IMG/VR virus record: IMGVR_UViG_3300032322_001315 | Span: 26,510-90,509 of that record | Direction: 5' to 3' (one strand) | DNA: 64,000 nt | Origin: a virus | In this document: positions 1-64,000 of the stretch, piece by piece | How positions within the stretch are numbered: the first letter of the stretch is position 1 | Layout: the number at the start of each line of letters is the position of its first letter | The notes under the pieces: model-generated | Database searches by the model: none | What the model was told of the DNA's origin: nothing | Seen by the model: the letters and a program-made list of their open reading frames with translations, nothing else | Translations under genes and position numbers: made by a program

Positions 1-258
1 TGCTGCTTCTATGTTTGTACCAGGAAATGCTCTCTTTGCGTGTTTTACTTTTTGCTCTGCGCCTAATGGATTTTTTGTGCTATCTTGAGAATGAGATAGA
101 ACAATATGATGTGGAGCATTATTCTTATCTGCTATTTCTTTAACTTTATTAACTAGTTTTTCGTGTCCTGAAGTTGGAGGATTCATGCGACCAAACGCAA
201 GCACCACAGGCTTCAAATCGTGGTCTTTTTCTTCAGAAATCTGTAAAAATCTTTTCAT
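1..258 (-). CDS. Nucleotidyltransferase-like protein with capsid-targeting-type N-terminus (3' end outside window)
   Basis: The reading frame begins at an ATG at 258 and runs off the left edge, so only about 86 N-terminal residues are visible. Residues ~21-34 carry the pattern FGRMNPPTSGHEKL, the first nucleotide-binding motif (T-x-GH) of the cytidylyltransferase/NadM-like nucleotidyltransferase superfamily, also seen in T4-like marine phages. The N-terminus MKRFLQISE|E resembles the T4 capsid-targeting sequence (MKTYQEFIAE in IPIII), including an IxE site for the gp21 protease. The start overlaps the stop of the upstream gene as ATGA, so translation is probably coupled. Seen: motif and overlap. 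Inferred: packaging into the head. The substrate is unknown. Confidence 0.7.
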   Translation of the reverse strand, partial: MKRFLQISEEKDHDLKPVVLAFGRMNPPTSGHEKLVNKVKEIADKNNAPHHIVLSHSQDSTKNPLGAEQKVKHAKRAFPGTNIEAA

Positions 259-1430
259 CTAGGTCTACCTAACAAGTTTCTTCTGCTAAATTCGTGTCTA
301 TGTATTAATTTATCTGATTCACCATTGTGATGAAATACATAACCTTCTGGATTTGCTTCTGTTCCGTTATGATGTTGCTCAAATTCTTGATGTTGATTTA
401 ATGCTCTAACTAGAACATTTTTTGCTTGTTGTAAATGATGATGTAATTTGAATAGGTTATTATAATGTTCAGAATGTGCATCTATATGATAAAGATTGTC
501 TTGTAATTCTTGTTTCTTTTTGTTTTTATTTTTATCTGTTTTTAATTTTTCAATATCGTTATTATATTTTTGCTCTATATATTTCGATAATCCTTTATGG
601 TCTGGAGTCGCACCAGTTCTTACTGTTTGATTGATATATGTCTCCAAATGACCACCTGCTCCTGCATGTCTTTGCGTAGCATCATACATTGCATTTCCAT
701 CTTTGTCATGTATTTGTTGTGCGGCATCTAAATGTTGTTTGAACTCTTTTTTGTCTTTATTTGATAGAGTTACTTTTGATGCATCAACTCTTGGGTCTAT
801 TTGAAATACATCTTTATGCTGTTTGAAATTTTCATGGTCGACACCATGATGAGCATTTAGATTTGTTGGATCAGTACCATGATAAGTTAGATGTGTAACT
901 AATCCAATTTGTGAATTTCTTATTTTACCAGCATTCTCTCCTTTTGCTGTGTAACGTAGACCTGAAGGATTTGGATGAAATGAAACTCCTTTATCGTGGT
1001 CATCTAAATCGTCTTTTGTATACATCAAGTCGCCTTGATATACACCTTTCTTAGGAGCAACTTTAGGTAAATGCTTCAATGCTGATTTTAATTTTTCTGC
1101 AAGACCAGGAGCATGACCATGATTAACATCAATATCTGCTTCGGTATAATTTATTTTTGGTTTTTTGTTAAATGCAGATTTACTAGCAACAAAGAATTTA
1201 CCAGTTACTGGATGATGACCATATACTATCGCAGGAGAACCATCATACTTTGTTGTTAATTGAGATGAATGATTTCCAGATTCAATATGGTCATGTGCTG
1301 CTTGCAATGCAGATATGGCGTGTTCAGCACCTTTATGACCTGACTGTAGAGGTCTATCTTCTAGATGCGTGAGATGAGTTATTTGTTTTGCTTCCTGTTC
1401 TTCACGCAGGAATTTTTTAAATCCAAACAT
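255..1430 (-). CDS. Ligase-fold nucleotidyltransferase-like protein (DUF6267-like), candidate packaged protein
   Basis: 391 residues. K61-Y-D-G64, followed by SPAIVYG, is a textbook motif I (KxDG) of the DNA/RNA ligase and capping-enzyme superfamily, where the lysine is adenylated. EGYVFH at ~362-367 resembles motif IV (EGxV), and K374 in KLIHRHEF near the C-terminus could be motif V. The central 240-340 region is charged and helical. It is probably the family annotated in marine T4-like phages as DUF6267. The first ten residues (MFGFKKFLRE) match the T4 capsid-targeting pattern with an LRE cleavage site at 8-10. A late promoter lies 40 bp upstream, and the gene is coupled to the downstream nucleotidyltransferase. 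Activity as a ligase is inference; the other catalytic motifs are weak. Confidence 0.7.
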   Translation of the reverse strand: MFGFKKFLREEQEAKQITHLTHLEDRPLQSGHKGAEHAISALQAAHDHIESGNHSSQLTTKYDGSPAIVYGHHPVTGKFFVASKSAFNKKPKINYTEADIDVNHGHAPGLAEKLKSALKHLPKVAPKKGVYQGDLMYTKDDLDDHDKGVSFHPNPSGLRYTAKGENAGKIRNSQIGLVTHLTYHGTDPTNLNAHHGVDHENFKQHKDVFQIDPRVDASKVTLSNKDKKEFKQHLDAAQQIHDKDGNAMYDATQRHAGAGGHLETYINQTVRTGATPDHKGLSKYIEQKYNNDIEKLKTDKNKNKKKQELQDNLYHIDAHSEHYNNLFKLHHHLQQAKNVLVRALNQHQEFEQHHNGTEANPEGYVFHHNGESDKLIHRHEFSRRNLLGRPR

Positions 1431-1470
1431 ATAATATCAACACTCTGTGGTTGGGGAGAAGTTTGCTTAT

Positions 1471-1478
1471 TATTTATG
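1471..1478 (-). promoter_or_regulatory. T4-type late promoter (CATAAATA)
   Basis: On the minus strand this reads CATAAATA, one mismatch from the T4 late consensus TATAAATA. It lies just inside the 3' end of the upstream epimerase gene, 40 bp before the ATG at 1430. It would give the two capsid-targeted genes late expression separately from the sugar cluster. Confidence 0.55.
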
Positions 1479-2292
1479 TATCTAATAATATGTCTATAAC
1501 ATCATAGATATCATATTGTATTCTAAATCCTAATTTTCTCAATTTCTCTATGTCTAATACCATGTTCTTTGTTTGAACAATTTTATGAAAATCTGCTGGA
1601 GGAATAAATGTGATATTTGAAGATGACTTGCATTCTTGATGTGTGTATCTTATAGCATCTTTTATTTTGGTTGGAATACCAGAACCTACATTATATATTT
1701 CATTTAGATTACCTTTTTCTAATACCATATTGATTGCTTTTGCAGCATCGTCAACATAAAGATAATCACGATATACTTCGCCACCATCATATAATGCAAC
1801 ATCTTCATTGTTTTTGATTTGCTCAATCATATACTGTAAAGCATTTTTCTTCTTAGAAACTTTAGTGTCTTGTTTACCTAAAATATTAGATAATCTGATA
1901 ATTCTATACTTTATATTGAAAGTTTCACAATACGAGATTAGAAGTTGTTCTGCTGCCCGTTTGGTGATGCTATAGAATCCTTTAGGATCACAATAATCAT
2001 CTTCCTTTGCAGGCAGAGGAACGTCTCCATAAACAAACCAAGAACTGATAAAATTAAATGTTACATCTTTTCCTTTACAAGATTCTAATGTTTTAATAAG
2101 GGTTGTGAGATTTGTGTCAATATCAAGATATGGGTTTGTATGTACATTATAATTATCGACAGTTGAGATAAAATATAGAACATTGTTTGTTTTGACCTCA
2201 TAATCATTCCTTTCGTTGATAATTACATTAGGATACAATTCACAGTATCTTCCTCCTACAAATCCTTTTCCCAATACATTTACTGTTTCCAT
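1474..2292 (-). CDS. NAD-dependent epimerase/dehydratase (extended SDR)
   Basis: 272 residues. The N-terminus has the Rossmann dinucleotide-binding glycines (GKGFVGG, residues 8-14), and the active-site tyrosine-lysine pair appears as YSITK near residue 107. YRDYLYVDD is the typical extended-SDR segment after the catalytic domain, and the length is slightly short for nucleotide-sugar epimerases (about 300). It acts on a nucleotide-sugar whose identity cannot be read from sequence. It is the last gene of the 1.5-10.1 kb sugar block and overlaps the upstream aminotransferase-fold gene by 13 bp, suggesting the two act on the same sugar. The assignment to SDR is firm; the substrate is open. Confidence 0.85.
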   Translation of the reverse strand: METVNVLGKGFVGGRYCELYPNVIINERNDYEVKTNNVLYFISTVDNYNVHTNPYLDIDTNLTTLIKTLESCKGKDVTFNFISSWFVYGDVPLPAKEDDYCDPKGFYSITKRAAEQLLISYCETFNIKYRIIRLSNILGKQDTKVSKKKNALQYMIEQIKNNEDVALYDGGEVYRDYLYVDDAAKAINMVLEKGNLNEIYNVGSGIPTKIKDAIRYTHQECKSSSNITFIPPADFHKIVQTKNMVLDIEKLRKLGFRIQYDIYDVIDILLDT

Positions 2293-3563
2293 TGCTTAAA
2301 CACCTTTTCAATATACGAAAGAACCTTATCGTTATAAAGAGGAGAACAACCAATAAAAAATACGTTACTCAATGCGAGATTTGAATTTGGATATTTTTCA
2401 TGATTATCCAAATGTTTGAATCCAGGATGCAATAAAATATTTCCTGCAAAATAGTTTCTTGTTTGAATTTTATTATTCTCAAGATACTGAACTAGTTTTT
2501 CTTTAAGTTCTTGAGTTTCGCAATATACAGGAACACCAAACCAAGAAGGATCCGCACCTTCTGTATTAGGAATAACTCTCGCACCAGGAACGTTAGTCTC
2601 AATGTATGAATGAATGATGTTCTTATATTCTCTTCGTTTGCTTTCCAGCATATCGAATTTCTTCAATTGTTCAAGACCAATGGCGCCTTGCAAATCAAGA
2701 GGTTTTAGATTGTATCCGATATTTGTAAAGACATACTTGTGGTCAATCGTTCCATTATAATCTGCTAACCATTGGTCAAATCTGTTACCGCAAGTGCCGC
2801 ATTGCAGAAGGTTATTTGCTCCAATGCAATAGCAGTCTCTACCCCACCAAGAAATGCTTCTTGCTTCTTTCATGAAGTTTTCATCATTGCTGCAAACCAT
2901 ACCGCCTTCTCCAGTAGAAATATGGTGTGCTGGATAGAAAGAAGTTGTCCATGCATAATACAAGTCGGTAATCTGTTCTCCTTTCCACAGAGTTCCTAGA
3001 GAATCGCAGTTGTCTCCAAGGAGAACCAAATTATGCTTCTTGCAAATCTCTACAATCTTATCCATATCTGGAGGATTGCCAAGAACGGGAGAAACGAAAA
3101 TTGCTTTTGTTCTGAAGTTAATATTCTTTTCAATCAAATCAACATCAAAATTCAAAGAGTTCAACTCGATATCGATGAATACTGGTCTGAGTCCGTTTTG
3201 TACAATAGGTGCAATTGTAGTGGGAAAACCTACTGGAGAAACAATAATTTCATCATCATCTCTCCAACCAAATACCTTCTTCGCAGCAGTTACCAATACG
3301 AGATTAGCAGAACTACCAGAATTTACCATGTGAGAATGTTTCACATTAAAACGTCTGCTAAACATTTGTTGAAATCTTGCTACCTTATCGCCTGCTGTAA
3401 TCCAAGAACCGTTAAGCAATGTATCAAGAGCAGCATACATCTCCTTTTCGTCCCAGAGTTGTCCAGAGTATTGTACAAAATCTCCTTCTTGATAGTTGTC
3501 ATAATTTTTGACATACTTTGGTTGTAGTTTTGAGAGAGATTCAATCATTTCTTTTGTGTTCAT
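2280..3563 (-). CDS. RfbH/E1-type Fe-S sugar 3-dehydrase (DegT aminotransferase fold)
   Basis: 427 residues, DegT/DnrJ/EryC1 fold. The PLP-lysine position is histidine (SFYPAHHISTGEGG, H213), as in CDP-6-deoxy-hexulose 3-dehydrase (E1, RfbH/DdhC) and ColD, which keep PMP free instead of forming a Schiff base. Cysteines C186, C244, C246 and C255 (plus C258) reproduce the E1 [2Fe-2S] pattern C-X57-C-X-C with a last gap of eight rather than seven. This distinguishes it from ColD, which lacks the cluster. The expected role is C3 deoxygenation of a CDP-4-keto-6-deoxyhexose, on the way to 3,6-dideoxyhexoses. The usual partner reductase (E3) is not in this window. It overlaps the epimerase gene downstream and abuts the DUF5672 gene upstream. 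Confidence 0.88.
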   Translation of the reverse strand: MNTKEMIESLSKLQPKYVKNYDNYQEGDFVQYSGQLWDEKEMYAALDTLLNGSWITAGDKVARFQQMFSRRFNVKHSHMVNSGSSANLVLVTAAKKVFGWRDDDEIIVSPVGFPTTIAPIVQNGLRPVFIDIELNSLNFDVDLIEKNINFRTKAIFVSPVLGNPPDMDKIVEICKKHNLVLLGDNCDSLGTLWKGEQITDLYYAWTTSFYPAHHISTGEGGMVCSNDENFMKEARSISWWGRDCYCIGANNLLQCGTCGNRFDQWLADYNGTIDHKYVFTNIGYNLKPLDLQGAIGLEQLKKFDMLESKRREYKNIIHSYIETNVPGARVIPNTEGADPSWFGVPVYCETQELKEKLVQYLENNKIQTRNYFAGNILLHPGFKHLDNHEKYPNSNLALSNVFFIGCSPLYNDKVLSYIEKVFKQWKQ

Positions 3564-4231
3564 ATTTCAACTCCATAATGTGTAGCAATTCCGTGTTTAC
3601 CGTGAAAACCTAAACTCTTTCCTAACCAAGGAGAACTCATATTGTGTTCTATGCTGAACTTATCTGCAATTTCTCCTTCGGCGAATCTTATTCCATATTT
3701 GTTTTGCAACTGTTCTCTATATATTTTGCATATGATATTGTCTTCAGGAATAACTTTATCTCCAAAACTATCATACACATAGTATTCATAATTGTTGATT
3801 ATTTCTTCAGAATAATCTGATGATTTATACTTTACATCCAAATCTAAAAGAGAGTCATATAACTTTCTGCTTCTCAAACAAAAACCACCATTACCTACCA
3901 TTCCGTTATTCCATCTTGCTCCAATATAATCGTAAGACAGAAATTCATCATCCCATGCATTTTTATTTACTGCAAATCCATCGGAGTGAATAATTATATT
4001 ATAATCTTCTGTTGAAATGTGAGGCAATAACTTTAATGTTATGTAATTGTACTCATCAGTATATCTCTTAAAACGATTTATTTTAATCCACTTAGTATTT
4101 TCTAATGGAATATCACTAAACCAATAAATCGTAGTAACAGGAAAAGGAAGAGTATCTAAAGTTTTTTCTAATGCTTTAATTGTCGGTTTATAGTTTAAAG
4201 CATCTATACAAGTTATACTAAATGTTTTCAT
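3560..4231 (-). CDS. DUF5672-type glycosyltransferase-like protein
   Basis: 223 residues. The segment YDYIGARWNN-GMVGNGGFCLRSRKL (residues ~100-125) is the hallmark of DUF5672 proteins, thought to be GT-A-fold glycosyltransferases and found in polysaccharide clusters. Upstream, YNIIIHSDGFAV could supply the metal-binding aspartate in place of a classic DxD. No signal peptide or membrane segment is visible, so it is a cytoplasmic enzyme. Its start overlaps the preceding gene by 4 bp (ATGA). It is one of nine consecutive transferase-like genes and probably adds one sugar of a phage-directed glycan. Donor and acceptor are unknown. Confidence 0.75.
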   Translation of the reverse strand: MKTFSITCIDALNYKPTIKALEKTLDTLPFPVTTIYWFSDIPLENTKWIKINRFKRYTDEYNYITLKLLPHISTEDYNIIIHSDGFAVNKNAWDDEFLSYDYIGARWNNGMVGNGGFCLRSRKLYDSLLDLDVKYKSSDYSEEIINNYEYYVYDSFGDKVIPEDNIICKIYREQLQNKYGIRFAEGEIADKFSIEHNMSSPWLGKSLGFHGKHGIATHYGVEI

Positions 4232-4872
4232 TGAAAATTATAATTATCCACTATTCTGCCACCATGGTGGCAGTATTGATTTATTTTATATCCTAAGAAA
4301 TCTTGATAATCGTTTGTGATATGTACATGTTCAAGTAGTTCTTTATCTCTAACAGATTCATACCAAACATACTCTAAATCTTTTTCGCATCTGTACAATT
4401 CTTCTAGTGAAAGTGTTTCTAAGAAAAAATCTGTTTCACAAAAATACATATGTGTTCCTAAAGTGTATGGAGACCCCCAAGGACCAGTTACTGCTTTTTT
4501 ACCAATTTCTTTACACTTTTCTATTAGACCAAGGTAATCTAAATCTGGCTGATTATCATAAGATACTTTTAGAAAGTCTTTTATTCCCAATCTCTTCAAT
4601 TGCGAAACAGCATTGTTGACTGACGTTAATTCTGCGACTCCGTGATTGTTTTGTCTCGAAGGAACTCCATCAAAAGAGAAACGATTATCTTTATCGTAAA
4701 TGAACATATCGCAATAATTTTGCGTTTCAATATCGATAGTAGAATGTGAAGATAGACAGATATAAAAAGGAAAGTTTCTAAGATTTTTGCATAGAATCTT
4801 AGTCATGTTTCTTTTTGCGTCTGAAGAAGGTTCTCCGCAGTATGAGGTGACTACAACAGCAGTATCAAACAT
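4228..4872 (-). CDS. Putative glycosyltransferase-like protein of the sugar cluster
   Basis: 214 residues from the chosen ATG at 4872, which overlaps the upstream stop by 8 bp. The open frame extends to 4986, but that would overlap the neighbour by more than 120 bp and adds a sequence unlike a protein start. The start reads MFDTAVVVTSYCGEP, then a repetitive-fold-like pattern FLKVSYDNQPDLDYL and VTGPWGSPYTLGTHMYF, resembling the acceptor-side of GT-A transferases (a displayed G-to-MYF segment). I do not recognise a named family. Context argues for a role in glycan building: it sits between DUF5672 and another transferase-like gene with overlaps on both sides. Confidence 0.5.
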   Translation of the reverse strand: MFDTAVVVTSYCGEPSSDAKRNMTKILCKNLRNFPFYICLSSHSTIDIETQNYCDMFIYDKDNRFSFDGVPSRQNNHGVAELTSVNNAVSQLKRLGIKDFLKVSYDNQPDLDYLGLIEKCKEIGKKAVTGPWGSPYTLGTHMYFCETDFFLETLSLEELYRCEKDLEYVWYESVRDKELLEHVHITNDYQDFLGYKINQYCHHGGRIVDNYNFQ

Positions 4873-5575
4873 CGGTTCTATACACAAAAGTTTGTTCAAT
4901 GTCGGTTCTATAATTTTCAGGAGGAAGATACCATCTATTATCTTCTCCAGGATGCATATCATACCACTTTGGATTACCACTACCATGCCAACATTCTAAG
5001 TCAAATCGATGATGCGGCTGACCTTCAAATTGTGGTTTAAAATTGTTTTCTTCTGGGGTCTTTAATCTTTTACATTTTCTCAGATAAGATGCTTTCGCCC
5101 AAAAGAAATTTCCTGCGTAAAAAGGATATGGTGGATTATTTAGGTATGCTGCACCACAAGTATCATACCCCTCATCAAGTTTTTCTACGCATTCTTTCCA
5201 CTTTTCGATATTCCAATATTGCATGTACTTTCGCCAATTTTGATGACCACCAGGACCGTGACTTGCTCCTTTATGTGTCATGAAACACACATAGAATTCA
5301 TCGTTGGTGTTATGACAATATTCTTGGAGAAAATGAACAGAAGTTGCTTCGTACCAAGGTTGATACTTTCGGTCATAGTGAAAGAAATTTACATTTTGTT
5401 TGTCTTTCCATCTATCTTCTAACCAAATATAATTGTCTGCGTCATAATGAGTAAATAAATTTACTGCATCTGCCGCATCTAGTAGTCCTGTATTTTCAAG
5501 TAATTCGGTTTGCTCTTTTGTTATGTCTTTACCGCAACCTATGTCCACAAGATGACTAAAAATTTCAATTCTCAT
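4865..5575 (-). CDS. Glycosyltransferase-like protein (YAGNFFWA motif)
   Basis: 236 residues from the ATG at 5575. That start overlaps the previous stop as ATGA; a TTG at 5593 is the only alternative. The middle has CFMTHKGASHGPGG and the late segment PPYPFYAGNFFWAKASYLRKC, a signature repeatedly seen in uncharacterised polysaccharide-cluster transferases, where an aromatic YAGNFWWA loop ends the GT-A-like core. No transmembrane segment is visible. It is co-translated with the neighbours by overlapping starts and stops. The assignment to a transferase rests on the motif and context; sugar specificity is unknown. Confidence 0.6.
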   Translation of the reverse strand: MRIEIFSHLVDIGCGKDITKEQTELLENTGLLDAADAVNLFTHYDADNYIWLEDRWKDKQNVNFFHYDRKYQPWYEATSVHFLQEYCHNTNDEFYVCFMTHKGASHGPGGHQNWRKYMQYWNIEKWKECVEKLDEGYDTCGAAYLNNPPYPFYAGNFFWAKASYLRKCKRLKTPEENNFKPQFEGQPHHRFDLECWHGSGNPKWYDMHPGEDNRWYLPPENYRTDIEQTFVYRTDV

Positions 5576-6282
5576 AGCAAATCTGTTCTCCAATAATTAT
5601 TCCAAAATAAATTGATACAACCTCTTCCCTGTAACGCATAGAATGGAGTAGTATGTAGAAGTCCTACAGAACCATAATAATAGTTCCTTTTGAATCTTTG
5701 TCTATTGATAACCGATGCAAAGTGAGACATACCAGTATCGCCACCTACATAATGACTGCAATCTGTTATGTGATTTACATTATCAATGAAGTCTGTAGAA
5801 TACTTAAAGTTCTTTAATACTAAACCTTCCTTCTCTGCATTAATGCAAATATATTTTTCATAATCATCATATGCAGGGTCACTATAAACTTCTATAAAGT
5901 CATTGGTCATTTCGACAGACCAATTTCTATATGTATTATATGGTCCATCAAACAAAGGAAAGATACAAATTTTATTTTTTGTTTCTTTTTTGAAATCTAG
6001 ATTCAGAACATCACCAGTAATCGACCTAAAATCCCACAGATTTATATTTGAAATACTTAAACTTTTCTCTCCTGGTTCTTTTGAGATGTAACCCGTATTC
6101 TCTGTTAACCAGTCTCTAAATTTGATACAGTATTCTGATGATTGAATTGACTCATTAGGAATATAAAATTTATATTCTTGATTATCTTTCTTTCTAAGAA
6201 ACTCGCAAAAATTCAGAGATGCAATAATATCTCCGTTTCTCATCGGACCACCAAAGTGGTGGGGGTCAATATTAATAATCAT
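5572..6282 (-). CDS. GT9-like (heptosyltransferase-type) glycosyltransferase
   Basis: 236 residues. The C-terminal half contains HYVGGDTGMSHFASVI (~185-200), the characteristic GDTGxxH/A loop of family GT9 (ADP-heptose:LPS heptosyltransferases) that binds the nucleotide-sugar donor. KICIFPLFDGPYNTYRNWS upstream matches the start of the C-terminal Rossmann domain, whose usual form is fHPGa..k.W. The protein is short for GT9 (about 350), with a reduced N-terminal domain. It probably transfers a sugar to a lipopolysaccharide-like or phage-specific acceptor in the cytoplasm. It overlaps the next gene by 11 bp. Confidence 0.7.
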   Translation of the reverse strand: MIINIDPHHFGGPMRNGDIIASLNFCEFLRKKDNQEYKFYIPNESIQSSEYCIKFRDWLTENTGYISKEPGEKSLSISNINLWDFRSITGDVLNLDFKKETKNKICIFPLFDGPYNTYRNWSVEMTNDFIEVYSDPAYDDYEKYICINAEKEGLVLKNFKYSTDFIDNVNHITDCSHYVGGDTGMSHFASVINRQRFKRNYYYGSVGLLHTTPFYALQGRGCINLFWNNYWRTDLL

Positions 6283-6997
6283 TGATATTTACTAACTTTG
6301 AATTTCTGTTTTGATAATAGTGAAGTTTAAAATCATGTTCAACTCCCCAACCTTGCCAATTACGCATATCTTCATCCCAAAGAACAACCGTTTCTTTGTA
6401 CATCAAATCCGCAACTATTCCTATACCCGTAAATGTTGTTATGAATGGGGCGTGACTGTACCTAATCAAATTACAATTATACATCAAATCCTTAGTATAG
6501 TCAAGATAGTGACTCTTACTTTCATCAATTACACCAGAGTCTTTTATCAAGTTAGACTTTCTTCTGGTATCAACATCGGGGGCATCATTAGGTGACCATC
6601 TATCTCCGATTATTGTTTTATCTGCAACGTCTAAATTTAAATTTTCTATCTTCAAAACAAAATCATTATCTATTTCATAATTTATACGATAGTTATCTAC
6701 AATAAAATTATGAAATCTTTTTACGCAGATTGGAGAATTATTATCTCCTTTTTCATTTCCCACATCATCTACAATAATATATCTATCTGATGGTTGGGTT
6801 ATTTCATGCATGAATTTAACTTCTTCAAACATATCTTGATACTGTAATAGTTCTTTTATTCCTTTAAATCTTTCAAGTCTATTACATATACCAAATAATA
6901 ATTTTTCTCCGGTTTTTTTATAAAGTCCTGATAATGTAGGAAGACAATGCATGAAGTCTCCTAGGTTATGAATTCTTGGTGAATATAATGTAATCAT
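6272..6997 (-). CDS. GT9-like glycosyltransferase, divergent
   Basis: 241 residues. The N-terminus MITLYSPRIHNLGDFMHCLPTL matches the first GT-B strand and glycine-rich turn of heptosyltransferase-like proteins (usual form ..R.gaiGDvl.alP.l). FITTFTGIGIVADLM (~195-209) occupies the position of the GT9 donor loop. TNF-type or membrane features are absent. It overlaps the previous and next genes, so it belongs to the same transcript as the GT9-like neighbour and may form a functional pair with it. Confidence in the fold is moderate; the substrate is unknown. Confidence 0.6.
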   Translation of the reverse strand: MITLYSPRIHNLGDFMHCLPTLSGLYKKTGEKLLFGICNRLERFKGIKELLQYQDMFEEVKFMHEITQPSDRYIIVDDVGNEKGDNNSPICVKRFHNFIVDNYRINYEIDNDFVLKIENLNLDVADKTIIGDRWSPNDAPDVDTRRKSNLIKDSGVIDESKSHYLDYTKDLMYNCNLIRYSHAPFITTFTGIGIVADLMYKETVVLWDEDMRNWQGWGVEHDFKLHYYQNRNSKLVNINDY

Positions 6998-7815
6998 ATT
7001 TGTTCGTTATATTTTCTAAAAATTAAAAACCAATCATTAGGATTAGCAGGATGCAATTGAAAATCTCCAGGACTTGTCAGTAATGCCATCAGCAACAATG
7101 TTTGGTCATCATCAATAAGTTTGTTTTTAATCAATAGATTAAGATTGTTAATTACCAAATCTTTAAGAGTATTCCATTTTTCTTTCCCAGCAACAATATG
7201 ACAACCTTGAATATAAACGTCACCAGTATAGATTATATCATTGATAGGTCTATTGTCAATTGCACGTTGGCAGAAGAAATGAATTTTTTCTCTGTCAAAA
7301 TCGTATGTCCATTTGTTCGATGATGGTATAGTATTGTCATCACGAACATAACCAAAATCAATCCATGCAACTTGGTCATTTGTAACCAGACCTTTGTCTA
7401 TTGCATCTGTAACATAAACTGATTTGGAGATATTGACGAGAACATAATCATCATGCCAATATTCAATCAATTGGGGATTAATAACCTTACTATAATACTC
7501 AGGTGAATCCATAATGTTTCTGATTTTTTGTTTCGTCTCAACAAAATTTTCAGGAAGATACGATTCCCACACAACTACTTTTGTTTTATCTTCAAGTCCG
7601 TTTTGCTTTCTAATTTCAATAACTCTGTCTTTGAAGTTCGGAGTAGTATAGATTATCATTTCATTTTGAATCTTTGCGAGTTTGCTAAAGAAATCAAAAT
7701 AAGTATCAACACTTCTATGTTGATAATGTGGCAATACTCTTCCGTGTTTTGTTTGTGGTAGATTACCTCTACCTATATCAAAAAATGCTGTTACAATTGT
7801 AATATCATTCTGCAT
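6994..7815 (-). CDS. HtrL/YibB-family protein
   Basis: 273 residues from the ATG at 7815; the longer frame starts with TTG at 7827. The N-terminus DITIVTAFFDIGRG is the HtrL/YibB (WlaTC) family signature, and VAWIDFGYVRDDN supplies a plausible DxG-type metal site. Members lie in LPS-core and capsule loci of Gram-negative bacteria and behave as putative glycosyltransferases. YHPANPNDWFLIFRKY-like residues close the C-terminus. It overlaps the adjacent genes by 4 and 11 bp. The context supports a role in surface-glycan synthesis; no activity is proven for the family as far as I can state. Confidence 0.8.
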   Translation of the reverse strand: MQNDITIVTAFFDIGRGNLPQTKHGRVLPHYQHRSVDTYFDFFSKLAKIQNEMIIYTTPNFKDRVIEIRKQNGLEDKTKVVVWESYLPENFVETKQKIRNIMDSPEYYSKVINPQLIEYWHDDYVLVNISKSVYVTDAIDKGLVTNDQVAWIDFGYVRDDNTIPSSNKWTYDFDREKIHFFCQRAIDNRPINDIIYTGDVYIQGCHIVAGKEKWNTLKDLVINNLNLLIKNKLIDDDQTLLLMALLTSPGDFQLHPANPNDWFLIFRKYNEQI

Positions 7816-8656
7816 ACTTTGCCTCAATCTTTGCTTTCCATTCTGGAACTCTATTGTATTGGTGAACTAGAACATACTTTTCACCTTTGCTATTATATAC
7901 ATATTCACCATCAAACCTTGGTTCTGGACTTAGTAGATTTGGTCTGAATCTATCAATCTTATTTGGGTCTACTGTTGTTCCACATTGACATGCCCAATTG
8001 GTGTCGTGGTCATTAAACTTTGTAATAGAGTTGTATGGCTCTAATGCGAGAGTTAAATTGACTCCTGCTTGGTCTGGAGTAGGATTATTAATGTGTTGTA
8101 TCTTCAAAAATACATCTAAAGAATAATCAACAAATGTCTTATGTTCTCCTGCCATGGATCCTGCATTATAAATCGGTCTGTCTTTCATGAAATCGTGAAT
8201 CACAGGACCATAACAATGCATCATATTTTCATTTCCCCAATCTTCATCTTTATATTTCAGACCTTCGCACCCATAATTTAACTTCTTATTTCCGAGATTC
8301 TTTTCTAACCATTCAGAAGGATTACTTTGAAAAATAACGTCAACGTCAGTAGAAATGACATACCGAATATCTTTAAGTCCTTTTAAAAACAACCAGTAAA
8401 AATAGTGTCTTGTTGCAGGAACTTGAAAAGTAAAATTTTCAGCAAAGAGATATCCGTTATCTTCTTTATTTCTTTGAGTTGAGGTTTGAAAAATTTCAAA
8501 ACCTTCGTTCTTTAATTTTTGAATGGTATCATCAAGGACATTATGTACAATAATTCCTTTTCTTCCTTTGTATCCGCATCTGCGTAGGGAATTGACCCAA
8601 GGTTTGATTTTATCAAAAGTATATTCTGAAATTGCACTAATAACTAAATCTTGCAT
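7805..8656 (-). CDS. GT-A-fold glycosyltransferase
   Basis: 283 residues. STDVDVIFQSNP (~103-114) provides the DxD metal/nucleotide-sugar motif (DVD) followed by the F.. P element typical of GT-A enzymes. RPIYNAGSMAG (~160) is the usual acceptor-loop NxG segment, and PTPDQAGVNLTLA resembles the GT8/GT-A D-Q motif near the active site. The C-terminal LVHQYNRVPEW is an aromatic cap. It is a cytoplasmic enzyme with no membrane segments. It overlaps the downstream HtrL-like gene and the upstream epimerase, so it is one translational unit of the sugar cluster. Confidence 0.75.
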   Translation of the reverse strand: MQDLVISAISEYTFDKIKPWVNSLRRCGYKGRKGIIVHNVLDDTIQKLKNEGFEIFQTSTQRNKEDNGYLFAENFTFQVPATRHYFYWLFLKGLKDIRYVISTDVDVIFQSNPSEWLEKNLGNKKLNYGCEGLKYKDEDWGNENMMHCYGPVIHDFMKDRPIYNAGSMAGEHKTFVDYSLDVFLKIQHINNPTPDQAGVNLTLALEPYNSITKFNDHDTNWACQCGTTVDPNKIDRFRPNLLSPEPRFDGEYVYNSKGEKYVLVHQYNRVPEWKAKIEAKYAE

Positions 8657-9420
8657 AATTTTTTTCCTAATTCAATAAAAGTTTTTTCATAATCTGAGAA
8701 GGTATAATCTAAATTCAATACTTTTAATAATTTAGTATTATCCATAACAAATTGTCTATCGACAGGACCGGATGATTTAAACTTACCACCATATCTGTAT
8801 CCTGAGATTAAATTTCTTGCTACCTTTCCTATTTCTAAACCATAATTTGAACTTAAATTATATATTCCGGTGATTCTGTGTTTTCCTGCTTCTTCTATTA
8901 GGTATGCAGAATCTTTTACAAAAATAAAATCTCTTTTTGTTTTTTCTGAAATGGTATATACAATCTTACCTTCATTCACCAATTGAGTCATACAGTACCC
9001 AACGAAAGAGTTTCTTCCATATTCAAATCCAAATATATTAGAACCTCTAAGTACCACCACGTTATTGAAATTTTCTAATAGTTTAGTTTCACTCTTTAAT
9101 TTATTTTCACTATAATAATCAAAAGGATTTAGTTGTGAGTTCTCATCGTATGTTTTAAGTTCATTATTGTTACCATAAACTTTACTTGTAGACAACATCA
9201 CATAGTGACATTTACTTTCGTATGCTTTTTTTCCTATCTCAAAATCTATGTCGATGGTTTCATCATATTTAACTATTTTAAATTCTGGATGCAATGCACA
9301 GTTTATTATGATATCGTATTGTGAAAAATTTATGTCTTTAGATTCATTATAAGAAACTTTATCGCAATTTATGTTTTGTCCTATAAAACTATTTTTTCCT
9401 ACTAATAAGATTTTCTCCAC
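8644..9420 (-). CDS. NAD-dependent epimerase/reductase (RmlD-like SDR)
   Basis: 258 residues. The N-terminus ILLVGKNSFIG is the dinucleotide-binding GxxxxIG of extended SDRs, STSKVYG supplies the catalytic serine and YYSENKLKSE the catalytic Tyr-xxx-Lys. Compared with full-length epimerases it is compact, like RmlD/WcaG-type reductases. KRDFIFVKDSAYLI is the substrate-loop segment. It is the second SDR enzyme in the cluster, sharing little detail with the one at 1474-2292, so the pathway probably has two separate modification steps. It overlaps neighbours by 13 and 19 bp. Confidence 0.8.
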   Translation of the reverse strand: MEKILLVGKNSFIGQNINCDKVSYNESKDINFSQYDIIINCALHPEFKIVKYDETIDIDFEIGKKAYESKCHYVMLSTSKVYGNNNELKTYDENSQLNPFDYYSENKLKSETKLLENFNNVVVLRGSNIFGFEYGRNSFVGYCMTQLVNEGKIVYTISEKTKRDFIFVKDSAYLIEEAGKHRITGIYNLSSNYGLEIGKVARNLISGYRYGGKFKSSGPVDRQFVMDNTKLLKVLNLDYTFSDYEKTFIELGKKLCKI

Positions 9421-10115
9421 GGAAATTCTCCATTATATCTTTCATTCATTATTCTATTTCCATTTTCAAAAAATTCTTTATTGACTGATCCTGGATTACC
9501 ATCAACTCTGTAATTTACAGAATATTTACCTGTACAATCAAATTTTGGAAAGTGTTGAGACAATACCGAAGGAAATGCTCTATCTGCACCCCAGCCCATG
9601 TGCCAAATATGAGAGGTTTTAATTGCAACTTCTTTTTTGATACAGTATGTACTAGTATCAATTAAATTGACTCCATGATATGTTTTCCATTTTCCTAACG
9701 ATTCGCAATCATCATTGCATAGATAGTTGTCATCTTTATCTATAATCTTCCTCAAAGAATAGCACCAATCTAATTCATTTTTTTCAATTAAATCGACACA
9801 AGTTTGAACATGGTCCGTATCCAATATATTATCATGGTCTAAAAATAGTATATAATCTTCATTTACCAAATGAGCAAACGATGCATAAACTCTGTGACCA
9901 TAGAAACCATTTTCTCCAACATTCACGGGCAAATAACAAACCTTTAGATTTTTGTTTCCCATATAGTCACTAACAATCACTCTAACATTACCTTCAAAGT
10001 TTGGACCATCACAAACCAAATAGCAAGTAGTAGGATATGTTTGAGATAATACACTTTTAATTGCTTTTCTTACTTCTTTAATTCCAGTTGTGGCAATGAT
10101 AACAACAGCAGACAT
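9402..10115 (-). CDS. Family GT2 glycosyltransferase
   Basis: 237 residues. SAVVIIATTGIKEVRKAIKSVLSQTYPTT-like start is typical GT2 (beta strand, then I.S.L.Q.y), LVCDGPN binds the nucleotide, and LFLDHDNIL (~92-100) is the DxDN metal motif. The C-terminus holds a W..HMGWGADRAFP loop, matching the [E/D]D catalytic region loosely. It is the first gene of the sugar block in transcription order. The block is separated from the methyltransferase upstream by only 9 bp, so it has no obvious promoter of its own in the gap. Confidence 0.85.
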   Translation of the reverse strand: MSAVVIIATTGIKEVRKAIKSVLSQTYPTTCYLVCDGPNFEGNVRVIVSDYMGNKNLKVCYLPVNVGENGFYGHRVYASFAHLVNEDYILFLDHDNILDTDHVQTCVDLIEKNELDWCYSLRKIIDKDDNYLCNDDCESLGKWKTYHGVNLIDTSTYCIKKEVAIKTSHIWHMGWGADRAFPSVLSQHFPKFDCTGKYSVNYRVDGNPGSVNKEFFENGNRIMNERYNGEFPWRKSY

Positions 10116-10124
10116 AATAATATC

Positions 10125-11393
10125 CTATTCAAAAAAATTACTAAGTGTTCCTCTATCAAAATATTGTTCGAAACTTGACACATTACCAAAACACCAGATA
10201 GGTTCGATATAAATCTTGGTCATATATTCGTCAAGTTCATCACCTATATCTTTTGGTCTTTGAACTATACGCATACCAATTTGACCAACAAACTTATCCT
10301 TAAACTTTTCAATTAAATCATCTGATGCATGATATCGTTTGTTCTTTATCTTTGGGTCCATAATGTTTATCATCATACATCCATTTGATGATAATTTACT
10401 CATAATCTTTTCTGCAACTGGAAGATAAAATTTATCTCTCCACTTCTCATATGTATCATACCTTGACCAAGACTGGTCTTCTTCTTTACCCGAACCTGTT
10501 GCGTATTTTTCTGTAGCAAAGTATGGAGGAGATGTAAATGCACAATCGACTTCAGGAATCAAATTCCAATCCATATCTTCTGCTGGTTTTCTCTGTATGA
10601 TGACTGTCTTTCTTGGAGATTCAAATTTGAACAAATCCGTCTTTTCTGTGATGACAAATTTCTCACCACCTTCTAGCAGTTTACTATATTCAATACATTG
10701 CTTCTTATATCGTTCAAATGTCTCTGGATTAGGATCGCAACCATAATACTCTGTTGTATTTGGAGTTGCAAAGAATGCTGCAAGTCTGTCGCCCCAACCA
10801 CACGAGGTATCTAGAATTACATTTGCATTTGTCAATAGATATAAACATTTTGCAACATGAGGCTTAAACTGAGTTGCGACATAAGCACCTAGACGAAATG
10901 CTGCATTGTAACTACTAATACTCAATTCATTATTGTTCATTCTCCAAAGAGGAGATAGTAGTTGTTCTAAATCTATTCCTTTTGTCCATCTGTCATAAGG
11001 AGAATTAAAAGACCAACCACCACAACGATATCTCAAATCACGATGAAAATAATTTGAGCAATCGTTATATGAATGTCCGTTTTGAATTACACCCATACCA
11101 TATTTCTCATATGAATATGTGTAATCATCAAACTTTTCAATGACTTTGTGTTTAACTTCTTCGTGTTTAAAAAAGTAAGATTTCAAATCACTCTTTAAAA
11201 GAGATAGAAAATTATCCTGCATTTCTTTATGCGTTGTAACTTGAAAAGGAAATGCAGGAGTTTTCTCTATAATATATTCTGATAATTCTTTACGAATTTG
11301 TTCTTTAGAATATTTTTGATTTAACTCTTTCCATTGCTCAACATTCAATAGTGGAGGACCACCATTTTTGGTATATTGTGCAAAATTTATCAT
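10125..11393 (-). CDS. DNA methyltransferase (SPPY type)
   Basis: 422 residues. SAM-binding DTSCGWGDR at 195-203 and catalytic TSPPYF with SPPY at 288-291 mark an amino-methyltransferase acting on adenine N6 or cytosine N4. The order (SAM motif before catalytic motif) is gamma-like. A long N-terminal region of about 130 residues includes RCGGWSFNSPYDRWTKG before the catalytic core and may read the target. It shares architecture with the gene at 27744-29333 and is probably a distant paralogue. No restriction endonuclease partner is adjacent, so it is likely an orphan enzyme for self-protection or regulation. Target sequence cannot be read from here. Confidence 0.85.
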   Translation of the reverse strand: MINFAQYTKNGGPPLLNVEQWKELNQKYSKEQIRKELSEYIIEKTPAFPFQVTTHKEMQDNFLSLLKSDLKSYFFKHEEVKHKVIEKFDDYTYSYEKYGMGVIQNGHSYNDCSNYFHRDLRYRCGGWSFNSPYDRWTKGIDLEQLLSPLWRMNNNELSISSYNAAFRLGAYVATQFKPHVAKCLYLLTNANVILDTSCGWGDRLAAFFATPNTTEYYGCDPNPETFERYKKQCIEYSKLLEGGEKFVITEKTDLFKFESPRKTVIIQRKPAEDMDWNLIPEVDCAFTSPPYFATEKYATGSGKEEDQSWSRYDTYEKWRDKFYLPVAEKIMSKLSSNGCMMINIMDPKIKNKRYHASDDLIEKFKDKFVGQIGMRIVQRPKDIGDELDEYMTKIYIEPIWCFGNVSSFEQYFDRGTLSNFFE

Positions 11394-11400
11394 GTCAAAT

Positions 11401-12132
11401 TTATTTCTTCATTCCCATAAATGGATTTTGTTTATTAGTTTTTGGTGCAACGGAGTAGTTACTTTTAGGCATCTTTTTGATTTTTATTTCTGCTTGCACT
11501 TCATAAAATTCTGAACGAGTAGCAACACGGACTTTAAAATCTCCTGAACCTTTCAGTAAAGGTATTGATGCATCTAAACCTAGAGGATTTTTATTTGAGA
11601 TTCTGTAGAAATCGTCTCCTGCTTGCATATAATAAGCAGGTTCGGTCTTTCCTTCTGTATAATGTTCAGTAACCAACTTACCCAAATCACGATTTTCATC
11701 ATTAGCAATATATCGATTAATACCAGGTTGGTCAAAATATGCTTTCATGATTTGAAGTGACACAGCACCAGGTTCTTTTAGTCCACTTTTCGTTGTCGGT
11801 ATCTTTATATCTTTTTTGGGTATACCTGAAAATTTAGAAATATTATCAATAAACTTTTTTGCCTCCGGTGATTTGTTTAAAATATCAACAGCAGCTTCAG
11901 CAGTAGGTGTTTTATATGTTGTTTTCCATTGACCGTTTTCATAATAAACTCTTGGGTTTGAAAGATTGTCAGTATGTGACATTTTAACTTCTACCCAAGT
12001 TTTTATATTTTTATATTCAATTTTAACATCAGAAAATCCTGTACCTACAGAAGGTCTAGATGCGTTTATGCCAGGCAGTTTGTTTATTTCTTTTGCTACA
12101 TCTTGTTCGAATTTATCTGATGCTGCACTCAT
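11401..12132 (-). CDS. PD-(D/E)XK nuclease-like protein, late
   Basis: 243 residues. The early segment GFSDVKIEYKNIKTWVEVKMS contains D35 and E48-V-K50, the D...ExK core of the PD-(D/E)XK nuclease fold, preceded by helical KFEQDVAKEIN (E9 or E15 as motif I). The rest has no recognised domain; it ends in a basic, asparagine-rich tail. It begins under a late promoter candidate (12160-12167), which suggests a role late in infection, for example in DNA processing or as a virion component. I do not recognise the protein beyond the fold. Other possibility: an inactive structural relative. Confidence 0.6.
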   Translation of the reverse strand: MSAASDKFEQDVAKEINKLPGINASRPSVGTGFSDVKIEYKNIKTWVEVKMSHTDNLSNPRVYYENGQWKTTYKTPTAEAAVDILNKSPEAKKFIDNISKFSGIPKKDIKIPTTKSGLKEPGAVSLQIMKAYFDQPGINRYIANDENRDLGKLVTEHYTEGKTEPAYYMQAGDDFYRISNKNPLGLDASIPLLKGSGDFKVRVATRSEFYEVQAEIKIKKMPKSNYSVAPKTNKQNPFMGMKK

Positions 12133-12159
12133 GGCGTTTAGTATTAATTTATGATTAAA

Positions 12160-12167
12160 TATTTATT
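12160..12167 (-). promoter_or_regulatory. T4-type late promoter (AATAAATA)
   Basis: The minus-strand AATAAATA has one mismatch to the T4 late consensus. It lies 28 bp upstream of the ATG at 12132 and overlaps the last bases of the helicase gene. It would express the nuclease-like gene late, while gp41 itself belongs to the early unit. Confidence 0.5.
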
Positions 12168-13560
12168 AGACCTTGAAGCCACCAAACTTATTCTTACTAT
12201 TTGACGCACGTTCTCTATTACCAAACGTGTTTAGAGGTTTATCATCTTGATTAGAATCAACGATTCCTTCTTGTGCAGATTGTTCAACATCATATAGTCG
12301 CATCTTTGCTCTGTCAACACCAATAACGAATCTCTTGTTTGCTGTTGGGTCAGAATATCGATTCTTCAATTGTTTGACCATTAGTTGTCCAAGTTCTTCA
12401 AGTTCGTCTGATGTAATCAATGCGAACATCAAATCTGCTGTTGCAGGAAGACCGAACGATTCGGATGTGTCTTCAAGTCCAGGATCGCTGTTTGTAAATC
12501 CTGACCGGGTAGTTTGGGTAGCAGAAACAATCGGCACATTAAACTCGACCGCAAGACCTCTAAGTTCTTCTGCAATTGCTTTGACATAGGTGTATGAGTT
12601 AACATTTGCTCCTGCTTTAATACGAGAAGAACAACAGATATTGAGATAATCGATAAAAATAATGTCAGGAGTAAAATTACGTTTGAGATTAAGTTCATTC
12701 AACAATGTCCTGAAGTGAGTTGCGGATGCAGTTGCGGTTGGATATTCTTTGATGATAAGTTTGCCTGTGGTCATCTTACGAACACGATTGACTTTCTTAT
12801 CATACATATCTTTTGGTAGTTCAATCAATTCATCAACAGTAACATTCAAAAGATTTGCATCGATACGTTCCGCAATCTTCTCTTCTGCCATCTCAAGAGT
12901 GATATACAGAACATTCTTTCCTTGCGTCATACATCCTGCTGCAACGTGACACATGAACAATGACTTACCAACACCAGTACCTGCAAGTGCGACATTCAAA
13001 GTCTTTGATGGCAAACCACCTTTAGTAATCTTATTGAAATATTCTAGGTCAAATGGAATTCTTGCTTCTTTACGATGATAGAATTCATATCGTTCATCTG
13101 AGTTTTCAAGATAGTCATGCCCAACAGAATTATCAAAACTTACTGCGAGTGCATCGGAAAGAATCTTGGGAATCGCACCTTTTTCTTGTGTCTTGTCTTT
13201 GCCGTCAAGAATTGATATTGAATTAAGGACTGCAAGATAGATTGCCTTCTCTTGGCAGAAAATTTCTGTCTTGTCGATGAGCCAAGAAGAATCCGATTGC
13301 TCAGTTTTATGTAACTCTTTAAGGCAATCTTCGCATTTCTGTACTTCATCGTCTGTAAGATTTTTCTTTTCTCTGACGGCAAGTGATAGTGCTTCAATCG
13401 GCGCCGGATCATTATAATCGTTCGTGAATTTGGCAATTTCATCAAATATTACCTTTTCCGTCCTATCAGTAAAATATTCAGATTTTAGAAATGGAAGAAC
13501 CTTTCGCAAATAGTCTTCATTGTGAATCAGGTTCCTCAAAATAATCTGTTCTATCTTCAT
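12166..13560 (-). CDS. 41: Replicative DNA helicase (T4 gp41)
   Basis: 464 residues from the ATG at 13560, which has GGAAG at good spacing; the frame could open six bases earlier at GTG. It matches T4 gp41 along its length: N-terminal YFTDRTEKVIFDEI, the DnaB-like Walker A GTGVGKS (about 194-200), YITLEMAEEKIAERIDANLL after it, then IIFIDYLNICCSSRIKAG and the SATQTTRSG segment. It is the hexameric 5'-3' replicative helicase that works with a primase (gp61, not in the window). Its start overlaps the end of the small hypothetical gene upstream by 44 bp, within the UvsX transcript. Confidence 0.95.
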   Translation of the reverse strand: MKIEQIILRNLIHNEDYLRKVLPFLKSEYFTDRTEKVIFDEIAKFTNDYNDPAPIEALSLAVREKKNLTDDEVQKCEDCLKELHKTEQSDSSWLIDKTEIFCQEKAIYLAVLNSISILDGKDKTQEKGAIPKILSDALAVSFDNSVGHDYLENSDERYEFYHRKEARIPFDLEYFNKITKGGLPSKTLNVALAGTGVGKSLFMCHVAAGCMTQGKNVLYITLEMAEEKIAERIDANLLNVTVDELIELPKDMYDKKVNRVRKMTTGKLIIKEYPTATASATHFRTLLNELNLKRNFTPDIIFIDYLNICCSSRIKAGANVNSYTYVKAIAEELRGLAVEFNVPIVSATQTTRSGFTNSDPGLEDTSESFGLPATADLMFALITSDELEELGQLMVKQLKNRYSDPTANKRFVIGVDRAKMRLYDVEQSAQEGIVDSNQDDKPLNTFGNRERASNSKNKFGGFKV

Positions 13561-13834
13561 CAACACTTCCTTCGTTATTCAATTGTTTCATCATCAAATG
13601 AGTCAACAAGTCACCAATAGCATTCTTAAAATTTGTATCTTCTTCAATGCCTTCAATTGGTGATTCTATCACATCATAGTTAAATTGTAAATATGCTTTG
13701 TCATCTTCTTCCACTACTCCTACCTTACCATATTTGTAGACAACTCCTTCATATTTACCTGATAATAATTTTATATGAACGTTTTGTTTATCTTCTTCCG
13801 AAAAAATGTAGCAATAATCAACTCCTTCAATCAT
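13517..13834 (-). CDS. Conserved hypothetical protein between uvsX and gp41
   Basis: 105 residues, acidic, beginning MIEGVDYCYIFSEEDKQNV and ending in a run of D and E. It has predicted beta strands in the first half (VHIKLLSGKYEGVVYKYGKVGVV) and an acidic helical second half. No recognised domain. Overlaps uvsX by 4 bp and gp41 by 44 bp, a degree of overlap that argues for a real, translationally coupled gene rather than a shadow. The position between recombinase and helicase suggests a replication or recombination accessory role, but this is inference. Confidence 0.6.
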   Translation of the reverse strand: MIEGVDYCYIFSEEDKQNVHIKLLSGKYEGVVYKYGKVGVVEEDDKAYLQFNYDVIESPIEGIEEDTNFKNAIGDLLTHLMMKQLNNEGSVDEDRTDYFEEPDSQ

Positions 13835-14892
13835 GCTTCTGTCTCCTCAAATGTGTTATGAATTTCATCATCAGAAATAATATCACCAGAAGCAATCAAA
13901 TATTTCTTTTCGATAAAATCTCTAAATGACTTTTGTTGAATGATAGGTAACCAAAAATCTTTGGTGTCAACTTCTTTAATACGATATTTCTTTTCTTCGA
14001 TAACTCCATCACTATCGACTTTAGAATACCAACCGTTGCTGGGTTTAACGACATGACCGGATTCTAGTGCAAGTTCAAGTAGACCAGACCACTTACTGAT
14101 ACCACCTTCAAACGACACAGTAACAGGAATCTTTGACTTTTCTTTTACATAACGAGACTTTTCAACATTGATGATGAAGTTATATCCAACAACGTCAGTT
14201 CCTTCTTTTTCTTGCTGCCGGCCAATGATGTAAATGTTGTCTGCCGAATAATAGGATCCAGTACCACCACCAACAATGTCTTTCGGGAACATACCAATTT
14301 CTTTGTATGTGTGATTGACAACTACCATAGGAATATCTTTGAGAGTCAAATGTGGAGTTACCATACGGAATAAAGACTTGAGTTGCTTTGCTCTTGACAT
14401 ATCAGCAACAGACTTGCCTTCTAGTGCATCATCGACTTCTTTCTTCGATGCTAGATTACCGATAGAATCGATAATGATAATGACTCTTTCTCCACGTTCA
14501 ATTTGTTGCATCTGACTCATGATATCAAACTTCAATTGTTCAATGTCGGTAATCGGAGTATGAAGAACTCGGTCAGTATCAATACCAAAAGATTCAAAAT
14601 ACTTTTGTGGAGTTCCAAACTCAGAGTCATAGAATAGCAATGCTGCATCTTGATACTTGTCAAGATATGACTTTGCCATCAAGAGCGAAAATGAGGTTTT
14701 GAAATGCTTTGATGGTCCTGCCCACATAGTAAGACCAGGAGTTAGACCACCATCGATACGACCAGATAGTGCAACATTGATGATAGGAACAGAGGTAGGA
14801 ATCATATCCTTATTGCTGAACAACTTGGATTTAGATAGAATCTCAGTCTCTTTAATGCTGCTATTTTTCTTCAGTTTATCAAGAATACTCAT
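13831..14892 (-). CDS. uvsX: RecA-like recombinase UvsX
   Basis: 353 residues. The P-loop GPSKHFKT (59-66) is nearly the T4 form GPSKSFKS; YDSEFGTP and the catalytic-region IIIIDSIGNLASKKE follow. VVVNHTYKEIG is the usual L1/L2 neighbourhood. It forms the presynaptic filament on single-stranded DNA, driven by UvsY (36768-37205), and starts origin-independent replication and repair. It lies directly downstream of the DNA polymerase gene (8 bp gap) and upstream of gp41, a replication operon order that differs from T4 itself but occurs in marine relatives. Confidence 0.95.
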   Translation of the reverse strand: MSILDKLKKNSSIKETEILSKSKLFSNKDMIPTSVPIINVALSGRIDGGLTPGLTMWAGPSKHFKTSFSLLMAKSYLDKYQDAALLFYDSEFGTPQKYFESFGIDTDRVLHTPITDIEQLKFDIMSQMQQIERGERVIIIIDSIGNLASKKEVDDALEGKSVADMSRAKQLKSLFRMVTPHLTLKDIPMVVVNHTYKEIGMFPKDIVGGGTGSYYSADNIYIIGRQQEKEGTDVVGYNFIINVEKSRYVKEKSKIPVTVSFEGGISKWSGLLELALESGHVVKPSNGWYSKVDSDGVIEEKKYRIKEVDTKDFWLPIIQQKSFRDFIEKKYLIASGDIISDDEIHNTFEETEA

Positions 14893-14900
14893 GTTTTACC

Positions 14901-17441
14901 TCACGCAAAAAAATCTTCAAGGGAACTTTGTTTTTCTAAAGTCCAGCCAATACAGTCTGAAATAACTCTTACTGGTTCTACAAATGCTTTTTCAAACTGC
15001 ATATCATAATCGATATATTTTTCTAGGTCAAATTCTTTAGGAAGTCTTACCGGAAAAGATATGACGGTCTCTTTGAAAGGATTAGGCATCTTCAGATAAG
15101 AAAACTTAATCTTCTCGCCTTCGTTGATGAATGGATATTTTTTATTGAGACCTTTGTTTTTGATTGCATTATTATATATGATTGCACCCTTAACATGAAT
15201 GGGTGTACCTTTGGTATATAATGTTACTGCATCAGAATACTTACTGATACCACGAATGCCTCTGGGGAAAGAAATTTCTTCTGGTGGAAGTTTCTTAAAT
15301 TTAGATTTTGATTCTGCAACATAAGTGTGCAATTCATTTTCTGTACCATTCAACATAATGTCAACAGACTTTTCCATCATCTCACGAATAGGCATTGGAG
15401 TTGAAGACTTTACCATTTCAAGACCCATCACCTTCATCTTGGGTTGAGAATATTGAATGCCTTCATTATTATAGACATTTAGAATGTATCGTTTCTTTGC
15501 TGTCCAGATGCCTTTGTTTGCAAGTGCTTCTCGCTTCATCTGCATCTTTTGGTCGTATGCGTTAGTATAATCAGCAAGCGTCTGATAACTCTCATCAATA
15601 AACGGTTGAATTTTATTTTCACATACCTTGTCCATGAAGGTGATAATTTTTTCAGGGTCACGTTCCGATTTATACACCTTGTCCACCAACTCACCAAGAC
15701 GGAGATAAATCGAGTCTGTATCAGAAGCAATGACAAAATCTTCATTCTTTGTTTCCAAAAGTTTGTTCATATACTCATTGAGTTTCTTTTCAATCCAACG
15801 AATAGAGAGTTGACCAGCCAGAGTAATTGCTGATGCTTGTCTCACATCAAAGAATCGAAAAAACTCATTACCCAAAGCACCATAAGCAGAGTTTAGACAA
15901 ACTTTCTTTGCTAGTTGAAGATTGTTATATCTTGCGATTCGTTTTTCAATTTCAAATCGTGCTTTTTTGTCTGTTTCTTTTTCAAGTTCTTGTTTTGCTA
16001 CTAGTGCTTTCTTCTTATACACCTTTCGGTCTTCATACATTTTCTCCATCATCTTCGGAAGAAAACCTTGAATATCTGTTCTGAAAAATTCACCGTTAGG
16101 TGTAATTGTCTTTTGAAGATTTTTTAGAATCTCCGTATCAACTTTCATATTCAAAAGATTATTTACTGAAGTAATACTCGACAATTCAATCATTTCAGTA
16201 GTGTAATCTTCTTTCTCTACAAGAGTCTCTGGAGAGATATTGTATTGCATAATCAGATGAGGATATAGACTGTTCAAGTCAAACGATGCAATCCAATCGT
16301 GCTTACCAACTTGGGGTTCTTTAACATATGCACCTTCATATGCTTGGTCTTTTCTACTAACGATTCTTGGAGGAATGATAATATTTTCATTCTTCAAATG
16401 ATTGTAAATCAGAGTGTCCCACATACGAACTTGTGCAAAAACATCATCGTAATTTGTTTTACTGTCATATGCAAGAGTCAGAGCCAACTCAATCAATTTC
16501 AACTTGTCTTCTAATTCTTCAACAAGGTCAACGTCACGAATATTATACTCAATAAACTTTTGATAATTTAATTTATACAATTCATGAAGAGAATCGTATT
16601 CGTCATATGCAATCTTGTTCTTGCCGAGCTCTACACTAGCAATGCTATCGAGTTTGTATGATTCTTGTGATGCGCCTCCAGGTGCATACTTACGATACAG
16701 TTCAATATAGTCAAGCATTGCAATACCAACCATTTCATAGACAGTATGTTCTTTTGCCATTAGAACTGCTTTACGTTCAGAAATATAATTCCAAGGAGAA
16801 AGAGACTTTGCATCTCTCTCGCCTACGATTCTCTTGAAACGGTTGATTAGATATGGGAAGTCAAAGAACTTGATGTTCCAACCTGTGATAATATCAGGAT
16901 AACGAGAAGTCCAAATTTCAAGAAACTTCTTACAAAGAGTCCATTCGTCTTTGCACTTGATGTATGTAATTGCACCACTATCCGTCTTGTAGTCTCCGCA
17001 ACCAAAAACAAAAGTCATACCACCCATGAACTTCAAGGTGATTGCTGTGATTGCTTCGGTTGCATTATATGGGTCAGGAAAACCATTTTCAGAACCCACT
17101 TCAATGTCTATCGTTGCAATAGAGATTTTTGATTGGTCCCACTCAACTTCTTTTGGGTGCGTGTCTGCAATGAAGCAATATTCAAATCGTGTATTGCCAT
17201 ATACTTTTTTGTTTTCTACATCTTCATTTCGTTTTACATAATCTCTTGCCTCACGAATAGAATCAAATTTAAATTCGTGAAGGTATTCACCAGACAAACC
17301 CGTAAACTTTGTTACTTTGTTTACGGGTTCATACAGTTTGGGTTGGTATTCAATTTTCTTGCAAACTTTCTTTCCGTTTACAATTCCTCGATAAAGAATG
17401 TTGTTACCAATACATTGAACATTAGTGTAAAAATTGGTCAT
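14901..17441 (-). CDS. 43: DNA polymerase, family B (T4 gp43)
   Basis: 846 residues. Exonuclease motifs: ATIDIEVGS (112-114 D-I-E), GWNIKFFDFPYL (187-198) and YNIRDVDLV (299-307). Polymerase motifs: A DLNSLYPH (388-395), B KVCLNSAYGALGN (513-525) and C DTDS (574-577). The domain order is exonuclease then palm, as in T4 gp43. The C-terminal QSSLEDFFA-like end resembles the clamp-binding peptide of family B polymerases, consistent with gp45 in this window. Its ATG overlaps the stop of the small gene upstream by four bases. Replicates the phage genome with gp45 and the gp44/62 loader. Confidence 0.97.
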   Translation of the reverse strand: MTNFYTNVQCIGNNILYRGIVNGKKVCKKIEYQPKLYEPVNKVTKFTGLSGEYLHEFKFDSIREARDYVKRNEDVENKKVYGNTRFEYCFIADTHPKEVEWDQSKISIATIDIEVGSENGFPDPYNATEAITAITLKFMGGMTFVFGCGDYKTDSGAITYIKCKDEWTLCKKFLEIWTSRYPDIITGWNIKFFDFPYLINRFKRIVGERDAKSLSPWNYISERKAVLMAKEHTVYEMVGIAMLDYIELYRKYAPGGASQESYKLDSIASVELGKNKIAYDEYDSLHELYKLNYQKFIEYNIRDVDLVEELEDKLKLIELALTLAYDSKTNYDDVFAQVRMWDTLIYNHLKNENIIIPPRIVSRKDQAYEGAYVKEPQVGKHDWIASFDLNSLYPHLIMQYNISPETLVEKEDYTTEMIELSSITSVNNLLNMKVDTEILKNLQKTITPNGEFFRTDIQGFLPKMMEKMYEDRKVYKKKALVAKQELEKETDKKARFEIEKRIARYNNLQLAKKVCLNSAYGALGNEFFRFFDVRQASAITLAGQLSIRWIEKKLNEYMNKLLETKNEDFVIASDTDSIYLRLGELVDKVYKSERDPEKIITFMDKVCENKIQPFIDESYQTLADYTNAYDQKMQMKREALANKGIWTAKKRYILNVYNNEGIQYSQPKMKVMGLEMVKSSTPMPIREMMEKSVDIMLNGTENELHTYVAESKSKFKKLPPEEISFPRGIRGISKYSDAVTLYTKGTPIHVKGAIIYNNAIKNKGLNKKYPFINEGEKIKFSYLKMPNPFKETVISFPVRLPKEFDLEKYIDYDMQFEKAFVEPVRVISDCIGWTLEKQSSLEDFFA

Positions 17442-17746
17442 CCGAGAATGAGATCCTTCTTAGGAAGTACGATACCTGATCCAAAAATACTATTATAATT
17501 GTCAATGAAATCTTCTGCTGGCACATATTCGTAGACAACATTCATCTTTGCGAGTGTCATCTTACTGCCGGTACGTTGTTCTGCATGGATAGGAAATGGA
17601 GTAAATCCTACATTGGGTCGGCCGTCTTGACCTCGAACAACAGCAATGCCTACCGGATTAACAATATGATAATCGAACTCAGATTCTTGTTCTACCTCCG
17701 CAAGAACCTCTTCTCCTGTGATTAACTTAAATGCTTTGATGTTCAT
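17438..17746 (-). CDS. Small conserved protein, possible Sm-like fold
   Basis: 102 residues from the ATG at 17746; a longer frame would run through the tRNA-Gly gene and can be discarded. The start reads MNIKAFKLITGEEVLAEV and the protein is all-beta by eye, ending before DNA polymerase (4 bp overlap). It shares the pattern MxxIKxFxLxxGExxxAxV and the segment PxEDFxxxY with the gene at 34886-35269, so the two are paralogues. The beta-rich, short layout resembles an Sm/LSM or SH3-type fold, which would fit RNA binding, but this is inference and no experimental function is known to me. Confidence 0.75.
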   Translation of the reverse strand: MNIKAFKLITGEEVLAEVEQESEFDYHIVNPVGIAVVRGQDGRPNVGFTPFPIHAEQRTGSKMTLAKMNVVYEYVPAEDFIDNYNSIFGSGIVLPKKDLILG

Positions 17747-17764
17747 AATTGCCTCATAAGAAAG

Positions 17765-17839
17765 TGGAGCGGGTAGTGGGAATTGAACCCATCCTCTCTG
17801 GCTTGGAAGGCCAGGGCACAACCACTATACCATACCCGC
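17765..17839 (-). tRNA. tRNA-Gly (anticodon UCC)
   Basis: 75 nt including the encoded CCA at the 3' end. The acceptor stem GCGGGTA pairs with TACCCGC, the anticodon loop reads CTTCCAA (TCC), and the T-loop is TTCAATT. It serves GGA/GGG codons, common for phage tRNAs that complement an AT-rich genome. Confidence 0.95.
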
Positions 17840-17841
17840 AG

Positions 17842-17871
17842 TTGATTTTGGATTGAATAAATACTTATAAT
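17842..17871 (+). promoter_or_regulatory. Sigma70-type promoter for the plus-strand pair
   Basis: TTGATT and TATAAT are separated by 18 bp on the plus strand; the expected start is ~15-17 bp before the ATG at 17894. AATAAATA at 17856-17863 could also act as a late promoter. Divergent from tRNA-Gly. Confidence 0.6.
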
Positions 17872-17893
17872 CAATCACTAAAGAAAGAAACAA

Positions 17894-18169
17894 ATGGACT
17901 TCTTTAAATTGGTTGCTGATGTAGGATTTCCTATGGCAGCAGCAATTTGTTCGGGGTACCTAGCATTTCTTACTTTAAAGTTCATTCTATCAAGTGTATT
18001 GAGTTCTGTCAAGAGCTTAATAGGTATAATTACTGCTCTTGACAACAGGGTTAAAACAATGAATAACGATGTTATTAGAATCGACACTTTAGTATCAAAT
18101 GCTTTAGGTGTTGAGCCTGACATAGAAAGAATCTCAAGAGCAGAAAAAGAAGGTTCTAGAAAGGACTAA
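17894..18169 (+). CDS. Small membrane protein, holin-like candidate (first of pair)
   Basis: 91 residues. FKLVADVGFPMAAAICSGYLAFLTLKFILSSV forms one hydrophobic membrane segment near the N-terminus (about residues 8-35). After it comes a polar, coiled-coil-like stretch (ALDNRVKTMNNDVIRIDTLV). The layout (VGFPxA start, single membrane segment, heptad tail) resembles YvrJ/BhlA-type small phage membrane proteins, some of which act as holins. It is one of just two plus-strand genes in the window, adjacent to its paralogue 1 bp downstream. Holin function is inference. An alternative is a virion or membrane-docking protein. Confidence 0.75.
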   Translation: MDFFKLVADVGFPMAAAICSGYLAFLTLKFILSSVLSSVKSLIGIITALDNRVKTMNNDVIRIDTLVSNALGVEPDIERISRAEKEGSRKD

Positions 18170-18170
18170 C

Positions 18171-18407
18171 ATGAACATCGTAGAATTCATCAATGAGTAT
18201 GGATTCCCTATTGTAGCCTGTTTCGGAATGGGCTACTTAATTTATTACGTCTGGATTTGGACAACAAAAGAAATAAAACCTGTTGTGACTGAAGCAAATA
18301 ATACTCTTATTTCTCTTGTTGACAGAATCAGAATGCTCGATAATGACTTGATACGTTTGAATCAAAAAATTAAAACAATCATTTCTTTGACACACAAAGA
18401 AAAATAG
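18171..18407 (+). CDS. Small membrane protein, holin-like candidate (second of pair)
   Basis: 78 residues, with an AAAGGA ribosome-binding site at proper spacing before the ATG at 18171. It has the same layout as the gene upstream: FINEYGFPIVACFGMGYLIYYVWIW as a membrane segment at ~5-30, then a polar helical segment ending DRIRMLDNDLIRLNQKIKTI. The shared patterns (GFPxxA near the start; VxxMxNDxIRID versus RMLDNDLIRL in the tail) show that the two are tandem paralogues. The stop at 18405-18407 is followed two bases later by the 3' end of tRNA-Leu on the other strand. Probable role in membrane disruption is inference. Confidence 0.75.
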   Translation: MNIVEFINEYGFPIVACFGMGYLIYYVWIWTTKEIKPVVTEANNTLISLVDRIRMLDNDLIRLNQKIKTIISLTHKEK

Positions 18408-18408
18408 T

Positions 18409-18493
18409 TGGTGCGAGAGACGGGACTCGAACCCGTACAGATTTCTCCGGCAGATTTTAAGTCTGCTGCGGCTACCGATTACGCCACTCTCGC
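18409..18493 (-). tRNA. tRNA-Leu (anticodon UAA)
   Basis: 85 nt with an encoded CCA. The acceptor stem GCGAGAG pairs with CTCTCGC, the anticodon stem GCAGA/TCTGC encloses CTTAAAA (TAA), and the variable arm is long as in class II tRNAs. It reads UUA, one of the most frequent codons in such an AT-rich phage. Confidence 0.95.
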
Positions 18494-18499
18494 ATTAAC

Positions 18500-18593
18500 T
18501 GGTCCTCCCGACAGGATTCGAACCTGTAACGTGCCCCCATCTAGAGCCAATGCCGGGTATAAGCCGGGTGTTTTACCATTAAACTACAGGAGG
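18500..18593 (-). tRNA. tRNA-like gene, anticodon UAU (Ile) with expanded variable region
   Basis: 94 nt with CCA. The acceptor CCTCCTG pairs with CGGGAGG (one G-U) and the T-arm ACAGG/CCTGT encloses TTCGAAT. The D-arm is GTTT/AAAC. The anticodon stem CCGG/CCGG (mismatch at its outermost pair) closes the loop CTTATAC, giving UAU by position. The region between anticodon and T arms is 24 nt rather than 4-5, and I see no stable variable arm in it. It may be an unusual or defective tRNA-Ile. Confidence 0.6.
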
Positions 18594-18600
18594 AAAAACT

Positions 18601-19065
18601 TTAAATAATCTGTTTCAATCTGTCTGCTGCATAACTAGCAGCGAACGCCTTAGGTTTAACAAACGGTACTACATTACAAGTACCTTTGATATAACCGATT
18701 GCTTGTTGAACAACACAAGAAGAACCATGCATTTGATTGGGATTAATATCCAAATGAACTTCTACATGACGGTCTTCAAGAACATCAGATAGTTTTTGAA
18801 ATAGTTCAGATACCTTATAAACTTCATTCATCAATCGCATAGAAGGTTTGTCTTTGCGTTGGTCATAATCTTTTTCTGTCGATACTTCTCCAAAAATCTT
18901 ACATCCATGTCGACCTTCTAGATGAACAACAATAGCAACAGTATAATCAGCATACCAAACTTCTTTTGAAATGTATCGTTCTGAGTCAGCACCTAGATAA
19001 ATCTTAGTATCGGGACCTTGTTCAGAAATAAACTGCTTCACTTCTTCAAGATTGAGTTTTTTCAT
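18601..19065 (-). CDS. RNase H-like protein, YkuK/DUF458 family
   Basis: 154 residues from the ATG at 19065 (MKKLNLEEVKQFI). An in-frame start at 19080 would leave an 8-nt leader, and the longest frame reaches back into its own promoter, so both are less likely. KIYLGADSERY supplies the first RNase H-type aspartate, VEVHLDINPNQMHGSS the second carboxylates, and the C-terminus VVPFVKPKAFAASYAADR is the family fingerprint. The product is expected to be a nuclease-fold or RNA-interacting cytoplasmic protein of unknown role. A strong sigma70-type promoter sits just upstream, after the rubrerythrin terminator. Confidence 0.8.
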   Translation of the reverse strand: MKKLNLEEVKQFISEQGPDTKIYLGADSERYISKEVWYADYTVAIVVHLEGRHGCKIFGEVSTEKDYDQRKDKPSMRLMNEVYKVSELFQKLSDVLEDRHVEVHLDINPNQMHGSSCVVQQAIGYIKGTCNVVPFVKPKAFAASYAADRLKQII

Positions 19066-19094
19066 TGCTGCTGCTTTCATCAAAGTATGCTCGT

Positions 19095-19123
19095 AGTATA
19101 TATCATACTTGGACAAATGTCAA
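19095..19123 (-). promoter_or_regulatory. Sigma70-type promoter TTGACA-17-TATACT
   Basis: Consensus-grade -35 and -10 hexamers at ideal spacing on the minus strand, directly downstream of the rubrerythrin terminator. The spacer begins TTTGTCCA, as in the promoter at 22439-22467. The predicted transcription start is near 19088. Confidence 0.85.
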
Positions 19124-19124
19124 G

Positions 19125-19148
19125 AAAAAAACCGCCCGAAGGCGGTTT
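19125..19148 (-). terminator. Rho-independent terminator after rubrerythrin
   Basis: On the minus strand the stem AAACCGCC / GGCGGTTT (8 bp) closes a TTCG tetraloop and is followed by a run of T. It ends the rubrerythrin transcript and separates it from the promoter just below. Confidence 0.9.
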
Positions 19149-19167
19149 CTTACCGACTCAATAAAAA

Positions 19168-19602
19168 TTAAGCATTTTCTGCTGTGTAATTTTCAAGAGT
19201 CTTCTTAAACTTGTTAGCATGACTGCGTTCTGCCTTTGCTAAGGTTTCAAACCAATCAGCAATTTCTTCAAACCCCTCATCTCGGGCGGTCTTCGCCATA
19301 CCTGGATACATATCGGTATATTCGTGTGTTTCGCCTTCGATTGCTGAATGGAGTGCATCAGAAACAGAATTGACTTGTTCTCCTGTACCAGGATCACCAG
19401 CACCCAGAGTCAACAGATATTCCATATGACCATGAGCGTGACCAGTTTCGCCTTCTGCTGTATTTCGAAAGACTGCTGCAACTTCAGGAGCACCTTCAAT
19501 ATCAGCCATATTTGCAAAATACAAGTAACGGCGATTTGCCATAGATTCACCAGCAAATGCTTCCTTCAAACACTCTTCAGTCTTAGACCCTTTTAGATTC
19601 AT
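19168..19602 (-). CDS. Rubrerythrin (ferritin-like diiron protein)
   Basis: 144 residues. The diiron ligands are visible: E19, E52-T-G-H55, E91 (or E94) and E125-R-S-H128 in a four-helix bundle pattern, with [12 protein letters not shown] and [12 protein letters not shown] typical of rubrerythrins. The C-terminal rubredoxin-like CxxC domain is absent, so it is the short form. It would reduce hydrogen peroxide in the cytoplasm using an external electron donor. The ribosome-binding site AGGAGA is 7 bases upstream of the ATG. It sits between two terminators, hence is its own unit or a read-through product of pqqA. An oxidative-stress role during infection is inference. Confidence 0.92.
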
Positions 19603-19620
19603 TCTCTTCTCCTATCGCTC

Positions 19621-19655
19621 AAAAAAACCGAGACGTACTTTCGCAGAGGTCTCGG
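19621..19655 (-). terminator. Rho-independent terminator after pqqA
   Basis: On the minus strand CCGAGAC pairs with GTCTCGG around a 14-nt loop and is followed by seven T. It lies 22 bp beyond the pqqA stop and would end or limit its transcript before rubrerythrin. Confidence 0.8.
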
Positions 19656-19676
19656 GCATATTATATGTATATCTGC

Positions 19677-19748
19677 TTAGCGTGCAGCAATATACATGGT
19701 AACTTCAAATCCAAAACGCTTGTCTTGTGCAGTTGGCTTAGTCCACAT
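19677..19748 (-). CDS. pqqA: PqqA, precursor peptide of pyrroloquinoline quinone
   Basis: A 23-codon gene, ATG at 19748 and TAA at 19677-19679, too short for usual gene finders. It begins MWTKP and contains GFEVTMY. W2, K4-P5, D9, R11, G13, E15, V16-T17 and Y19 are the conserved PqqA positions. E15 and Y19, separated by three residues, are the pair that PqqE cross-links to build PQQ. It has a strong AAGGAG site 6 bases before the ATG. No pqqB-F gene is in this window, so the host enzymes would have to process it. The gene is followed by a terminator and by rubrerythrin. Product identity is firm; effect on host PQQ is inference. Confidence 0.93.
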   Translation of the reverse strand: MWTKPTAQDKRFGFEVTMYIAAR

Positions 19749-19858
19749 ATCAATCTCCTTAATTAAGAACTCACACAACGTCTGTGTGTACTCATATTTA
19801 ATCACATCTTGAGTTTTTGTGCATCGTACAACTCACTAAACACAAGTAATGAAAATTA

Positions 19859-20269
19859 TTAGTCTACTTCCATCCACTCACCATCCGCCTTGAACTGAAC
19901 TTTGTAGATTAATTCTAAGTACGTTATATGTGAGTGATTTAAAATCAATCTTCCTCGATGGTCTCTTTGAAGATGATATACATTGCCAGGAACTGGCTTG
20001 AATGCATAATTTGCCTGGTCGATTAGAAGAGCCAAGTCCATTGCCCGTCTTATTCTCTCATATTCTTTAACTATAATTTCTGCTTGCTTTTGTAAATAAG
20101 CAACCTTTTCATTATATCGATTTACTGATTGACTGAGATTATATGACTTTACATCTTCTACATTGACCGGAGCAAAATATACACTTCCTACTTCTGTTGG
20201 ATACGGCAAAGAATTTCTATCTAAACCCGCAACATTTAACTCTTTTGGTAAGTTCCACGGGTTTTTCAA
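19859..20269 (-). CDS. DUF2452 (C1orf50-like) protein
   Basis: 136 residues. N-terminal SLPYPTEVGSVYFAPVNVED, then a helix-rich QSVNRYNEKVAYLQKQAEIIVKEY, then FKPVPGNVYHLQRDHRGR and a C-terminal VQFKADGEWMEVD. This order matches DUF2452 (C1orf50 family), whose members occur in eukaryotes, bacteria and T4-like phages, with unknown function. It follows GroES by 3 bp and probably shares its transcript. Conserved aromatic residues suggest a small globular cytoplasmic protein. No catalytic motif is apparent. Confidence 0.75.
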   Translation of the reverse strand: MKNPWNLPKELNVAGLDRNSLPYPTEVGSVYFAPVNVEDVKSYNLSQSVNRYNEKVAYLQKQAEIIVKEYERIRRAMDLALLIDQANYAFKPVPGNVYHLQRDHRGRLILNHSHITYLELIYKVQFKADGEWMEVD

Positions 20270-20272
20270 AAG

Positions 20273-20533
20273 TTATTCCTCAAACACTCCAATAATTTCG
20301 TCCACACTAAGTTTATACAAATCGTCACCAATCTTGTGTGCTGCTTTCCAATTCACCAAAACAATATCACCTTCTTTTACTTCATCATCTTTTACTTCTG
20401 TACCGACATTAATAACTTGACCTCGTTGTGCCTCGTCTGTTCTTGACAAAATAATACCTGATTCAGTTTGCTTTTTTTGTTCCAAACTTCTGACGACAAC
20501 ATTACGACCCAATGCTCTGATTTTCATTTCCAT
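20273..20533 (-). CDS. groES: GroES-like co-chaperonin
   Basis: 86 residues. MEMKIRALGRNVVVRSLEQKKQ matches the GroES first strand (IRPLxDRVVVK), SGIILS the mobile loop tip, RGQVINVGTEV the VxAVG strand and EGDIVLVNWKAAHKIG the KVGDxV strand. The length is close to GroES (97) and shorter than T4 gp31 (111). It presumably replaces host GroES on GroEL for capsid folding, as gp31 does. The start at 20533 has AGGAA at ideal spacing. It overlaps the peptidase gene by 32 bp. Confidence 0.88.
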   Translation of the reverse strand: MEMKIRALGRNVVVRSLEQKKQTESGIILSRTDEAQRGQVINVGTEVKDDEVKEGDIVLVNWKAAHKIGDDLYKLSVDEIIGVFEE

Positions 20534-20966
20534 GTCTGTTCCTATTCATAAAGTTATAATATAAACCATCTTCCTTTTCGTATGCTTCTTTTTCCCAAGG
20601 ATACTCAAAATAACTTGACAGTTCTCTATCGAAAAATGTTCCTTTCCAATATTCCAGAGAATCATCAATTTCTTCTAAAATATACTGCTTGATGTGAATC
20701 ATTTCATGTGCTAATATTTTTAGCATTGGTTCTTCATATTCTTTTGCAAGGTAAATTGAAAATTCTCTCGGTTTACCTTTTGTATTATACCCATCAATAT
20801 CAACAAATGCAGCTTTGTTCTTTACGTTATATCGATAAAAATTTACTGTTATGATACAATTATTTCTGATTCTTTTAGAATCGATTAAACAAGAGGAATA
20901 ATAATCTACAGCAGACTCAACTTCCTTCTTTAGATTCTTTGGACAATTTCTTACAATTATCTTCAT
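20502..20966 (-). CDS. SprT-like zinc metallopeptidase
   Basis: 154 residues from the ATG at 20966, chosen because GGAAC precedes it by 6 bases; a longer frame to 20999 exists. LAHEMIHIKQY supplies the HExxH zinc-binding motif, and ELSSYFEYPWEKEAYE later gives a candidate third ligand E. The protein has no signal peptide, so it acts in the cytoplasm. SprT-like proteases can process DNA-protein crosslinks, but this family assignment rests on the zinc motif and length only. Overlaps GroES downstream and SpeD upstream. Confidence 0.7.
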   Translation of the reverse strand: MKIIVRNCPKNLKKEVESAVDYYSSCLIDSKRIRNNCIITVNFYRYNVKNKAAFVDIDGYNTKGKPREFSIYLAKEYEEPMLKILAHEMIHIKQYILEEIDDSLEYWKGTFFDRELSSYFEYPWEKEAYEKEDGLYYNFMNRNRHGNENQSIGS

Positions 20967-21366
20967 TAAAGAGTTCCGTACTGTTACCTTGTTGCGCATC
21001 TCTGTATATATTACTATATGAAATTTTCACAGGTTCAAACCATTCTTTCAACAAGTCTTTGACAACTTTAGCATCAAAGTATTTGCAAGAAAAAACGTCA
21101 AGATATAGGTCACCATTGTCGTCAAGAAAATGCGCCATAATGTTTGACGTTTCAATTAGTTGAATTGCTGTCCATCCTGCTTTATCAGTACCATCTGCAA
21201 AATGTACAAGTTGAGGTTCACCATAAGGAACCATATCAATTTCTTTTACAATCTCTTTTATAAAAGATACAATATATTCTTTATCTCTTGCCTTATTATA
21301 ATCGCAGCACATCGCATTCAAAATAAGATGTTGTCCCCAATATTCTACTGGTGTTTTATTTCTCAT
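20917..21366 (-). CDS. speD: S-adenosylmethionine decarboxylase (SpeD/SpeH type)
   Basis: 149 residues. Aligning to the prokaryotic class, serine 74 (in ETSN) is the pyruvoyl-forming residue; H79 is five and C94 twenty residues later, the exact spacing of S63, H68 and C83 in the Thermotoga maritima enzyme. YWGQHLILNA at 9-18 and LYLDVFSCKYFDAKVV at 87-102 complete the family pattern. It decarboxylates SAM for polyamine synthesis. E is replaced by T and H by N next to the serine, a change shared with phage forms. T4-like marine phages often carry speD. It lies between dCMP deaminase and the metallopeptidase with overlaps. Confidence 0.87.
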   Translation of the reverse strand: MRNKTPVEYWGQHLILNAMCCDYNKARDKEYIVSFIKEIVKEIDMVPYGEPQLVHFADGTDKAGWTAIQLIETSNIMAHFLDDNGDLYLDVFSCKYFDAKVVKDLLKEWFEPVKISYSNIYRDAQQGNSTELFNEDNCKKLSKESKEGS

Positions 21367-21823
21367 GTTTTATCACCTCTATGCCGCATTTCTTTAAGAA
21401 GTCTATACCATCATTGAGTCTATAGTTATCATCATAATAGACTTTTTTGATCCCAGCTGTATATATCTGCTTTGCACAATGAATACAAGGAGAATGAGTT
21501 AGAAACATTGTAGAATCTTGTCCTGACTCTGAACACTTTGCTAACTTTGCAATTGCATTTGCTTCTGCATGAATGACTTCATCTTTTGTTTTAAGTTCTT
21601 CAGGATAATACTCAATTGTTCTGCTTTCCGCATCAACAACTTCTCTTTCAGGAATTAAGACTTCACATTCATTGTCCCATCCTGATGGGGTACCATTATA
21701 ACCAACAGAAATAATGCGGTCATCTTTTACAATAATCGCACCAACTTGTAATTTTTTTGCTGTGGACAATTCTGCAAATCTCTTTGCAACGTCCATATAC
21801 GCATCAATAAATTTCTGTTTCAT
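21356..21823 (-). CDS. cd: dCMP deaminase (T4 cd-like)
   Basis: 155 residues. HAEANAIAKLAKC contains the catalytic HAE zinc site, and LTHSPCIHCAKQIYTAGI supplies the PCxxC cysteines. YNGTPSGWDNECE and KVYYDD complete the MafB/dCMP deaminase fold. It converts dCMP to dUMP to feed thymidylate synthesis for phage DNA. The length is shorter than T4 Cd (193) because the insertion domain is small. It starts nine bases downstream of tRNA-Met and overlaps the speD gene by 11 bp. Confidence 0.95.
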   Translation of the reverse strand: MKQKFIDAYMDVAKRFAELSTAKKLQVGAIIVKDDRIISVGYNGTPSGWDNECEVLIPEREVVDAESRTIEYYPEELKTKDEVIHAEANAIAKLAKCSESGQDSTMFLTHSPCIHCAKQIYTAGIKKVYYDDNYRLNDGIDFLKKCGIEVIKHEK

Positions 21824-21831
21824 AGTATCCT

Positions 21832-21908
21832 TGGTGGGCCGTCTGGGGTTCGAACCCAGTACCTATCGATTATGAGTCGATTGCTCATACCAAATGAGCT
21901 TCCAGCCC
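21832..21908 (-). tRNA. tRNA-Met or tRNA-Ile2 (anticodon CAU)
   Basis: 77 nt with encoded CCA. Anticodon stem ATCGA/TCGAT encloses CTCATAA (CAT), and T-arm CTGGG/CCCAG closes TTCGAAC. The acceptor stem GGGCTGG/ACGGCCC has one G-U and a mismatch at the inner end. Whether C34 is lysidinylated (Ile) cannot be seen. Confidence 0.9.
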
Positions 21909-21916
21909 AATTAAAG

Positions 21917-21992
21917 TGGCCTGCCTGGAGGGATTCGAACCCCCGACCGATAGCTTAGAAGGCTATTGCTCTTCCGGCTGAGCTACAGGCAG
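21917..21992 (-). tRNA. tRNA-Arg (anticodon UCU)
   Basis: 76 nt with encoded CCA. The acceptor CTGCCTG pairs fully with CAGGCAG, the anticodon stem ATAGC/GCTAT closes CTTCTAA (TCT), and the T-arm is GGGGG/CCCTC. It reads AGA, the main arginine codon of AT-rich phage genes. Confidence 0.95.
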
Positions 21993-21999
21993 AATGTTT

Positions 22000-22215
22000 T
22001 TACTTTGCTCCAAACATGTGTTGAACAATCTTTTCGTTAATCATATGAGGAATCGACAGATAGGGTTGTTCAAGTAGAAATGGACAACTTGTTTTCCATT
22101 TTCCATTCCTCACGAAATATCCATACTCATCCATATCTTCTTGCTTTGTAGCATCAAAGAATCTATGTTGTGTTGCACACCTAGTATGATGAATAAAATT
22201 ACTTAATGTACTCAA
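22000..22215 (-). CDS. Hypothetical protein
   Basis: 71 residues, starting MSTLSNFIHHTRCATQHRF and ending VQHMFGAK. Aromatic and histidine-rich in the first third, with one pair of well-spaced cysteines (C13, C44) but no recognised motif. It overlaps the preceding gene by 17 bp and ends 8 bp before tRNA-Arg, so it appears to belong to a small-gene transcript that includes the tRNAs. The codon usage resembles its neighbours. No function can be assigned. Confidence 0.5.
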   Translation of the reverse strand: MSTLSNFIHHTRCATQHRFFDATKQEDMDEYGYFVRNGKWKTSCPFLLEQPYLSIPHMINEKIVQHMFGAK

Positions 22216-22429
22216 GACTATCCTTCTTCATATAAAAGATTGTAACATTTTGATTTGACTCTGGGTTCACCCGAGAAACAGGAAGAAAAACTGTTCCGTC
22301 AATTTCTTTGATTTGCCATGTAGAGTTATTGTAGTAAATTTCAGAATCACGCAGACGATTACGCACCTTTCGAACAACTTCGACTGGTCGTTGCTGCTGC
22401 TTAATTTGACGTTTTGCTGTATGTTTCAT
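22199..22429 (-). CDS. Hypothetical basic protein
   Basis: 76 residues from the ATG at 22429; the frame opens upstream at 22534 but that part overlaps a terminator hairpin and a promoter, so it is not coding. The N-terminus is basic and glutamine-rich (MKHTAKRQIKQQQRP), followed by beta-like segments (IYYNNSTWQIKEIDGTVFLPVSR). No domain is recognised. The first transcribed base of the promoter at 22439-22467 would lie about three bases from this ATG, suggesting a leaderless or nearly leaderless message. It overlaps the next gene by 17 bp. Confidence 0.55.
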   Translation of the reverse strand: MKHTAKRQIKQQQRPVEVVRKVRNRLRDSEIYYNNSTWQIKEIDGTVFLPVSRVNPESNQNVTIFYMKKDSLEYIK

Positions 22430-22438
22430 AATGATTAT

Positions 22439-22467
22439 ATAGTACACTAGTTCTGGACAAAAGTCAA
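22439..22467 (-). promoter_or_regulatory. Sigma70-type promoter TTGACT-17-TACTAT
   Basis: Minus-strand promoter with TTTGTCCA after the -35, as at 19095-19123. The -35 box overlaps the distal arm of the hairpin at 22467-22489. The expected start is three bases from the ATG at 22429. Confidence 0.7.
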
Positions 22468-22489
22468 GAGGGGAATTTGCTTCCCCTCT
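22467..22489 (-). terminator. Terminator-like hairpin after hsp20 operon
   Basis: On the minus strand AGAGGGGAA pairs with TTCCCCTCT (9 bp, five-base loop). The following TGACTTTT is a broken T-tract, so termination may be partial. It closes the hsp20 transcript and abuts the next promoter. Confidence 0.65.
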
Positions 22490-22500
22490 TTGTTTACCAC

Positions 22501-22563
22501 TTACTTGTTGTATTGTCTGTTCAAATACTCCCATTCCTCATCGGTAACGGGCCACCAGTTCAT
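22501..22563 (-). CDS. 20-residue small protein coupled to hsp20
   Basis: ATG at 22563 overlaps the Hsp20 stop (ATGA) and the frame ends at a TAA at 22501-22503. The product starts MNWWPVTDEEWEYLNRQ and is acidic and aromatic (three tryptophans, two tyrosines). It is too short for automated detection. Evidence for reality is the exact stop-start overlap and coding-like composition, followed soon by the terminator hairpin. Function unknown; not recognised. Confidence 0.5.
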   Translation of the reverse strand: MNWWPVTDEEWEYLNRQYNK

Positions 22564-22994
22564 GACGGATCCTTGATTGCAATCTTCTTTAGGTTGTTCT
22601 GTGTGTTAACAAGATTTTCCAACCAAATCTTCAACATACCATTAACAATCTCTGCGTCTTTGATTTCAATCTTGTCTGCTAGAGTAAATGTGCGTGTGAA
22701 GTTACGATTTGCAATACCTTTGAACAAATAAGATTCTTCTTCATGGCCATCTTGTGCATGACCACGAACTACAAGTTTATTGCCGTCTAGTGTGACTTCT
22801 AGGTCAGACCTAGTGAAACCGGCAACTGCCATTTCGATGATATAGGTATTTTCTTTGACCTTGCGAATGTTGTATGGGGGATACGAAGGAAGGTTCTTTT
22901 GTACATTCTTGATTTCGTCTAGAATAGATTCGAAACCGACTGAGAATGGATCAAAAGACTTACGCAGGTCAAACAGGCTAGGAATAGTTGTCAT
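22560..22994 (-). CDS. hsp20: Small heat shock protein Hsp20 (IbpA-like)
   Basis: 144 residues from the ATG at 22994, which sits eight bases after AAGGAG; the ATG at 23000 is only two bases after it. The alpha-crystallin domain runs ~35-130 with YNIRKVKENTYIIEMAVAGFTRSDLEVTLDGNKLVV and the conserved GVLxI-type MLKIWL. It is a cytoplasmic holdase. Marine T4-like phages commonly carry hsp20 as a late gene, and the promoter here combines a perfect late element and sigma70 hexamers. Coupled to a 20-residue ORF downstream. An inverted repeat lies in the leader. Confidence 0.92.
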   Translation of the reverse strand: MTTIPSLFDLRKSFDPFSVGFESILDEIKNVQKNLPSYPPYNIRKVKENTYIIEMAVAGFTRSDLEVTLDGNKLVVRGHAQDGHEEESYLFKGIANRNFTRTFTLADKIEIKDAEIVNGMLKIWLENLVNTQNNLKKIAIKDPS

Positions 22995-23025
22995 ATTCAT
23001 TTCTCCTTAATTAAGCAAGTTATAA

Positions 23026-23052
23026 TATGTGGCCCCATTTGGCGACCACATA
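23026..23052 (-). other. Inverted repeat in the hsp20 leader
   Basis: TATGTGG and CCACATA (7 bp arms) face each other across 13 bases, close to the predicted transcription start. The hairpin would form the 5' end of the mRNA. It does not cover the AAGGAG site, so a classic thermometer is not evident. Confidence 0.55.
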
Positions 23053-23053
23053 C

Positions 23054-23084
23054 TATTTATATCACACTAAAGAAAAAATGTCAA
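23054..23084 (-). promoter_or_regulatory. Dual promoter of hsp20: late TATAAATA plus sigma70 TTGACA-17-TATAAA
   Basis: The perfect late element occupies 23054-23061 on the minus strand, and TATAAA within it is also a -10 hexamer 17 bp from TTGACA (23079-23084). Both host sigma and gp55 could use the same start. The -35 lies inside the 3' end of the LpxH-like gene. Confidence 0.8.
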
Positions 23085-23836
23085 TCTTTAATTTCATTCC
23101 AATATATTATTTGCCAACTTCCGTCAAGATTTTCTACTAAGGCAGAACATGACTCTACCCAGTCACCATCGTTCATGTAGATGACTTCTTCGATTTCTTT
23201 GATTTCCGGCGTGTGGATGTGACCGCAGATGACTCCATCGAAACCTTTTCGTTTGCAGTATTTTGCGAGGTTTGATTCAAATTTGAAAATGAAATCGACC
23301 GCTTTCTTGACTCTACTCTTGAGATAACGGCTAAGGCTCCAGTAGCCGAAGCCGAGACGATGACGGATAGAGTTAAAAGTAGTATTAAGATTAAGAACAA
23401 TATCATATGCTTTATCTCCTAAAAATGATAACCATGGTGCAAGTCTTGTTATACCATCAAACATATCACCATGTACAACTAGATATTTTTTTCCATCAAT
23501 ACCTATATGCTCTGCGTGATTTGTTATTTCAACTTGACCAAAAGAAAGACCGTATGGAATTAACGGTCTTAAAAATTCATCGTGATTGCCTGCAATATAA
23601 ACAACTCTAGTGCCTCTTTTAGCATGACCTAAAATTCTTCTTATTACATTTGTGTGACTTTGTTTCCATCGCCATTTATTTTGTTGAATCTTCCATCCAT
23701 CAATTATATCGCCTATAAGATACAAAGTATCACATGAATTATGCTTTAAAAAGTTATTTAATAGTTCTGCTTTACTATCTTTAGTACCCAAATGAACATC
23801 AGATATGAATATTGTTCTATAGTGGGTTTGTTCCAT
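23081..23836 (-). CDS. LpxH-like UDP-2,3-diacylglucosamine diphosphatase
   Basis: 251 residues. Calcineurin-type metallophosphoesterase with metal motifs ISDVHLG (11-17), GDIIDG (42-47), GNHDE (80-84), HGDMFDG and GHIHTPE near 200. The W-rich segment after GDIIDGWKI and the size match the LpxH/YbbF family that cleaves UDP-2,3-diacylglucosamine in lipid A synthesis. In a phage, it may sustain or alter LPS precursor flow. It could instead be a general phosphodiesterase; the LpxH reading rests on overall pattern. It overlaps no neighbour but its last bases hold the hsp20 -35 element. Confidence 0.75.
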   Translation of the reverse strand: MEQTHYRTIFISDVHLGTKDSKAELLNNFLKHNSCDTLYLIGDIIDGWKIQQNKWRWKQSHTNVIRRILGHAKRGTRVVYIAGNHDEFLRPLIPYGLSFGQVEITNHAEHIGIDGKKYLVVHGDMFDGITRLAPWLSFLGDKAYDIVLNLNTTFNSIRHRLGFGYWSLSRYLKSRVKKAVDFIFKFESNLAKYCKRKGFDGVICGHIHTPEIKEIEEVIYMNDGDWVESCSALVENLDGSWQIIYWNEIKD

Positions 23837-24238
23837 TCACTTCACTATCTTTTTGCCAATGTTGTACTTAGGTACTAAATCCCAATCATCTTTTTCTTTG
23901 TGTCCAATGATTTTGATTTGTGAGATATTTACTTTAAGTTCATCGACTTTTTTCTTGTCAACTACTTTGAGAAGACCCCAATCGTCTAACAGAGCAGCAA
24001 TCGTGTTTCTTCTTGCTAAATCATTCTCTGTAATGTCTGTGGGCTTACCATCTAAAGCAAATAGTTCTTTGAAGTGAACAATATAATATTTACCTTGCTT
24101 ATGCAAGATGTGACAGGACTGATATAAAATTCTTTCTTTTTTTGATGCAACACCAATGCGAGTCAACGTCTCACGAATCTTTAGAAAATCATCCTTTTCA
24201 TTAAGTATTACTTCTACCATATCTTCTATTCGAATCAT
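23837..24238 (-). CDS. regA: Translational repressor RegA
   Basis: 133 residues, close to T4 RegA (122). The pattern FLKIRETLTRIGVAS, LYQSCHILHKQGKYYIVHFKELFALDG and the C-terminal WDLVPKYNIGKK are near-identical in arrangement to T4 RegA. It binds initiation regions of early mRNAs and blocks translation. Directly after gp62 with a 1 bp overlap, as in the T4 gene order 45-44-62-regA. A short N-terminal extension (MIRIEDMVEV) precedes the T4-like start. Confidence 0.95.
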   Translation of the reverse strand: MIRIEDMVEVILNEKDDFLKIRETLTRIGVASKKERILYQSCHILHKQGKYYIVHFKELFALDGKPTDITENDLARRNTIAALLDDWGLLKVVDKKKVDELKVNISQIKIIGHKEKDDWDLVPKYNIGKKIVK

Positions 24239-24627
24239 TATTTTGTTACTCCACCTTTGTCTGTTATTTTTCTTATATAGGAGAGTTGCTCTTTGGTTAG
24301 TATGAGTAACGCATCTTTTGCTTTTTCGTCAGAATAACCAAAATATTCTTTCACACACTCCAAGTCCTTGACCGATTCTGCTTTTTGCCAAGGTTGAAAC
24401 TTTCGCTTCATCGGTCGTATAATATTTAGAAGATAATCATATTGTAGTTTTTTATCTAAATGGTGATGCATATTGATTTCATTTACATAAAAAATACAAT
24501 CAAGGTGATATGATAGTGCCTTATTAACTATGAAAGAATTATACTCTCTTTCATCGTCTTCAGATTCAAGTTGATTCTTCTTTGTCTGTAGAATAGACGG
24601 TACGATTTCTTTGAACAAGTCTGGCAT
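24238..24627 (-). CDS. 62: Clamp loader small subunit (gp62)
   Basis: 129 residues, shorter than T4 gp62 (187) but typical of marine relatives. Pattern: MPDLFKEIVPSILQTKK start, then VNKALSYHLDCIFYVNEIN and YDYLLNIIRPMKRKFQPWQK, which correspond to the T4 gp62 core. It completes the gp44/62 loader that places gp45 on DNA. It overlaps gp44 and RegA by one base each, an operon order conserved from T4. Confidence 0.87.
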   Translation of the reverse strand: MPDLFKEIVPSILQTKKNQLESEDDEREYNSFIVNKALSYHLDCIFYVNEINMHHHLDKKLQYDYLLNIIRPMKRKFQPWQKAESVKDLECVKEYFGYSDEKAKDALLILTKEQLSYIRKITDKGGVTK

Positions 24628-25562
24628 TATTCAAACTCACATTCAACCATAATTTCAGTCAAACACGCCACAAGATTGATTTCTTGGTCAGCACAAAATG
24701 CTGCTTGATATTGATACTTTGCAAGAATCAATACTGCTTGAGGTACAGATTGAGGTTTGAGAAATTCACTCAATGAGTCATAAATCTTTCGATAGATACG
24801 AACGGGGTCATTGTCTAGATTATTCGTGACCCACTTTCGAGCAGAACCAAAGTCTTTTTCTTTGATAGACTTGATTAATTCATTGATTTGAATATCTGAT
24901 ACTTGTGCTAGAATACCTTTATCGATATTACCAGATACAGAATATCGTTGAAGTTCATTTAGAATGCGGCGATTGTCAGGGAAATGCTTTTTGATGACAT
25001 GAGCAACAACTTCTTTGTCGTATTGCACATTTTCTTGTTCAAGAATCCATTCGACTCTCTTGAAGAAAAGAGATGCCATCTTTGCTTTGCTGCCATTGAG
25101 CTTGAAGTCAACGACAGTACAACGAGAATGAATCGGGTCAATGATTCTATTCTTATAATTACAGGTAAAGATGAATGAACAATTTGACGCAAACTCTTCA
25201 ATAGCACCACGCAGAGCAGGTTGAGTTGAGTTTGGGTTTAGATAGTCTGCTTCATCAATAATAACAACTTTGCGACCACCAGTTAGACTTACTGAGGACG
25301 CATAGTTTTTGATTTTGTTGCGGAGAACATCAATGCCGCTTTCGTCTGAGCCATTGATAACGATGTAATCGCAGCCGACTTCATCGCAGAGTGCTTTTGC
25401 GATTGTTGTCTTTCCAACGCCTGCGGATCCAGCAAGTAACAGATTTGGGATTTCTTTTCGATTGACATATTCTTGAAATGTTCCTTTCAATGCCTCAGGA
25501 AGAATACAATCTTCAACTTTATGAGGACGATACTTCTCTACCCACAATAGATGGTCTACCAT
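24627..25562 (-). CDS. 44: Clamp loader ATPase (gp44)
   Basis: 311 residues. Walker A GSAGVGKT (45-52), Walker B VVIIDEADYL (~98-107), sensor-like IFTCNYKNRI and arginine-finger SRC motif, all in RFC/gp44 order; T4 gp44 is 319 residues. It loads gp45. Transcription begins at the operator-flanked promoter just upstream (25599-25627), with the ATG 30 bases from the predicted start and GGGAG as a ribosome-binding site. Confidence 0.96.
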   Translation of the reverse strand: MVDHLLWVEKYRPHKVEDCILPEALKGTFQEYVNRKEIPNLLLAGSAGVGKTTIAKALCDEVGCDYIVINGSDESGIDVLRNKIKNYASSVSLTGGRKVVIIDEADYLNPNSTQPALRGAIEEFASNCSFIFTCNYKNRIIDPIHSRCTVVDFKLNGSKAKMASLFFKRVEWILEQENVQYDKEVVAHVIKKHFPDNRRILNELQRYSVSGNIDKGILAQVSDIQINELIKSIKEKDFGSARKWVTNNLDNDPVRIYRKIYDSLSEFLKPQSVPQAVLILAKYQYQAAFCADQEINLVACLTEIMVECEFE

Positions 25563-25585
25563 TCATAACTCCCATAATAAAAAAT

Positions 25586-25648
25586 TTACCGTTCAGTAAC
25601 TATAGCACAATTACTGAACGGTATCAAGAAAAATTTACTGTTCAGTAA
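25586..25648 (-). promoter_or_regulatory. Sigma70-type promoter inside a three-site palindromic operator
   Basis: Minus-strand hexamers TTGATA (25622-25627) and TATAGT (25599-25604) are 17 bp apart, with a TGC extended -10. Around them lie three copies of a near-palindrome TTACYGTTCAGTAA: 25586-25599, 25611-25624 (inverted) and 25635-25648. Centre-to-centre spacing is 25 and 24 bp. The outer two flank a 13-bp perfect inverted repeat (25587-25599 and 25611-25623). A dimeric repressor bound here would block the promoter of gp44. Confidence 0.8.
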
Positions 25649-25650
25649 AT

Positions 25651-25845
25651 TTAATCAGTTAGTGCACCATTAAGTGTACCAACTACATCAAGTACGGACT
25701 CTTCAACTGCTAGATTGCCACCAATGAAAACGATTGCAGTCTTTCCATCAAAGTCTCCTCCGGAGGCTTCAAAGACACTAATGACCTGCTTAGGATTTAC
25801 TGCAATACTCTTCTTTGTGTTTGCTTCGGTAAAATAAATTAACAT
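25651..25845 (-). CDS. Small conserved protein, FlbD-like fold candidate
   Basis: 64 residues. MLIYFTEANTKKSIAVNPKQVISVFEA, then GKTAIVFIGGN, then AVEESVLDVVGTLNG. The order (beta, beta, G-turn, then V-E-S-V helix) resembles small FlbD-like proteins, but similarity is by eye only. It sits between gp45 and gp44. The gap downstream holds the gp44 operator and promoter; the third operator copy begins 3 bases past its stop codon. A regulatory role is possible, but not shown. Confidence 0.6.
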   Translation of the reverse strand: MLIYFTEANTKKSIAVNPKQVISVFEASGGDFDGKTAIVFIGGNLAVEESVLDVVGTLNGALTD

Positions 25846-25854
25846 TTTGTCTCC

Positions 25855-26517
25855 TTAGACTTTTTCAGTTGATACCCAATATTCTGATGTGCCTGACCCA
25901 TTCTTAAAATGAGAAATGCCTTTAGCAGAAATTTCTACTTCATATGAATCGGACATAATCTTGTTTAGATTTTCTGTCTTGAACACATATCTAAATCCAT
26001 TTTCTGTTTCACCGATGTCAATCGAATTAACGTGTGCTGAATCATTGGATGCATCAAAAGAAGACAGACGCAACTTACCATCGACACCTTCGACTGCAAT
26101 GTTTGGTGACTGAAGAACTGATGCTGTACGAACAATCCATTCATAATCTTCTTGAGTCAACTTAAATTGAACATCAACAGAAGGTAGAACAATTTGCTTG
26201 TCTGGTGGAGTATAAAGCATCGACTTGTCAGTAACACGATATTTAATCTTGCTACGACCATTCATAAATTTGACAATAACATGACTATCATCAAAATCAA
26301 GTTCAGGTGCATCCTTCTGTAGAGAAAGAACTGATAGAAAATTGTTCAAATCGTAGATACCAAATTCTTTTGGAAAGTCTTCTTCAACTGTAACTTGAGC
26401 AAGTACAGTCTTTGACTGTGACACGGTAGAAAGAACATTTCCTTGCTTAAAATACAATCCAGAATTAATCGCAGAAAAATTCTTTAGAATTGATAGTGTA
26501 TTAGTAGATAACTTCAT
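25855..26517 (-). CDS. 45: Sliding clamp (gp45)
   Basis: 220 residues from the ATG at 26517 (MKLSTNTLSILKNFSAINSG), the T4 gp45 start (MKLSKDTTALLKNFATINSG); the frame extends 10 codons upstream. The length and repetitive strand layout match T4 gp45 (228). DLNNFLSVLSL and a C-terminal conserved strand are present. It is the processivity clamp of gp43 and, in T4, an activator of late transcription with gp55 and gp33. It overlaps the DUF3310 gene by 17 bp. Confidence 0.93.
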   Translation of the reverse strand: MKLSTNTLSILKNFSAINSGLYFKQGNVLSTVSQSKTVLAQVTVEEDFPKEFGIYDLNNFLSVLSLQKDAPELDFDDSHVIVKFMNGRSKIKYRVTDKSMLYTPPDKQIVLPSVDVQFKLTQEDYEWIVRTASVLQSPNIAVEGVDGKLRLSSFDASNDSAHVNSIDIGETENGFRYVFKTENLNKIMSDSYEVEISAKGISHFKNGSGTSEYWVSTEKV

Positions 26518-26866
26518 GATTCTCCCATTTTGTAATAAGTCTTTCAATATACCACTTTGCTTTCTTTAGGTCTTCTAAACCACCTTTTTGTTTCCATCTC
26601 CACATATACTTGATAGCATTAGCAGTACATACGGCATCAATACCTGTTAGATTAGATGTTGCCGATTCTAGTGCTTCAATACATTCTACACTACCTTGGG
26701 TATAATGTGAAGGGTGATTTACTTTTTCTTCCAGTTCTATCTTTATATCTTTCCATGATTCTAAATCACCGAGAATCAATAAATCTTCTCCACAGTATCC
26801 TTCGACACCATCCTCATTCATATGGATGGTGAATACGGGTGCACTCAACTTATCTTTCTTTGCCAT
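26501..26866 (-). CDS. DUF3310 protein
   Basis: 121 residues from the ATG at 26866 that overlaps the upstream stop as TGATG. The second half carries VNHPSHYTQGSVECIEAL, then NAIKYMWRWKQKGGLEDLKKAKWYIERLI, the DUF3310 signature. DUF3310 occurs in T7 gp1.7, a nucleotide kinase, and in many phages as a short module. The N-terminal 45 residues (VFTIHMNEDGVEGYCGED) are separate and unassigned. Between gp45 and a glycosyltransferase, it is probably in the nucleotide-metabolism set. Confidence 0.85.
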   Translation of the reverse strand: MAKKDKLSAPVFTIHMNEDGVEGYCGEDLLILGDLESWKDIKIELEEKVNHPSHYTQGSVECIEALESATSNLTGIDAVCTANAIKYMWRWKQKGGLEDLKKAKWYIERLITKWENHEVIY

Positions 26867-27663
26867 CACATTTCTCCAACAAAGTTTGCAACAGCAGGCA
26901 TATCACCTTGGAAATGATATGTTCCAATATGTGCGGTCTTTACCCACGGGCAGAGATAAATCTTACCACCAATGTTTCTCCACCATTGACAGAACATATA
27001 ATCTTCTGATAGATAACGTTCAGAATTTTTGTCAATTACAGTATCAAAATAAGCATGAATATAACGAGTACCATCAAAGTGTGCTTGACCTACGTGGTCT
27101 GGCTTATAACGGAATTCTGGATATGCTGCTTCCCACTTGGGAAAGACTTCACGCTTCACCATCATGAATCCTGTGCCAATTTCAAGAACTTCAAGAGGTT
27201 CTGTAACAGAAAACTGTGCGGTACCTTTAACAGGATTAAAGACGAAATCTCCTGCTACTTTTTCGAGTAGATGGGCTTCAAGTTCTGGATTCTTCGTGAT
27301 TGCTTTCTTTATGTTTGTCCATTTGAGTGCTTTCTTTGGATATGGACCACCAATAACATCCTTATCGAGAGCAAGCATCGCAATAACATCACGAGGATCA
27401 AAACTAATGTCTGAATCTAAAAACAATAGATGAGTGCAGTCAGAACGACTTAGAAACTCATCTACTAGATAATTTCTTGCTCTAGTAATAAGAGACTCAT
27501 TAAATAGGAATGAAAACTTTGTTTCAATTCCATATTGGAAACATAGACCTTGAAGGTCTAGACAAGACTTCATATAAAGTCCATGATTCATTCCTCCATA
27601 CATCGGAGTAGCAATGAATAACTTTTTCTTTCTTAGTTCTTCAACTTTAATTTGAATTTCCAT
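26866..27663 (-). CDS. GT-A-fold glycosyltransferase-like protein
   Basis: 265 residues. LFIATPMYGGMNHGLYMKS starts the Rossmann core, RARNYLVDEFL follows, and LLFLDSDISFDP (~83-95) gives the DxD motif. IGGPYPKK and GTGFMMVKREVF are usual acceptor-side elements, and the C-terminal segment SEDYMFCQWWRNIGGKIYL resembles other phage GT-A proteins. It lies away from the main sugar block and has its own sigma70-type promoter and a GAGG ribosome-binding site, so it is expressed early. Possible roles are glycosylation of modified DNA bases or of surface sugars; the sequence does not decide. Confidence 0.7.
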   Translation of the reverse strand: MEIQIKVEELRKKKLFIATPMYGGMNHGLYMKSCLDLQGLCFQYGIETKFSFLFNESLITRARNYLVDEFLSRSDCTHLLFLDSDISFDPRDVIAMLALDKDVIGGPYPKKALKWTNIKKAITKNPELEAHLLEKVAGDFVFNPVKGTAQFSVTEPLEVLEIGTGFMMVKREVFPKWEAAYPEFRYKPDHVGQAHFDGTRYIHAYFDTVIDKNSERYLSEDYMFCQWWRNIGGKIYLCPWVKTAHIGTYHFQGDMPAVANFVGEM

Positions 27664-27696
27664 GGTATCCTCATGTTAAATTTAACTACAATCCAC

Positions 27697-27725
27697 ATCA
27701 TACACTTATGTAGTATATGAGTCAA
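27697..27725 (-). promoter_or_regulatory. Sigma70-type promoter TTGACT-17-TATGAT
   Basis: Minus-strand promoter in the 80-bp gap between the methyltransferase and the glycosyltransferase. The predicted start is near 27690, giving a leader of ~27 bases. Confidence 0.75.
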
Positions 27726-27743
27726 GACTTTTAGTGGTGAATA

Positions 27744-29333
27744 TTACGGTTTGTAAAAGATGAACACCGGTTCATACTTTAACCACATATCTGCACCTTT
27801 TTCATTTTTGACTTTGCAAAAATTCTTTGCTTTAGGTAGACCAGTTTCACTATCTACTCTATTACCTCCAGGCATTTGTGCTAGAGACATTTTCAGTTTG
27901 CCTTTGTATTCCATACCTAATGATTCAAGAATCTTTCTGCTATCTTCTTCAAGAGGAAGCATGTCGCCTCCGAACACAGCATCAGCAATATTCCAAAGAA
28001 GATAACGGTCATGGCGTAACCATTCAACAGCAGTTTCAAGGGTTGGGCGTAAAAATCCTTCACGCCATTCTTCATACTGTCCAAACTTTTTATATGATTG
28101 AGTAGGGTCTTCCGAATATGCTTCTTTTGCGAAGTATGGTGGGGAAGTAAATACGAGGTCGAGTTTGCCTCTAAACTTCTGAAACTCTTCATTGTTTCGG
28201 ATTACCTCCGAACCAAGTTGGAAAATCTTTGTTTCTGTATGTGAATATTCGTCTGCCCACAGACCCCCTTTGTCTACCGTCTGTCTATAAAAGTCAGCGA
28301 TTTCATCGTATTTTGTGCGTCCATCAGAAGTGTTGTGGTCAGTATTAGGATCAGTCCCAATATAAAAGATATGACGGTCATCACGAACAGACATGGCACC
28401 AAGAAGACGACCACTCCACCCCGAAGAAGGATCGTAAATATGAATAGTGGGTTGGTTTTTAATGTGTTCAGTAAATCGTTCATAGAGGTATTTAGCAGTT
28501 AGTGGAGGAAAATTTACAGCATATTGACAAAACGAAACTCTGAATGCCTTTAGACCAACAGGAAAAAGTTTTTGTCCAAACTTAAAAGGACGAATAGCAT
28601 AATATTCTGACTTATTATAGTCAACATTTGTACGACTCTTTTGTGATACGTTAAGTGCTTCAATGTCACTTTTATGAATCGTTAAATATTTTGCATTTCT
28701 TAGTTCTTCACTATATCCGGTATATTCAGCATCTAGTTCTTTTGGTTGCAACCAATAATCATATTCTCCACGTTGTCTAAACTTTTCTTCAAACTCTTTT
28801 ACCCACGTTGCTCCATCTGATACAACGGGAAGTTGGTTGTAGTATGTTTTGTCGTTTGCTTTGGCAACGTGTGAGTAGTGATAAAAAGAATCACGCTTAA
28901 AATGACGACTAGCGTAAGTGATGAATGTTTCAAGTAATTCTTCCTTTGCAAAATAATCATAGATAGACTTACCATCATCTTTCTTTGTGTAATTGATGCG
29001 AGTCTTCATCATAGTAGGAAACCATTGATTGACTGCATTACCAATTACACTAGTATTACGAATAACATCTTTTTCTCCTGTGAGTTCATCTACACACTCA
29101 AACTCATGAACAGGAAAACTTTCCATTTGATTAAATTGGTCAATAATGCCTTGCTTATCAAAACCTACACGAGGAGGAAGATTCTTGTTGTCCCAAAGGT
29201 CAACAATAGTCTTCCTCAAATCAATTACCCATTGACGAAATTCGTCTTTCGTCATCCATAGAATCTCTTCAAATGTCTTATTGACAGAAGATTCTAGTAA
29301 CTCACGATTTCTTTCATAATACCATTGTGTCAT
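27744..29333 (-). CDS. DNA methyltransferase, SPPY type (second)
   Basis: 529 residues. The SAM motif DPSSGWSGR (301-309) and catalytic FTSPPYF with SPPY at 397-400 define an N4C/N6A-type methyltransferase. About 250 N-terminal residues precede the core and include the segment FAKEELLETFITYASRHF. It has the same order as the enzyme at 10125-11393, and both share FTSPPYFAxExY. It stands alone without a nuclease partner. The next gene downstream of the stop is promoter-separated. Upstream it is joined to a 2OG-Fe(II) oxygenase gene by a 4-bp overlap, which suggests that the two act together. Confidence 0.87.
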   Translation of the reverse strand: MTQWYYERNRELLESSVNKTFEEILWMTKDEFRQWVIDLRKTIVDLWDNKNLPPRVGFDKQGIIDQFNQMESFPVHEFECVDELTGEKDVIRNTSVIGNAVNQWFPTMMKTRINYTKKDDGKSIYDYFAKEELLETFITYASRHFKRDSFYHYSHVAKANDKTYYNQLPVVSDGATWVKEFEEKFRQRGEYDYWLQPKELDAEYTGYSEELRNAKYLTIHKSDIEALNVSQKSRTNVDYNKSEYYAIRPFKFGQKLFPVGLKAFRVSFCQYAVNFPPLTAKYLYERFTEHIKNQPTIHIYDPSSGWSGRLLGAMSVRDDRHIFYIGTDPNTDHNTSDGRTKYDEIADFYRQTVDKGGLWADEYSHTETKIFQLGSEVIRNNEEFQKFRGKLDLVFTSPPYFAKEAYSEDPTQSYKKFGQYEEWREGFLRPTLETAVEWLRHDRYLLWNIADAVFGGDMLPLEEDSRKILESLGMEYKGKLKMSLAQMPGGNRVDSETGLPKAKNFCKVKNEKGADMWLKYEPVFIFYKP

Positions 29334-30472
29334 GATAAAATATACTCTCTCAAGTTTTCATTTGTAATAACATCAATAACGAGATGAATTCTTTTTTCAT
29401 CACCATTGTTTACTACCATGTGAGGTTTGCGTGTGTCTAAAAACCAACACTCACCAACTTTCATGTTTACTTCTTTTCTGTTTCCGTTTGGTTCCCATAC
29501 CACAAATTCAACTTTGTCGTTGGTAACAATAGGAAAGTGCAGGCGAGCAAGTTTACCGATAGAACCGCCTGAATCAGGGTCGACCTGGTCGGTGTGTCTA
29601 CTGAGTTCACCACCACCAGGAGCAAGAGACATAAAGCGGATCCGATGTATGCCTTGTAATTCAAACCGTCTGATGAGTTCATCGACTTCTGGAAAATCTT
29701 TTCGAAGATGCGTATCCTGCAATTCAAAATGTTCATCTTTGTGCTCCTCTTTCCATTTATCATTCATCTCAATTGGTTTTTCAATCCTCATTATATCTGG
29801 AGTATAACCTCTCAATGAGATTGCTGACCAAGACTTACCTTTGTTGTAATTGCTGTAATGATTTTGAAATTCAATGTTTAGTGATTCCAATTTAGTTTTA
29901 ATAGAGTTTATAAGATTAGAATCTACATCACAGATTTTTGTGATTGCAACATTATGTGTTGCATCAATATTCGTGTGTTCTCGGGGAAACAACGCATTCT
30001 TTTCATCTTTAAAGTATACACCAAAAATTTCACCAAAAGAGGTAATCTTGCTACCTACTTTGATAAAGTGTTTTTCGATGATACTTTTTGTTGCAACATC
30101 TTCTTCCCAAATAAACAACCATACTGCATTCTTTTGATTGATGTGGATGTTCTCACAAAAATTTTCAATGAACTTATCTGTTCCTCTGAGATTTGTGATA
30201 ACAATATCGCCTTTTTCTTTTGTGCCTATTACCACATCTTGATACATTGTAATAGGTTTTCTGACTTTTGTCAAGCGATATGTGTAAGAACCTTCGTTCT
30301 CAAAAACAATCTTGCCTTCGTGTAAGTCTTGTGCTATGTTGTTTTTCTTGTATGCAGTAAACGGAGATAGACTGTACTTATTATAATTTTCGTAAAGTTT
30401 TTCTATCGATTTCAGATAATCAAGTTCGTACCCGTGTTGCCATGGCTTTTGTTGCTTTTCTAAATCTTGCAT
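29330..30472 (-). CDS. 2OG-Fe(II) oxygenase (aspartyl/asparaginyl hydroxylase-like) with N-terminal extra domain
   Basis: 380 residues. The C-terminal half (about 270-370) has H293-T-D295, RLHFPIV, then WFLDTRKPH351 and R361 in RIHLVID: the iron triad H-x-D...H and the 2-oxoglutarate-binding arginine of the aspartyl/asparaginyl beta-hydroxylase family. The N-terminal ~165 residues look like a separate alpha/beta domain (VWLFIWEEDVATKS, KVGSKITSFGEIFGVYF), weakly GNAT-like by eye. Coupled to the methyltransferase downstream. Substrate could be protein or a modified nucleobase; this is inference. Confidence 0.82.
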   Translation of the reverse strand: MQDLEKQQKPWQHGYELDYLKSIEKLYENYNKYSLSPFTAYKKNNIAQDLHEGKIVFENEGSYTYRLTKVRKPITMYQDVVIGTKEKGDIVITNLRGTDKFIENFCENIHINQKNAVWLFIWEEDVATKSIIEKHFIKVGSKITSFGEIFGVYFKDEKNALFPREHTNIDATHNVAITKICDVDSNLINSIKTKLESLNIEFQNHYSNYNKGKSWSAISLRGYTPDIMRIEKPIEMNDKWKEEHKDEHFELQDTHLRKDFPEVDELIRRFELQGIHRIRFMSLAPGGGELSRHTDQVDPDSGGSIGKLARLHFPIVTNDKVEFVVWEPNGNRKEVNMKVGECWFLDTRKPHMVVNNGDEKRIHLVIDVITNENLREYILS

Positions 30473-31028
30473 AGAGTTTGTTCCTTTTCTTCAATCCAGA
30501 TTGTAGTGCTAGAGGTTTTGCTTTTTTCGTAAACACAATACCATTCATATGGTCGTATTCATGAAGAAATACTCTAGCAGACAGTCCAGAAAATGTTACG
30601 GTCTTCTTCTCGCCGGTGAAATCTTGATATTCAACGACAATACTTTCTGGTCTGGATATATTTAGGAACAATTGTGGAAAAGACAGACACCCTTCTGACA
30701 TATGTACCATTGTCATAGATTCATCAATAATCTTGGGATTGAAGAATGCAACATACTCTCCTTCTGGGTCTCCCATGACGAACACTCGATATTTAAATCC
30801 GCATTGATTTGCAGATAGACCCAATCCTCTATGTTGCTTACAAGTTTCTACTAGAGCAGATGCAAATTCATTTGGATTATAAGGAGGATTTTCAAAATTA
30901 AAATCTTCCAACTTTTGAGTAAGCACAGGATCATTTTCTTGAACTAACTTAAAAGTTGTAATCTTTTGAGTTTCAATTCTTCCTTTTACCGCATCAGCTG
31001 TATCAAAAACAAAAAAATCATTACTCAT
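30420..31028 (-). CDS. def: Peptide deformylase
   Basis: 202 residues. The three canonical motifs are present: GLGLSANQ (68-75, usual GxGLAAxQ), EGCLSFP (112-118) and HEYDH (156-160, usual HExDH). The metal ligands are C114, H156 and H160. It removes the N-formyl group from nascent peptides. Phage-encoded deformylases in marine T4-like phages are thought to help host photosystem or phage protein maturation. It overlaps the oxygenase gene by 53 bp and gp46 by 1 bp. Confidence 0.95.
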   Translation of the reverse strand: MSNDFFVFDTADAVKGRIETQKITTFKLVQENDPVLTQKLEDFNFENPPYNPNEFASALVETCKQHRGLGLSANQCGFKYRVFVMGDPEGEYVAFFNPKIIDESMTMVHMSEGCLSFPQLFLNISRPESIVVEYQDFTGEKKTVTFSGLSARVFLHEYDHMNGIVFTKKAKPLALQSGLKKRNKLYARFRKATKAMATRVRT

Positions 31029-32740
31029 TATGCTATCCTACTAAAGTTGTTTTTCTTTTCAAATCGAACGACCGAGCGGAACTTATCGAACAACTGGTCT
31101 CCTTTATGACTGATAACAAATACGTTTGTATCGTTTCCAATATCATACATCAACTTCAAAAATTCTTCTGTGCCTCCAACATCAAGACTGCTATCAAACA
31201 CTTCATCAAGAACCAAAAGATTTGTGTTTGTGCTATTCTTTAATTTTGCAATTTGTCTCCAAGTAAACAGAATAGCAAGGTCAATACGCATCTTCTCGCC
31301 TTCAGAGAAGTTGTTATAACTGAAATCGTCTCTATGTCTAGATTTGATTGTTTCTTCAAAACTCTCATTCAAGTTAAAGTTAATAAATGAGTCCATTGAG
31401 GTCAAATATTTATTAATCAACTTATTAATAATCGGCAAATATTGCTTGATTATTTTAGTCTTGATACCTGTATCTTTTAATAGATTGGACGCAAAATCGC
31501 AATACTGTTTCTCTGTTGAAAGTTCTTTTTGTTTTTCTTTAAGTGTTTCTAACTGTTGATTCAACTCTTTCAATTGTTCATCTTCATTAACTGAACTGAT
31601 TTTCTTCAGAGATAGAATTCTGATATCTTCATTCAGTTTTGTAATATACTTATTGATTGCAAGAATAGAAGAATTGTGCTTTACGATTTCAGAATTGTGT
31701 GAGTTTATGTCCTGAGTTATTTTTACGATTTCTTTTATGCGGGCATCGACTTTCTGAATTTCACTTTGAATTTGTTCAAGTCCAGTCTTTTGTTCATTTG
31801 CCTTATCTTGTCTTTCTTTAATTTGACTTGCTTTAAATTCTTCTTCAATATTTTGTCTGCAAGTAGGACAGTTATCATTTTCATGATAGAACTCAATGTC
31901 CTTCTCAATCTTCGAAATATTGTTTTCAATCTTGGATTCTAATTGAATCAGTTTTTTATTCTTCAATTCAGTCGATGTTTTATCATCTATGCTTTTCATC
32001 ATAGCATCAATGTGCTTCTGAATCAATTCAATTTCAGATTGAAGTTTTGTTACATGCTCTTCATTTTCTTTGAGTTCTTTTTGTTTTTCTACAATTTCTT
32101 CTTCTTTGTTCTTTTCACCTTCTTCAAGATGCTGAAGTTTCATCTTGATTTTTGCTTCAGTCAAGTCTAGGTCATATTTTAGTTGTGCTGAAGAATCTTT
32201 TAGTTCTACCATCTTTTGCTTCAGCAGAGTATTCATTGAAGAGAAGATTTGAATATCGAGAAGGTCTTCAATGATTGCTCTGCGGTCAGCAGCAGAAAGT
32301 TGCATGAACGGAGTAAATGACGCAGACCCCAGAATAACAATCTGGGTGAACGACTTATAGTTCAACTTCAAAATACTCTTCTCTAGAACCTCTTGATAGT
32401 CTCTAGATGCTGCATCTTGATTGAGAAGTTTGCCGTCAATATGAATTTCAAAAACGCTAGGTTTGATACCACGAACGACTTTGTAATTCTTGTTGCCTAT
32501 CGTGAATTCAATCTCAACAACGCAATCTCTTTCATTGATGGAGTTCAGCAGTTGTGGTTTATTGATTTTACGATAAGGCTTACCAAAAAGACCAAACGTT
32601 AATGCATCAAGAATGGTCGACTTACCCGAACCATTATTGCCGATGATTAATGTGTTTGGTGAACGAGTTAAATCTATTTCAGTAAAAACATTGCCGGTAC
32701 TGAGCAGATTCTTCCATCTTACTTTTTCAAAAATAATCAT
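31028..32740 (-). CDS. 46: Recombination nuclease ATPase subunit (gp46, SbcC/Rad50-like)
   Basis: 570 residues. Walker A GNNGSGKST (34-42), long coiled coil ~175-430 interrupted by the zinc hook CPTC (291-294), then signature FSEGEKMRIDLA and Walker B NLLVLDEVFDSSLD. It matches T4 gp46 in length (560) and layout. With gp47 it resects DNA ends, degrades host DNA and feeds recombination-dependent replication. It overlaps gp47 by 4 bp. Confidence 0.95.
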   Translation of the reverse strand: MIIFEKVRWKNLLSTGNVFTEIDLTRSPNTLIIGNNGSGKSTILDALTFGLFGKPYRKINKPQLLNSINERDCVVEIEFTIGNKNYKVVRGIKPSVFEIHIDGKLLNQDAASRDYQEVLEKSILKLNYKSFTQIVILGSASFTPFMQLSAADRRAIIEDLLDIQIFSSMNTLLKQKMVELKDSSAQLKYDLDLTEAKIKMKLQHLEEGEKNKEEEIVEKQKELKENEEHVTKLQSEIELIQKHIDAMMKSIDDKTSTELKNKKLIQLESKIENNISKIEKDIEFYHENDNCPTCRQNIEEEFKASQIKERQDKANEQKTGLEQIQSEIQKVDARIKEIVKITQDINSHNSEIVKHNSSILAINKYITKLNEDIRILSLKKISSVNEDEQLKELNQQLETLKEKQKELSTEKQYCDFASNLLKDTGIKTKIIKQYLPIINKLINKYLTSMDSFINFNLNESFEETIKSRHRDDFSYNNFSEGEKMRIDLAILFTWRQIAKLKNSTNTNLLVLDEVFDSSLDVGGTEEFLKLMYDIGNDTNVFVISHKGDQLFDKFRSVVRFEKKNNFSRIA

Positions 32741-33819
32741 GCTTGTTCTAAGTTAAGTGCTTCAATATAAAGTTCTTTGAGAACGGTCTTGAGTTTGTTT
32801 CCGTCGATGTGTTCATGTTCAATCGAATCAACATATGTGTTTAGAATAGTCAAAGTGTCTTCTGCCTGTTCTACTATATCATCATCTACGCCTTCTGTCA
32901 AGGCAGAAAAGTCTTCAACAATGCTAACGTCTGACGGGCCTGCCTGGTAGATATTGTTGATAAACACATCAAACAAATAAGGATTTGTCTTGTTAACAAC
33001 CACAACCTTTATGTACTTGTTTGCATAATCATAGAATTCTTGAGTTGCGATTGTAGTAATATCATTCTTTTTATCATCGTACACAAGACGAACAAACATT
33101 TCGTAAGGATTAATCACAAACTCAAGTTCTCTAGTTTTCAAATCAAGAATATGAAATCCTCTTTGGTCGCCATAGTCTTGCCATGTCAATGGATATGGAT
33201 TGCCAAGATAATAGATTCCATTTTGATTTGACTTGTGATGATAGTGACCAGAGAACGTCATGTCGAATTTCTGAAAAATATTCTGAGGTAGTCCTTCTTC
33301 AGAATGAGCACCTCGATACATCGCAAAACCTTCAATCTCAAAGTGACCGCAGCAGATAGTTGCCTTAGTGTGCTTCATTATATCAAGACATTGACTGTAG
33401 TTATCTGCACACATCCAAGGAATCATGCAAACGTCATCTGATTCATTTTCATAGTTCAAATGTATAACTTGAGGAGAATCAATAACATTGACATTATCGT
33501 ATTCTCTTAGAAGCAAATCGGCAGAGTTTACATCATTTGTGTTTTTATAATATGTGTCATGATTACCTGCAAGCATATGAACTTGAATATTCTCTTGTGC
33601 AAGAACATCAAAAAACATTTGCTTTGCACGTTGCAGCGAATAAAAATTAATATACTTTCTGCGGTCAAATGTATCACCAAGAATCAATAACGTGGTGATA
33701 CCTTCTTCCTTCAACTTTGGAAAAAACACATTACGATAAAACTTTTCATAATAGTCTAGAAAATTTACAGAATCATTTCTAGCACCAAAATGTTGGTCGG
33801 TAATTAATGCAACTTTCAC
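32737..33819 (-). CDS. 47: Recombination nuclease subunit (gp47, SbcD/Mre11-like)
   Basis: 360 residues. Metallophosphoesterase motifs DQHFG (8-12), LGDTFDRRK, AGNHD, GHFE and SGHYHH run in Mre11/gp47 order. T4 gp47 is 339 residues. The C-terminal region is acidic and probably contacts gp46. It overlaps both gp46 and the upstream cytidylyltransferase-like gene by 4 bp each. Confidence 0.95.
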   Translation of the reverse strand: MKVALITDQHFGARNDSVNFLDYYEKFYRNVFFPKLKEEGITTLLILGDTFDRRKYINFYSLQRAKQMFFDVLAQENIQVHMLAGNHDTYYKNTNDVNSADLLLREYDNVNVIDSPQVIHLNYENESDDVCMIPWMCADNYSQCLDIMKHTKATICCGHFEIEGFAMYRGAHSEEGLPQNIFQKFDMTFSGHYHHKSNQNGIYYLGNPYPLTWQDYGDQRGFHILDLKTRELEFVINPYEMFVRLVYDDKKNDITTIATQEFYDYANKYIKVVVVNKTNPYLFDVFINNIYQAGPSDVSIVEDFSALTEGVDDDIVEQAEDTLTILNTYVDSIEHEHIDGNKLKTVLKELYIEALNLEQA

Positions 33820-34256
33820 TTTTTTCCTTTTTCGAGTTTAGAAACTTCTGCATCATAAACTCTTTTTCTTAGATTCGAACTGCTATATGGATGTTCTCTT
33901 TCGTGATAGAACAATTCTATGCCGTGGTCCAAACACCATTGCTTTGCCGTACAATCTTTGGTCTTGTATTCATCACCAAGAAAACGAATATCAATGTGCT
34001 GAGTCTTAAAGATATTGAGTAAATCATCTTCTGTAGCATATACAAGAACCTCATCAACATATCTACAAGCAGAAACTTGTGCATACCGTTCATAGATAGA
34101 TTGAACAGGTTTATTTTTTGTTTCTGGTCTATCAATAGTAGGATCGACTTGAATAGCAACAATCAAGTAATCGCATAGTCTTTTTTCTTCTTTCAACATT
34201 GTTACATGACCAGCATGAAACAAATCAAACGTGCTACAATTGAACCCTATCTTCAT
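33816..34256 (-). CDS. Glycerol-3-phosphate cytidylyltransferase-like protein (TagD)
   Basis: 146 residues. FNCSTFDLFHAGHVTMLKEEKRLCDYLIVAI gives the HxGH motif (HAGH, ~14-17) of the cytidylyltransferase superfamily; the C-terminal YSSSNLRKRVYD provides the RTxGISTT-like segment. The size fits TagD (~130-150). It would form CDP-glycerol or another CDP-activated compound. CDP-sugars are also substrates for the 3-dehydrase at 2280-3563, an interesting but unproven connection. It lies between gp47 and gp55 within an early/middle transcript. Confidence 0.85.
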   Translation of the reverse strand: MKIGFNCSTFDLFHAGHVTMLKEEKRLCDYLIVAIQVDPTIDRPETKNKPVQSIYERYAQVSACRYVDEVLVYATEDDLLNIFKTQHIDIRFLGDEYKTKDCTAKQWCLDHGIELFYHEREHPYSSSNLRKRVYDAEVSKLEKGKK

Positions 34257-34262
34257 AGTATA

Positions 34263-34796
34263 TCACTCCTCAACAAAATTTTCAATACCTTTTGGTTTGT
34301 TTGCCTTTTTCTTTTTTCGTCTGGATTCTTCGTAGTTGTGAATGAACTCAGATATATTGTCATAAAGTTCAAATTGTCTTGACGTACCATCATCAAATTC
34401 TAACATTTCAAATTCGTCCATAATACCTATATGTTCGGTAGACTTATATTTGACATATAGTTGTTTCTTTTCTTTATCAATTCTTCTGAGAAATGCATAG
34501 TGAATGATTTGAGTAAAGTATGCGAAAGGATTACTTGATTTTGCTGGATCAAAATTTTCAAAATACATCAGACAGTTTTCTATACCGTCAGATACCATTT
34601 CTTCACGATAGGTATAATTGATAAAGTTTGGTCGATGGGAGTATCCTTCGGCAATCTTTAGAAAACATTCACCCACATAGTTGGGTATTGGTGGTTTTGG
34701 TTTTCCTTCAGTCTTTGCTTGTTTGCATTTCTCCTTGTAATCTACCAATACTTTGAGAAAATCTTTGTTGTTTACATAGTGTGTGTTCTTTGCCAT
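34263..34796 (-). CDS. 55: Late sigma factor (gp55)
   Basis: 177 residues. YVNNKDFLKVLVDYKEK, FLKIAEGYSHRPNFINYTYREEMVSDGIENCLMYFENFDPAKSSNPFAYFTQIIHYAFLRRIDKEKKQ matches the conserved core of T4 gp55 (185 residues). It directs host RNA polymerase to TATAAATA promoters together with gp45, and such elements are found in this window in front of the structural genes. Upstream sequence has no strong sigma70 promoter on this strand. Confidence 0.93.
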   Translation of the reverse strand: MAKNTHYVNNKDFLKVLVDYKEKCKQAKTEGKPKPPIPNYVGECFLKIAEGYSHRPNFINYTYREEMVSDGIENCLMYFENFDPAKSSNPFAYFTQIIHYAFLRRIDKEKKQLYVKYKSTEHIGIMDEFEMLEFDDGTSRQFELYDNISEFIHNYEESRRKKKKANKPKGIENFVEE

Positions 34797-34815
34797 AATA
34801 TTTCACGGATTCCTC

Positions 34816-34844
34816 TTGACAAGTGCTTGACAACAACATACAAT
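34816..34844 (+). promoter_or_regulatory. Orphan sigma70-type promoter on the plus strand
   Basis: TTGACA-17-TACAAT in the 89-bp gap between gp55 and the next gene, pointing rightward with no plus-strand gene in front. It would produce RNA antisense to the gene at 34886-35269. A short inverted repeat CATAC/GTATG overlaps the -10. Could be coincidence. Confidence 0.45.
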
Positions 34845-34885
34845 GAGTATGTCCTGTTTGATGCTGATAAAAGGATTAGCTAATA

Positions 34886-35269
34886 CTAATGTAGATTCTT
34901 TTGTTCAGGATTTAACTGAAAGAGCTTCCACATATTAACTAACTCTTCTTCATTCATTTTACTAATTTGTTCTTTTGTTTCTTCTCTGTCAGAGAGCAGT
35001 TGCAGTTGACTTTCATAAAATTCAAAGAAGTCTTCACTTGGTATCATCTCAAAGAGAATCTCATTTCTATCAATTGTAATTTCATTTACTGCAAGTATAG
35101 GAATAGGTAACCAATGAAACATACTAACATAATCTTTCTTGTCATTTTTTTCTGTTGAGATTTCAACTACCATTGGTTCTTTTATTTTTAGAGTAAAGCC
35201 ATCTTCGTCTATAACGTTAGCGATAATGTCTTCTCCGTTTTTTAATCTGAACATTTTGATGTTATGCAT
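34886..35269 (-). CDS. Small conserved protein, paralogue of the one before gp43
   Basis: 127 residues. MHNIKMFRLKNGEDIIANV and the later ILFEMIPSEDFFEFYESQ mirror the gene at 17438-17746 (MNIKAFKLITGEEVLAEV and PAEDFIDNY). The N-terminal half is all beta; the C-terminal tail is helical and acidic. The shared layout suggests an Sm-like or SH3-like fold, possibly RNA binding, but no evidence beyond pattern. It overlaps UvsW by 8 bp and ends near gp55. Confidence 0.75.
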   Translation of the reverse strand: MHNIKMFRLKNGEDIIANVIDEDGFTLKIKEPMVVEISTEKNDKKDYVSMFHWLPIPILAVNEITIDRNEILFEMIPSEDFFEFYESQLQLLSDREETKEQISKMNEEELVNMWKLFQLNPEQKNLH

Positions 35270-36764
35270 TTTTTAATCCTATCTTATAGAGTTTATAAGG
35301 AAAATGTTCTTCATTATATATCTTGACACGTTCAACGAAATGTTTTAGAGTATAGTTCATGTGTTTGCCTACTCTTAAATCATCTGCAATGTCATACAAT
35401 GTTGCTATTTCTTTTCCTTCTGATTGTCTGAGTCCTCTTCCAATACTTTGAAGGTTTCTAACTCTGCTTTTAGATGGTGAAGCAAATATAATGTTATGAA
35501 GATTTCTTATATTGATGCCTGTGCTAAATGTACCAAATGAAGCAACAACAATAGCATCTTTTTCTTTCTCCATAATTTTTCTTATATTTTCTCTATCCGC
35601 TGTCTCTGTATTACCATAAACAAAAAATACTTTACGACCATTTAAATTTTTTGAATTTAATAATAAATCATACAGGATTTTGCCATGCTTGTCAACATAT
35701 TGGAAAAGAATTAAGGTATTCCTACCGAGAGACAATGCTAGGTTTTTTATAAATTTGTTTCTGGAGTCACTCCCAACAAGGTAATCGATTTCTTCCTGAT
35801 ATGTTTTCTGTTTCATTTCCTTACAAATTTCTTCGTCATGTTTCAATACTAAACATTTGATGCGAAATTCTGCAAGTTGCTTGTTCTCGATTAACTCCTT
35901 TGTTGTTATTAGTTTTTCTGCTGGTCCGAATAATCCTTCAAGTACAAGTTTGTGAGTTTTTGTACCATCCAATGTTCCTGTAAGTCCAATACGATACTTA
36001 GTGTTGGTACACGCAGTCATTATTGTAGTAAGGGATTGTGCTTTGAAGAGGTGTGCTTCATCTCCTATGATGTAATCAAACTGCTGAAAATATTCTTTAG
36101 GGAGTTGATAGAGAGACTGCCACGTGGAAATAATTAACTTCTTACTTGAGTATTTATCTTTTCCTTGATATACTTTGTGTATATTGTCTTCAACGCTGAA
36201 GCCATTCGCAGACGAATAATCTGCGAAATCGGAATATAGTTGCTCAACAAGAGAAGTAGTTGGAACAATTATTAGCCCTTTATAGTTCTTGTAATCTATC
36301 ATTTGACGTATAATTAGATATATCATCAATGATTTACCGGATGCTGTAGGGGATAATAACAATGCTCTTTTGTGCCTCATAGTATGCACAAATGCATTTA
36401 ACTGATAGTCACGAACTTCTATCGGTTGTCCTCGTCCATGAATATTTAGTTCGTCAGTAAATTTTTTTGCTAGAACTAGAGAATAATCTTCAGTTAAGTC
36501 TGGTCTTGGGTCATCGTATTGTATTGTATAACTTCTTTCTTCTGCAAACGATTCGATGTAAGACAGTAATCCAAGATACAAAGTATTAGTTCTTAAATCG
36601 AATAGACGTATCTTTCCATCCCAGATGCGATTGCGAAATGCTGGTGTGAATTGATATCCGGGTACAAAGAATGTGAAATACTCTGAAAGTTCTTTTGCTA
36701 AGTGTCTTTCACATTCTACTGTAACATATACCTCATTTAGTTTGCGTATTGTTAAATCATGCAT
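35262..36764 (-). CDS. uvsW: DNA helicase UvsW
   Basis: 500 residues. Walker A SPTASGKS (138-145), DEAH box GDEAHLF (234-237), TGTLDGT and the C-terminal SFGTFSTGINIRNLHNIIF and SIGRGLRQ motifs of SF2 helicases. The N-terminal ~110 residues form the small DNA-binding domain seen in UvsW. T4 UvsW is 503 residues. It unwinds branched intermediates and R-loops, promoting the switch to recombination-dependent replication. It overlaps the small protein upstream by 8 bp and starts 3 bp after uvsY. Confidence 0.95.
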   Translation of the reverse strand: MHDLTIRKLNEVYVTVECERHLAKELSEYFTFFVPGYQFTPAFRNRIWDGKIRLFDLRTNTLYLGLLSYIESFAEERSYTIQYDDPRPDLTEDYSLVLAKKFTDELNIHGRGQPIEVRDYQLNAFVHTMRHKRALLLSPTASGKSLMIYLIIRQMIDYKNYKGLIIVPTTSLVEQLYSDFADYSSANGFSVEDNIHKVYQGKDKYSSKKLIISTWQSLYQLPKEYFQQFDYIIGDEAHLFKAQSLTTIMTACTNTKYRIGLTGTLDGTKTHKLVLEGLFGPAEKLITTKELIENKQLAEFRIKCLVLKHDEEICKEMKQKTYQEEIDYLVGSDSRNKFIKNLALSLGRNTLILFQYVDKHGKILYDLLLNSKNLNGRKVFFVYGNTETADRENIRKIMEKEKDAIVVASFGTFSTGINIRNLHNIIFASPSKSRVRNLQSIGRGLRQSEGKEIATLYDIADDLRVGKHMNYTLKHFVERVKIYNEEHFPYKLYKIGLKNA

Positions 36765-36767
36765 TAA

Positions 36768-37205
36768 CTAGTGTGCGCCATGTATAAATTTTTCCCATGC
36801 CATATATTCTTTGAGTTGCCAAGTTCTACTGTTCAACTCTTTTAGAATTGCTTCGCAAATACTTACTACCTCATCGTGATAGACCTTCTTTTCAAGAAGT
36901 CTAATCAAATCATTATCTGCTTCTAGATATGTAGTCACATCAGATTTGAGTGTATAACGAAATGGTTCCCAACCATGTTCCTCAAGTTCTTCTTGTGACA
37001 TTTTACCTGTATAATATTCCCACTTAGTCTTACGCAGACGATTATAGTCAAACATTGCTTTCTTAGAGGCAAGTTTGTGACTAGAAAGAATGTTCAAGTA
37101 TTTGCTATGTAGAATAGGAATACGGACGATTGCTCTAGATGCTTCTGTTTCATCAACAACAGAATCCTGTGCCCAATATTCAAGAACCTTGTCTAACGTT
37201 TCCAT
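36768..37205 (-). CDS. uvsY: Recombination mediator UvsY
   Basis: 145 residues. Similar in length to T4 UvsY (137) and with the helical pattern HSKYLNILSSHKLASKKAMFDYNRLRKTKWEYYTGKMSQEE matching the T4 core (YSKWLNKHSSIKKEM...ARLDYYSG). It loads UvsX onto single-stranded DNA covered by gp32. A clear TTGACG-17-TATACT promoter precedes it, with the ATG about 27 bases from the -10. The neighbour UvsW follows 3 bp downstream. Confidence 0.9.
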   Translation of the reverse strand: METLDKVLEYWAQDSVVDETEASRAIVRIPILHSKYLNILSSHKLASKKAMFDYNRLRKTKWEYYTGKMSQEELEEHGWEPFRYTLKSDVTTYLEADNDLIRLLEKKVYHDEVVSICEAILKELNSRTWQLKEYMAWEKFIHGAH

Positions 37206-37231
37206 AATAAAAATCCTAAACTTAAAATTTC

Positions 37232-37260
37232 AGTATAACACAGATTGTATTAATCGTCAA
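37232..37260 (-). promoter_or_regulatory. Sigma70-type promoter TTGACG-17-TATACT (uvsY)
   Basis: Near-consensus hexamers at ideal spacing on the minus strand. The -35 overlaps the last codons of the gene upstream. Drives uvsY-uvsW. Confidence 0.85.
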
Positions 37261-37796
37261 CTAATTGTGCTGACTCTCAAATATGAAAATCTAAAGTTTG
37301 CCGTTGCAACTAATGGTGTGGTATTTTCATCTGTGGTAGTGAAATTGATTCCACTTAAATTTTCTGGAAACAAATCATAAAAATCTATAGTTATCTTTCT
37401 GTTATTAAGGGCACTTAAAATTTGCAAAGACCCATCAGAATATTGAGGTTTCTTAGAGTTCACAGTAAAAGGTGATAAATTTTTTAAATTTCTATACTCA
37501 TCGAAATTTTCTGGGAATGTCATACCTCTCAACCAATAGTAGATATCAGACCAAGAAGTTAAATCTTCGTTTACTAAAAATTTAACTTCTAATGGATCAT
37601 AATGAAATTTTGTTCCTGGAACATGAAGGTCAGAAAAAGGAGTAGGATGAATAATATCATCTAGATAACCACCAGGCAAATTAACTTCTTGGCAAAAATA
37701 TTGAGTGTTAGGTATTCTGCTAAAAGTAAACAGAAATTTTGTTTGCTGAAGTAAATCTTTATTTTGAGGTTGAGTGTTTACATATGGACTTAGCAT
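37257..37796 (-). CDS. Virion protein, tail-tube-like (gp54/gp19 type candidate)
   Basis: 179 residues. KFLFTFSRIPNTQYFCQEVNLPGG starts a beta-rich domain resembling the tail tube/baseplate-tube fold of gp19 and gp54. KFLVNEDLTSWSDIYYWLRGMTFPENFDEYRN has the SW..I..WL pattern typical of tail tube proteins. A late promoter and strong AAGGAG-type site precede the ATG at 37796, and the gene lies after gp23, consistent with a late structural role. T4 does not have it at this location. Which tube or baseplate part it is cannot be settled here. Confidence 0.6.
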   Translation of the reverse strand: MLSPYVNTQPQNKDLLQQTKFLFTFSRIPNTQYFCQEVNLPGGYLDDIIHPTPFSDLHVPGTKFHYDPLEVKFLVNEDLTSWSDIYYWLRGMTFPENFDEYRNLKNLSPFTVNSKKPQYSDGSLQILSALNNRKITIDFYDLFPENLSGINFTTTDENTTPLVATANFRFSYLRVSTIS

Positions 37797-37814
37797 AGTA
37801 TCTCCTTTGTCATT

Positions 37815-37822
37815 TATTTATA
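37815..37822 (-). promoter_or_regulatory. T4-type late promoter (TATAAATA, perfect)
   Basis: A perfect late consensus 19 bp upstream of the ATG at 37796, immediately below the gp23 terminator. Confidence 0.85.
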
Positions 37823-37827
37823 GAACC

Positions 37828-37857
37828 AAAAAAGAGGAGAGTCTTGCGACTCTCCTC
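37828..37857 (-). terminator. Rho-independent terminator of gp23
   Basis: On the minus strand GAGGAGAGTC pairs with GACTCTCCTC (10 bp) around GCAA and is followed by six T (37833-37828). It ends the gp23 transcript about 30 bp beyond the stop and separates it from the next late promoter. Confidence 0.95.
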
Positions 37858-37887
37858 CAAGTGTCACTCTTAACGGTGACTCAAAAC

Positions 37888-39213
37888 TTACATCAGGTTT
37901 CTGACACCGAAAATACGGTAGTAGACGTTGGTGCGTGCTTGCAGAAGACCATTGCCTTGGGTTAGACCTTGTGCAAATGGGTTTGCAACCATACCATAAC
38001 GTGTCTTGAAACCAATCTTTGGTTGGAATGTGTCTTGGTCGACAGCACGAACCATTTGGAGAGGAACGTATGGGCAGTAGAAGAGACCTGCGTCATATGG
38101 TGATGAACCTTTATAACCAACTGTTACTAGTTCTTGGTTAGCGGTGTATCCTCCAAAGTATGGATCGATGTAAACCTTGATACGACCATGTAGAAGTCCA
38201 GCAAATGTATTGCCAGTGTCATCTACTGTTAGGTCTGCTTGAAGTGCTGGAGTATATGAAAGAACCCCTGCCATTGCCATTGCTGAAGCAACGTCTGAAG
38301 AAACAATCAGAACGTTACCCTTACCTCTACGGGTTTGCTTAGCGATAACATTAGCATCACGTTCAATTTGGAAAATCAGACCCTTGAAACGTTCAACTGA
38401 CCAACGACCATTTGAGTCGGTATCTAGGTCGAAATAACCAGAAGTAACGGTACCGTACTGAGCACCTGGAACAGCGCAGGTGTAGATGGTGCGAATAACT
38501 TCACGGTTGATTTCTGAAAGAATTTCTGTTGACAGAATGTTGCTCAGTTCTGTCTCAGCATCTAGACCATGGATTGCCTTCAGGTCTTGTGCGAGTTCTA
38601 ACGAGTATTCAGCCTTCAGGGCACGTGATTGAGCAGTTACAGTAACTTTTTCAATTGTGAATCCCATTTGCTGGAAGATAGCGTTAGCATTTGAACCTAG
38701 ATATTCTGCGGTTGCAGTTGGCATTCCAATACCAGTTGTGAATGCGTTTGCAGTCAGGTTAGCAACTGGGTTGGTTGAGGTGTCTGAATCCAGAGTACCT
38801 CTGAAACCGTATGGGTTTGCTGCTGAAACTGCACCAGAGAAAATGGTATTTGCTTCATTGTAGAATGCTTCTGAGTTATTGCCTTGACCATTGTAACGAG
38901 CTCTCATTGCGAAAATGAGTCCTGTTGGTCCAGTCATTGGTTGAACACCAGCAACGTCATAAGCAATCAGGTTTGGCAACGAACGGCGAACAAGAGAAAT
39001 CAGGATTGGGTCAAAGTTTTGAACACCACCAGTGATGTTTGTTGGACCTGGACCTGCTTCTGATAGAACTTGTCTTGCTTCGTTCATAGCTTGTTGTTGA
39101 TTTTCCAGAACAAGTGCTGTAACAGCCTTCTTGTAAGGATCCTTGATGGAGTCTAGTTCTGGATGTTCCAGAACTGGCTGCCATTTCTTTTGTAGTTCTT
39201 CGGTTAAGTACAT
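37888..39213 (-). CDS. 23: Major capsid protein (gp23)
   Basis: 441 residues. N-terminal delta region (1-52) ends in LSE|A, the (L/I)xE site at which gp21 cleaves in T4 at residue 65. QPMTGPTGLIFAMRARYNG is the conserved capsid core start, and the C-terminal RYGMVANPFA is typical. The protein is shorter than T4 gp23 (521), as in marine T4-like phages, which lack insertions. A late promoter (39243-39250) and a strong ribosome-binding site precede it. It assembles hexamers of the head. Confidence 0.97.
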   Translation of the reverse strand: MYLTEELQKKWQPVLEHPELDSIKDPYKKAVTALVLENQQQAMNEARQVLSEAGPGPTNITGGVQNFDPILISLVRRSLPNLIAYDVAGVQPMTGPTGLIFAMRARYNGQGNNSEAFYNEANTIFSGAVSAANPYGFRGTLDSDTSTNPVANLTANAFTTGIGMPTATAEYLGSNANAIFQQMGFTIEKVTVTAQSRALKAEYSLELAQDLKAIHGLDAETELSNILSTEILSEINREVIRTIYTCAVPGAQYGTVTSGYFDLDTDSNGRWSVERFKGLIFQIERDANVIAKQTRRGKGNVLIVSSDVASAMAMAGVLSYTPALQADLTVDDTGNTFAGLLHGRIKVYIDPYFGGYTANQELVTVGYKGSSPYDAGLFYCPYVPLQMVRAVDQDTFQPKIGFKTRYGMVANPFAQGLTQGNGLLQARTNVYYRIFGVRNLM

Positions 39214-39242
39214 TTACTTCTCCTTGTTTTTTATTGGTTTTT

Positions 39243-39250
39243 TATTTATT
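39243..39250 (-). promoter_or_regulatory. T4-type late promoter (AATAAATA)
   Basis: 30 bp upstream of the gp23 ATG, one mismatch to the consensus; it overlaps the last codon of gp22. Confidence 0.65.
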
Positions 39251-40463
39251 TGGCAAGTGATTTTGAGATTGCTTGTGCATAAACATTCATATCATGGTCT
39301 GCCGACTTGCTCTTTGGTGCTTCTTCTTCAATATGAACTTCTTCGTTCATTTGCTCAGAATCAGCTGCTTTAACTACAGGAGCGAAATATGATTCTTTTA
39401 GTGTGTTTAATGCACTTTCAAATTCCTCATCAGATGAATAATCGACATTCTCTGCGAGCGCCTTTAATTTCTCTGCTTGAGTTTGTGTAAGACCTTCGCA
39501 CGCTTCACGAATTGCCTCTAATTTTTGTTGTTCGACTAGTGCCTTAGCAAATTCAACATTCTTTTCAATTTCTTCGTTAAGTGATTCTTCAAGAGATTCG
39601 ACCTTAGCAACTAGTTCTTCAACTACATTAACTCTGTCTTCTGGTATATCAATATATGACTCAACAAATAGGTTACGCAGTTTGTAGATAAATTCTTCTA
39701 CAATTTCTGAACGTAGACCATTTTCAATTGCGAGTTCGTTTTCTGACATCCATTCTTCAACCATATAGTTGAGATAATCATCAAGTTTTTCTGAAAGTTC
39801 TTGCTTGATTTCTTCAACGGCCAATTCAAATTCTTCGATAAGTTGTTGTTCTGCTTCAGCAATAACTTCTTCAGCACGGGAGATAACTGCTGCTTCAAAA
39901 ATTGTTGTTGCCTTTTGAACAAACTCTTCCGAAAGGTTTTCGCCTGAAACAAGAGCAGCAATATCTTCTTTCATTTTTTCTTTCATCTTTGAATGCATCT
40001 TTGAATGCATCTTTTCTTTACGTTCATCGTGTGACTCATCGTCATGTTCATATTCTTCTGGAACCATTGGTGCCATTGCGCCTGGATTTGAAGTCATTGT
40101 TTGCGTTGCAAGTTTTCCTGGTCTACGGTCACGAACTGAATCGTAGTCGGTAGCATCTGATTGTTGTGCAATCTTTAAATCTGAACGACCTTGAGTTTCT
40201 TGTGGTTGACCAGAAAATTTATGCATTGGTTCTGAACTAACTGGAGGGGTAGCGCCAGGAGGAGTAGCAGAAGGAACACCACTTGTATAATCTGGAAGTT
40301 CATCTGTTTCTTTTCTTGGTGATTGTCCGATTAGACCTGCTTCTTTAGTACCATAAGCGGCATCGCCGTGAAGTCTTGCTGGCTTATCTTGCCCGGAACG
40401 TTTTGATGCAACGGTTGCATCAAGAATTTCCTTAGCGGCCTCAGATAAATTGTATTTTGCCAT
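39246..40463 (-). CDS. 22: Prohead scaffold core protein (gp22)
   Basis: 405 residues, larger than T4 gp22 (269). The middle and C-terminal part is a long acidic coiled coil (about 190-345: AVISRAEEVIAEAEQQLIEEFELAVEEI, etc.) rich in LxE and IxE sites for gp21, the expected fate being degradation. The N-terminal ~160 residues are a Pro/Gly/Thr-rich region with repeated HSKM and a short charged stretch, not present in T4. Preceded by a perfect TATAAATA late promoter and followed by gp23. Confidence 0.9.
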   Translation of the reverse strand: MAKYNLSEAAKEILDATVASKRSGQDKPARLHGDAAYGTKEAGLIGQSPRKETDELPDYTSGVPSATPPGATPPVSSEPMHKFSGQPQETQGRSDLKIAQQSDATDYDSVRDRRPGKLATQTMTSNPGAMAPMVPEEYEHDDESHDERKEKMHSKMHSKMKEKMKEDIAALVSGENLSEEFVQKATTIFEAAVISRAEEVIAEAEQQLIEEFELAVEEIKQELSEKLDDYLNYMVEEWMSENELAIENGLRSEIVEEFIYKLRNLFVESYIDIPEDRVNVVEELVAKVESLEESLNEEIEKNVEFAKALVEQQKLEAIREACEGLTQTQAEKLKALAENVDYSSDEEFESALNTLKESYFAPVVKAADSEQMNEEVHIEEEAPKSKSADHDMNVYAQAISKSLAK

Positions 40464-40493
40464 TTTGAAAATCTCCTTGTTTTCTGTATTGAA

Positions 40494-40501
40494 TATTTAT
40501 A
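40494..40501 (-). promoter_or_regulatory. T4-type late promoter (TATAAATA, perfect)
   Basis: 31 bp upstream of the gp22 ATG at 40463, at the 3' edge of gp21. Confidence 0.85.
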
Positions 40502-40502
40502 A

Positions 40503-41147
40503 TTAAAGTTTTTTAATGAAGTTTTCAAATATGCGTAGACTTACTTCTTCAATTTCTCGTTTAGATGCCTTGCGAATTTCTTCTCTGGCTTGAGTATATT
40601 CTACTTCAGTCCATACGCCATTTACTAACATCCATTCTTTGCCTTCCATTATTCCTTGTACAAAAGCACCAGGAGCAGAAGGATCCGCTACAATATCCGC
40701 CGCTGTGGCCAGATGAAAGTCATCTTGAACTACATTAACACCGTTGACATTTTTAAGAGAACCCATACCTCTAGATGAAACTCCAAGTTGAGCACCACCT
40801 TCAATCAGATTTCTTGCAATGTTGCCCATTGGTGTGTCAAGAATTTTTGCTTTGCCTATCCAAGTTGAACCTTGTTTTGTGAGATTCTTAATCAGAATCG
40901 CAACTCTATCAAGATTAATTGTAGGTGTATCTGGATGTCCCAGTTCACCAAAGGCACGATTTTTGTTGATATATTCTTCTGTATATCTCTTTACTTCTTT
41001 GTCTAATGTTTGCTCTTTGTATAAACGGCCATTCTTGTTTTGTTTTTCGCCAACAAGAAATGGTCCTTCTATGAAAAGAGACTTTTTACCGTTTTCTTCT
41101 TCGGTAATAAAGTTTACTGATTCTGTAACTTCTGTAATTAGTTTCAT
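40503..41147 (-). CDS. 21: Prohead core protease (gp21)
   Basis: 214 residues, near T4 gp21 (212). IEGPFLVGEKQNKNGRLYKEQTLDKEV matches the T4 IEGIFLQAEVVNRNKRLY region. FGELGHPDTPTINLD contains the catalytic His, and GVSSRGMGSL the catalytic Ser-type SSRGxGSL motif of the family. ITE sites near the N-terminus (LITE, FITE) could be self-cleavage sites. It cleaves scaffold, capsid and capsid-targeted proteins at (L/I)xE. It overlaps the gene upstream by 4 bp. Confidence 0.95.
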   Translation of the reverse strand: MKLITEVTESVNFITEEENGKKSLFIEGPFLVGEKQNKNGRLYKEQTLDKEVKRYTEEYINKNRAFGELGHPDTPTINLDRVAILIKNLTKQGSTWIGKAKILDTPMGNIARNLIEGGAQLGVSSRGMGSLKNVNGVNVVQDDFHLATAADIVADPSAPGAFVQGIMEGKEWMLVNGVWTEVEYTQAREEIRKASKREIEEVSLRIFENFIKKL

Positions 41148-41674
41148 GGTGTTATGCCATATGGAGGATAGTTGAACGCTGCAGGATCGTTGAACTGGCC
41201 TGCTTGGAAGTATCTGTTGTCTTTATGTAGTTCAACGATTAAAGTATATGCAGCATTTGCTACAGTACCGACTGTTTGAACTGTAATGTTTCCTGTTGGG
41301 TTTACTGCGTTATTCCAAATAACTGGAAGGTTATCATTTGGATTTGTATCTCCAGTACCAACTCCTAATGCTACGATAGTTCTATCATTAGCAGCAGCAT
41401 TACCTTGCCATTTTAATTGCAAATGACCAAGTTCACCGTCAACATTATATACAATTCTCTTTATCGTTAAACCATTCGCTCCGAAACCAGAAGGTAAAGT
41501 GTTTCCTGTGCGCCATAGATTACCATTGGCATCAAGAACACCACTAAGAGTTCTAGGATCGAGCATTACGGTTTGTACCTCATCTCCGCCAGATGTATCA
41601 AAAATACCAATTCTTTTGATTACTGCTCTTTTTGTGGTATCAATCAATACCTGTGTGCTATTTGAAGTTGCCAT
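41144..41674 (-). CDS. Putative virion structural protein between gp21 and gp20
   Basis: 176 residues. Beta-rich; QVLIDTTKRAVIKRIGIFDTSGGDE and LGHLQLKWQGN followed by RTIVALGVGTGD, then a C-terminal region with YTLIVELHKDNRYFQAGQFN. No named domain recognised. Similar genes occur in T4-like marine phages as small structural proteins in this place. Overlaps gp21 downstream by 4 bp and lies 3 bp after an 84-residue gene. Candidate head decoration or core component. Confidence 0.55.
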   Translation of the reverse strand: MATSNSTQVLIDTTKRAVIKRIGIFDTSGGDEVQTVMLDPRTLSGVLDANGNLWRTGNTLPSGFGANGLTIKRIVYNVDGELGHLQLKWQGNAAANDRTIVALGVGTGDTNPNDNLPVIWNNAVNPTGNITVQTVGTVANAAYTLIVELHKDNRYFQAGQFNDPAAFNYPPYGITP

Positions 41675-41677
41675 TTT

Positions 41678-41932
41678 TTATCCTTTTTTACTCGCTGCTT
41701 TCCATCCTAAGTTGGAATATGGAACAGTTACATATTGATTTAATGCTTCTATGTAATATAGAGCAACTTTGTTGCCTTGCGGAAACTGACGAATAGAAAC
41801 TCTACGCATCACTAGTACGTTAGGAGGATCTGCTTGATGTTCGTGATTTTCCACTTCTTGGAGTTGAACCGCTTCCTCAAACATATCAGTCTGATTTGAA
41901 TTGCGGTTCATAAACTCCTTTAGTGTCAGCAT
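41678..41932 (-). CDS. Small prohead-region protein
   Basis: 84 residues. N-terminus MLTLKEFMNRNSNQTDMFEE superficially resembles a capsid-targeting peptide, but there is no (L/I)xE within the first ten residues; LQE at 24-26 could serve. The C-terminal half VLVMRRVSIRQFPQGNKVALYYIEALNQYVTVPYS is beta-rich. It occupies the place of T4 gp67/68 prohead core genes. Function unknown; only position and size support a prohead role. Confidence 0.5.
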   Translation of the reverse strand: MLTLKEFMNRNSNQTDMFEEAVQLQEVENHEHQADPPNVLVMRRVSIRQFPQGNKVALYYIEALNQYVTVPYSNLGWKAASKKG

Positions 41933-41933
41933 C

Positions 41934-42863
41934 TCAATCTTCCTCTTTTTCTTTAGGAGTGCGTTTTGCTAGTCTTGCCATATCTTTATCTGGGTCAACC
42001 TTGACTTTAGGAAGAGTAACTCCTCTCTTCTTTAGTTCTTTGTCAGCAATACGAACATCTGGATCCTCATCGTCATCGTAAGATTCTTTTGTTGTTTTTT
42101 GTGCCATACGCTTCATTTGCGCTTTGACTTCGGGACTCTTCATTATATTTTCAAACTCTTTGTTTGGATCATACCACTTGCCAGTCTTGCGGTCTTGAAC
42201 TAGTTTATGAGCATTGGGATCTTCATCATCATAAGATTCTTTTGCTATTCTGGCAGCTGCTCTATCCAATCCTACCATTCTTTTTGAAGCTTGCTTAGCC
42301 AATGCTAAAGAGGCTTTAGCTTGAGGATGGTCACTTGGACTTTGACCCATTTTTGGAGTTTGTCTTCCTCTTTGACTTGCATAGGATTGAGCATCTCGGG
42401 TTTTAGTTAAATCTTCAACCCCTTTCTTGTAGTAGCTCTTAAGAGCTCTTTGACCTCTAGGAGTATCACCAATTTCATTTAGTGTTTCTTCTTCAATCTG
42501 TTCGTCTTCTTCATCCCAATCATCTTCTTCATCGTCACCTGGACCTTCGTATGATTCTTTTGCTAACTTGTCGGATGCTCTAGAACCACCAGGTAATTGT
42601 TTATTTGCTGTCTTAGCAGTCTGCTTTGCGGCTTTTTCCGCATCTCGTTTAGCCATGTTCTTACGCACACTTGCTACATATTCATCCTCTTCATCATCAC
42701 CCGAACCTTCGTATGATTCTTGAGCAACTAAAGTTTGTGCAATTTCTTGCTTCTTTGATTCGATAGCAGCATGTACTCTATCCCAAATAGAAGCATAGAG
42801 AGATTCACGAACACCTACGGCGTTTCCGTCTTGTGCATAATCAATAATTTTTCTTGTATCCAT
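41934..42863 (-). CDS. 67: Prohead core protein, gp67-like with acidic repeats
   Basis: 309 residues, against 80 in T4 gp67. The first 50 residues (RESLYASIWDRVHAAIESKKQEIAQTLV) follow the T4 gp67 pattern before its acidic tail. After that, four degenerate repeats begin SYEGSGDDEED, SYEGPGDDEED, SYDDEDP and SYDDDEDP, separated by basic, Lys/Ala-rich segments. The whole protein is highly charged and probably disordered. A perfect TATAAATA late promoter precedes it. Prohead core role is inferred from location (between gp20 and gp21) and the N-terminal similarity. Confidence 0.7.
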   Translation of the reverse strand: MDTRKIIDYAQDGNAVGVRESLYASIWDRVHAAIESKKQEIAQTLVAQESYEGSGDDEEDEYVASVRKNMAKRDAEKAAKQTAKTANKQLPGGSRASDKLAKESYEGPGDDEEDDWDEEDEQIEEETLNEIGDTPRGQRALKSYYKKGVEDLTKTRDAQSYASQRGRQTPKMGQSPSDHPQAKASLALAKQASKRMVGLDRAAARIAKESYDDEDPNAHKLVQDRKTGKWYDPNKEFENIMKSPEVKAQMKRMAQKTTKESYDDDEDPDVRIADKELKKRGVTLPKVKVDPDKDMARLAKRTPKEKEED

Positions 42864-42908
42864 TTTTTTATATCCTTTAATTATTAGGTATTGATACCAG
42901 TTAATGAA

Positions 42909-42916
42909 TATTTATA
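42909..42916 (-). promoter_or_regulatory. T4-type late promoter (TATAAATA, perfect)
   Basis: 46 bp upstream of the ATG at 42863, just inside the 3' end of gp20. It drives the gp67-like to gp21 operon. Confidence 0.85.
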
Positions 42917-44603
42917 ATATTTTGTGAAGTCTAGAAATCATTGAAATTTCTCCTAAATTTAAATCACCTTTTGTTTCAGGTTCTTCTTTTTTAGCAGGAG
43001 TTTTTCTATCTGTCTTCTTTACAACAGAAACGCCTTGTTCTGGTTGTGCTTGTTGGTCTTGCTGTAATGCATTCATCATTTGTTGTTGTAATACCGAATT
43101 CATTACTTCTGTAGGAACATCAAGACCTGCACCTCTTTCTTTTGCGATTTCATTATCAATTGCTTGCATTTCTTCGTCGTCTAGCCTTAGAACATTTCTA
43201 CGAATCCAATTCATTGAGAAATAACGACCAGTATATGGATCGATTTCTTGCAATAATGCAAGTCTTTCTTTCATTAACTCTGCTTCTTTTAATTCGGTAA
43301 AGTTATTATCTTTAATGAAATCAAAGAAGATATGTTCTTTCATTTCATCATATTCTTCAGCAGTACAAATACCTTTTAATACACATTGTACTCTTAATGC
43401 TTGGTCAAATAAATCAGCAAACTTATTGCGTAGTCTATCAATGAATTTTGAGAACTTTAATTCATCTCTTGTGATTTCTGATGAACGACCAATTGTAAAT
43501 CCTTGTGAAGATTCCAGTCTTGAAATAGGAACGTTTAATGCTTTGTATAGTTTCTTTTCAAAATACTTAACGTCTTCTAATTCGCCTAGATTTTGACCAC
43601 CAGGTAATGTTTGAATTTCAGTACCTTTACCGCCATCTCTACGAGGTAACCAGAAATCTTCCATCATTGATAGGAACTTACGGTCATCACGAACTTCACC
43701 TGTGTTTGCGTCATAGACAAGTTTGTTCTTATACTTGACCATGATATCACGCAGATATTGTTCTGCTTTTAGTTTTGGTAAGTTACCTACGTCAATGTAG
43801 AAAATTCTACGTTCTGGTGCTCTTGAGATGCGATAGATGACTGTAGCATCTTCAATCATGCGTAACTGATTGAGAGGTTTGATTGCTTTGTGTAGATATG
43901 ACAATACAACTGCTCTACGAGAATCCATAAGTCCAGAATTGACATTGATGATGGCATCTTTAGTGATACGAACACCAACTGGACCGTAGTTTGATTGTGA
44001 ACCTGATATTGCTTTGTCGTTGAAAATGTAATACTCATTCATTACATTCATGATATCAACGCCACTACGTTCGTCTTTCTTCTTCTTTATTTCTCTGACC
44101 TTACGAATCTTTCTTGGGTCAACATAACGCAATTCTCTGATACCTAGTGTTGGATTATCTCTATCAATAATAACATGATAGAATAATCTTCCATCAATAT
44201 AATATCTTCTGAATATGTCATGCGCCATATTATTATAATTTAATAGACGCAGAACAGTATTAAATTCTTGTGATATGGCGTTTTTAATTTTGTCTGATTG
44301 TTTTAAATCGTCCATAACAAGTTTGATATTTCTACCATCATCATCTTGAACGATGGCCTCACTTACAATATCATCAATGGCGGATTCAATTTCTGGTTGC
44401 ATCGCCATTTCACGATAACGAGAAATTAATTCTACTTCGTTTTTTGCTGTTCCATCTAAGTCAACATATGTTCCGTAATATGCTGCTGATGTAATAGTTA
44501 AGGCGCCGTCATCACTATTTGGGACGGCGAACGACTGCTGGACTGATTGTTCTTCCTCAGCCTTTTCTCTAGATATTGTAAAACCAAATAAACTTAGTGC
44601 CAA
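42912..44603 (-). CDS. 20: Portal protein (gp20)
   Basis: 563 residues (T4 gp20: 524). Recognised by YRISRAPERRIFYIDVGNLPKLKAEQYLRDIMVKYKNKLVYDANTGEV and NVPISRLESSQGFTIGRSSEITRDELKFSKFI, core segments of T4 portal proteins. The C-terminus has a Gln-rich disordered stretch. It forms the dodecameric head entrance and the initiator of head assembly. No strong late promoter precedes it; a stable hairpin lies upstream, so expression probably comes through gp19 or a weak TATAAAGA element. Confidence 0.95.
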   Translation of the reverse strand: MALSLFGFTISREKAEEEQSVQQSFAVPNSDDGALTITSAAYYGTYVDLDGTAKNEVELISRYREMAMQPEIESAIDDIVSEAIVQDDDGRNIKLVMDDLKQSDKIKNAISQEFNTVLRLLNYNNMAHDIFRRYYIDGRLFYHVIIDRDNPTLGIRELRYVDPRKIRKVREIKKKKDERSGVDIMNVMNEYYIFNDKAISGSQSNYGPVGVRITKDAIINVNSGLMDSRRAVVLSYLHKAIKPLNQLRMIEDATVIYRISRAPERRIFYIDVGNLPKLKAEQYLRDIMVKYKNKLVYDANTGEVRDDRKFLSMMEDFWLPRRDGGKGTEIQTLPGGQNLGELEDVKYFEKKLYKALNVPISRLESSQGFTIGRSSEITRDELKFSKFIDRLRNKFADLFDQALRVQCVLKGICTAEEYDEMKEHIFFDFIKDNNFTELKEAELMKERLALLQEIDPYTGRYFSMNWIRRNVLRLDDEEMQAIDNEIAKERGAGLDVPTEVMNSVLQQQMMNALQQDQQAQPEQGVSVVKKTDRKTPAKKEEPETKGDLNLGEISMISRLHKIL

Positions 44604-44633
44604 AATTATTCTCCTACATTATGTAATCAAAGT

Positions 44634-44653
44634 GAGGAGTCCGAAGACTCCTC
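44634..44653 (-). terminator. Stable UUCG hairpin between gp19 and gp20
   Basis: On the minus strand GAGGAGTC pairs with GACTCCTC (8 bp) closing TTCG. The following ACTTTGATT has only a short T stretch, so it may attenuate or process transcripts rather than fully end them. Confidence 0.65.
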
Positions 44654-44674
44654 TTTATAATATTAAAAATCAAT

Positions 44675-45217
44675 TTAGGTAGTTGTATCTGCTTCCCACC
44701 ATTGATATGCGAATGTAGCACCATATTCTTCGATGGTGTCATTTGAACCCCAATCAAGTTCGATTGGTGCAATATCAACTGGGAACAATCCAACAAACTT
44801 GTAAGTCTTGATAACCTCTCCAGACTTGCCATATTGTTGAACAGTAGCATCGACACTATATTGATTTGGTGATGCTGCTGCTCCATTTCTCACGTTGCTG
44901 ACATGGCTGTTGATGTTATTTGACCAATTTTCAAGAGCATTTCTGATTGAGAAATCTTCATCGTTGATGATTGTTAATGTCCAATCACCAAAGGTTCTAT
45001 TTCCTGCAAACTTCAGTTCACGACCAAAATAATACATAGGAACTGCTGTCACAGAAGAACCTGGAAGTTGTGCTGCTTTTGCTAGAAAAGTGGTTTTGTT
45101 ACCAGCGGCCGAACCATTCGTTACAAATGTTGGAAACACTAGAGTTACGGCGAATAGATTAGGACGGGCTCCGTCCCCTAGCATATTCGCTCTAAATTCT
45201 GCTACGTTGAATGCCAT
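44675..45217 (-). CDS. 19: Tail tube protein (gp19)
   Basis: 180 residues. FNVAEFRANMLGDGARPNLFAVTLVFP, then FLAKAAQLPGSSVTAVPMYYFGRELKFAGNRTFGDWTLTIINDEDF is the characteristic start of myovirus tail tube proteins, and RNALENWSNNIN the helix that follows. The T4 protein has 163 residues. It stacks as hexameric rings inside the sheath. A one-mismatch late element (TCTAAATA) is 25 bp before the ATG. Confidence 0.93.
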   Translation of the reverse strand: MAFNVAEFRANMLGDGARPNLFAVTLVFPTFVTNGSAAGNKTTFLAKAAQLPGSSVTAVPMYYFGRELKFAGNRTFGDWTLTIINDEDFSIRNALENWSNNINSHVSNVRNGAAASPNQYSVDATVQQYGKSGEVIKTYKFVGLFPVDIAPIELDWGSNDTIEEYGATFAYQWWEADTTT

Positions 45218-45241
45218 TCTTTTCTCCTTGTTCCTTTATTG

Positions 45242-45249
45242 TATTTAGA
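45242..45249 (-). promoter_or_regulatory. Late promoter variant (TCTAAATA) before gp19
   Basis: One mismatch to TATAAATA, 25 bp upstream of the gp19 ATG; the same octamer precedes gp18 at 47098-47105. Confidence 0.5.
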
Positions 45250-47044
45250 TAGCACCAGTTACTTCAGAGAAGCTGACACCAGTTCCAACTGCAATGAAAT
45301 TCAGTTTAATGTAGTTGATAGAACGAGCAGGTTTGATGTAAATGTCTCCAACAAACTGATTGTTATCAATGACAGATCCAGTATTATTTGTTTCATCGCA
45401 AACAACACGGAAGTCATAGATACCACGGCGACCCTGAACATCACGCAAGAATGGTGTTACTAGAGCAACAAATTGGGCTCGAGTGAATGCGTCATTAAAT
45501 TCGAATAGCGAATACTTTGCAGCCAGTGAGATTGCTTTTTCTAGAACAATAAACAATCTGCGGACGTTGATTCTGTCAAATGCAGATGGTTTTGTTTGTA
45601 GAGTCTTATCACCATACAGAACTGTTCCATTTCCTGGGAAGGTAACGACAGGGTTAACGCCCACAGGATATAGAATATCTCTTGCTGTTTGATTTGGATT
45701 CCATGCTAGTTTGACTGCATTCTTGATAGCACCTCTGTTGAATCCTGCTGGTGAATACCATGGATCTCTTACTGCATCTGTATATACGCATAGACCAGCA
45801 ATGTCACCATTTAAAGGCACCCAACGATAAATGCTGTTGTATTTGTCATACATGTACTTCCATCCACTATCAGCAACAACGTATGAACTTGAACGAGCAA
45901 GTGAATTCAACCAAGATTGAATTGAAGTTGTTTCACTGCCACCATTATTGACGACTGCTGAATATGGTGGTGATACAAATAATAGAGAATCTCCAGAGCG
46001 ACCTGTTAGACTTCCTGCGCCTGTACAGATATTGTCAATAATATATTGTTGAACTGATACAGTATTTGCTACGTTTGAGGATCCGCAATCGGCAGTTAAG
46101 AACAATGACACATCTACAGTATCTTTGTTGTTAAATAGGTCATATCCAGCTTGAATATTTCCTATTGTTACATCAGTATCAGTACCAGTGCTTAAGGAAA
46201 CTGAAATACTACCATTTGCATATGTAGCAGATGAAATTCTTGCAAAGTTTGTATTTGCAGCAGTTAGACCCCAAGTAGAATTTGTATTTGCATAATCTGC
46301 TGGATCCATTGCGTAGATATATTTTGAACCATTAAACACAACAGTCTTATAATATGTTGAACCACCGTTACCGTCTACGGCATCAACTGCCTTAGATACA
46401 TATGGAAATACTTCTAGAATAGTTCCTCTGGTGCCTGTAAATAATCCCTTGGCATCGGAAACTACAATGTGGAATTCATCATTTGCTCCACCTTGACCAG
46501 AGGCATATGTTGATGTTCCTGGTGCTGAAGACACAACACCTCTCCATGATTGAGATGTATTTGCAGCATTCCAAGAGATTGTCGCATTTGCAAAGAGCGT
46601 TGCGTTTGAACTATCAAACACATCAACCTGCAATGAATTTCCTAGAGCACCAGGATATCTTCCGGCAAATGCACCATATGCATTCCCGTTATTTTGATTA
46701 TAGAATCTATTAAAATACGAATCTTCGTTCTTTATTTGAACAAGGTTTGTTGTATTTGCATCTGCATTAAATGTGTTTGCATTGACAACACGAACAACTC
46801 TTAAATCGTTACCATATGCTAAGAAACTAGCACATGTGAAGAAATTGGTTGCTACATTTGAGTTTGGACCTAAAGGAGCAAATGTTGAAACAAGAGTGAT
46901 TTCGCTATCAATTACTTTAATTACGTCTGATGGACCCCACAGGAATCTACCAGCAAAGGCTCCGGTTGTTGAACTTACTGAAGGAATAACCGTAGTTAAA
47001 TCTACTTCAGCTACACTTACTCCTGGAGATAACTGAATTGCCAT
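45245..47044 (-). CDS. 18: Tail sheath protein (gp18)
   Basis: 599 residues (T4 gp18: 659). LSPGVSVAEVDLTTVIPSVSSTTGAFAGRFLWGP is the conserved myovirus sheath start, FVSPPYSAVV is a typical mid-domain segment and RRLFIVLEKAISLAAKYSLFEFNDAFTRAQF the conserved C-terminal region. It contracts around the gp19 tube. A late-promoter variant (47098-47105) is the likely signal. Confidence 0.96.
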   Translation of the reverse strand: MAIQLSPGVSVAEVDLTTVIPSVSSTTGAFAGRFLWGPSDVIKVIDSEITLVSTFAPLGPNSNVATNFFTCASFLAYGNDLRVVRVVNANTFNADANTTNLVQIKNEDSYFNRFYNQNNGNAYGAFAGRYPGALGNSLQVDVFDSSNATLFANATISWNAANTSQSWRGVVSSAPGTSTYASGQGGANDEFHIVVSDAKGLFTGTRGTILEVFPYVSKAVDAVDGNGGSTYYKTVVFNGSKYIYAMDPADYANTNSTWGLTAANTNFARISSATYANGSISVSLSTGTDTDVTIGNIQAGYDLFNNKDTVDVSLFLTADCGSSNVANTVSVQQYIIDNICTGAGSLTGRSGDSLLFVSPPYSAVVNNGGSETTSIQSWLNSLARSSSYVVADSGWKYMYDKYNSIYRWVPLNGDIAGLCVYTDAVRDPWYSPAGFNRGAIKNAVKLAWNPNQTARDILYPVGVNPVVTFPGNGTVLYGDKTLQTKPSAFDRINVRRLFIVLEKAISLAAKYSLFEFNDAFTRAQFVALVTPFLRDVQGRRGIYDFRVVCDETNNTGSVIDNNQFVGDIYIKPARSINYIKLNFIAVGTGVSFSEVTGAI

Positions 47045-47097
47045 CTTTTTCTCCTTGTGATATTATAGTTTGGCAGGTATATTTTGAATATACTGAT

Positions 47098-47105
47098 TAT
47101 TTAGA
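47098..47105 (-). promoter_or_regulatory. Late promoter variant (TCTAAATA) before gp18
   Basis: 54 bp upstream of the gp18 ATG; identical octamer to that before gp19. Confidence 0.5.
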
Positions 47106-47118
47106 AAAAAGTAGTTTC

Positions 47119-48798
47119 TCATCTAATCTTGAAGTAATCCGAGTAAACATCATTTGGTCCTGCTTTCTCCCACACATCACCACCTTCTAATATGAAAGGC
47201 AAATCTAAACCATCATCTATAATAGGTGCAGGTATCATTTCATCGTCTATTTGATTTAATTTTTCTAATTGTAATTGCTTTCTTAAATCGTGATTTACTA
47301 AATCTCTAAAATATTTTTGAGTGGATAACCAAGAGAATAGTACCATAGTCATAACTAGGTCATCTGTCTTACCTTCCTCTGCTGACCAAGACGACCCATC
47401 TGAAATAAACGATGACAATTCTGATATAGTATCGAAATCGTTTGTCATCAATTTATTGGATTCAATGAGTGTTTTTAGATTGTAACAACCTATGCGTTTG
47501 ACCATAGGAGACATTTTGACACCCATCTGAACACCTCTGCCAAAACCAGCAGAGATTTGTTGTGCTTTTTTGTTTCCTGTTTGTACCTTTAATAAATTCT
47601 CATACTCTAAATCAGTATGTAGTATTTCTGCTACTTGTGGAGTATTGTTAACTTCAACAAGCACATATGCATCATTGTAATATTTTGCTGTGTTATAAAT
47701 GACTGTAGGATACAATATAGGAGAGATTAAAGAATCTGCATATTTTGCAACTTGTTTATATGGAGTCGCAGATATATCAAATACCGAGAATGCCGAACAA
47801 TCTTGATTCTTTCCTTCTGCAACGTCAACACAAATTGCATAGATGTGGTCTAAAGTAACACTCTCATCGCCTTTGATTGGATGCTCATATATATCGAGAA
47901 TATTATCTCCTGCAATCTTTTTTCTTTCAATAGGATCGTTGTATGAAAGTGCTTGAAGTCTAGATGCCGATATTAATGTGTCAGCAGAGCCTAAGAATTC
48001 AGTTTCAAATTCTTGTGCGAACTGTCTTTCTGAAGTGTTGCGTATTGTTTCTTCTCGCCATTTGTCGTCTCGACCTGGTACCATTGACCAGTGAATTTCA
48101 AAAGTAGCATAATTGTTTTTATTGTTGATTGCATCCATCCACAATTTGTAGAATAGATTTAATCCATTTGGAGTTGAAACAATAATAATCTTTGTCGATT
48201 TACCTGATGATATGACAGGATAGACTGAGTTGAAGAATTCGTGTGCAATACTGTTTGGTACGAAAGCGAATTCATCAAGAAACACAAGATTGAAAGAACC
48301 ACCACGAACGGCCGATGATGATGTTGCAGCTGCTACTATCTTCGAACCATTTTCGAGTTCTATGTTACCTTTGTTCCATGTGATTACACCTTGCTGTAAC
48401 CATTGTGGTAAGTTTTCGTATGCGAGTTGATATTTGCCTAGAATATCTCTTGCTAGTTGTCCTTTGTTAGCAAGAATGGCAACAGATTGAGAATCTGTAA
48501 ATAATGTTGCCCAAAGAATATATGATATTGTTGTAGTAGTTTTACCAACTTGACGAGGACATTTTGTAATGGAAAATCTATTTTCATGATACGTTCTAAT
48601 CATATCACGTTGAAAGTCCCACATCTTAAAAGGTACTAGACCATCATCTACGTTAACAATCTTGATATATTTTTCGGCAAAGTAGATAGGGTCTTTGGAG
48701 CATTTTATGTATTCTTGTATTTGCTCCTGTGTATACTCAACTTGTACTCCTGCTCTTTTTAAAAGAGGATTATCACGATACGATTCTTTGATTGTCAA
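47119..48798 (-). CDS. 17: Terminase large subunit (gp17)
   Basis: 559 residues (T4: 610). ATPase motifs: CPRQVGKTT (80-88, Walker A), LVFLDEF (171-177, Walker B and catalytic E) and STPNG (coupling). The nuclease domain has ICVDVAEGKNQD as its first acidic residue. It packages DNA into proheads through gp20. It ends just before gp18 and begins 2 bp from a CTS-bearing gene. Confidence 0.97.
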   Translation of the reverse strand: MTIKESYRDNPLLKRAGVQVEYTQEQIQEYIKCSKDPIYFAEKYIKIVNVDDGLVPFKMWDFQRDMIRTYHENRFSITKCPRQVGKTTTTISYILWATLFTDSQSVAILANKGQLARDILGKYQLAYENLPQWLQQGVITWNKGNIELENGSKIVAAATSSSAVRGGSFNLVFLDEFAFVPNSIAHEFFNSVYPVISSGKSTKIIIVSTPNGLNLFYKLWMDAINNKNNYATFEIHWSMVPGRDDKWREETIRNTSERQFAQEFETEFLGSADTLISASRLQALSYNDPIERKKIAGDNILDIYEHPIKGDESVTLDHIYAICVDVAEGKNQDCSAFSVFDISATPYKQVAKYADSLISPILYPTVIYNTAKYYNDAYVLVEVNNTPQVAEILHTDLEYENLLKVQTGNKKAQQISAGFGRGVQMGVKMSPMVKRIGCYNLKTLIESNKLMTNDFDTISELSSFISDGSSWSAEEGKTDDLVMTMVLFSWLSTQKYFRDLVNHDLRKQLQLEKLNQIDDEMIPAPIIDDGLDLPFILEGGDVWEKAGPNDVYSDYFKIR

Positions 48799-48800
48799 TT

Positions 48801-49772
48801 TTATTCATGTCCTAAAGTCTGCTTAAATTTACCAATATGTTCATCATCATCTAAATTTACATGACTTTTATCGAGTCCTTTTTTTCCATCTGGTTGAAAC
48901 ATGACTGTTCTTGCTTTGCCTTGATTTAATTGTTTTTGCCTGATAGTCCATCTTCCTTTTCCAGATAGAGCAGGCAATCCATGACCCGTTTCGTCTTCGT
49001 CTCCAATTCTATATGTTCCATATCCGCCACCAACTTGCAAAATTTTAACGTGATGGTCTTTTAGATATGCATGTGCTGGATCTAAACTTGGATGTTTAAC
49101 GACAACAGATTTAGCACGACCAGAAGAAGTTTTTTCTGCTGTATCAGGATCAGGCTGAACCTTGTTCATATGTTCTAATATTCCTGACTTTTCAATCTCT
49201 TTTGCATATTGTGGTCTCAACTCTCTTGCTTTATCTCCAATATGCCAACCTTTTTCTTTAGAATGATGTATTGTTAATTGACCAAATGCAGCAGTTGTTC
49301 CTTCTTTTGTCTCACCTTCGAGCAAATGTCCTGTGACCGTTCCAGCATGAAATATTTTTCTTTTTTTGTTTTCTGCTACGAAATCTGTTCCTGCTGTCGA
49401 ACCTGCACCTGAAATATGTTCAGGCATGATTCCATGTTTCTTTAATCTGTCAACGAAATCTTTTTCGTATTTGTGTCCTTTGTTTTCTGGTTCTGCTCCA
49501 GGTTTTAATAATTTTGTCACAGGAATTTCATGATGTTCGTCTGAACCTTCTACCTCAGCATGAACATGGAGTTTTCCATTAATTCTATCTGTACCATTTA
49601 GTCTGACTTTTGTTCCTGCGGGCAAATCTCCATGTGCAGATGCTAGTTCATGAGTTGCCTCTGTGCTACCTAAAAAAGGTCTAATATATTTGTCAAAATG
49701 TCTTACGCTCTCGGTACCTGTTCCTATAATAGTACCTCGACCTTCAGATAAGAAAAATTTAAATGACCTCAT
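48801..49772 (-). CDS. Capsid-targeted PD-(D/E)XK-like protein
   Basis: 323 residues. The N-terminus MRSFKFFLSE|GRG matches the T4 capsid-targeting sequence (MKTYQEFIAE in IPIII) with an LSE cleavage site at 8-10. Residues 101-166 run YEKDFVDRL, GTDF (D130), GETKEG (E154-T-K156) and AAFGQL (Q165), the order of the PD-(D/E)XK nuclease core. The C-terminal third has a beta-rich VKILQVGGGYGTYRIGDEDETG segment. It lies between gp16 and gp17, which is unusual: T4 has nothing here. Prediction: packaged and injected nuclease or DNA-binding protein. Nuclease activity is inference. Confidence 0.65.
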   Translation of the reverse strand: MRSFKFFLSEGRGTIIGTGTESVRHFDKYIRPFLGSTEATHELASAHGDLPAGTKVRLNGTDRINGKLHVHAEVEGSDEHHEIPVTKLLKPGAEPENKGHKYEKDFVDRLKKHGIMPEHISGAGSTAGTDFVAENKKRKIFHAGTVTGHLLEGETKEGTTAAFGQLTIHHSKEKGWHIGDKARELRPQYAKEIEKSGILEHMNKVQPDPDTAEKTSSGRAKSVVVKHPSLDPAHAYLKDHHVKILQVGGGYGTYRIGDEDETGHGLPALSGKGRWTIRQKQLNQGKARTVMFQPDGKKGLDKSHVNLDDDEHIGKFKQTLGHE

Positions 49773-50185
49773 TCTTGTTTTCCTTTTAATAGTTTTGACA
49801 ACTCAGCAGTTGAACCTACAAAGATGGCCTTGTCTATAGTTGTCTTTGATGTTTCTTTTTGACCTTTCTTCATCTCTCGCATTTGTTTTTGCAAAAGAAT
49901 TAGTTTTTCGTTTGCTTCTGTCACATTTTTAATCATGGTTGCAGCAACTTCAAATGCACGAGGATGTTCTGATTCTCTAGCAATTTCAAGAATATCATCA
50001 ATGGCGTCTTTACCTTTTTCAATGATTTCTTCATAGTTAGTTCTTACTGTTTCATAGTCAGTTTGAAGGTCATCATCTAATTGTGTTTGCTCTTTGGTTT
50101 CGACAACAGCAGGTAAAGTCTCTTCGATGATTTCAACTGGAGCAACATCAAACAATTGCTCCATATTTCTTTCAAATTTAGTCAT
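49769..50185 (-). CDS. 16: Terminase small subunit (gp16)
   Basis: 138 residues (T4: 164). The core YEEIIEKGKDAIDDILEIARESEHPRAFEVAATMIKNVTEANEKLILLQKQM matches the central coiled coil of gp16. FVGSTAELSKLLK closes the C-terminus. It regulates gp17 and forms oligomeric rings. Overlaps the CTS-bearing gene by 4 bp and lies 1 bp from gp15. Confidence 0.9.
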   Translation of the reverse strand: MTKFERNMEQLFDVAPVEIIEETLPAVVETKEQTQLDDDLQTDYETVRTNYEEIIEKGKDAIDDILEIARESEHPRAFEVAATMIKNVTEANEKLILLQKQMREMKKGQKETSKTTIDKAIFVGSTAELSKLLKGKQE

Positions 50186-50186
50186 A

Positions 50187-51179
50187 TCAATATTCCGTTA
50201 TCGTAGTTGTAATCGTATAATTTGAATTTGGTAAAGCGTCTTTTGGAACAACTGCTGTATTGACAGTTGCCATTCTCACGTTAGCACCGATAACGTTTAA
50301 TAATATATGTTCAGCACCAGAACTTACTCCATACAAATAGGTATTTGTTTTTAAATCGCCTTCAATATTTGTTACTTTCAAAATATTTGTAGTGTTGCTG
50401 TAACTTAAAACTTCTGCTTTTCCTGATGCTAAAGCAAATGAATATCCTTGAAATACTTCTTCTCCAATTTTATACGTTCCTGTACCAGAAGAACTTACGT
50501 TTAATGATACAGTATCTTGTGCACCAATATTTGCTAAATTTTTAATATTGACAATTGCTTGTTTGATTACTGAACCTTGATTGATGTTTCCGTACAAATA
50601 TGCTTTTGCAGTAAACTTTAATGTCCAAATAATTATTCTTGTATCAGAATCATTTTCGCCTTCAAATTCAATATTACAATCTACACTATTTAATGTTATA
50701 GGAACTTCTCTGACAACTCCCATCGTAGGCACAAGATTTAACCTAAGAGTATAATTCGGAGTAAAATAAGGCAATATATGTTCAATTATTTGGTCACCAT
50801 CTTCAATGTTTCTAACATAAAGATATAATTCAAAATCAAAATTATAAGGTACTGGATTATATTGATAGTATGCTGTATTTCCATCGCCTGAGGCTGCAAC
50901 GTTCTTTATTCCAGATACTAGTTTTCTTGCCGCATCGTAGTACATATTTGTCAAATCGTATGACAAACGAGGTAATGTGATTTGAACTTTTTTGTTTAGT
51001 GTTGGATCACCTAAAAGACGATTTACATATTTTTCTTTTGGTGCATATACGATAGGAACTTTTATTGTTTGGTCTTCAGTACCGTTTGTATTATATCTTG
51101 TTAAACTGATATCATCAAATACGCTGCCGAACCCAACAATTAATTTTCTTATAATGTGGTGATATGATGTACTCGCCAT
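50187..51179 (-). CDS. 15: Tail completion / sheath terminator protein (gp15)
   Basis: 330 residues (T4: 272). IRKLIVGFGSVFDDISLTRYNTNGTEDQTIKVPIVYAPKEKY and LPRLSYDLTNMYYDAARK, YNPVPYNFDFELYLYVRN, QIIEHILPYF match T4 gp15. The extra C-terminal beta segment (~60 residues) is typical for marine relatives. It caps the tail for head joining. It overlaps the gp14-like gene by one base. Confidence 0.93.
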   Translation of the reverse strand: MASTSYHHIIRKLIVGFGSVFDDISLTRYNTNGTEDQTIKVPIVYAPKEKYVNRLLGDPTLNKKVQITLPRLSYDLTNMYYDAARKLVSGIKNVAASGDGNTAYYQYNPVPYNFDFELYLYVRNIEDGDQIIEHILPYFTPNYTLRLNLVPTMGVVREVPITLNSVDCNIEFEGENDSDTRIIIWTLKFTAKAYLYGNINQGSVIKQAIVNIKNLANIGAQDTVSLNVSSSGTGTYKIGEEVFQGYSFALASGKAEVLSYSNTTNILKVTNIEGDLKTNTYLYGVSSGAEHILLNVIGANVRMATVNTAVVPKDALPNSNYTITTTITEY

Positions 51180-52060
51180 TATAACTTACCTAAAGAATTA
51201 TTTTCTGAAGTATTGACATAATTGATTGATTCATCATTGATTGCTTTGTTGTCGTAATGTACTTTTGGTTCTGCTTCAAAATACGAGTCGGTAGAAACTA
51301 AAATCGCATTTGCAGTATTACTATAAATCCTAGAACCAATAGACAAGGTTCCTTGTATTTGGTCTAAATCAAGAGTGCTATTTACTGAGTTATATGCTGC
51401 CACTACTGCTCTAGATGTTGCATTTGCATATACACCATTAGCACTTTGAAATACAATATCATCGACATCAAATGTTCCATAAACAGAAGTGATTGTAAAT
51501 CTTTCTGCATATGCTTCTTGAGTTTGAATGATATCGATATCTGGTATTCCTGTTGAAATTTCTTCGTGAGAATACTTGAATTTCTCTAATTCAATCTCAT
51601 AAAAATAAGGAACTTGACGACCAAGCATCATCATATCTTTGTTTTGATTTACAAATTTGATTTCATATAATTCACCAACACCATTCAATACAGGAATATA
51701 AATTAAATCGCCTTCTCTTGGTCTTATAATTGTTGTTCCATTTGATACTCTCTGTAGGAATGTTCTTTTTGACATCATTACAGATAAAGTGTTTCTAATT
51801 TCTAAACCAAATTTACTGAAAAACTCTCCTTGACCACCATAATCGGTGACGTTATTCGGATAAATTTCAATTGGATATGCTGAAGTAAAAGTCTTTAGAG
51901 GGTCTTCACCATAGATTAAATCTCTCGCCGAGTCATTGTCGTTTGGTAGATAAAATGAATCTGTACCCATTATCTTAATACTTTCGACAATGAGGTCTTC
52001 AACTAAACGTTGTTCATTATATCTAGCGTTATAATTATTAAAATAGTGATTTAATGGCAT
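51179..52060 (-). CDS. 14: Neck protein (gp14)
   Basis: 293 residues. MPLNHYFNNYNARYNEQRLVEDLIVESIKIMGTDSFYLP is the conserved T4 gp14 start; QGEFFSKFGLEIRNTLSVMMSKRTF and FYEIELEKFKYSHE also match. The C-terminal ~100 residues (SVYGTFDVDDIVFQ...) form an extra beta domain. Joins gp13 in the head-tail connector. One base overlaps gp15 and 1 bp separates it from gp13. Confidence 0.92.
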   Translation of the reverse strand: MPLNHYFNNYNARYNEQRLVEDLIVESIKIMGTDSFYLPNDNDSARDLIYGEDPLKTFTSAYPIEIYPNNVTDYGGQGEFFSKFGLEIRNTLSVMMSKRTFLQRVSNGTTIIRPREGDLIYIPVLNGVGELYEIKFVNQNKDMMMLGRQVPYFYEIELEKFKYSHEEISTGIPDIDIIQTQEAYAERFTITSVYGTFDVDDIVFQSANGVYANATSRAVVAAYNSVNSTLDLDQIQGTLSIGSRIYSNTANAILVSTDSYFEAEPKVHYDNKAINDESINYVNTSENNSLGKL

Positions 52061-52061
52061 A

Positions 52062-52841
52062 TTAGTTTAAGAAAAATTCTAATGGAGCACCGTAGTTATT
52101 TTCCATTTCTTTTTCTAGTCTCTCGATGTCATCTACTGCTTCTTGATATGTTTCGGCACCATTTAAAGTTACACCACCAAGAAGTTGAATTCCACCAAAC
52201 TTCTTCATGTTTGAACCCCATGTACGTTTGATTAGAGCAGTAGCATATTCTTTTAACCAACGGTCATTCCAAACGCCATTATAAACATCTGGATTTATTA
52301 CAGCATAGCATTCTGCAACGACTACAGTTCCGGCATCTGCTTCTGATGTTCCCCAGTTCCAATCAATGAATAACTTACGCATATGTCGTTGAAATCTAAT
52401 TGGAACTTCACCACTAAACAAGATTTCAAGTGAACGCAGATGTTGCTGAGTTAATGTGTAGTTGATGTACGATGCTGAAGTGAAATCATATAATTCATTG
52501 AGACGTAGTTGATATCTCAAGTCAAACATATTGACGGTTGCTTGAGAATCTTGGACTGGAAATATGCGAGTTACACCAATAATCTCTACTTGATTACCGT
52601 TTGAGTCTACGGTAACGCTAGGATCCATATTAATATATTCATTATCGATATCTTGTTGTGTTATTGCTTTGATATAGAATACTTTTTGTAGACCATCAAA
52701 GTGATAATCTTGCCAGTATTGCAAAGCATCGTCTATTCTATCTTCTATTTGGTCATCATCTACGTTGATATCTATTACTGGAAATCCTAAACGGCGTAAG
52801 CAATAGTTTTTAAACTCTTCTCTTGAGGATATGGTCGCCAT
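52062..52841 (-). CDS. 13: Neck protein (gp13)
   Basis: 259 residues. FKNYCLRRLGFPVIDINVDDDQIEDRIDDALQYWQDYHFDG is the conserved T4-like gp13 start, and MRKLFIDWNWGTSEADAGTVVVAECYAVINP and WLKEYATALIKRTWGSNMKKFGGIQLLGGVTLNGAE continue the pattern. T4 gp13 has 309 residues. It is at the head of the neck-terminase operon with a late promoter before it. Confidence 0.95.
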   Translation of the reverse strand: MATISSREEFKNYCLRRLGFPVIDINVDDDQIEDRIDDALQYWQDYHFDGLQKVFYIKAITQQDIDNEYINMDPSVTVDSNGNQVEIIGVTRIFPVQDSQATVNMFDLRYQLRLNELYDFTSASYINYTLTQQHLRSLEILFSGEVPIRFQRHMRKLFIDWNWGTSEADAGTVVVAECYAVINPDVYNGVWNDRWLKEYATALIKRTWGSNMKKFGGIQLLGGVTLNGAETYQEAVDDIERLEKEMENNYGAPLEFFLN

Positions 52842-52869
52842 ATTTTGCCTCTATGATTATACATTGTAG

Positions 52870-52877
52870 TATTTATT
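52870..52877 (-). promoter_or_regulatory. T4-type late promoter (AATAAATA)
   Basis: 29 bp upstream of the gp13 ATG; one mismatch to the consensus. It lies at the 3' end of the small tail-related gene. Confidence 0.6.
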
Positions 52878-53316
52878 GCTTAGGATATTTTTCTTTTACT
52901 GATTGTATTTTATTCATCATATCAACGTAATCTGAATGTTCTGGTCCTTTCCATATTGCGCCTAGTTGCTCACCCAAAGAAGGATACTCATCTCTTCTTA
53001 GTGCATAATAGTCAGGAATATCCGGATGAACAATCTCTTCTTTTTGAATATCAGATACAGTTTGTTCGCCGGTAAATGGGTCAGTATATGACCTTGTTTT
53101 AGGATCAAGTGCTGCCCACTCGGCTTCTTTTGCATCAATCTGTGCTTCTATTCTTGATTTGGATTGTTCTAGAAATTCAGATAGGTTTGCATTTGAAGGG
53201 ACGTAAATTTTCCAGTCATAAACATTATCATTATAAGTTACTTTTAATAACGCCAATGCTCTATCTTCATTTCCTCCTACTGATTGAATGCCTTCTAATG
53301 AAATTTCGCTAGACAT
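52873..53316 (-). CDS. Tail-associated protein with C-terminal YPSLGEQLGAIWKG motif
   Basis: 147 residues. The N-terminal half is beta-rich (LALLKVTYNDNVYDWKIYV), the middle is a short coiled segment (LSEFLEQSKSRIEAQIDAKEAEW). The C-terminal YYALRRDEYPSLGEQLGAIWKGPEHSDYVDMMNKIQSVKEKYPK is a common module in phage tail-fibre operons, thought to act in fibre attachment or assembly. It sits between the fibre block and gp13. Role inferred from motif and location. Confidence 0.65.
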   Translation of the reverse strand: MSSEISLEGIQSVGGNEDRALALLKVTYNDNVYDWKIYVPSNANLSEFLEQSKSRIEAQIDAKEAEWAALDPKTRSYTDPFTGEQTVSDIQKEEIVHPDIPDYYALRRDEYPSLGEQLGAIWKGPEHSDYVDMMNKIQSVKEKYPKQ

Positions 53317-53324
53317 AATTGCTC

Positions 53325-54680
53325 CTACTTGATTGCTTCTACTCTAAAGTTTTTGCCCATATGACTTCCTTGTTGAGGTAGAATTTGAATATCTTTAAAT
53401 CCAATTTCTGTTAGCAATTCGGTCATAACCTTTGGATAATAACCCCATCTGTGTGGGAATTTAGTTCCTTCTTTTAGTGTTTCTTCAGTTGGAGTTTCTT
53501 CACCTGTTGCTACTCCATACATGCAAACAGTCAACCAATATTTTTCTTCGTCTGTTTTCGCTTCTACGAATGCCTTGCATATACCTTCCAAGTCAGGTAA
53601 CTCCATGATAAGTTTACCACCAGGTTTGAGATTATCAAACCATTTCTTCATCAGTTCGGGACCTCGATGATGAGGAATATGTTCAATCAAATGAGATGCC
53701 AAAATCTCTTCTGCACACTCATTTGGAATATCAACTTCAAAAATATCTTCATTGATATCTGCTGTACTATCATACTTGTCAATACCAATGTATCCTTCGA
53801 GTTTGTCTCTACCGCAACCTATGTTAAACTTGATAGGTTTATTTTCCTCTAGATATTTTTGAATTTTATTTTTTGAACTGTTGCTACCTTTTGGTACTCT
53901 ACTTGTCCATCTCTTGTCAATATATTCTTTATCTTCTGGTACTAATGGAGTTGTGATTGGAATCTGAGTGAAATAATTTCTCAAATCAACACCAGGATGT
54001 GCTGTGTATTTTCCAGATGCAAGGTCCATGTGTAGACATTGAACATCAGTATTGACAAGAAGTTTATAACCCATCTTATGAAGTCTGTGGACAAAGAAGT
54101 TGTCTTCTCCAATAAATGGAATGTCAGGACTAATGTTATTGCCTATACAGCAGAAAGGAAGTTCTGGGTCTTGTTCTTTCATTGCTTTAATAATATGCAT
54201 AGGAATCAACATTACATCCATTCCTGTCTGCCAGGCGTCTATCAATTGGCCTGGATCGACATTAGGAATGATAATATGATTATCGATTCTCTGCATAATC
54301 ATAGCATTTGAAAGTTTGATATAGTACACCCCGGTTACTACTGCATTTGGATTTTCTTCTGCGGTCTTGTGAAGAATGGTGAATGCATCGTAAGGAAGAA
54401 CCGTATCTTCACCTACAAACAACATATACTTGGCGCCAGATTCTAATGCTCTTTCAAATAGATAGTTTCTTGCTACGTCAACTACCTCACCACCAATATT
54501 GCAGAAACCATGACTGAATCCATTAAGGTCAATATGAAGACCCATATGTCCATCAAAGTTTTGTGCTGGTGTTTCTTTTAAATCTCTACGAGGTTGACAG
54601 ATAACAACATACGGAGAGATTGTTTTTGATTCATCATAAATTTCATGCATTACTTTAATAATTTTATCACGATTATACAT
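53325..54680 (-). CDS. Fusion of glycosyltransferase-like and SAM methyltransferase domains
   Basis: 451 residues. The N-terminal ~260 residues form a GT-A-type domain (SGAKYMLFVGEDTVLPYDA gives the acidic EDT site, then VVTGVYYIK and DIPFIGEDNFFVHRLHKMGYKLLV). The C-terminal ~180 form a class I SAM methyltransferase: FNIGCGRDKLEGYIGID binds SAM, ASHLIEHIPHHRGPELMKKWFDNLKPGGKLI follows. It lies between the fibre genes and gp13, suggesting glycan decoration of virion or fibre proteins, but target is unknown. The two domains may have separate activities. Confidence 0.8.
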   Translation of the reverse strand: MYNRDKIIKVMHEIYDESKTISPYVVICQPRRDLKETPAQNFDGHMGLHIDLNGFSHGFCNIGGEVVDVARNYLFERALESGAKYMLFVGEDTVLPYDAFTILHKTAEENPNAVVTGVYYIKLSNAMIMQRIDNHIIIPNVDPGQLIDAWQTGMDVMLIPMHIIKAMKEQDPELPFCCIGNNISPDIPFIGEDNFFVHRLHKMGYKLLVNTDVQCLHMDLASGKYTAHPGVDLRNYFTQIPITTPLVPEDKEYIDKRWTSRVPKGSNSSKNKIQKYLEENKPIKFNIGCGRDKLEGYIGIDKYDSTADINEDIFEVDIPNECAEEILASHLIEHIPHHRGPELMKKWFDNLKPGGKLIMELPDLEGICKAFVEAKTDEEKYWLTVCMYGVATGEETPTEETLKEGTKFPHRWGYYPKVMTELLTEIGFKDIQILPQQGSHMGKNFRVEAIK

Positions 54681-54694
54681 ATTTCAATTCACCT

Positions 54695-56476
54695 TTAATA
54701 TTTGTTAAGAAATTGACTAGAACACAATCCTTTGCTAAAGAGTACACCTGTATTTAGGGTTATTTTTTGACCTCTGTTTGCACCATAAGGTACAAAATTA
54801 ATATCTCCATTTGGTGATAAAATACCTCCATTGTGTGCACCGGTAGATGTTGTATAAACCAAACTATATGTTGATACCACTCCATCAGCAGATATTTTTT
54901 GTCCTACAGTAGCTTGTGCTGGTATAAAATGTATATCACCATCGGGTGCTAATACACCACCGGCATATGCAGCAGTTGTTGTATAAACCAAACTATATGT
55001 TGATACTACTCCAGCTGCGGATATTTTTTGACCTACTATTGCACTTCTGGGTACAAAATGAATATCACCGTTTGGTGCTAAAACACCACCTTGATATGCT
55101 AATTCGGAAGATATAGTATATACTAGACTATATGTTGATACCAAACCGCCAGCTGAAACTTTTTGACCTCTGTTAGCAGCAGCCGGTATAAAGTGTATAT
55201 CACCATTTAGTGCCAATACTGCACCTAAAAATGCATTAGTTGTAGTATAAACCAAACTATATGTTGATACTACGCCAGCAGGTGAAACTTTTTGTCCTCT
55301 GTTTGCACTAAGGGGAGCAAAATGTGTATCCCCATTGGGAGCGAGAACGCCTCCTTGATATGCTGCTGCTGTTGTATAAACCAAACTATAGGTGGATACT
55401 ACTCCTGAAGCAGATATCCTTTGACCTCTGTTTGCACTATAAGGTACGAAATTTATATCACCATTAGGTGCTAATACGCCACCGGCATATGCATTAGTTG
55501 TCGTATATACAAGACTATATGTAGAAACAGTACCAGCAGATGATATTTTTTGTCCTCTTATAGCAGAAGTTGGTATAAAATGTATATCTCCGTTTGGTGC
55601 TAGGACACCACCCGTATATGCTGCTGCTGCTGTATAAACTAAACTATATGTACTAACAACACCACCAACACCACTAAACAACTGACTACCATTCTTTCCC
55701 TCATTCAAAAAATTTAGAATGTTAGGAAAAGGATTAAAGTTGGATGTTTTAGCATCACCGTTAACTGTTATAGTAAACTTGTTTGTGCTGTTGTCTAAGA
55801 ATGTTGCATTTTGACAGGTCAGCAGAGAGATGTTGGTGATTGCGGTAAGTGGCGCAGTTGGTGGCGTAAAAGTCGAGGTGTAGAGGACAGTACCTTTGAC
55901 GATGCGAAGATTTGATATATATCCGGGGAAATTGTATTGGTTGGCAGCACCACCTCTATCTGTCCATCCAACAAGCAATGCTCTTGACCCAGTGGTTAAA
56001 TTTGAAGGTACATTTGAAACAGTTGCGCTTGATACCCCATTCAACCAAAGTGTTGCATTTGCTCCACTTCTGGTTAGCGCAAAATGATTCCAAGAATTTA
56101 CTGCTACTGTAGTTGTTGTTCTTGCCGACGAAGGTGGGTTTACGCCTGCATTTGGCACAGCAGCAAAGTGAAAGCAGACACGCAAACTAGAATCAACGCC
56201 AATAGAATATTGCGACCAAGTGCTAAACGCAAGACCATCTTTATCAACAATAACTGCCCCATATATATCTGCATTTGTTGGGGTTGCTGTTAAATAGAAG
56301 AAACCTTCAATAGTAAAATCAGAAGTACCCATATTAAGAGCAGCATTATTAGCAACGCTTAAATAGTCGCCAGCAGCATCGAAAAAAACCGAAGAATACC
56401 CACCTTGTTGCGTACTGCGAACAGTTTGTTGAACTTCAGAGATGAATGTTGGAGAAGATATTCTTACGTCTGGCAT
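54695..56476 (-). CDS. LamG-domain protein with seven beta-propeller-like repeats, receptor-binding candidate
   Basis: 593 residues. Residues ~30-230 form a concanavalin/LamG fold (SVFFDAAGDYLSVANNAALNMGTSDFTIEGFFYL). Seven 43-residue repeats follow, each with VSTYSLVYT, GGVLAPNGDIHF and GQKIS, which agrees with a seven-bladed propeller. The extreme N-terminus (SSPTFISEVQQ) and C-terminus (CSSQFLNKY) recur in the next two genes, presumably for docking and tip. It is downstream of the long fibre gene and probably recognises host glycans. Two genes of the same type precede it in tandem. Confidence 0.8.
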   Translation of the reverse strand: MPDVRISSPTFISEVQQTVRSTQQGGYSSVFFDAAGDYLSVANNAALNMGTSDFTIEGFFYLTATPTNADIYGAVIVDKDGLAFSTWSQYSIGVDSSLRVCFHFAAVPNAGVNPPSSARTTTTVAVNSWNHFALTRSGANATLWLNGVSSATVSNVPSNLTTGSRALLVGWTDRGGAANQYNFPGYISNLRIVKGTVLYTSTFTPPTAPLTAITNISLLTCQNATFLDNSTNKFTITVNGDAKTSNFNPFPNILNFLNEGKNGSQLFSGVGGVVSTYSLVYTAAAAYTGGVLAPNGDIHFIPTSAIRGQKISSAGTVSTYSLVYTTTNAYAGGVLAPNGDINFVPYSANRGQRISASGVVSTYSLVYTTAAAYQGGVLAPNGDTHFAPLSANRGQKVSPAGVVSTYSLVYTTTNAFLGAVLALNGDIHFIPAAANRGQKVSAGGLVSTYSLVYTISSELAYQGGVLAPNGDIHFVPRSAIVGQKISAAGVVSTYSLVYTTTAAYAGGVLAPDGDIHFIPAQATVGQKISADGVVSTYSLVYTTSTGAHNGGILSPNGDINFVPYGANRGQKITLNTGVLFSKGLCSSQFLNKY

Positions 56477-58560
56477 AATTAGAACTTATTAAAAAATGGA
56501 GACATACAAACAGATTGATTAAACGGTATTGCTGGGAGAGTTGATATTTTTTGACCTACTGGGGCAGTTTGCATCATAAAATGTATGTCTCCATTTGGTG
56601 CTAGAACACCGCCTCTATATGCTTGAGTTGATGTATAAACCAGACTATATGTTGATACCACTCCTGAAGCAGATATCTTTTGTCCTACAGTAGCAGCCCC
56701 CGGCACAAAATGTATGTCTCCATTTGGTGCTAGAACCCCGCCTCTATATGCAATAGTTGTTGTATATACAAGACTATATGTGCTTACGACACCTGATGGT
56801 GATATTTTTTGTCCTACAGTAGCAGATGCCGGTATAAAATGAATATCACCATTAGGTGCCAGTACTCCGCCAAAATATGCACCAGTTGTTGTATAAACTA
56901 GACTATATGTTGATACTACTCCAGCAGCAGATATCTTTTGTACTACGGGGGCATCTTGAGGCACAAAATGAATATCACCATTTGGTGCCAATACTCCACC
57001 AAAATATGAACCAGCAGTATAAACCAAACTATATGTTGATACCACTCCTGAAGCAGATATCTTTTGTCCTACAGTAGCAGAGGCCGGTATAAAATGAATA
57101 TCACCATTTGGTGCTAAAACACCTCCTAGATATGCACCAGTTGTAGTATAGACCAGACTATATGTAGATACTACACCAGCAGCAGATATCTTTTGACCTA
57201 CTATTGCAGTTTGTGGTACAAAATGTATGTCTCCATTTGGTGCTAGAACCCCGCCTCTATATGCAGTAGTTGCTGTATATACAAGACTATATGTTGAAAC
57301 TACACCAGCAGCAGATATCTTTTGCCCTACAGCAGCAGATGCCGGTATAAAATGAATATCACCATTTGGTGCCAGTACTCCGCCAAAATATGCAGTAGTT
57401 GTTGTATATACAAGACTATATGTACTGACTATTCCGTTATTAAAAGTTTGTCCTGCAGCAACACTTTTATCAATCAAACCTTTCATACCAAAGAACCATG
57501 AATATGCAGTATTTGCAGTATCCATAGAACTATTATCAGCAGTAATAAGATTACCCCAAGCTCTTGTTTGAGTTTCCGTTATCCAGGTTGGGGAAATATT
57601 GTTTATTGGCATAATTATAATTTATTAAAATATGATGAACAACAAGTTCCAATTTCAAAAGGAATCGCTGAATTAGTATGTATTATTTGACCCCTGTTTG
57701 CATTGTGTGGTATAAAATGAATATCACCATTTGGTGCTAAAACGCCGCCAGCATAAGCACTGGTGGTCGTATAAACTAGACTGTATGTTGATACCACTCC
57801 AGAAGCAGATATCTTTTGTCCTCTAATGACAACAAACGGAATAAAATGTATATCACCATTAGGAGATAATACACCACCAACATAAGCACTGGTGGTCGTA
57901 TAAACCAAACTATATGTTGATACCACTCCAGAAGCAGATATCTTTTGTCCTCTGTTTGCAACATATGGTATAAAATGAATATCACCATTAGGAGATAATA
58001 CACCACCAATATATGCACCGGTGGTCGTATAAACCAAACTATATGTTGATACAACACCAGTAGCAGATATTTTTTGTCCTACAGTAGCAGATGCCGGTAT
58101 AAAATGAATATCACCATTAGGAGATAATACACCACCGGCATATGCAGCAGTTGTTGTATAAACCAAACTATATGTTGATACAACACCAGTAGCAGATATT
58201 TTTTGTCCTACAGTAGCAGATGCCGGTATAAAATGAATATCACCATTAGGAGATAATACACCACCAATATAAGCTCCGGTGGCCGTATAAACCAAACTAT
58301 ATGTTGATACAACACCAGTAGCAGATATCTTTTGTCCTCTGTTTGCACTATATGGTATAAAGTGAATATCACCATTAGGAGATAATACACCACCGTTATA
58401 AGCACTGGTGGTCGTATAAACCAAACTATATGTTGATACAACACCAGTAGCAGATATCTTTTGTCCTCTGTTTGCACTATATGGTATAAAGTGAATATCA
58501 CCATTAGGTGCCAGTACTCCGCCAAAATATGCACCAGTTGTTGTATAAACTAGACTATAT
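54750..58560 (-). repeat. Coding tandem repeats, 129-bp unit in three genes
   Basis: Twenty-one in-frame units of about 129 bp (7 + 7 + 7) encode the 43-residue blades; several are nearly identical at DNA level both within and between genes. Variation is focused on the same positions in each unit (after SLVYT, and after HFxP). Confidence 0.9.
56479..57612 (-). CDS. Seven-repeat beta-propeller-like tail protein, paralogue
   Basis: 377 residues. A short N-terminal domain of ~60 residues (ISPTWITETQTRAWGNLITADNSSMD) precedes seven 43-residue repeats (one is 42) with VSTYSLVYT, GGVLAPNGDIHF and GQKIS motifs. The C-terminus reads SPFFNKF, the same pattern as the neighbours. It lacks the LamG domain. 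Separated by 2 bp from each neighbour. A seven-bladed propeller is inferred from exactly seven repeats; receptor or glycan binding is a second inference. Confidence 0.78.
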   Translation of the reverse strand: MPINNISPTWITETQTRAWGNLITADNSSMDTANTAYSWFFGMKGLIDKSVAAGQTFNNGIVSTYSLVYTTTTAYFGGVLAPNGDIHFIPASAAVGQKISAAGVVSTYSLVYTATTAYRGGVLAPNGDIHFVPQTAIVGQKISAAGVVSTYSLVYTTTGAYLGGVLAPNGDIHFIPASATVGQKISASGVVSTYSLVYTAGSYFGGVLAPNGDIHFVPQDAPVVQKISAAGVVSTYSLVYTTTGAYFGGVLAPNGDIHFIPASATVGQKISPSGVVSTYSLVYTTTIAYRGGVLAPNGDIHFVPGAATVGQKISASGVVSTYSLVYTSTQAYRGGVLAPNGDIHFMMQTAPVGQKISTLPAIPFNQSVCMSPFFNKF

Positions 58561-58757
58561 GTTGATACTACCGTGCTGTCATTGACTGAACTGTATGTTG
58601 TTCCACTTTCTAAACTGCGTTGAAGCACTCTCTGTAATTTATACCATGCAGTCAAGTCTGTGCTTATAGAACTATTATCTGATATGGGTAATGTACCATA
58701 AACTGATTGAGTAACATCACTCTGCCATGATGGTGATATAATCCACGTATTTGCCAT
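57615..58757 (-). CDS. Seven-repeat beta-propeller-like tail protein, paralogue
   Basis: 380 residues. N-terminal ~65 residues (IISPSWQSDVTQSVYGTLPISDNSS) resemble those of the gene at 56479-57612. Seven repeats of 43 residues with very similar DNA (several blades nearly identical) follow. The C-terminal CCSSYFNKL matches the tail peptide of the other two. It is the first of the three in transcription order and follows the long fibre by 3 bp. The near-identical blades suggest recent expansion or recombination. Confidence 0.78.
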   Translation of the reverse strand: MANTWIISPSWQSDVTQSVYGTLPISDNSSISTDLTAWYKLQRVLQRSLESGTTYSSVNDSTVVSTYSLVYTTTGAYFGGVLAPNGDIHFIPYSANRGQKISATGVVSTYSLVYTTTSAYNGGVLSPNGDIHFIPYSANRGQKISATGVVSTYSLVYTATGAYIGGVLSPNGDIHFIPASATVGQKISATGVVSTYSLVYTTTAAYAGGVLSPNGDIHFIPASATVGQKISATGVVSTYSLVYTTTGAYIGGVLSPNGDIHFIPYVANRGQKISASGVVSTYSLVYTTTSAYVGGVLSPNGDIHFIPFVVIRGQKISASGVVSTYSLVYTTTSAYAGGVLAPNGDIHFIPHNANRGQIIHTNSAIPFEIGTCCSSYFNKL

Positions 58758-58760
58758 TAA

Positions 58761-61700
58761 TTAAAATCCAATTACTTGAATATTGTATTGATTCGCTGTA
58801 GGTGCTGTAGCAAATATAATGTTCGCACTATTATTATCTATTTTATCTACATCAGGATAAACAAAATATCCAGATGAATTTTCTATTGTATTAATAATAA
58901 CAAACGTTTTATTTAGATTGTGTGTGACAATAAAAGAAGTATTTGTGGTATCTCCTACATTTGCAGAAAATGTTGATGCTCCACTTCCACTTGCGGATAC
59001 TGTTGTATTAACAACGTTTGTTATTCTGCCGTTAGCTGCTACTGTTATTACTGGAATTGTTGTTGAGTTTCCATAAGTTCCAGCAGATACGGATACGTTA
59101 GTTACATCAGTATTTGCTTGATTATATGCTGCTTGAGCAAAAGTATTGATTGCAGTAATGCTAGTGTTTTGGTTTTGATTTACTGACTGTAATGCAGATA
59201 TATCGCCATTTGCTAACGTACTATATGTTTGTAATGCAATTATGTTTCCATTAGCAAGAGTGGAATAAGTCTGAAGTGCAACAGTATTACCACTAGCATT
59301 GTTTGCTTGGTTGTATGCTGCCTGTGCTAACAATGTAGCGCCACTTCCACTGGCACTATTTGCTTGATTATATGCTGCTTGAGCAAATGTATTAACTGCT
59401 GTTATATTAGTATTTAATGTTGATACTTGTGCTTGTAGTGCGATTATATTACCATTTGCTAATGTTGAATATGTTTGTAATGCAATTATATTTCCATTAG
59501 CAAGAGTGGAATATGTTTGTAGTGCAACAGTATTACCACTAGCATTGTTTGCTTGATTATATCCTGCTTGTGCTAGTGTATTAATTGCTGTTATATTGGT
59601 GTTTTGAGTTTGATTTACTGTTTGAAGTGCGGCTATATTTCCGTTAGCAAGAGTAGAATATGTCTGTAATGCAATTATGTTGCCGTTTGCTAATGTGCTA
59701 TATGTTTGTAGTGCAACAGTATTGCCACTAGCATTGTTTGCTTGATTATATCCTGCTTGTGCTAATGTATTAATTGCTGTTATATTAGTATTCTGTGTTG
59801 TATTAACTGCTTGTAGTGCAACAGTATTACCACTGGCGTTATTGGCAGCAGTATAAGCAGCACTTGCTAATGTAGATGCGCCATTTGCTTGGTTATATGC
59901 ACTATAGGAGAAGGTATTGACTGCTGCAACGTTAGCATTTAATGTTAATACTTGTGACTGAAGTGCTATTATATTGCCGTTTGAACGGGTAGAATATGTT
60001 TGTAAAGCAACAGTATTACCACTAGCATTATTTGCTTGTGCATATGCTGCTATACCGACTGGTTCTGATGTTAGAACTAAAGTGCCACCAGAATAAACAG
60101 CACCAGCATATACGTTACCAACCACACCAACCCCACCTCTCACTTGTAGAGAACCGGTTGTTGTTGACGTACTTGTGTTTGTTGTTTTAATTATAACTGT
60201 ATTTGCTGAAGTGATTCTCATCACTTCATTTTGCGTATTCAGACCACCGGTAGTAAATATAACGTCATTCATCAATCCGGTACCAACAATCATATTACCA
60301 CCACCAGTGGTTGTATTACCAGTAGCAAATAGGTAACCATCATTTTTACCTATCAAACTATATCCTGAATAGTTGTATGTGCTTGACCCCATACCTAGGT
60401 CTACGAAACCATCATTTGGAGTTCCATTATCTGCTGTAATAAACAAATCAGATGACGAGTTTTGACCCGAATTAATGTTCTGCATATTCAAACCAGAATA
60501 ACCATTAAAGTTACTACTGGCTTGGAATACTATTTGTGGTTCTAGCAAATATCCTGTAGGTATACCAGCATACAATGCATTGAATCCATTAGCAGCATAA
60601 CCAAAGAATTGTCCAGTATTTCCTGATATGACGGTTGATGTTGCATTACCTATAAATGAAATATTTCCCGTAACCGTTAGGTCATTTTGGATTGTCACGG
60701 GTCCAGATATTGTTCCGCCAGAAGAATTGAATTTTGTATTTGCTGTATTATATGCTGCTTGAGTAAAGGTATTAACTGCTGTTATATTGGTATTCTGTGT
60801 TGTATTAACTGCTTGAAGAGCAACAGTATTACCACTAGCATTATTTGCTTGAGTATACGCAGCAGATGCCAATGATGATGCACCATTTGCTTGGTTATAA
60901 GCGCTATAGGAGAAGGTATTGACTGCTGCAACATTGGCATTTAATGTTAATACTTGTGACTGAAGTGCTATTATATTGCCGTTTGAACGGGTAGAATATG
61001 TTTGAAGTGCGGCTATGTTACCATTTGCTAATGTTGAATATGTTTGTAAAGCAATTATGTTGCCGTTTGCTAATGTACTGTATGTTTGTAGTGCAACAGT
61101 ATTACCACTAGCATTATTTGCTTGTGTATATGAAGCACTTCCTAGTGATGAGGCACCATTTGCTTGATTATATGCACTATAGGAGAAGGTATTAACAGCG
61201 GCAATATTAGCATTTAAAGTTAATACTTGAGATTGTAAAGCAATTATATTACCATTTGAACGGGTAGAATATGTTTGAAGTGCGGCTATGTTACCATTTG
61301 CTAATGTTGAATATGTTTGTAAAGCAATTATGTTGCCGTTTGCTAATGTACTATATGTTTGCAATGCAACAGTATTACCACTAGCATTATTTGCTTGTGC
61401 ATATGCGGCAGATGCCAATGATGAGGCACCGTTTGCTTGGTTATAAGCACTATAAGAGAAGGTATTAACAGCAGCAACGTTAGCATTCAAGGTTAATACT
61501 TGAGACTGCAATGCTATTATGTTACCATTTGAACGGGTAGAATATGTTTGTAAAGCAACAGTATTACCACTAGCATTATTTGCTTGAGTATAAGCAGCAC
61601 TCGCTAACGATGAAGAACCATTTGCTTGATTGTATGCACTATAAGAAAAGGTATTAACAGCAGCAATGTTAGCGTTCAAGGTTAATACTTGAGACTGCAA

Positions 61701-64000
61701 TGCTATTATGTTACCATTGGATAATGTTGAGTAGTTTTGCAATGCTACCGTATTACCACTAGCATTATTTGCTTGTGCATATGCGGCAGATGCTAATGCA
61801 GATGCGCCGTTTGCTAAGATTCTTGCTGTTGAATCTATCGCCGCACCACCAGCGGCAGTTGTTTGAGTTGTTCCGTCAGCGAATGTAATACCTAATCCAG
61901 AACCTTGTGTTATGGTTATACCACCATAACTAGGTACTGTTAATATACCAGAATCGGTTAGATTAAAAATGTTTGTTGTGTAAGCAGAATTTATAATCTG
62001 AAACTGGCCAGTAGAATCTAATCTAAACCATTTACTTGTATTTGCTGAACCAGAACTTTGATTGTTTGCTTGTAAGAAATCAATATATCCAATGCCACCT
62101 TTAGTATCAGAGCCAGAAACAACTAAAGCTGCATTTTGTGAACCAGCAAAACCAGTATAATTTAATGTAGTTAAACCATTTACAGCAAAAGTATTGTTCG
62201 ATGAATAAAATTGTAGATTACTTACATTACTCAAATATCCCGCTGAGTTTGCAAAGATAACAGAGTTTTCAAGATACCCAGATGATGAACCTCCACCACC
62301 ACTTACTGCTGCTGTGGTGATGCTTGATATTCTACCATTAGATGCAACAGTAATTACAGGAACTAGTGTTGAACTACCATAAGTTCCAGGTGTAGTAGAT
62401 ATGTTTGTTACATCAGTATTTGCTTTGTCAAACGATGCTTGTGTAAATGTATTAACTGCTGTTATATTGCTGTTTGTGGTAGTCATCTGAGACTGAAGAG
62501 CAACAGTATTACCACCAGCATTATTAGCGGCAGTATAAGCAGCAGATGCCAATGATGATGCACCGTTTGCTTGATTATACGCACTATAGGAGAAGGTATT
62601 AACTGCTGCGATATTAGCATTTAAAGTTAATACTTGAGATTGTAAAGCAATTATATTTCCATTAGCAAGAGTAGAATATGTTTGCAATGCGATTATATTG
62701 CCGTTTGCTAATGTGGAATATGTTTGTAGTGCTACGGTATTACCACGAGCATTATTTGCAGCAGCATAAGCAGCACTTGCCAATGCTGATGCACCATTAG
62801 ATGAATTATAAGCACTATAGGAGAAGGTATTAACAGCAGCAACGTTAGCATTTAAAGTTAATACTTGAGACTGAAGTGCAATTATGTTACCGTTTGATAG
62901 TGTGTTATACGTTTGAAGTGCAATTATATTACCGTTAGCAAGAGTAGAATATGTTTGTAATGCAATTATATTACCATTTGCTAATGTGCTGTACGTTTGT
63001 AATGCAACAGTATTTGCTGCTACCGTATTTGCTCTATCAAATGCTGCTTGTGCTACATCAATAACTTTTATACCAGAATCATATATCCCACCAGCATACA
63101 CATTACCAACTACACCAACCCCACCTTTTACTTGCAATGCACCTGTGGTCGTTGATGTGCTTGTGTTTGTTGTTTTAATTATAACTGTATTTGCTGAAGT
63201 GATTCTCATCACTTCATTTTGTGTATTGATGCCACCAGTAGCAAATATAACATCGTTCATTAATCCTGTGGCAACAATCATGTTACCACCACCGGTAATT
63301 GTATTACCAGTAGCAAATAGGTAACCATCATTTTTACCTATCAAACTATATCCTGGATAGTTGTATGTACTTGAACCCATACCCAAATCTACGAAACCAT
63401 CATTTGGAGTTCCGTTATCTGCTGTAACAAATATGTCTGAAGAAGAATTCTGTCCAGAATTAATGTTCTGCATATTCAAACCAGAATAACCATTAAAGTT
63501 ACTGCTAATTTGAAATACAATTTGAGGTTCTAATAGATATCCTGTTGGTATTCCAGCATATAGAGCATTAAATCCATTTGCAGCATAACCAAAGAATTGT
63601 CCAGTATTTCCAGAAACAGTAACAGATGTGACGTTACCTGTAAAGGAAATATTTCCTGTGACAGTTAAGTCGCTTTGGATTGTTACAGGTCCAGATATTG
63701 TTCCACCAGAAGAATTAAATTTTGTATTTGCTGTATCATACGCTGCTTGAGCAAATGTATTAACTGCCGTTATGTTAGTGTTTTGAATATTGTTGACTGT
63801 TTGTAGTGCAACGGTATTGCCACTAGCATTATTTGCTTGATTATAAGCAGCACTTGCTAATGTTGATGCACCATTGGCAGAATTGTATGCACTATAGGAG
63901 AATGTATTAACAGCAGCAACGTTAGCGTTCAAGGTTAATACTTGTGCTTGAAGTGCAATTATATTACCATTAGCAAGAGTGGAGTATGTCTGGAGTGCTA
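58761..64000 (-). CDS. Very long repetitive tail-fibre protein (5' end outside window)
   Basis: The frame remains open to the right edge (the TTG at 63932 is internal), so at least ~1745 residues are visible. Most of it is made of repeats such as LASAAYTQANNASGNTVALQTYSTLANGNIIALQ and LTLNANVAAVNTFSYSAY, Ala/Asn-rich and probably a trimeric fibrous shaft. Two copies of a ~215-residue module (TISGPVTIQSDLTVTGNISF...) sit at about 63.1-63.7 and 60.1-60.7 kb. A unique module lies at 61.8-62.3 kb (SAGYLSNVSNLQFYSS, ITFADGTTQTTAAGG). The C-terminus ends in VTHNLNKTFVI...TANQYNIQVIGF, a common fibre terminus. The role is adsorption, probably together with the propeller proteins. Confidence 0.85.
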   Translation of the reverse strand, partial: ALQTYSTLANGNIIALQAQVLTLNANVAAVNTFSYSAYNSANGASTLASAAYNQANNASGNTVALQTVNNIQNTNITAVNTFAQAAYDTANTKFNSSGGTISGPVTIQSDLTVTGNISFTGNVTSVTVSGNTGQFFGYAANGFNALYAGIPTGYLLEPQIVFQISSNFNGYSGLNMQNINSGQNSSSDIFVTADNGTPNDGFVDLGMGSSTYNYPGYSLIGKNDGYLFATGNTITGGGNMIVATGLMNDVIFATGGINTQNEVMRITSANTVIIKTTNTSTSTTTGALQVKGGVGVVGNVYAGGIYDSGIKVIDVAQAAFDRANTVAANTVALQTYSTLANGNIIALQTYSTLANGNIIALQTYNTLSNGNIIALQSQVLTLNANVAAVNTFSYSAYNSSNGASALASAAYAAANNARGNTVALQTYSTLANGNIIALQTYSTLANGNIIALQSQVLTLNANIAAVNTFSYSAYNQANGASSLASAAYTAANNAGGNTVALQSQMTTTNSNITAVNTFTQASFDKANTDVTNISTTPGTYGSSTLVPVITVASNGRISSITTAAVSGGGGSSSGYLENSVIFANSAGYLSNVSNLQFYSSNNTFAVNGLTTLNYTGFAGSQNAALVVSGSDTKGGIGYIDFLQANNQSSGSANTSKWFRLDSTGQFQIINSAYTTNIFNLTDSGILTVPSYGGITITQGSGLGITFADGTTQTTAAGGAAIDSTARILANGASALASAAYAQANNASGNTVALQNYSTLSNGNIIALQSQVLTLNANIAAVNTFSYSAYNQANGSSSLASAAYTQANNASGNTVALQTYSTRSNGNIIALQSQVLTLNANVAAVNTFSYSAYNQANGASSLASAAYAQANNASGNTVALQTYSTLANGNIIALQTYSTLANGNIAALQTYSTRSNGNIIALQSQVLTLNANIAAVNTFSYSAYNQANGASSLGSASYTQANNASGNTVALQTYSTLANGNIIALQTYSTLANGNIAALQTYSTRSNGNIIALQSQVLTLNANVAAVNTFSYSAYNQANGASSLASAAYTQANNASGNTVALQAVNTTQNTNITAVNTFTQAAYNTANTKFNSSGGTISGPVTIQNDLTVTGNISFIGNATSTVISGNTGQFFGYAANGFNALYAGIPTGYLLEPQIVFQASSNFNGYSGLNMQNINSGQNSSSDLFITADNGTPNDGFVDLGMGSSTYNYSGYSLIGKNDGYLFATGNTTTGGGNMIVGTGLMNDVIFTTGGLNTQNEVMRITSANTVIIKTTNTSTSTTTGSLQVRGGVGVVGNVYAGAVYSGGTLVLTSEPVGIAAYAQANNASGNTVALQTYSTRSNGNIIALQSQVLTLNANVAAVNTFSYSAYNQANGASTLASAAYTAANNASGNTVALQAVNTTQNTNITAINTLAQAGYNQANNASGNTVALQTYSTLANGNIIALQTYSTLANGNIAALQTVNQTQNTNITAINTLAQAGYNQANNASGNTVALQTYSTLANGNIIALQTYSTLANGNIIALQAQVSTLNTNITAVNTFAQAAYNQANSASGSGATLLAQAAYNQANNASGNTVALQTYSTLANGNIIALQTYSTLANGDISALQSVNQNQNTSITAINTFAQAAYNQANTDVTNVSVSAGTYGNSTTIPVITVAANGRITNVVNTTVSASGSGASTFSANVGDTTNTSFIVTHNLNKTFVIINTIENSSGYFVYPDVDKIDNNSANIIFATAPTANQYNIQVIGF
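60090..63735 (-). repeat. Direct repeat pair of ~645 bp within the fibre gene
   Basis: The module at about 63090-63735 recurs at about 60105-60745 with high nucleotide identity, about 2985 bp apart, beginning in KFNSSGGTISGP and ending in VYAG-x-x-Y. Short 48-81-bp repeats fill the rest of the gene. Confidence 0.85.

Follow-up and report, generated by a model that had tools for sequence, protein, structure and literature searches.

We describe a gene whose product almost certainly has a PD-(D/E)XK nuclease fold, is very probably packaged in the phage head, and belongs to a conserved cassette with a ligase-like gene of the DUF6267 family (LIG) and/or a cytidylyltransferase-like gene (CYT). It was found in a 64,000-nt stretch of DNA from a T4-like phage (the window; positions 26,510 to 90,509 of IMG/VR record IMGVR_UViG_3300032322_001315), where it lies between the terminase genes gp16 and gp17. 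Membership of the cassette is our main addition to a first-pass annotation of this DNA. Our best explanation, held with moderate confidence, is that virions carry a nucleic-acid-processing kit and that the product is the nuclease of this kit, injected with the DNA. Neither capsid targeting nor the PD-(D/E)XK fold is new, but their occurrence together, native and conserved, in a cargo cassette appears to be a new arrangement; a search of the open-licence literature found nothing on a native capsid-targeted nuclease or on DUF6267.

Table 1. Features of the nuclease-like gene, its flanks and its cassette partners (window coordinates unless a locus is named).
Feature	Position	Strand	Remarks
Predicted capsid-targeted PD-(D/E)XK nuclease-like protein	48801..49772	-	323 aa
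Capsid targeting sequence MRSFKFFLSE, residues 1-10	49743..49772	-	prohead-protease cut predicted after E10
SH3/Tudor-like beta-barrel domain, residues 13-95	49488..49736	-	VIA-align rows, Z about 6
PD-(D/E)XK core, residues 97-206, with E103, D130, E154, K156, Q165	49155..49484	-
C-terminal domain, residues 207-323	48804..49154	-	conserved; within HhaI match; motif resembles PSSM2_192
Inserted segment, compared with the empty gp16/gp17 junction in L190-L194	about 48798..49777	-
gp16, terminase small subunit, upstream flank	49769..50185	-	phrog_445, E 5e-40
gp17, terminase large subunit, downstream flank	47119..48798	-	secure assignment
LIG, cassette partner, DUF6267, RNA-ligase-like, leader MFGFKKFLRE	255..1430	-	Pfam PF19782, E 1.6e-96
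CYT, cassette partner, cytidylyl/NMN-adenylyltransferase-like domain and P-loop, leader MKRFLQISEE	1..258	-	first 86 codons in window; remainder is G000:C1:25016-26509
gp21-type prohead protease, expected to remove the leader	40503..41147	-	phrog_207, E 1.1e-77
Loci with another gene adjoining DUF6267	L173:4923-6008, L174:4917-5975, L175:5079-5996, L176:4700-6001, L177:7770-9530

A leader in the register of T4 internal proteins

The open reading frame has 323 codons and begins with ATG; its start overlaps the gp16 stop by 4 bases and its end lies 2 bases from gp17, confirming the first-pass placement of a nuclease-like gene between the two. Family searches with the protein (Pfam, PHROGs, NCBIfam, PADLOC) gave no match, sequence searches of the PDB gave no usable match, and tblastn against GenBank phages found no close homologue, cyanophage P-SSM2 being reached by profile and fold only. 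From IMG/VR, 9 homologues were found with the single sequence and 116 with a profile, of which 80 were retained; the conservation counts below come from an alignment of 49 homologues.

The protein begins MRSFKFFLSE|GRG, with F4, F7, L8 and E10. In T4, amber-suppressor genetics of the 10-residue propeptide of IPIII assigned targeting mainly to residues 4 and 7, and processing to residues 8 and 10 (reviewed in PMC9026906). The cleavage register that had been read as that of IPIII is exact, with all four residues at the positions assigned in IPIII, and T4 IPI, IPII and Alt likewise have a 10-residue N-terminal leader that gp21 cuts after Glu. The gp21-type site, (I/L)-x-E|(G/A), is present as LSE|G, and residues 1-9 are disordered in the structural model (pLDDT < 50), as expected for a removable propeptide. 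F4 and F7 in an N-terminal leader within the 10-20 residues expected, the LSE|G site and the phage's own gp21 are sequence traits of T4-type capsid-targeted cargo.

These features persist in homologues whose leaders are not fixed in sequence and have lengths of 10-27 residues, one of them being truncated. At the cut site, P1 is Glu in 48 of 49 homologues, P3 is Leu or Ile in 41 and P1' is Gly or Ala in 42, with P2 free. All 13 homologues with a 10-residue leader have F4, an aromatic or aliphatic residue at position 7, L or I at position 8, and E10. A strict leader pattern is matched by 26 of 51 distinct genes of the family and by 28 of 654 other genes at the same loci (Fisher p about 1e-18, which overstates the significance since the sequences are related; the contrast is large). 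The same pattern is found in 27 of 57 LIG genes and in only 11 of 60 CYT genes. The first-pass annotation had counted this gene as the third that is capsid-targeted; under the strict pattern the window holds two, LIG and the nuclease-like gene, with further ones located shortly beyond it. There is good support for capsid targeting in the IPIII register, and these sequence features make packaging of the protein in the head highly probable.

Against this, the nuclease homologues and LIG proteins of cultured cyanophages are leaderless, CYT alone bearing a leader, so that packaging of the nuclease, like capsid addressing of all three proteins together, looks specific to the clade that we sampled. 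Two leaderless homologues of 237-244 aa were also seen among our loci (L074:881-1594 and L270:988-1719(-)); that of L270 immediately follows gp41, and in L074 a leader-bearing copy is present in the same genome.

Just outside the window, a gene for a 665-aa protein (L091:8607-10604(-), equivalent to G000:C1:22606-24603) has many EE(V/I)E(Q/E)(L/I/M)DE(A/G/V/K) repeats. These look like serial prohead-protease sites, and the protein is perhaps a head polyprotein that is cut into peptides.

Fold and active site

An AlphaFold2 model built from the 49-sequence alignment has a mean pLDDT of 88.9 and a pTM of 0.76. Its core has the order alpha-beta-beta-beta (helix 98-112; strands 131-134, 150-156 and 164-171), with pLDDT mostly > 80 and weak loops. 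The best solved match in VIA-align is HhaI endonuclease (6uke; Z 10.6, rmsd 3.9), the next row having a Z of 6.7; 180 residues align, between model residues 97 and 319, with 16% identity, 6uke being the one chain of the HhaI/HinP1I/MspI type that this comparison sampled. Foldseek of the model against the PDB gave no significant match; the fold assignment comes from VIA-align. Against the predicted structure of the P-SSM2 protein Q58MG2 (BFVD), Foldseek gave an E-value of 1.7e-12, and the sequence profile independently finds the same protein, PSSM2_192 (T4-GC188), with an E-value of 7e-5.

Residues E103, D130, E154, K156 and Q165 are invariant in all 49 homologues. The order D...ExK...Q, previously noted as consistent with PD-(D/E)XK, is found as D130...E154-T-K156...Q165; the predicted fold is related to this class, and loss of the D, E or K, which would have counted against the assignment, was not seen in any of the 49. 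Counterparts in PSSM2_192 (YES ... APDAMFMYGG ... LEVKLN ... YGQGT) keep recognisable D, ExK and GQ elements, and the same catalytic elements can be recognised in the L270 and L074 homologues. Given the modelled fold, we are nearly certain that this is a PD-(D/E)XK protein, and conservation of the active site within that fold makes it likely that the protein is an active nuclease.

Homologues in P-SSM2, P-TIM40, S-8S53 and S-H25 share both the PD-(D/E)XK and the C-terminal architecture; at 225-287 aa, they lack the leader and the N-terminal SH3-like domain, and they are annotated as hypothetical. Relative to HhaI, the protein adds the leader and the SH3-like domain, and its gene has no adjacent cognate methyltransferase. 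The added domain (residues 13-95) resembles SH3/Tudor-like barrels, a common small fold that is weak evidence of function.

A second PD-(D/E)XK-like protein, leaderless, is encoded at 11401-12132(-), directly after gp41; it has the pattern SD-x12-EVK, with D35, E48 and K50 invariant in 16 homologues. The next gene, at 10125-11393(-), has a TSPPY methyltransferase motif, and the two are possibly a phage restriction-modification-like pair. An hhalign comparison of the two nuclease-like proteins of the window did not show homology (probability 6.5%). PSSM2_192 is weakly matched by both profiles, so that a distant link between them is possible.

The cassette and the gp16/gp17 junction

We compared 54 distinct loci of the nuclease-like gene: LIG is no more than two genes away at 52 of them and CYT no more than three at 43, and one or both partners are present at 53. 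At the exception (L083), the gene adjoins one whose 337-aa product weakly matches an RNA-ligase profile (E 0.005). At L008 and L009, the nuclease-like protein and CYT are fused, and a HAD gene with a match to a polynucleotide kinase family of PHROGs (E 3e-6) is also present at some loci. The order nuclease-LIG-CYT recurs in the cultured cyanophages P-TIM40, S-8S53 and S-H25, where the three genes are directly adjacent, and the P-SSM2 homologue is also near CYT. In the genome studied here, CYT directly follows LIG and lies mostly outside the window, while the nuclease-like gene stands alone at the gp16/gp17 junction. LIG, CYT, the HAD protein and a 132-aa neighbour bear leaders similar to that of the nuclease-like protein. 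The first-pass annotation had suggested that a packaged nuclease might attack host DNA or competitor phages, or help genome entry; the conserved LIG, CYT and HAD neighbours, of which it took no account, are at least equally suggestive of nucleic-acid processing carried out jointly.

DUF6267 (phrog_455) is a family of unknown function, found by tblastn in 470 phage records, mostly from cyanophages, that models as an RNA-ligase-like covalent nucleotidyltransferase. The LIG model (pLDDT 89.0, pTM 0.86) has nucleic-acid ligases in all of its best 50 VIA-align rows, led by Naegleria RNA ligase (Z 8.4), TbREL1 (7.3) and T4 Rnl2 (6.9); Foldseek against the PDB gave no significant match, and DUF6267 has no significant sequence match to RNA ligases. 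The Lys and Asp of a KxDG motif, an EGxV motif and a downstream Lys (K374) are invariant in LIG, a resemblance to RNA ligases such as the Naegleria ligase, TbREL1 and T4 Rnl1 and Rnl2, ligase activity being a prediction. A Z-score near 8 is moderate by itself; taken with the uniform rows and the motifs, it points to a probable nucleotidyltransferase fold of the ligase-like kind. In CYT, a CTP_transf_like domain (E 1e-4) precedes a P-loop region. CYT is the only cassette member with published detection in virions, in other phages: a cytidylyltransferase was detected by virion proteomics in S-SM1 (T4-GC190; PMC3037559) and S-CREM2 (ORF154; PMC10665884), and an NMNAT-like protein in S-SCSM1, with S-CBWM1 also mentioned (PMC9602691), the authors warning of possible co-purification. 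The S-CREM2 protein begins MKNFSSFLTEA, and T4-GC190 of P-SSM2 begins MKSFSQFLTE.

In cultured phages, the gene adjoining DUF6267 is mostly for a different protein, several of which have a D...(S/E)xK pattern (Table 1). The slot beside DUF6267 may thus be filled by non-orthologous nuclease-like proteins.

The position between gp16 and gp17 had been called unusual. This holds for the nuclease-like gene, which was not found at this junction in any relative examined and is never within two genes of gp16 or gp17 in 54 distinct relatives. It does not hold for the junction, a published insertion hot-spot in cyanophages (PMC3037559) that in relatives is empty or occupied by other capsid-tagged genes. 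Both gp16 and gp17 could be located in 73 relatives, and in 54 of these no gene separates them. The junction is empty in L190-L194 and occupied in the window; in L190, whose gp16 is 99% identical to that of the window in protein and 96% in DNA, gp16 and gp17 overlap at GTGA, and gp17 starts with GTG rather than the TTG of the window. In L195-L207, L209, L211 and L227, the junction holds a leader-bearing HAD gene (e.g. MKSFRIFMTEE), to which 12 of these loci add a leader-bearing 132-aa gene (MKFKEFIKES). The gp16/gp17 junction is a docking place for cargo genes. We rejected a role in packaging deduced from the location within the terminase pair, since the gene is absent from that position in near relatives and the site also receives other cargo genes. 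We also considered whether the gene had taken its leader from a resident HAD gene; at the DNA level, the leader is no closer to HAD leaders than to others.

Proposed role and alternative explanations

We propose that the protein is produced at the same time as the other head proteins and that its 10-residue leader would direct it into the prohead core, as T4 genetics suggests, where the gp21 protease would cleave it after E10. The mature 313-aa form would remain with the packaged DNA and be injected alongside it. Nucleic acid would then be hydrolysed by the PD-(D/E)XK site in the HhaI-like fold, the substrate probably being bound by the SH3-like and C-terminal domains. Judging from the cassette, the protein would act at the start of infection with the co-packaged DUF6267 protein, the CYT enzyme and sometimes the HAD phosphatase, the kit serving to process nucleic-acid ends or for counter-defence. 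We favour this reading because the nuclease-like gene is regularly accompanied by genes for ligase-like, nucleotidyltransferase-like and HAD phosphatase proteins, and we consider it reasonably probable that the protein works jointly with these partners. A broader version is tentative: that a large group of aquatic T4-like phages pre-load their heads with the nuclease, DUF6267, CYT with its P-loop kinase and the HAD phosphatase, each enzyme with its own capsid address, and inject them so that tRNA or DNA is repaired or remodelled ahead of any phage gene expression.

Precedent for such delivery comes from T4. Ip1-3, whose leaders are of this kind, are injected and inhibit type IV restriction enzymes (PMC12373910), and the T4 internal proteins with known targets are restriction-enzyme inhibitors; Alt is an ADP-ribosyltransferase. 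The protein described here differs from these in having a nuclease fold and in the cargo, ligase-like and nucleotidyltransferase-like, with which it would travel. A signal of this type also packages a nuclease in engineered T4 fusions of the capsid targeting sequence to staphylococcal nuclease or EcoRI (PMC9026906, PMC3012670), which are artificial, whereas the arrangement here is a natural one that evolution has conserved. When T4 particles contain packaged staphylococcal nuclease, adding Ca2+ leads to destruction of the phage DNA (PMC9026906). Given this danger, a packaged nuclease would need a silencing or protection mechanism, raising the question of how a DNA-filled head tolerates it; possible answers are modification of the phage DNA by a methyltransferase, a metal-free head, or a strict substrate such as RNA or special ends. 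If our proposal is correct, a conserved capsid-addressed nuclease with ligase-like and nucleotidyltransferase-like cargo extends the delivery route to multi-enzyme nucleic-acid processing, gives DUF6267 a testable role, and supplies a partner context for the cytidylyltransferase seen in cyanophage virions.

The main rival, which we consider unlikely, is a stand-alone attack enzyme: once injected, the nuclease would cut host or competitor DNA site-specifically, like a monomeric restriction enzyme, with the phage DNA protected by a methyltransferase and the cassette neighbours doing separate jobs. The HhaI-like fold is consistent with this, as are the precedent of monomeric type II enzymes such as HinP1I, which nick one strand at a time (PMC4081073), and the TSPPY-type methyltransferase motifs elsewhere in the genome (e.g. 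10125-11393 and 27744-29333). However, no methyltransferase was recognised adjoining the gene in the loci seen: there is none beside it in the window, and no gene that regularly adjoins it across the 54 loci was recognised as one. Moreover, the adjacency to LIG or CYT and the CYT fusion suggest a joint function.

It is improbable that the leader is non-functional and that the protein is an intracellular nuclease acting before lysis in replication, recombination or packaging. The leaderless cultured homologues such as PSSM2_192, near the replication genes gp41, uvsX and mazG, would fit such a role, but the leader features are kept despite divergence, at positions that matter in T4, and similar leaders are borne by LIG, CYT, the HAD protein and the 132-aa neighbour. 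Still more doubtful is a nuclease fold without catalysis, serving as a DNA-binding internal head protein that aids DNA packing or ejection: T4 internal proteins are indeed abundant and touch packaged DNA (PMC3012670), but binding alone would not need the E/D/ExK/Q set that is invariant in the 49 homologues and present in remote relatives. Lastly, invasion of the gp16/gp17 junction by a freestanding homing (selfish) endonuclease would account for the clean insertion beside a gp16 whose close relative has an empty site, and homing-type endonucleases are known to flank cyanophage cassettes (PMC3037559), but this is very improbable for a gene that has a capsid leader, sits in a stable cassette away from gp16/gp17 in 54 distinct relatives, and shares its junction with non-nuclease capsid-tagged genes of relatives.

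Elsewhere in the window, three consecutive genes at 54695-58757(-) contain many tandem copies of a unit like GVVSTYSLVYTTTxAYxGGVLAPNGDIHFIP, and these repeats probably mark a repeat-domain tail or adhesin array.

Follow-up and report, generated by a model that had tools for sequence, protein, structure and literature searches.

What is the role of three adjacent genes, each encoding seven copies of nearly the same short repeat, in the genome of an uncultured phage? The genes are located in the stretch of DNA analysed here (the window, 64,000 nucleotides, bases 26510 to 90509 of a 90,509-bp IMG/VR contig), which also contains T4-type genes for portal, sheath, terminase, neck and DNA polymerase. 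They are transcribed in the order C, B, A (hereafter P1, P2 and P3) with intergenic gaps of 2 nt (Table 1). A first-pass annotation had described them as propellers of exactly seven 43-residue blades and had read the set as a multi-specific adhesin array feeding off one fibre.

Table 1. Positions of the propeller genes, their domains and the neighbouring genes in the window
Feature	Position	Strand	Evidence or remark
Putative fibre gene (fibre-like, long, repetitive, 1745 aa or more, 5' end beyond the contig)	58761-64000	minus	Directly upstream of P1
P1 (gene C), propeller gene, 380 aa	57615-58757	minus	Seven 43-aa blades; PF24684, E 9e-20
P1 propeller domain, aa 64-364	57666-58568	minus	Blade alignment; strands of the AlphaFold2 model
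P2 (gene B), propeller gene, 377 aa	56479-57612	minus	Seven blades; PF24684, E 3.7e-17
P2 propeller domain, aa 62-361	56530-57429	minus	Seven blades
P3 (gene A), propeller gene with LamG, 593 aa	54695-56476	minus	Seven blades; PF24684, E 2.5e-16
P3 LamG (Laminin_G_3) domain, aa 34-194	55895-56377	minus	PF13385, E 5.9e-16
P3 propeller domain, aa 274-576	54749-55657	minus	Seven blades
Cassette gene 4, glycosyltransferase-like with SAM methyltransferase, 451 aa	53325-54680	minus	PHROG glycosyltransferase, E 3.6e-7; C-terminal methyltransferase fold
Cassette gene 5 (X147), 147 aa	52873-53316	minus	After gene 4 in nearly all relatives
T4-type neck genes Ad2 and Hc2 (context)	51179-52841	minus	Downstream of the cassette in the lineage of the window

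The propeller genes and their predicted fold

Exactly seven repeats (VSTYSLVYT...) were counted directly in each of the three proteins, as the first-pass annotation had stated, while its blade length of exactly 43 residues holds for 19 of the 21 blades and fails for P3 blade 5 (45 residues) and P2 blade 4 (42 residues). The last blade of each protein merges into the C-terminal tail, and P3 blade 7 shows a shift of one residue. The earlier claims of shared terminal peptides and of LamG in one gene only were borne out as well: an N-terminal (I/S)SP(T/S)(W/F) and a C-terminal (F/L)NK(L/F/Y) peptide are common to P1, P2 and P3, and LamG was found in P3 alone among the three genes of the window. 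The LamG domain is not peculiar to this virus; at other loci, one or two genes of the triple repeatedly carry an additional domain. As judged from the sequences, the three-gene repeat pattern is not a product of chance or low complexity, because all three proteins match PF24684 (Vgb_lyase) above the gathering score and relatives are encoded by 106 to 149 stretches of the viral collection.

Structure prediction had been proposed earlier as a check on the fold. An AlphaFold2 model of P1, built from 40 sequences, is a seven-bladed propeller (mean pLDDT 86, about 92 in the propeller region) with four strands per repeat (D, blade positions 1–5; A, 14–19; B, 25–29; C, 35–38). In a Foldseek search with this model, the virginiamycin B lyase Vgb was the top PDB match (E 7.5e-21, target TM 0.87–0.90), and the Vgb structures 2qc5 and 2z2n were also matched by phmmer against PDB sequences. 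The first D strand of the model stands ahead of strands A, B and C of blade 1, and the ring would therefore have to close with the N-terminal strand in the last blade. Membership in PF24684 and the model together assign the three proteins to the closed seven-bladed propellers of the Vgb type as a predicted fold.

Vgb (PF24684; PDB 2qc5, 2z2n/o/p) is the best PDB match by both sequence and fold and likewise has seven blades of about 42 residues. The phage propellers differ from it in the loss of the catalytic His and Glu, in their nearly identical blades, in their location in a fibre cassette and in their three tandem copies. When the catalytic sites of Vgb were mapped via the phmmer alignment, blade position 15 corresponded to His228/His270 and position 29 to Glu284. 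Among 924 blades, position 15 is hypervariable and holds His in five, whereas position 29 is Pro in 841 and Glu in none, and no blade combines His and Glu. The face that bears the active site in Vgb is hence the most variable one here, with the catalytic residues lost. With the equivalents of His270 and Glu284 lost and an NCBIfam Vgb score of 66.2 bits against a cut-off of 600 bits, identity with the streptogramin lyase was rejected.

Blade number, the variable face and probable blade exchange

A scan of viral contigs yielded 74 loci, obtained with blade-derived peptides as queries that favour near relatives and under-sample distant ones. In the first scan, 184 of 198 complete open reading frames had seven blades and six had 14. 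When a broader blade profile was applied to all loci and exact duplicates were removed, seven blades were found in 174 of 190 distinct complete genes, 14 in four and 20 in one, equivalent to two or about three propellers. Most of the other deviating genes are pieces of split genes, such as those divided into four and three blades at L052, L062 and L182. An apparently frameshifted propeller gene was found at L047, one that stops prematurely and has five blades at L023, and six blades in gene 3 of L051. Seven blades are also present in the Cylindrospermopsis phage proteins CrV-01T gp012 and Cr-LKS4 g13 (about 36% identical), where, unlike in the triple, a single C-terminal propeller ends a protein of about 1140 aa. 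Repeat counts across these relatives thus show the blade number to be locked at seven or its multiples 14 and about 21. Neither of the two results named in advance as evidence against the first-pass annotation occurred: repeat number does not vary freely, and the predicted fold is a propeller.

The 924 aligned blades share a nearly invariant frame. Entropy reaches 2.8 to 3.8 bits at positions 10, 11, 12, 15, 30, 31 and 33, with means of 1.75 in the D-A loop, 3.78 at position 15 and 2.49 in the B-C loop, compared to 0.2–0.8 in the strands and the A-B loop and an intermediate 1.5 in the C-D loop. Insertions have the same distribution: 230 of 233 insertion-bearing cases fall into the D-A (190 blades) or the B-C loop (40), and three elsewhere. 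The D-A and B-C loops share one face when a blade has four antiparallel strands. Blade-connecting and internal loops form the top face of all propellers (PMC8916777). In this alignment, hypervariability was shown to be confined to the D-A and B-C loops, on what would be a single face. The variable positions coincide across all blades of the window, and the earlier claim that the blades vary at the same surface positions is strengthened by the larger set. There is strong coupling between the residue at position 33 and the choice of V or R at position 34 (N-R versus A/T/P/S-V); a fixed blade code was rejected, as this choice is not set by blade number. For within-genome blade pairs of 75–88% identity, pN/pS was about 1.2 at variable sites, which were picked from the same data (the nine most recent blade pairs give 0.65), and 0.1 elsewhere, a result that is a contrast in constraint and no proof of positive selection.

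For 169 of 513 blades, the nearest relative comes from the blade's own genome, compared to about 12 expected, while the blade with the same number in the same gene of another genome was nearest for 21 (28 expected, no enrichment). Shared codon use, which could raise within-genome similarity, was controlled for by permuting codons within genome and column (100 permutations). All permutations were exceeded within a gene in 11 and between genes in 6 of 42 genomes, and the genome of the window exceeds the control in both respects. The ends of the genes behave differently from the blades: in 108 of 126 cases, the C-terminal tail closest to a given one among the other genomes comes from a gene in the same position. 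The connector helix is position-specific too, and strongly so in the second lineage; in this computation L025 and L045 were assigned to the wrong lineage group, an error that should bear on the lineage averages alone. Direct evidence for the replacement or independent divergence of one propeller comes from L013 and L020, two near-identical phages whose sequences mostly agree at 96–100% identity in the 5.5 kb that follow gene 2. Gene 2 itself falls to 76–81% across the propeller and recovers at both ends, and gene 1 shows 90–93%. These patterns lead us to infer that recombination or gene conversion moves blade copies inside each gene and from one of the three genes to another. No reverse transcriptase (RVT_1), which would point to a diversity-generating retroelement, was found in the 90.5-kb contig, which is incomplete.

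The cassette in other phages

Three complete seven-bladed genes in tandem were found at 51 loci including the window, representing 44 distinct genomes; all close relatives are metagenomic, where assembly may collapse near-identical repeats, yet most blades are well under 95% identical. The genes of a triple are usually 1–11 nt apart. Whole-record searches of 16 contigs yielded three propeller matches in most of them. Three genes are not strictly required, since L031 carries two. In nearly all loci examined, the order is fibre-like gene, P1, P2, P3, glycosyltransferase (with methyltransferase) and X147. Propeller domains are thus encoded together with tail fibre-like genes in the window and in the cassettes of its relatives. 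The gene upstream of P1 was read as a putative fibre gene from its position and its PHROG matches: its C-terminal 78 aa match phrog_27448, as do the upstream genes of several relatives. Several of the upstream genes have further matches to PHROGs named head decoration or virion structural, which makes the location of the propellers on the virion uncertain.

Gene 4 comes next after P3 in nearly all relatives and is reduced to its glycosyltransferase half in some genomes. In a Foldseek search with its model, the methyltransferase part alone was supported. A viral scan with the gene 4 product of the window as sole query gave no match, a search of phage records with it just a weak methyltransferase match, and a PDB profile search with it and X147 no convincing relatives. 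Weak similarity to the C-terminal domain of X147 was found in the product of a P-SSP7 gene that lies four positions downstream of the tail fibre gene gp17.

The cassette is carried by phages with a T4-like portal and by a separate lineage of 60–63 kb. In the latter, a T4-like portal was found in none of seven records, and the cassette is flanked by genes of another tail type. By sequence comparison, the cassette was thereby shown to be common to unrelated phage lineages. No cellular relatives were confirmed in the search of genome contigs.

Probable function of the propellers and comparison with known systems

Host recognition is the likeliest function suggested by the variable face, the fixed ring, the fibre gene in series and the alleles swapped between close phages. 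The three proteins are probably paralogous receptor-binding propellers of the virion that are carried on a fibre and exchange blades, with the number fixed at seven. Each propeller would be attached through its short N-terminal region and the connector helix and produced in series with the upstream fibre gene. The variable face would bind a glycan or protein of the host surface; exchange of blade copies would give rise to new specificities, and ring closure would hold the count at seven. The three propellers might act jointly and could form a heterotrimeric head. The earlier reading as a multi-specific adhesin array is retained as the best one in this modified form, with the upstream fibre gene, the conserved cassette, the allele replacement and the lost catalytic residues pointing the same way.

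The fold of the propellers, the same as that of virginiamycin B lyase, also invites a reading as lyases or depolymerases whose substrate on the host surface would be cyclic or polymeric. With the His and Glu pair missing from all blades and 66 instead of 600 bits on the NCBIfam profile, this is very improbable; a catalytic site should moreover stay fixed, yet that face varies most. An enzyme was therefore rejected as the main explanation. Proteins that act during infection outside the virion, as decoys at the cell surface or as inhibitors of the host or of a competing phage, would fit the neighbouring glycosyltransferase/methyltransferase, which could act inside the host cell, but are hardly to be expected from genes that mostly follow one another at 1–11 nt, in a series with a fibre gene and, in the window, also with the neck genes. 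A structural or decorative role in a neck or head fibre (cf. T4 fibritin whiskers, capsid fibres), in which the propellers aid fibre assembly or make loose contact with polysaccharides and do not confer host specificity, draws on the adjoining neck genes Ad2 and Hc2 and on the upstream fibre C-termini matching a PHROG named head decoration. T4 carries gene 12 and wac at this place. Such a role is nevertheless unlikely, as a purely structural part needs no hypervariable face on an invariant frame, propeller replacement is seen between near-identical phages, and the cassette also occurs in phages lacking T4-like portal and neck.

A separate alternative concerns the origin of the blades. Recent tandem duplication with neutral variation and no ongoing exchange might account for their similarity; pN/pS near 1 at variable sites fits relaxed constraint, and in many genomes the permutation control is not exceeded. 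However, blades no longer keep their register from one genome to the next, whereas the ends of the genes retain their position identity, and replacement of a single propeller was directly seen, which makes duplication alone rather improbable.

With host recognition as the preferred function, the distinct ends and common blades suggest that each of the three proteins has its own place in a joint assembly. A 1:1:1 heterotrimer is a prediction by analogy, and separate homotrimers or neck or head fibres are possible arrangements as well. A more far-reaching proposal, put forward tentatively, is a repertoire that works without reverse transcriptase. In this proposal, three propellers with non-interchangeable ends would form one heterotrimeric head of 21 blades, blades would move among the genes under a count of seven enforced by ring closure, and the whole cassette, including the glycosyltransferase and the small partner protein, would be mobile between unrelated lineages.

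Receptor-binding propellers are already known from phages: phi11 gp45 and PRD1 P2 are five-bladed and PhiKZ gp131C is seven-bladed (PMC4901313). They resemble the present proteins in placing a propeller on a host-recognition protein, a role that is putative here. The gp45 homotrimer of phi11 arranges three propellers in a platform (PMC4901313) and provides a precedent for such an arrangement; it is encoded by one gene, whereas the present propellers come from three paralogous genes, their blades are homogenised and one face is hypervariable. The virophage DSLV2 likewise has a row of three related tail genes, conserved in its lineage as the triple is at the 51 loci (L031 being an exception), and their products are reported to assemble 1:1:1 into a heterotrimer and to bind to cells of cyanobacteria (PMC12724248). 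Its fold is a gp37-like needle instead of a propeller, and the heterotrimer is only predicted here. The pattern of variation itself parallels that of the NWD/hnwd WD40 receptors of Podospora anserina, whose repeats undergo concerted evolution and have their selected sites on the top face, in the d-a loop and the b-c turn (PMC1805685). Repeat exchange within and between family members (here, the permutation control was exceeded in a minority of genomes) and variable sites in the d-a and b-c loops are common to both systems. The Podospora proteins are fungal NLRs with WD40 repeats of unstable number (PMC2873952), whereas the phage proteins have Vgb-type blades fixed at seven.

A literature search found no conserved propeller triple with homogenised blades, fixed count and one hypervariable face. 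The triple was absent from all 50,697 phage records searched, and would thus mark an adhesin type common in environmental phages that are so far uncultured. It may represent a route to diversify host recognition without a retroelement, in parallel to the self/non-self receptors of fungi. The triple offers a test of how ring closure limits changes in repeat number, and its regular blade frame a natural binding scaffold for study.

Coupled blade positions and C-terminal tail of the propeller genes

Across the blades of all loci, position 34 of the aligned blade is nearly always V or R, which are equally common (418 and 417, respectively), and the residue found there is coupled to position 33 (N-R versus A/T/P/S-V). 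The C-termini of all propeller genes carry a near-invariant (F/L)NK(F/Y/L) tail, often preceded by C-x-S-(P/S), which is possibly a signal for assembly or docking. The same propeller fold was matched by collagen-repeat proteins of giant viruses (BFVD A0A1V0SG21 of Hokovirus and A0A1V0SKR9 of Klosneuvirus).

Variation in gene architecture among related phages

Genes with 14 and about 20 blades are found in relatives, i.e. two or three propellers in one protein. In three related contigs (L052, L062 and L182), the third propeller gene, P3, is split into separate ORFs, the first encoding four blades and a glycine-rich domain and the last the remaining three of seven blades; in L052, a separate sulfotransferase-like ORF lies between them. 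Either the gene end was displaced after domain replacement, or the propeller is formed by two chains. One or two of the three propeller genes in L037, L039, L065, L066 and L067 encode approximately 260 additional N-terminal residues; these give weak, propeller-type Pfam matches and are perhaps an extra divergent propeller. A glycine-rich domain is present in gene 3 of L068 and LamG in L051.

Coordinates of variant propeller genes and of further phage-encoded proteins
Feature	Location
Genes with 14 and about 20 blades	L060/L061:337-11104; L185:4650-13080
P3 split into separate ORFs	L052:11477-14183; L062:12257-14570; L182:8281-10568
Glycosyltransferase-like + methyltransferase protein	window 53325-54680
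DegT/DnrJ-type sugar aminotransferase	window 2280-3563
Asp/Asn beta-hydroxylase	window 29330-30472

Accompanying glycosyltransferase-like protein

Of the two halves of the glycosyltransferase-like and methyltransferase protein accompanying the propeller genes, both present in the window, some relatives retain the glycosyltransferase half alone. A possible role for this protein is modification of the fibre or of the host receptor.
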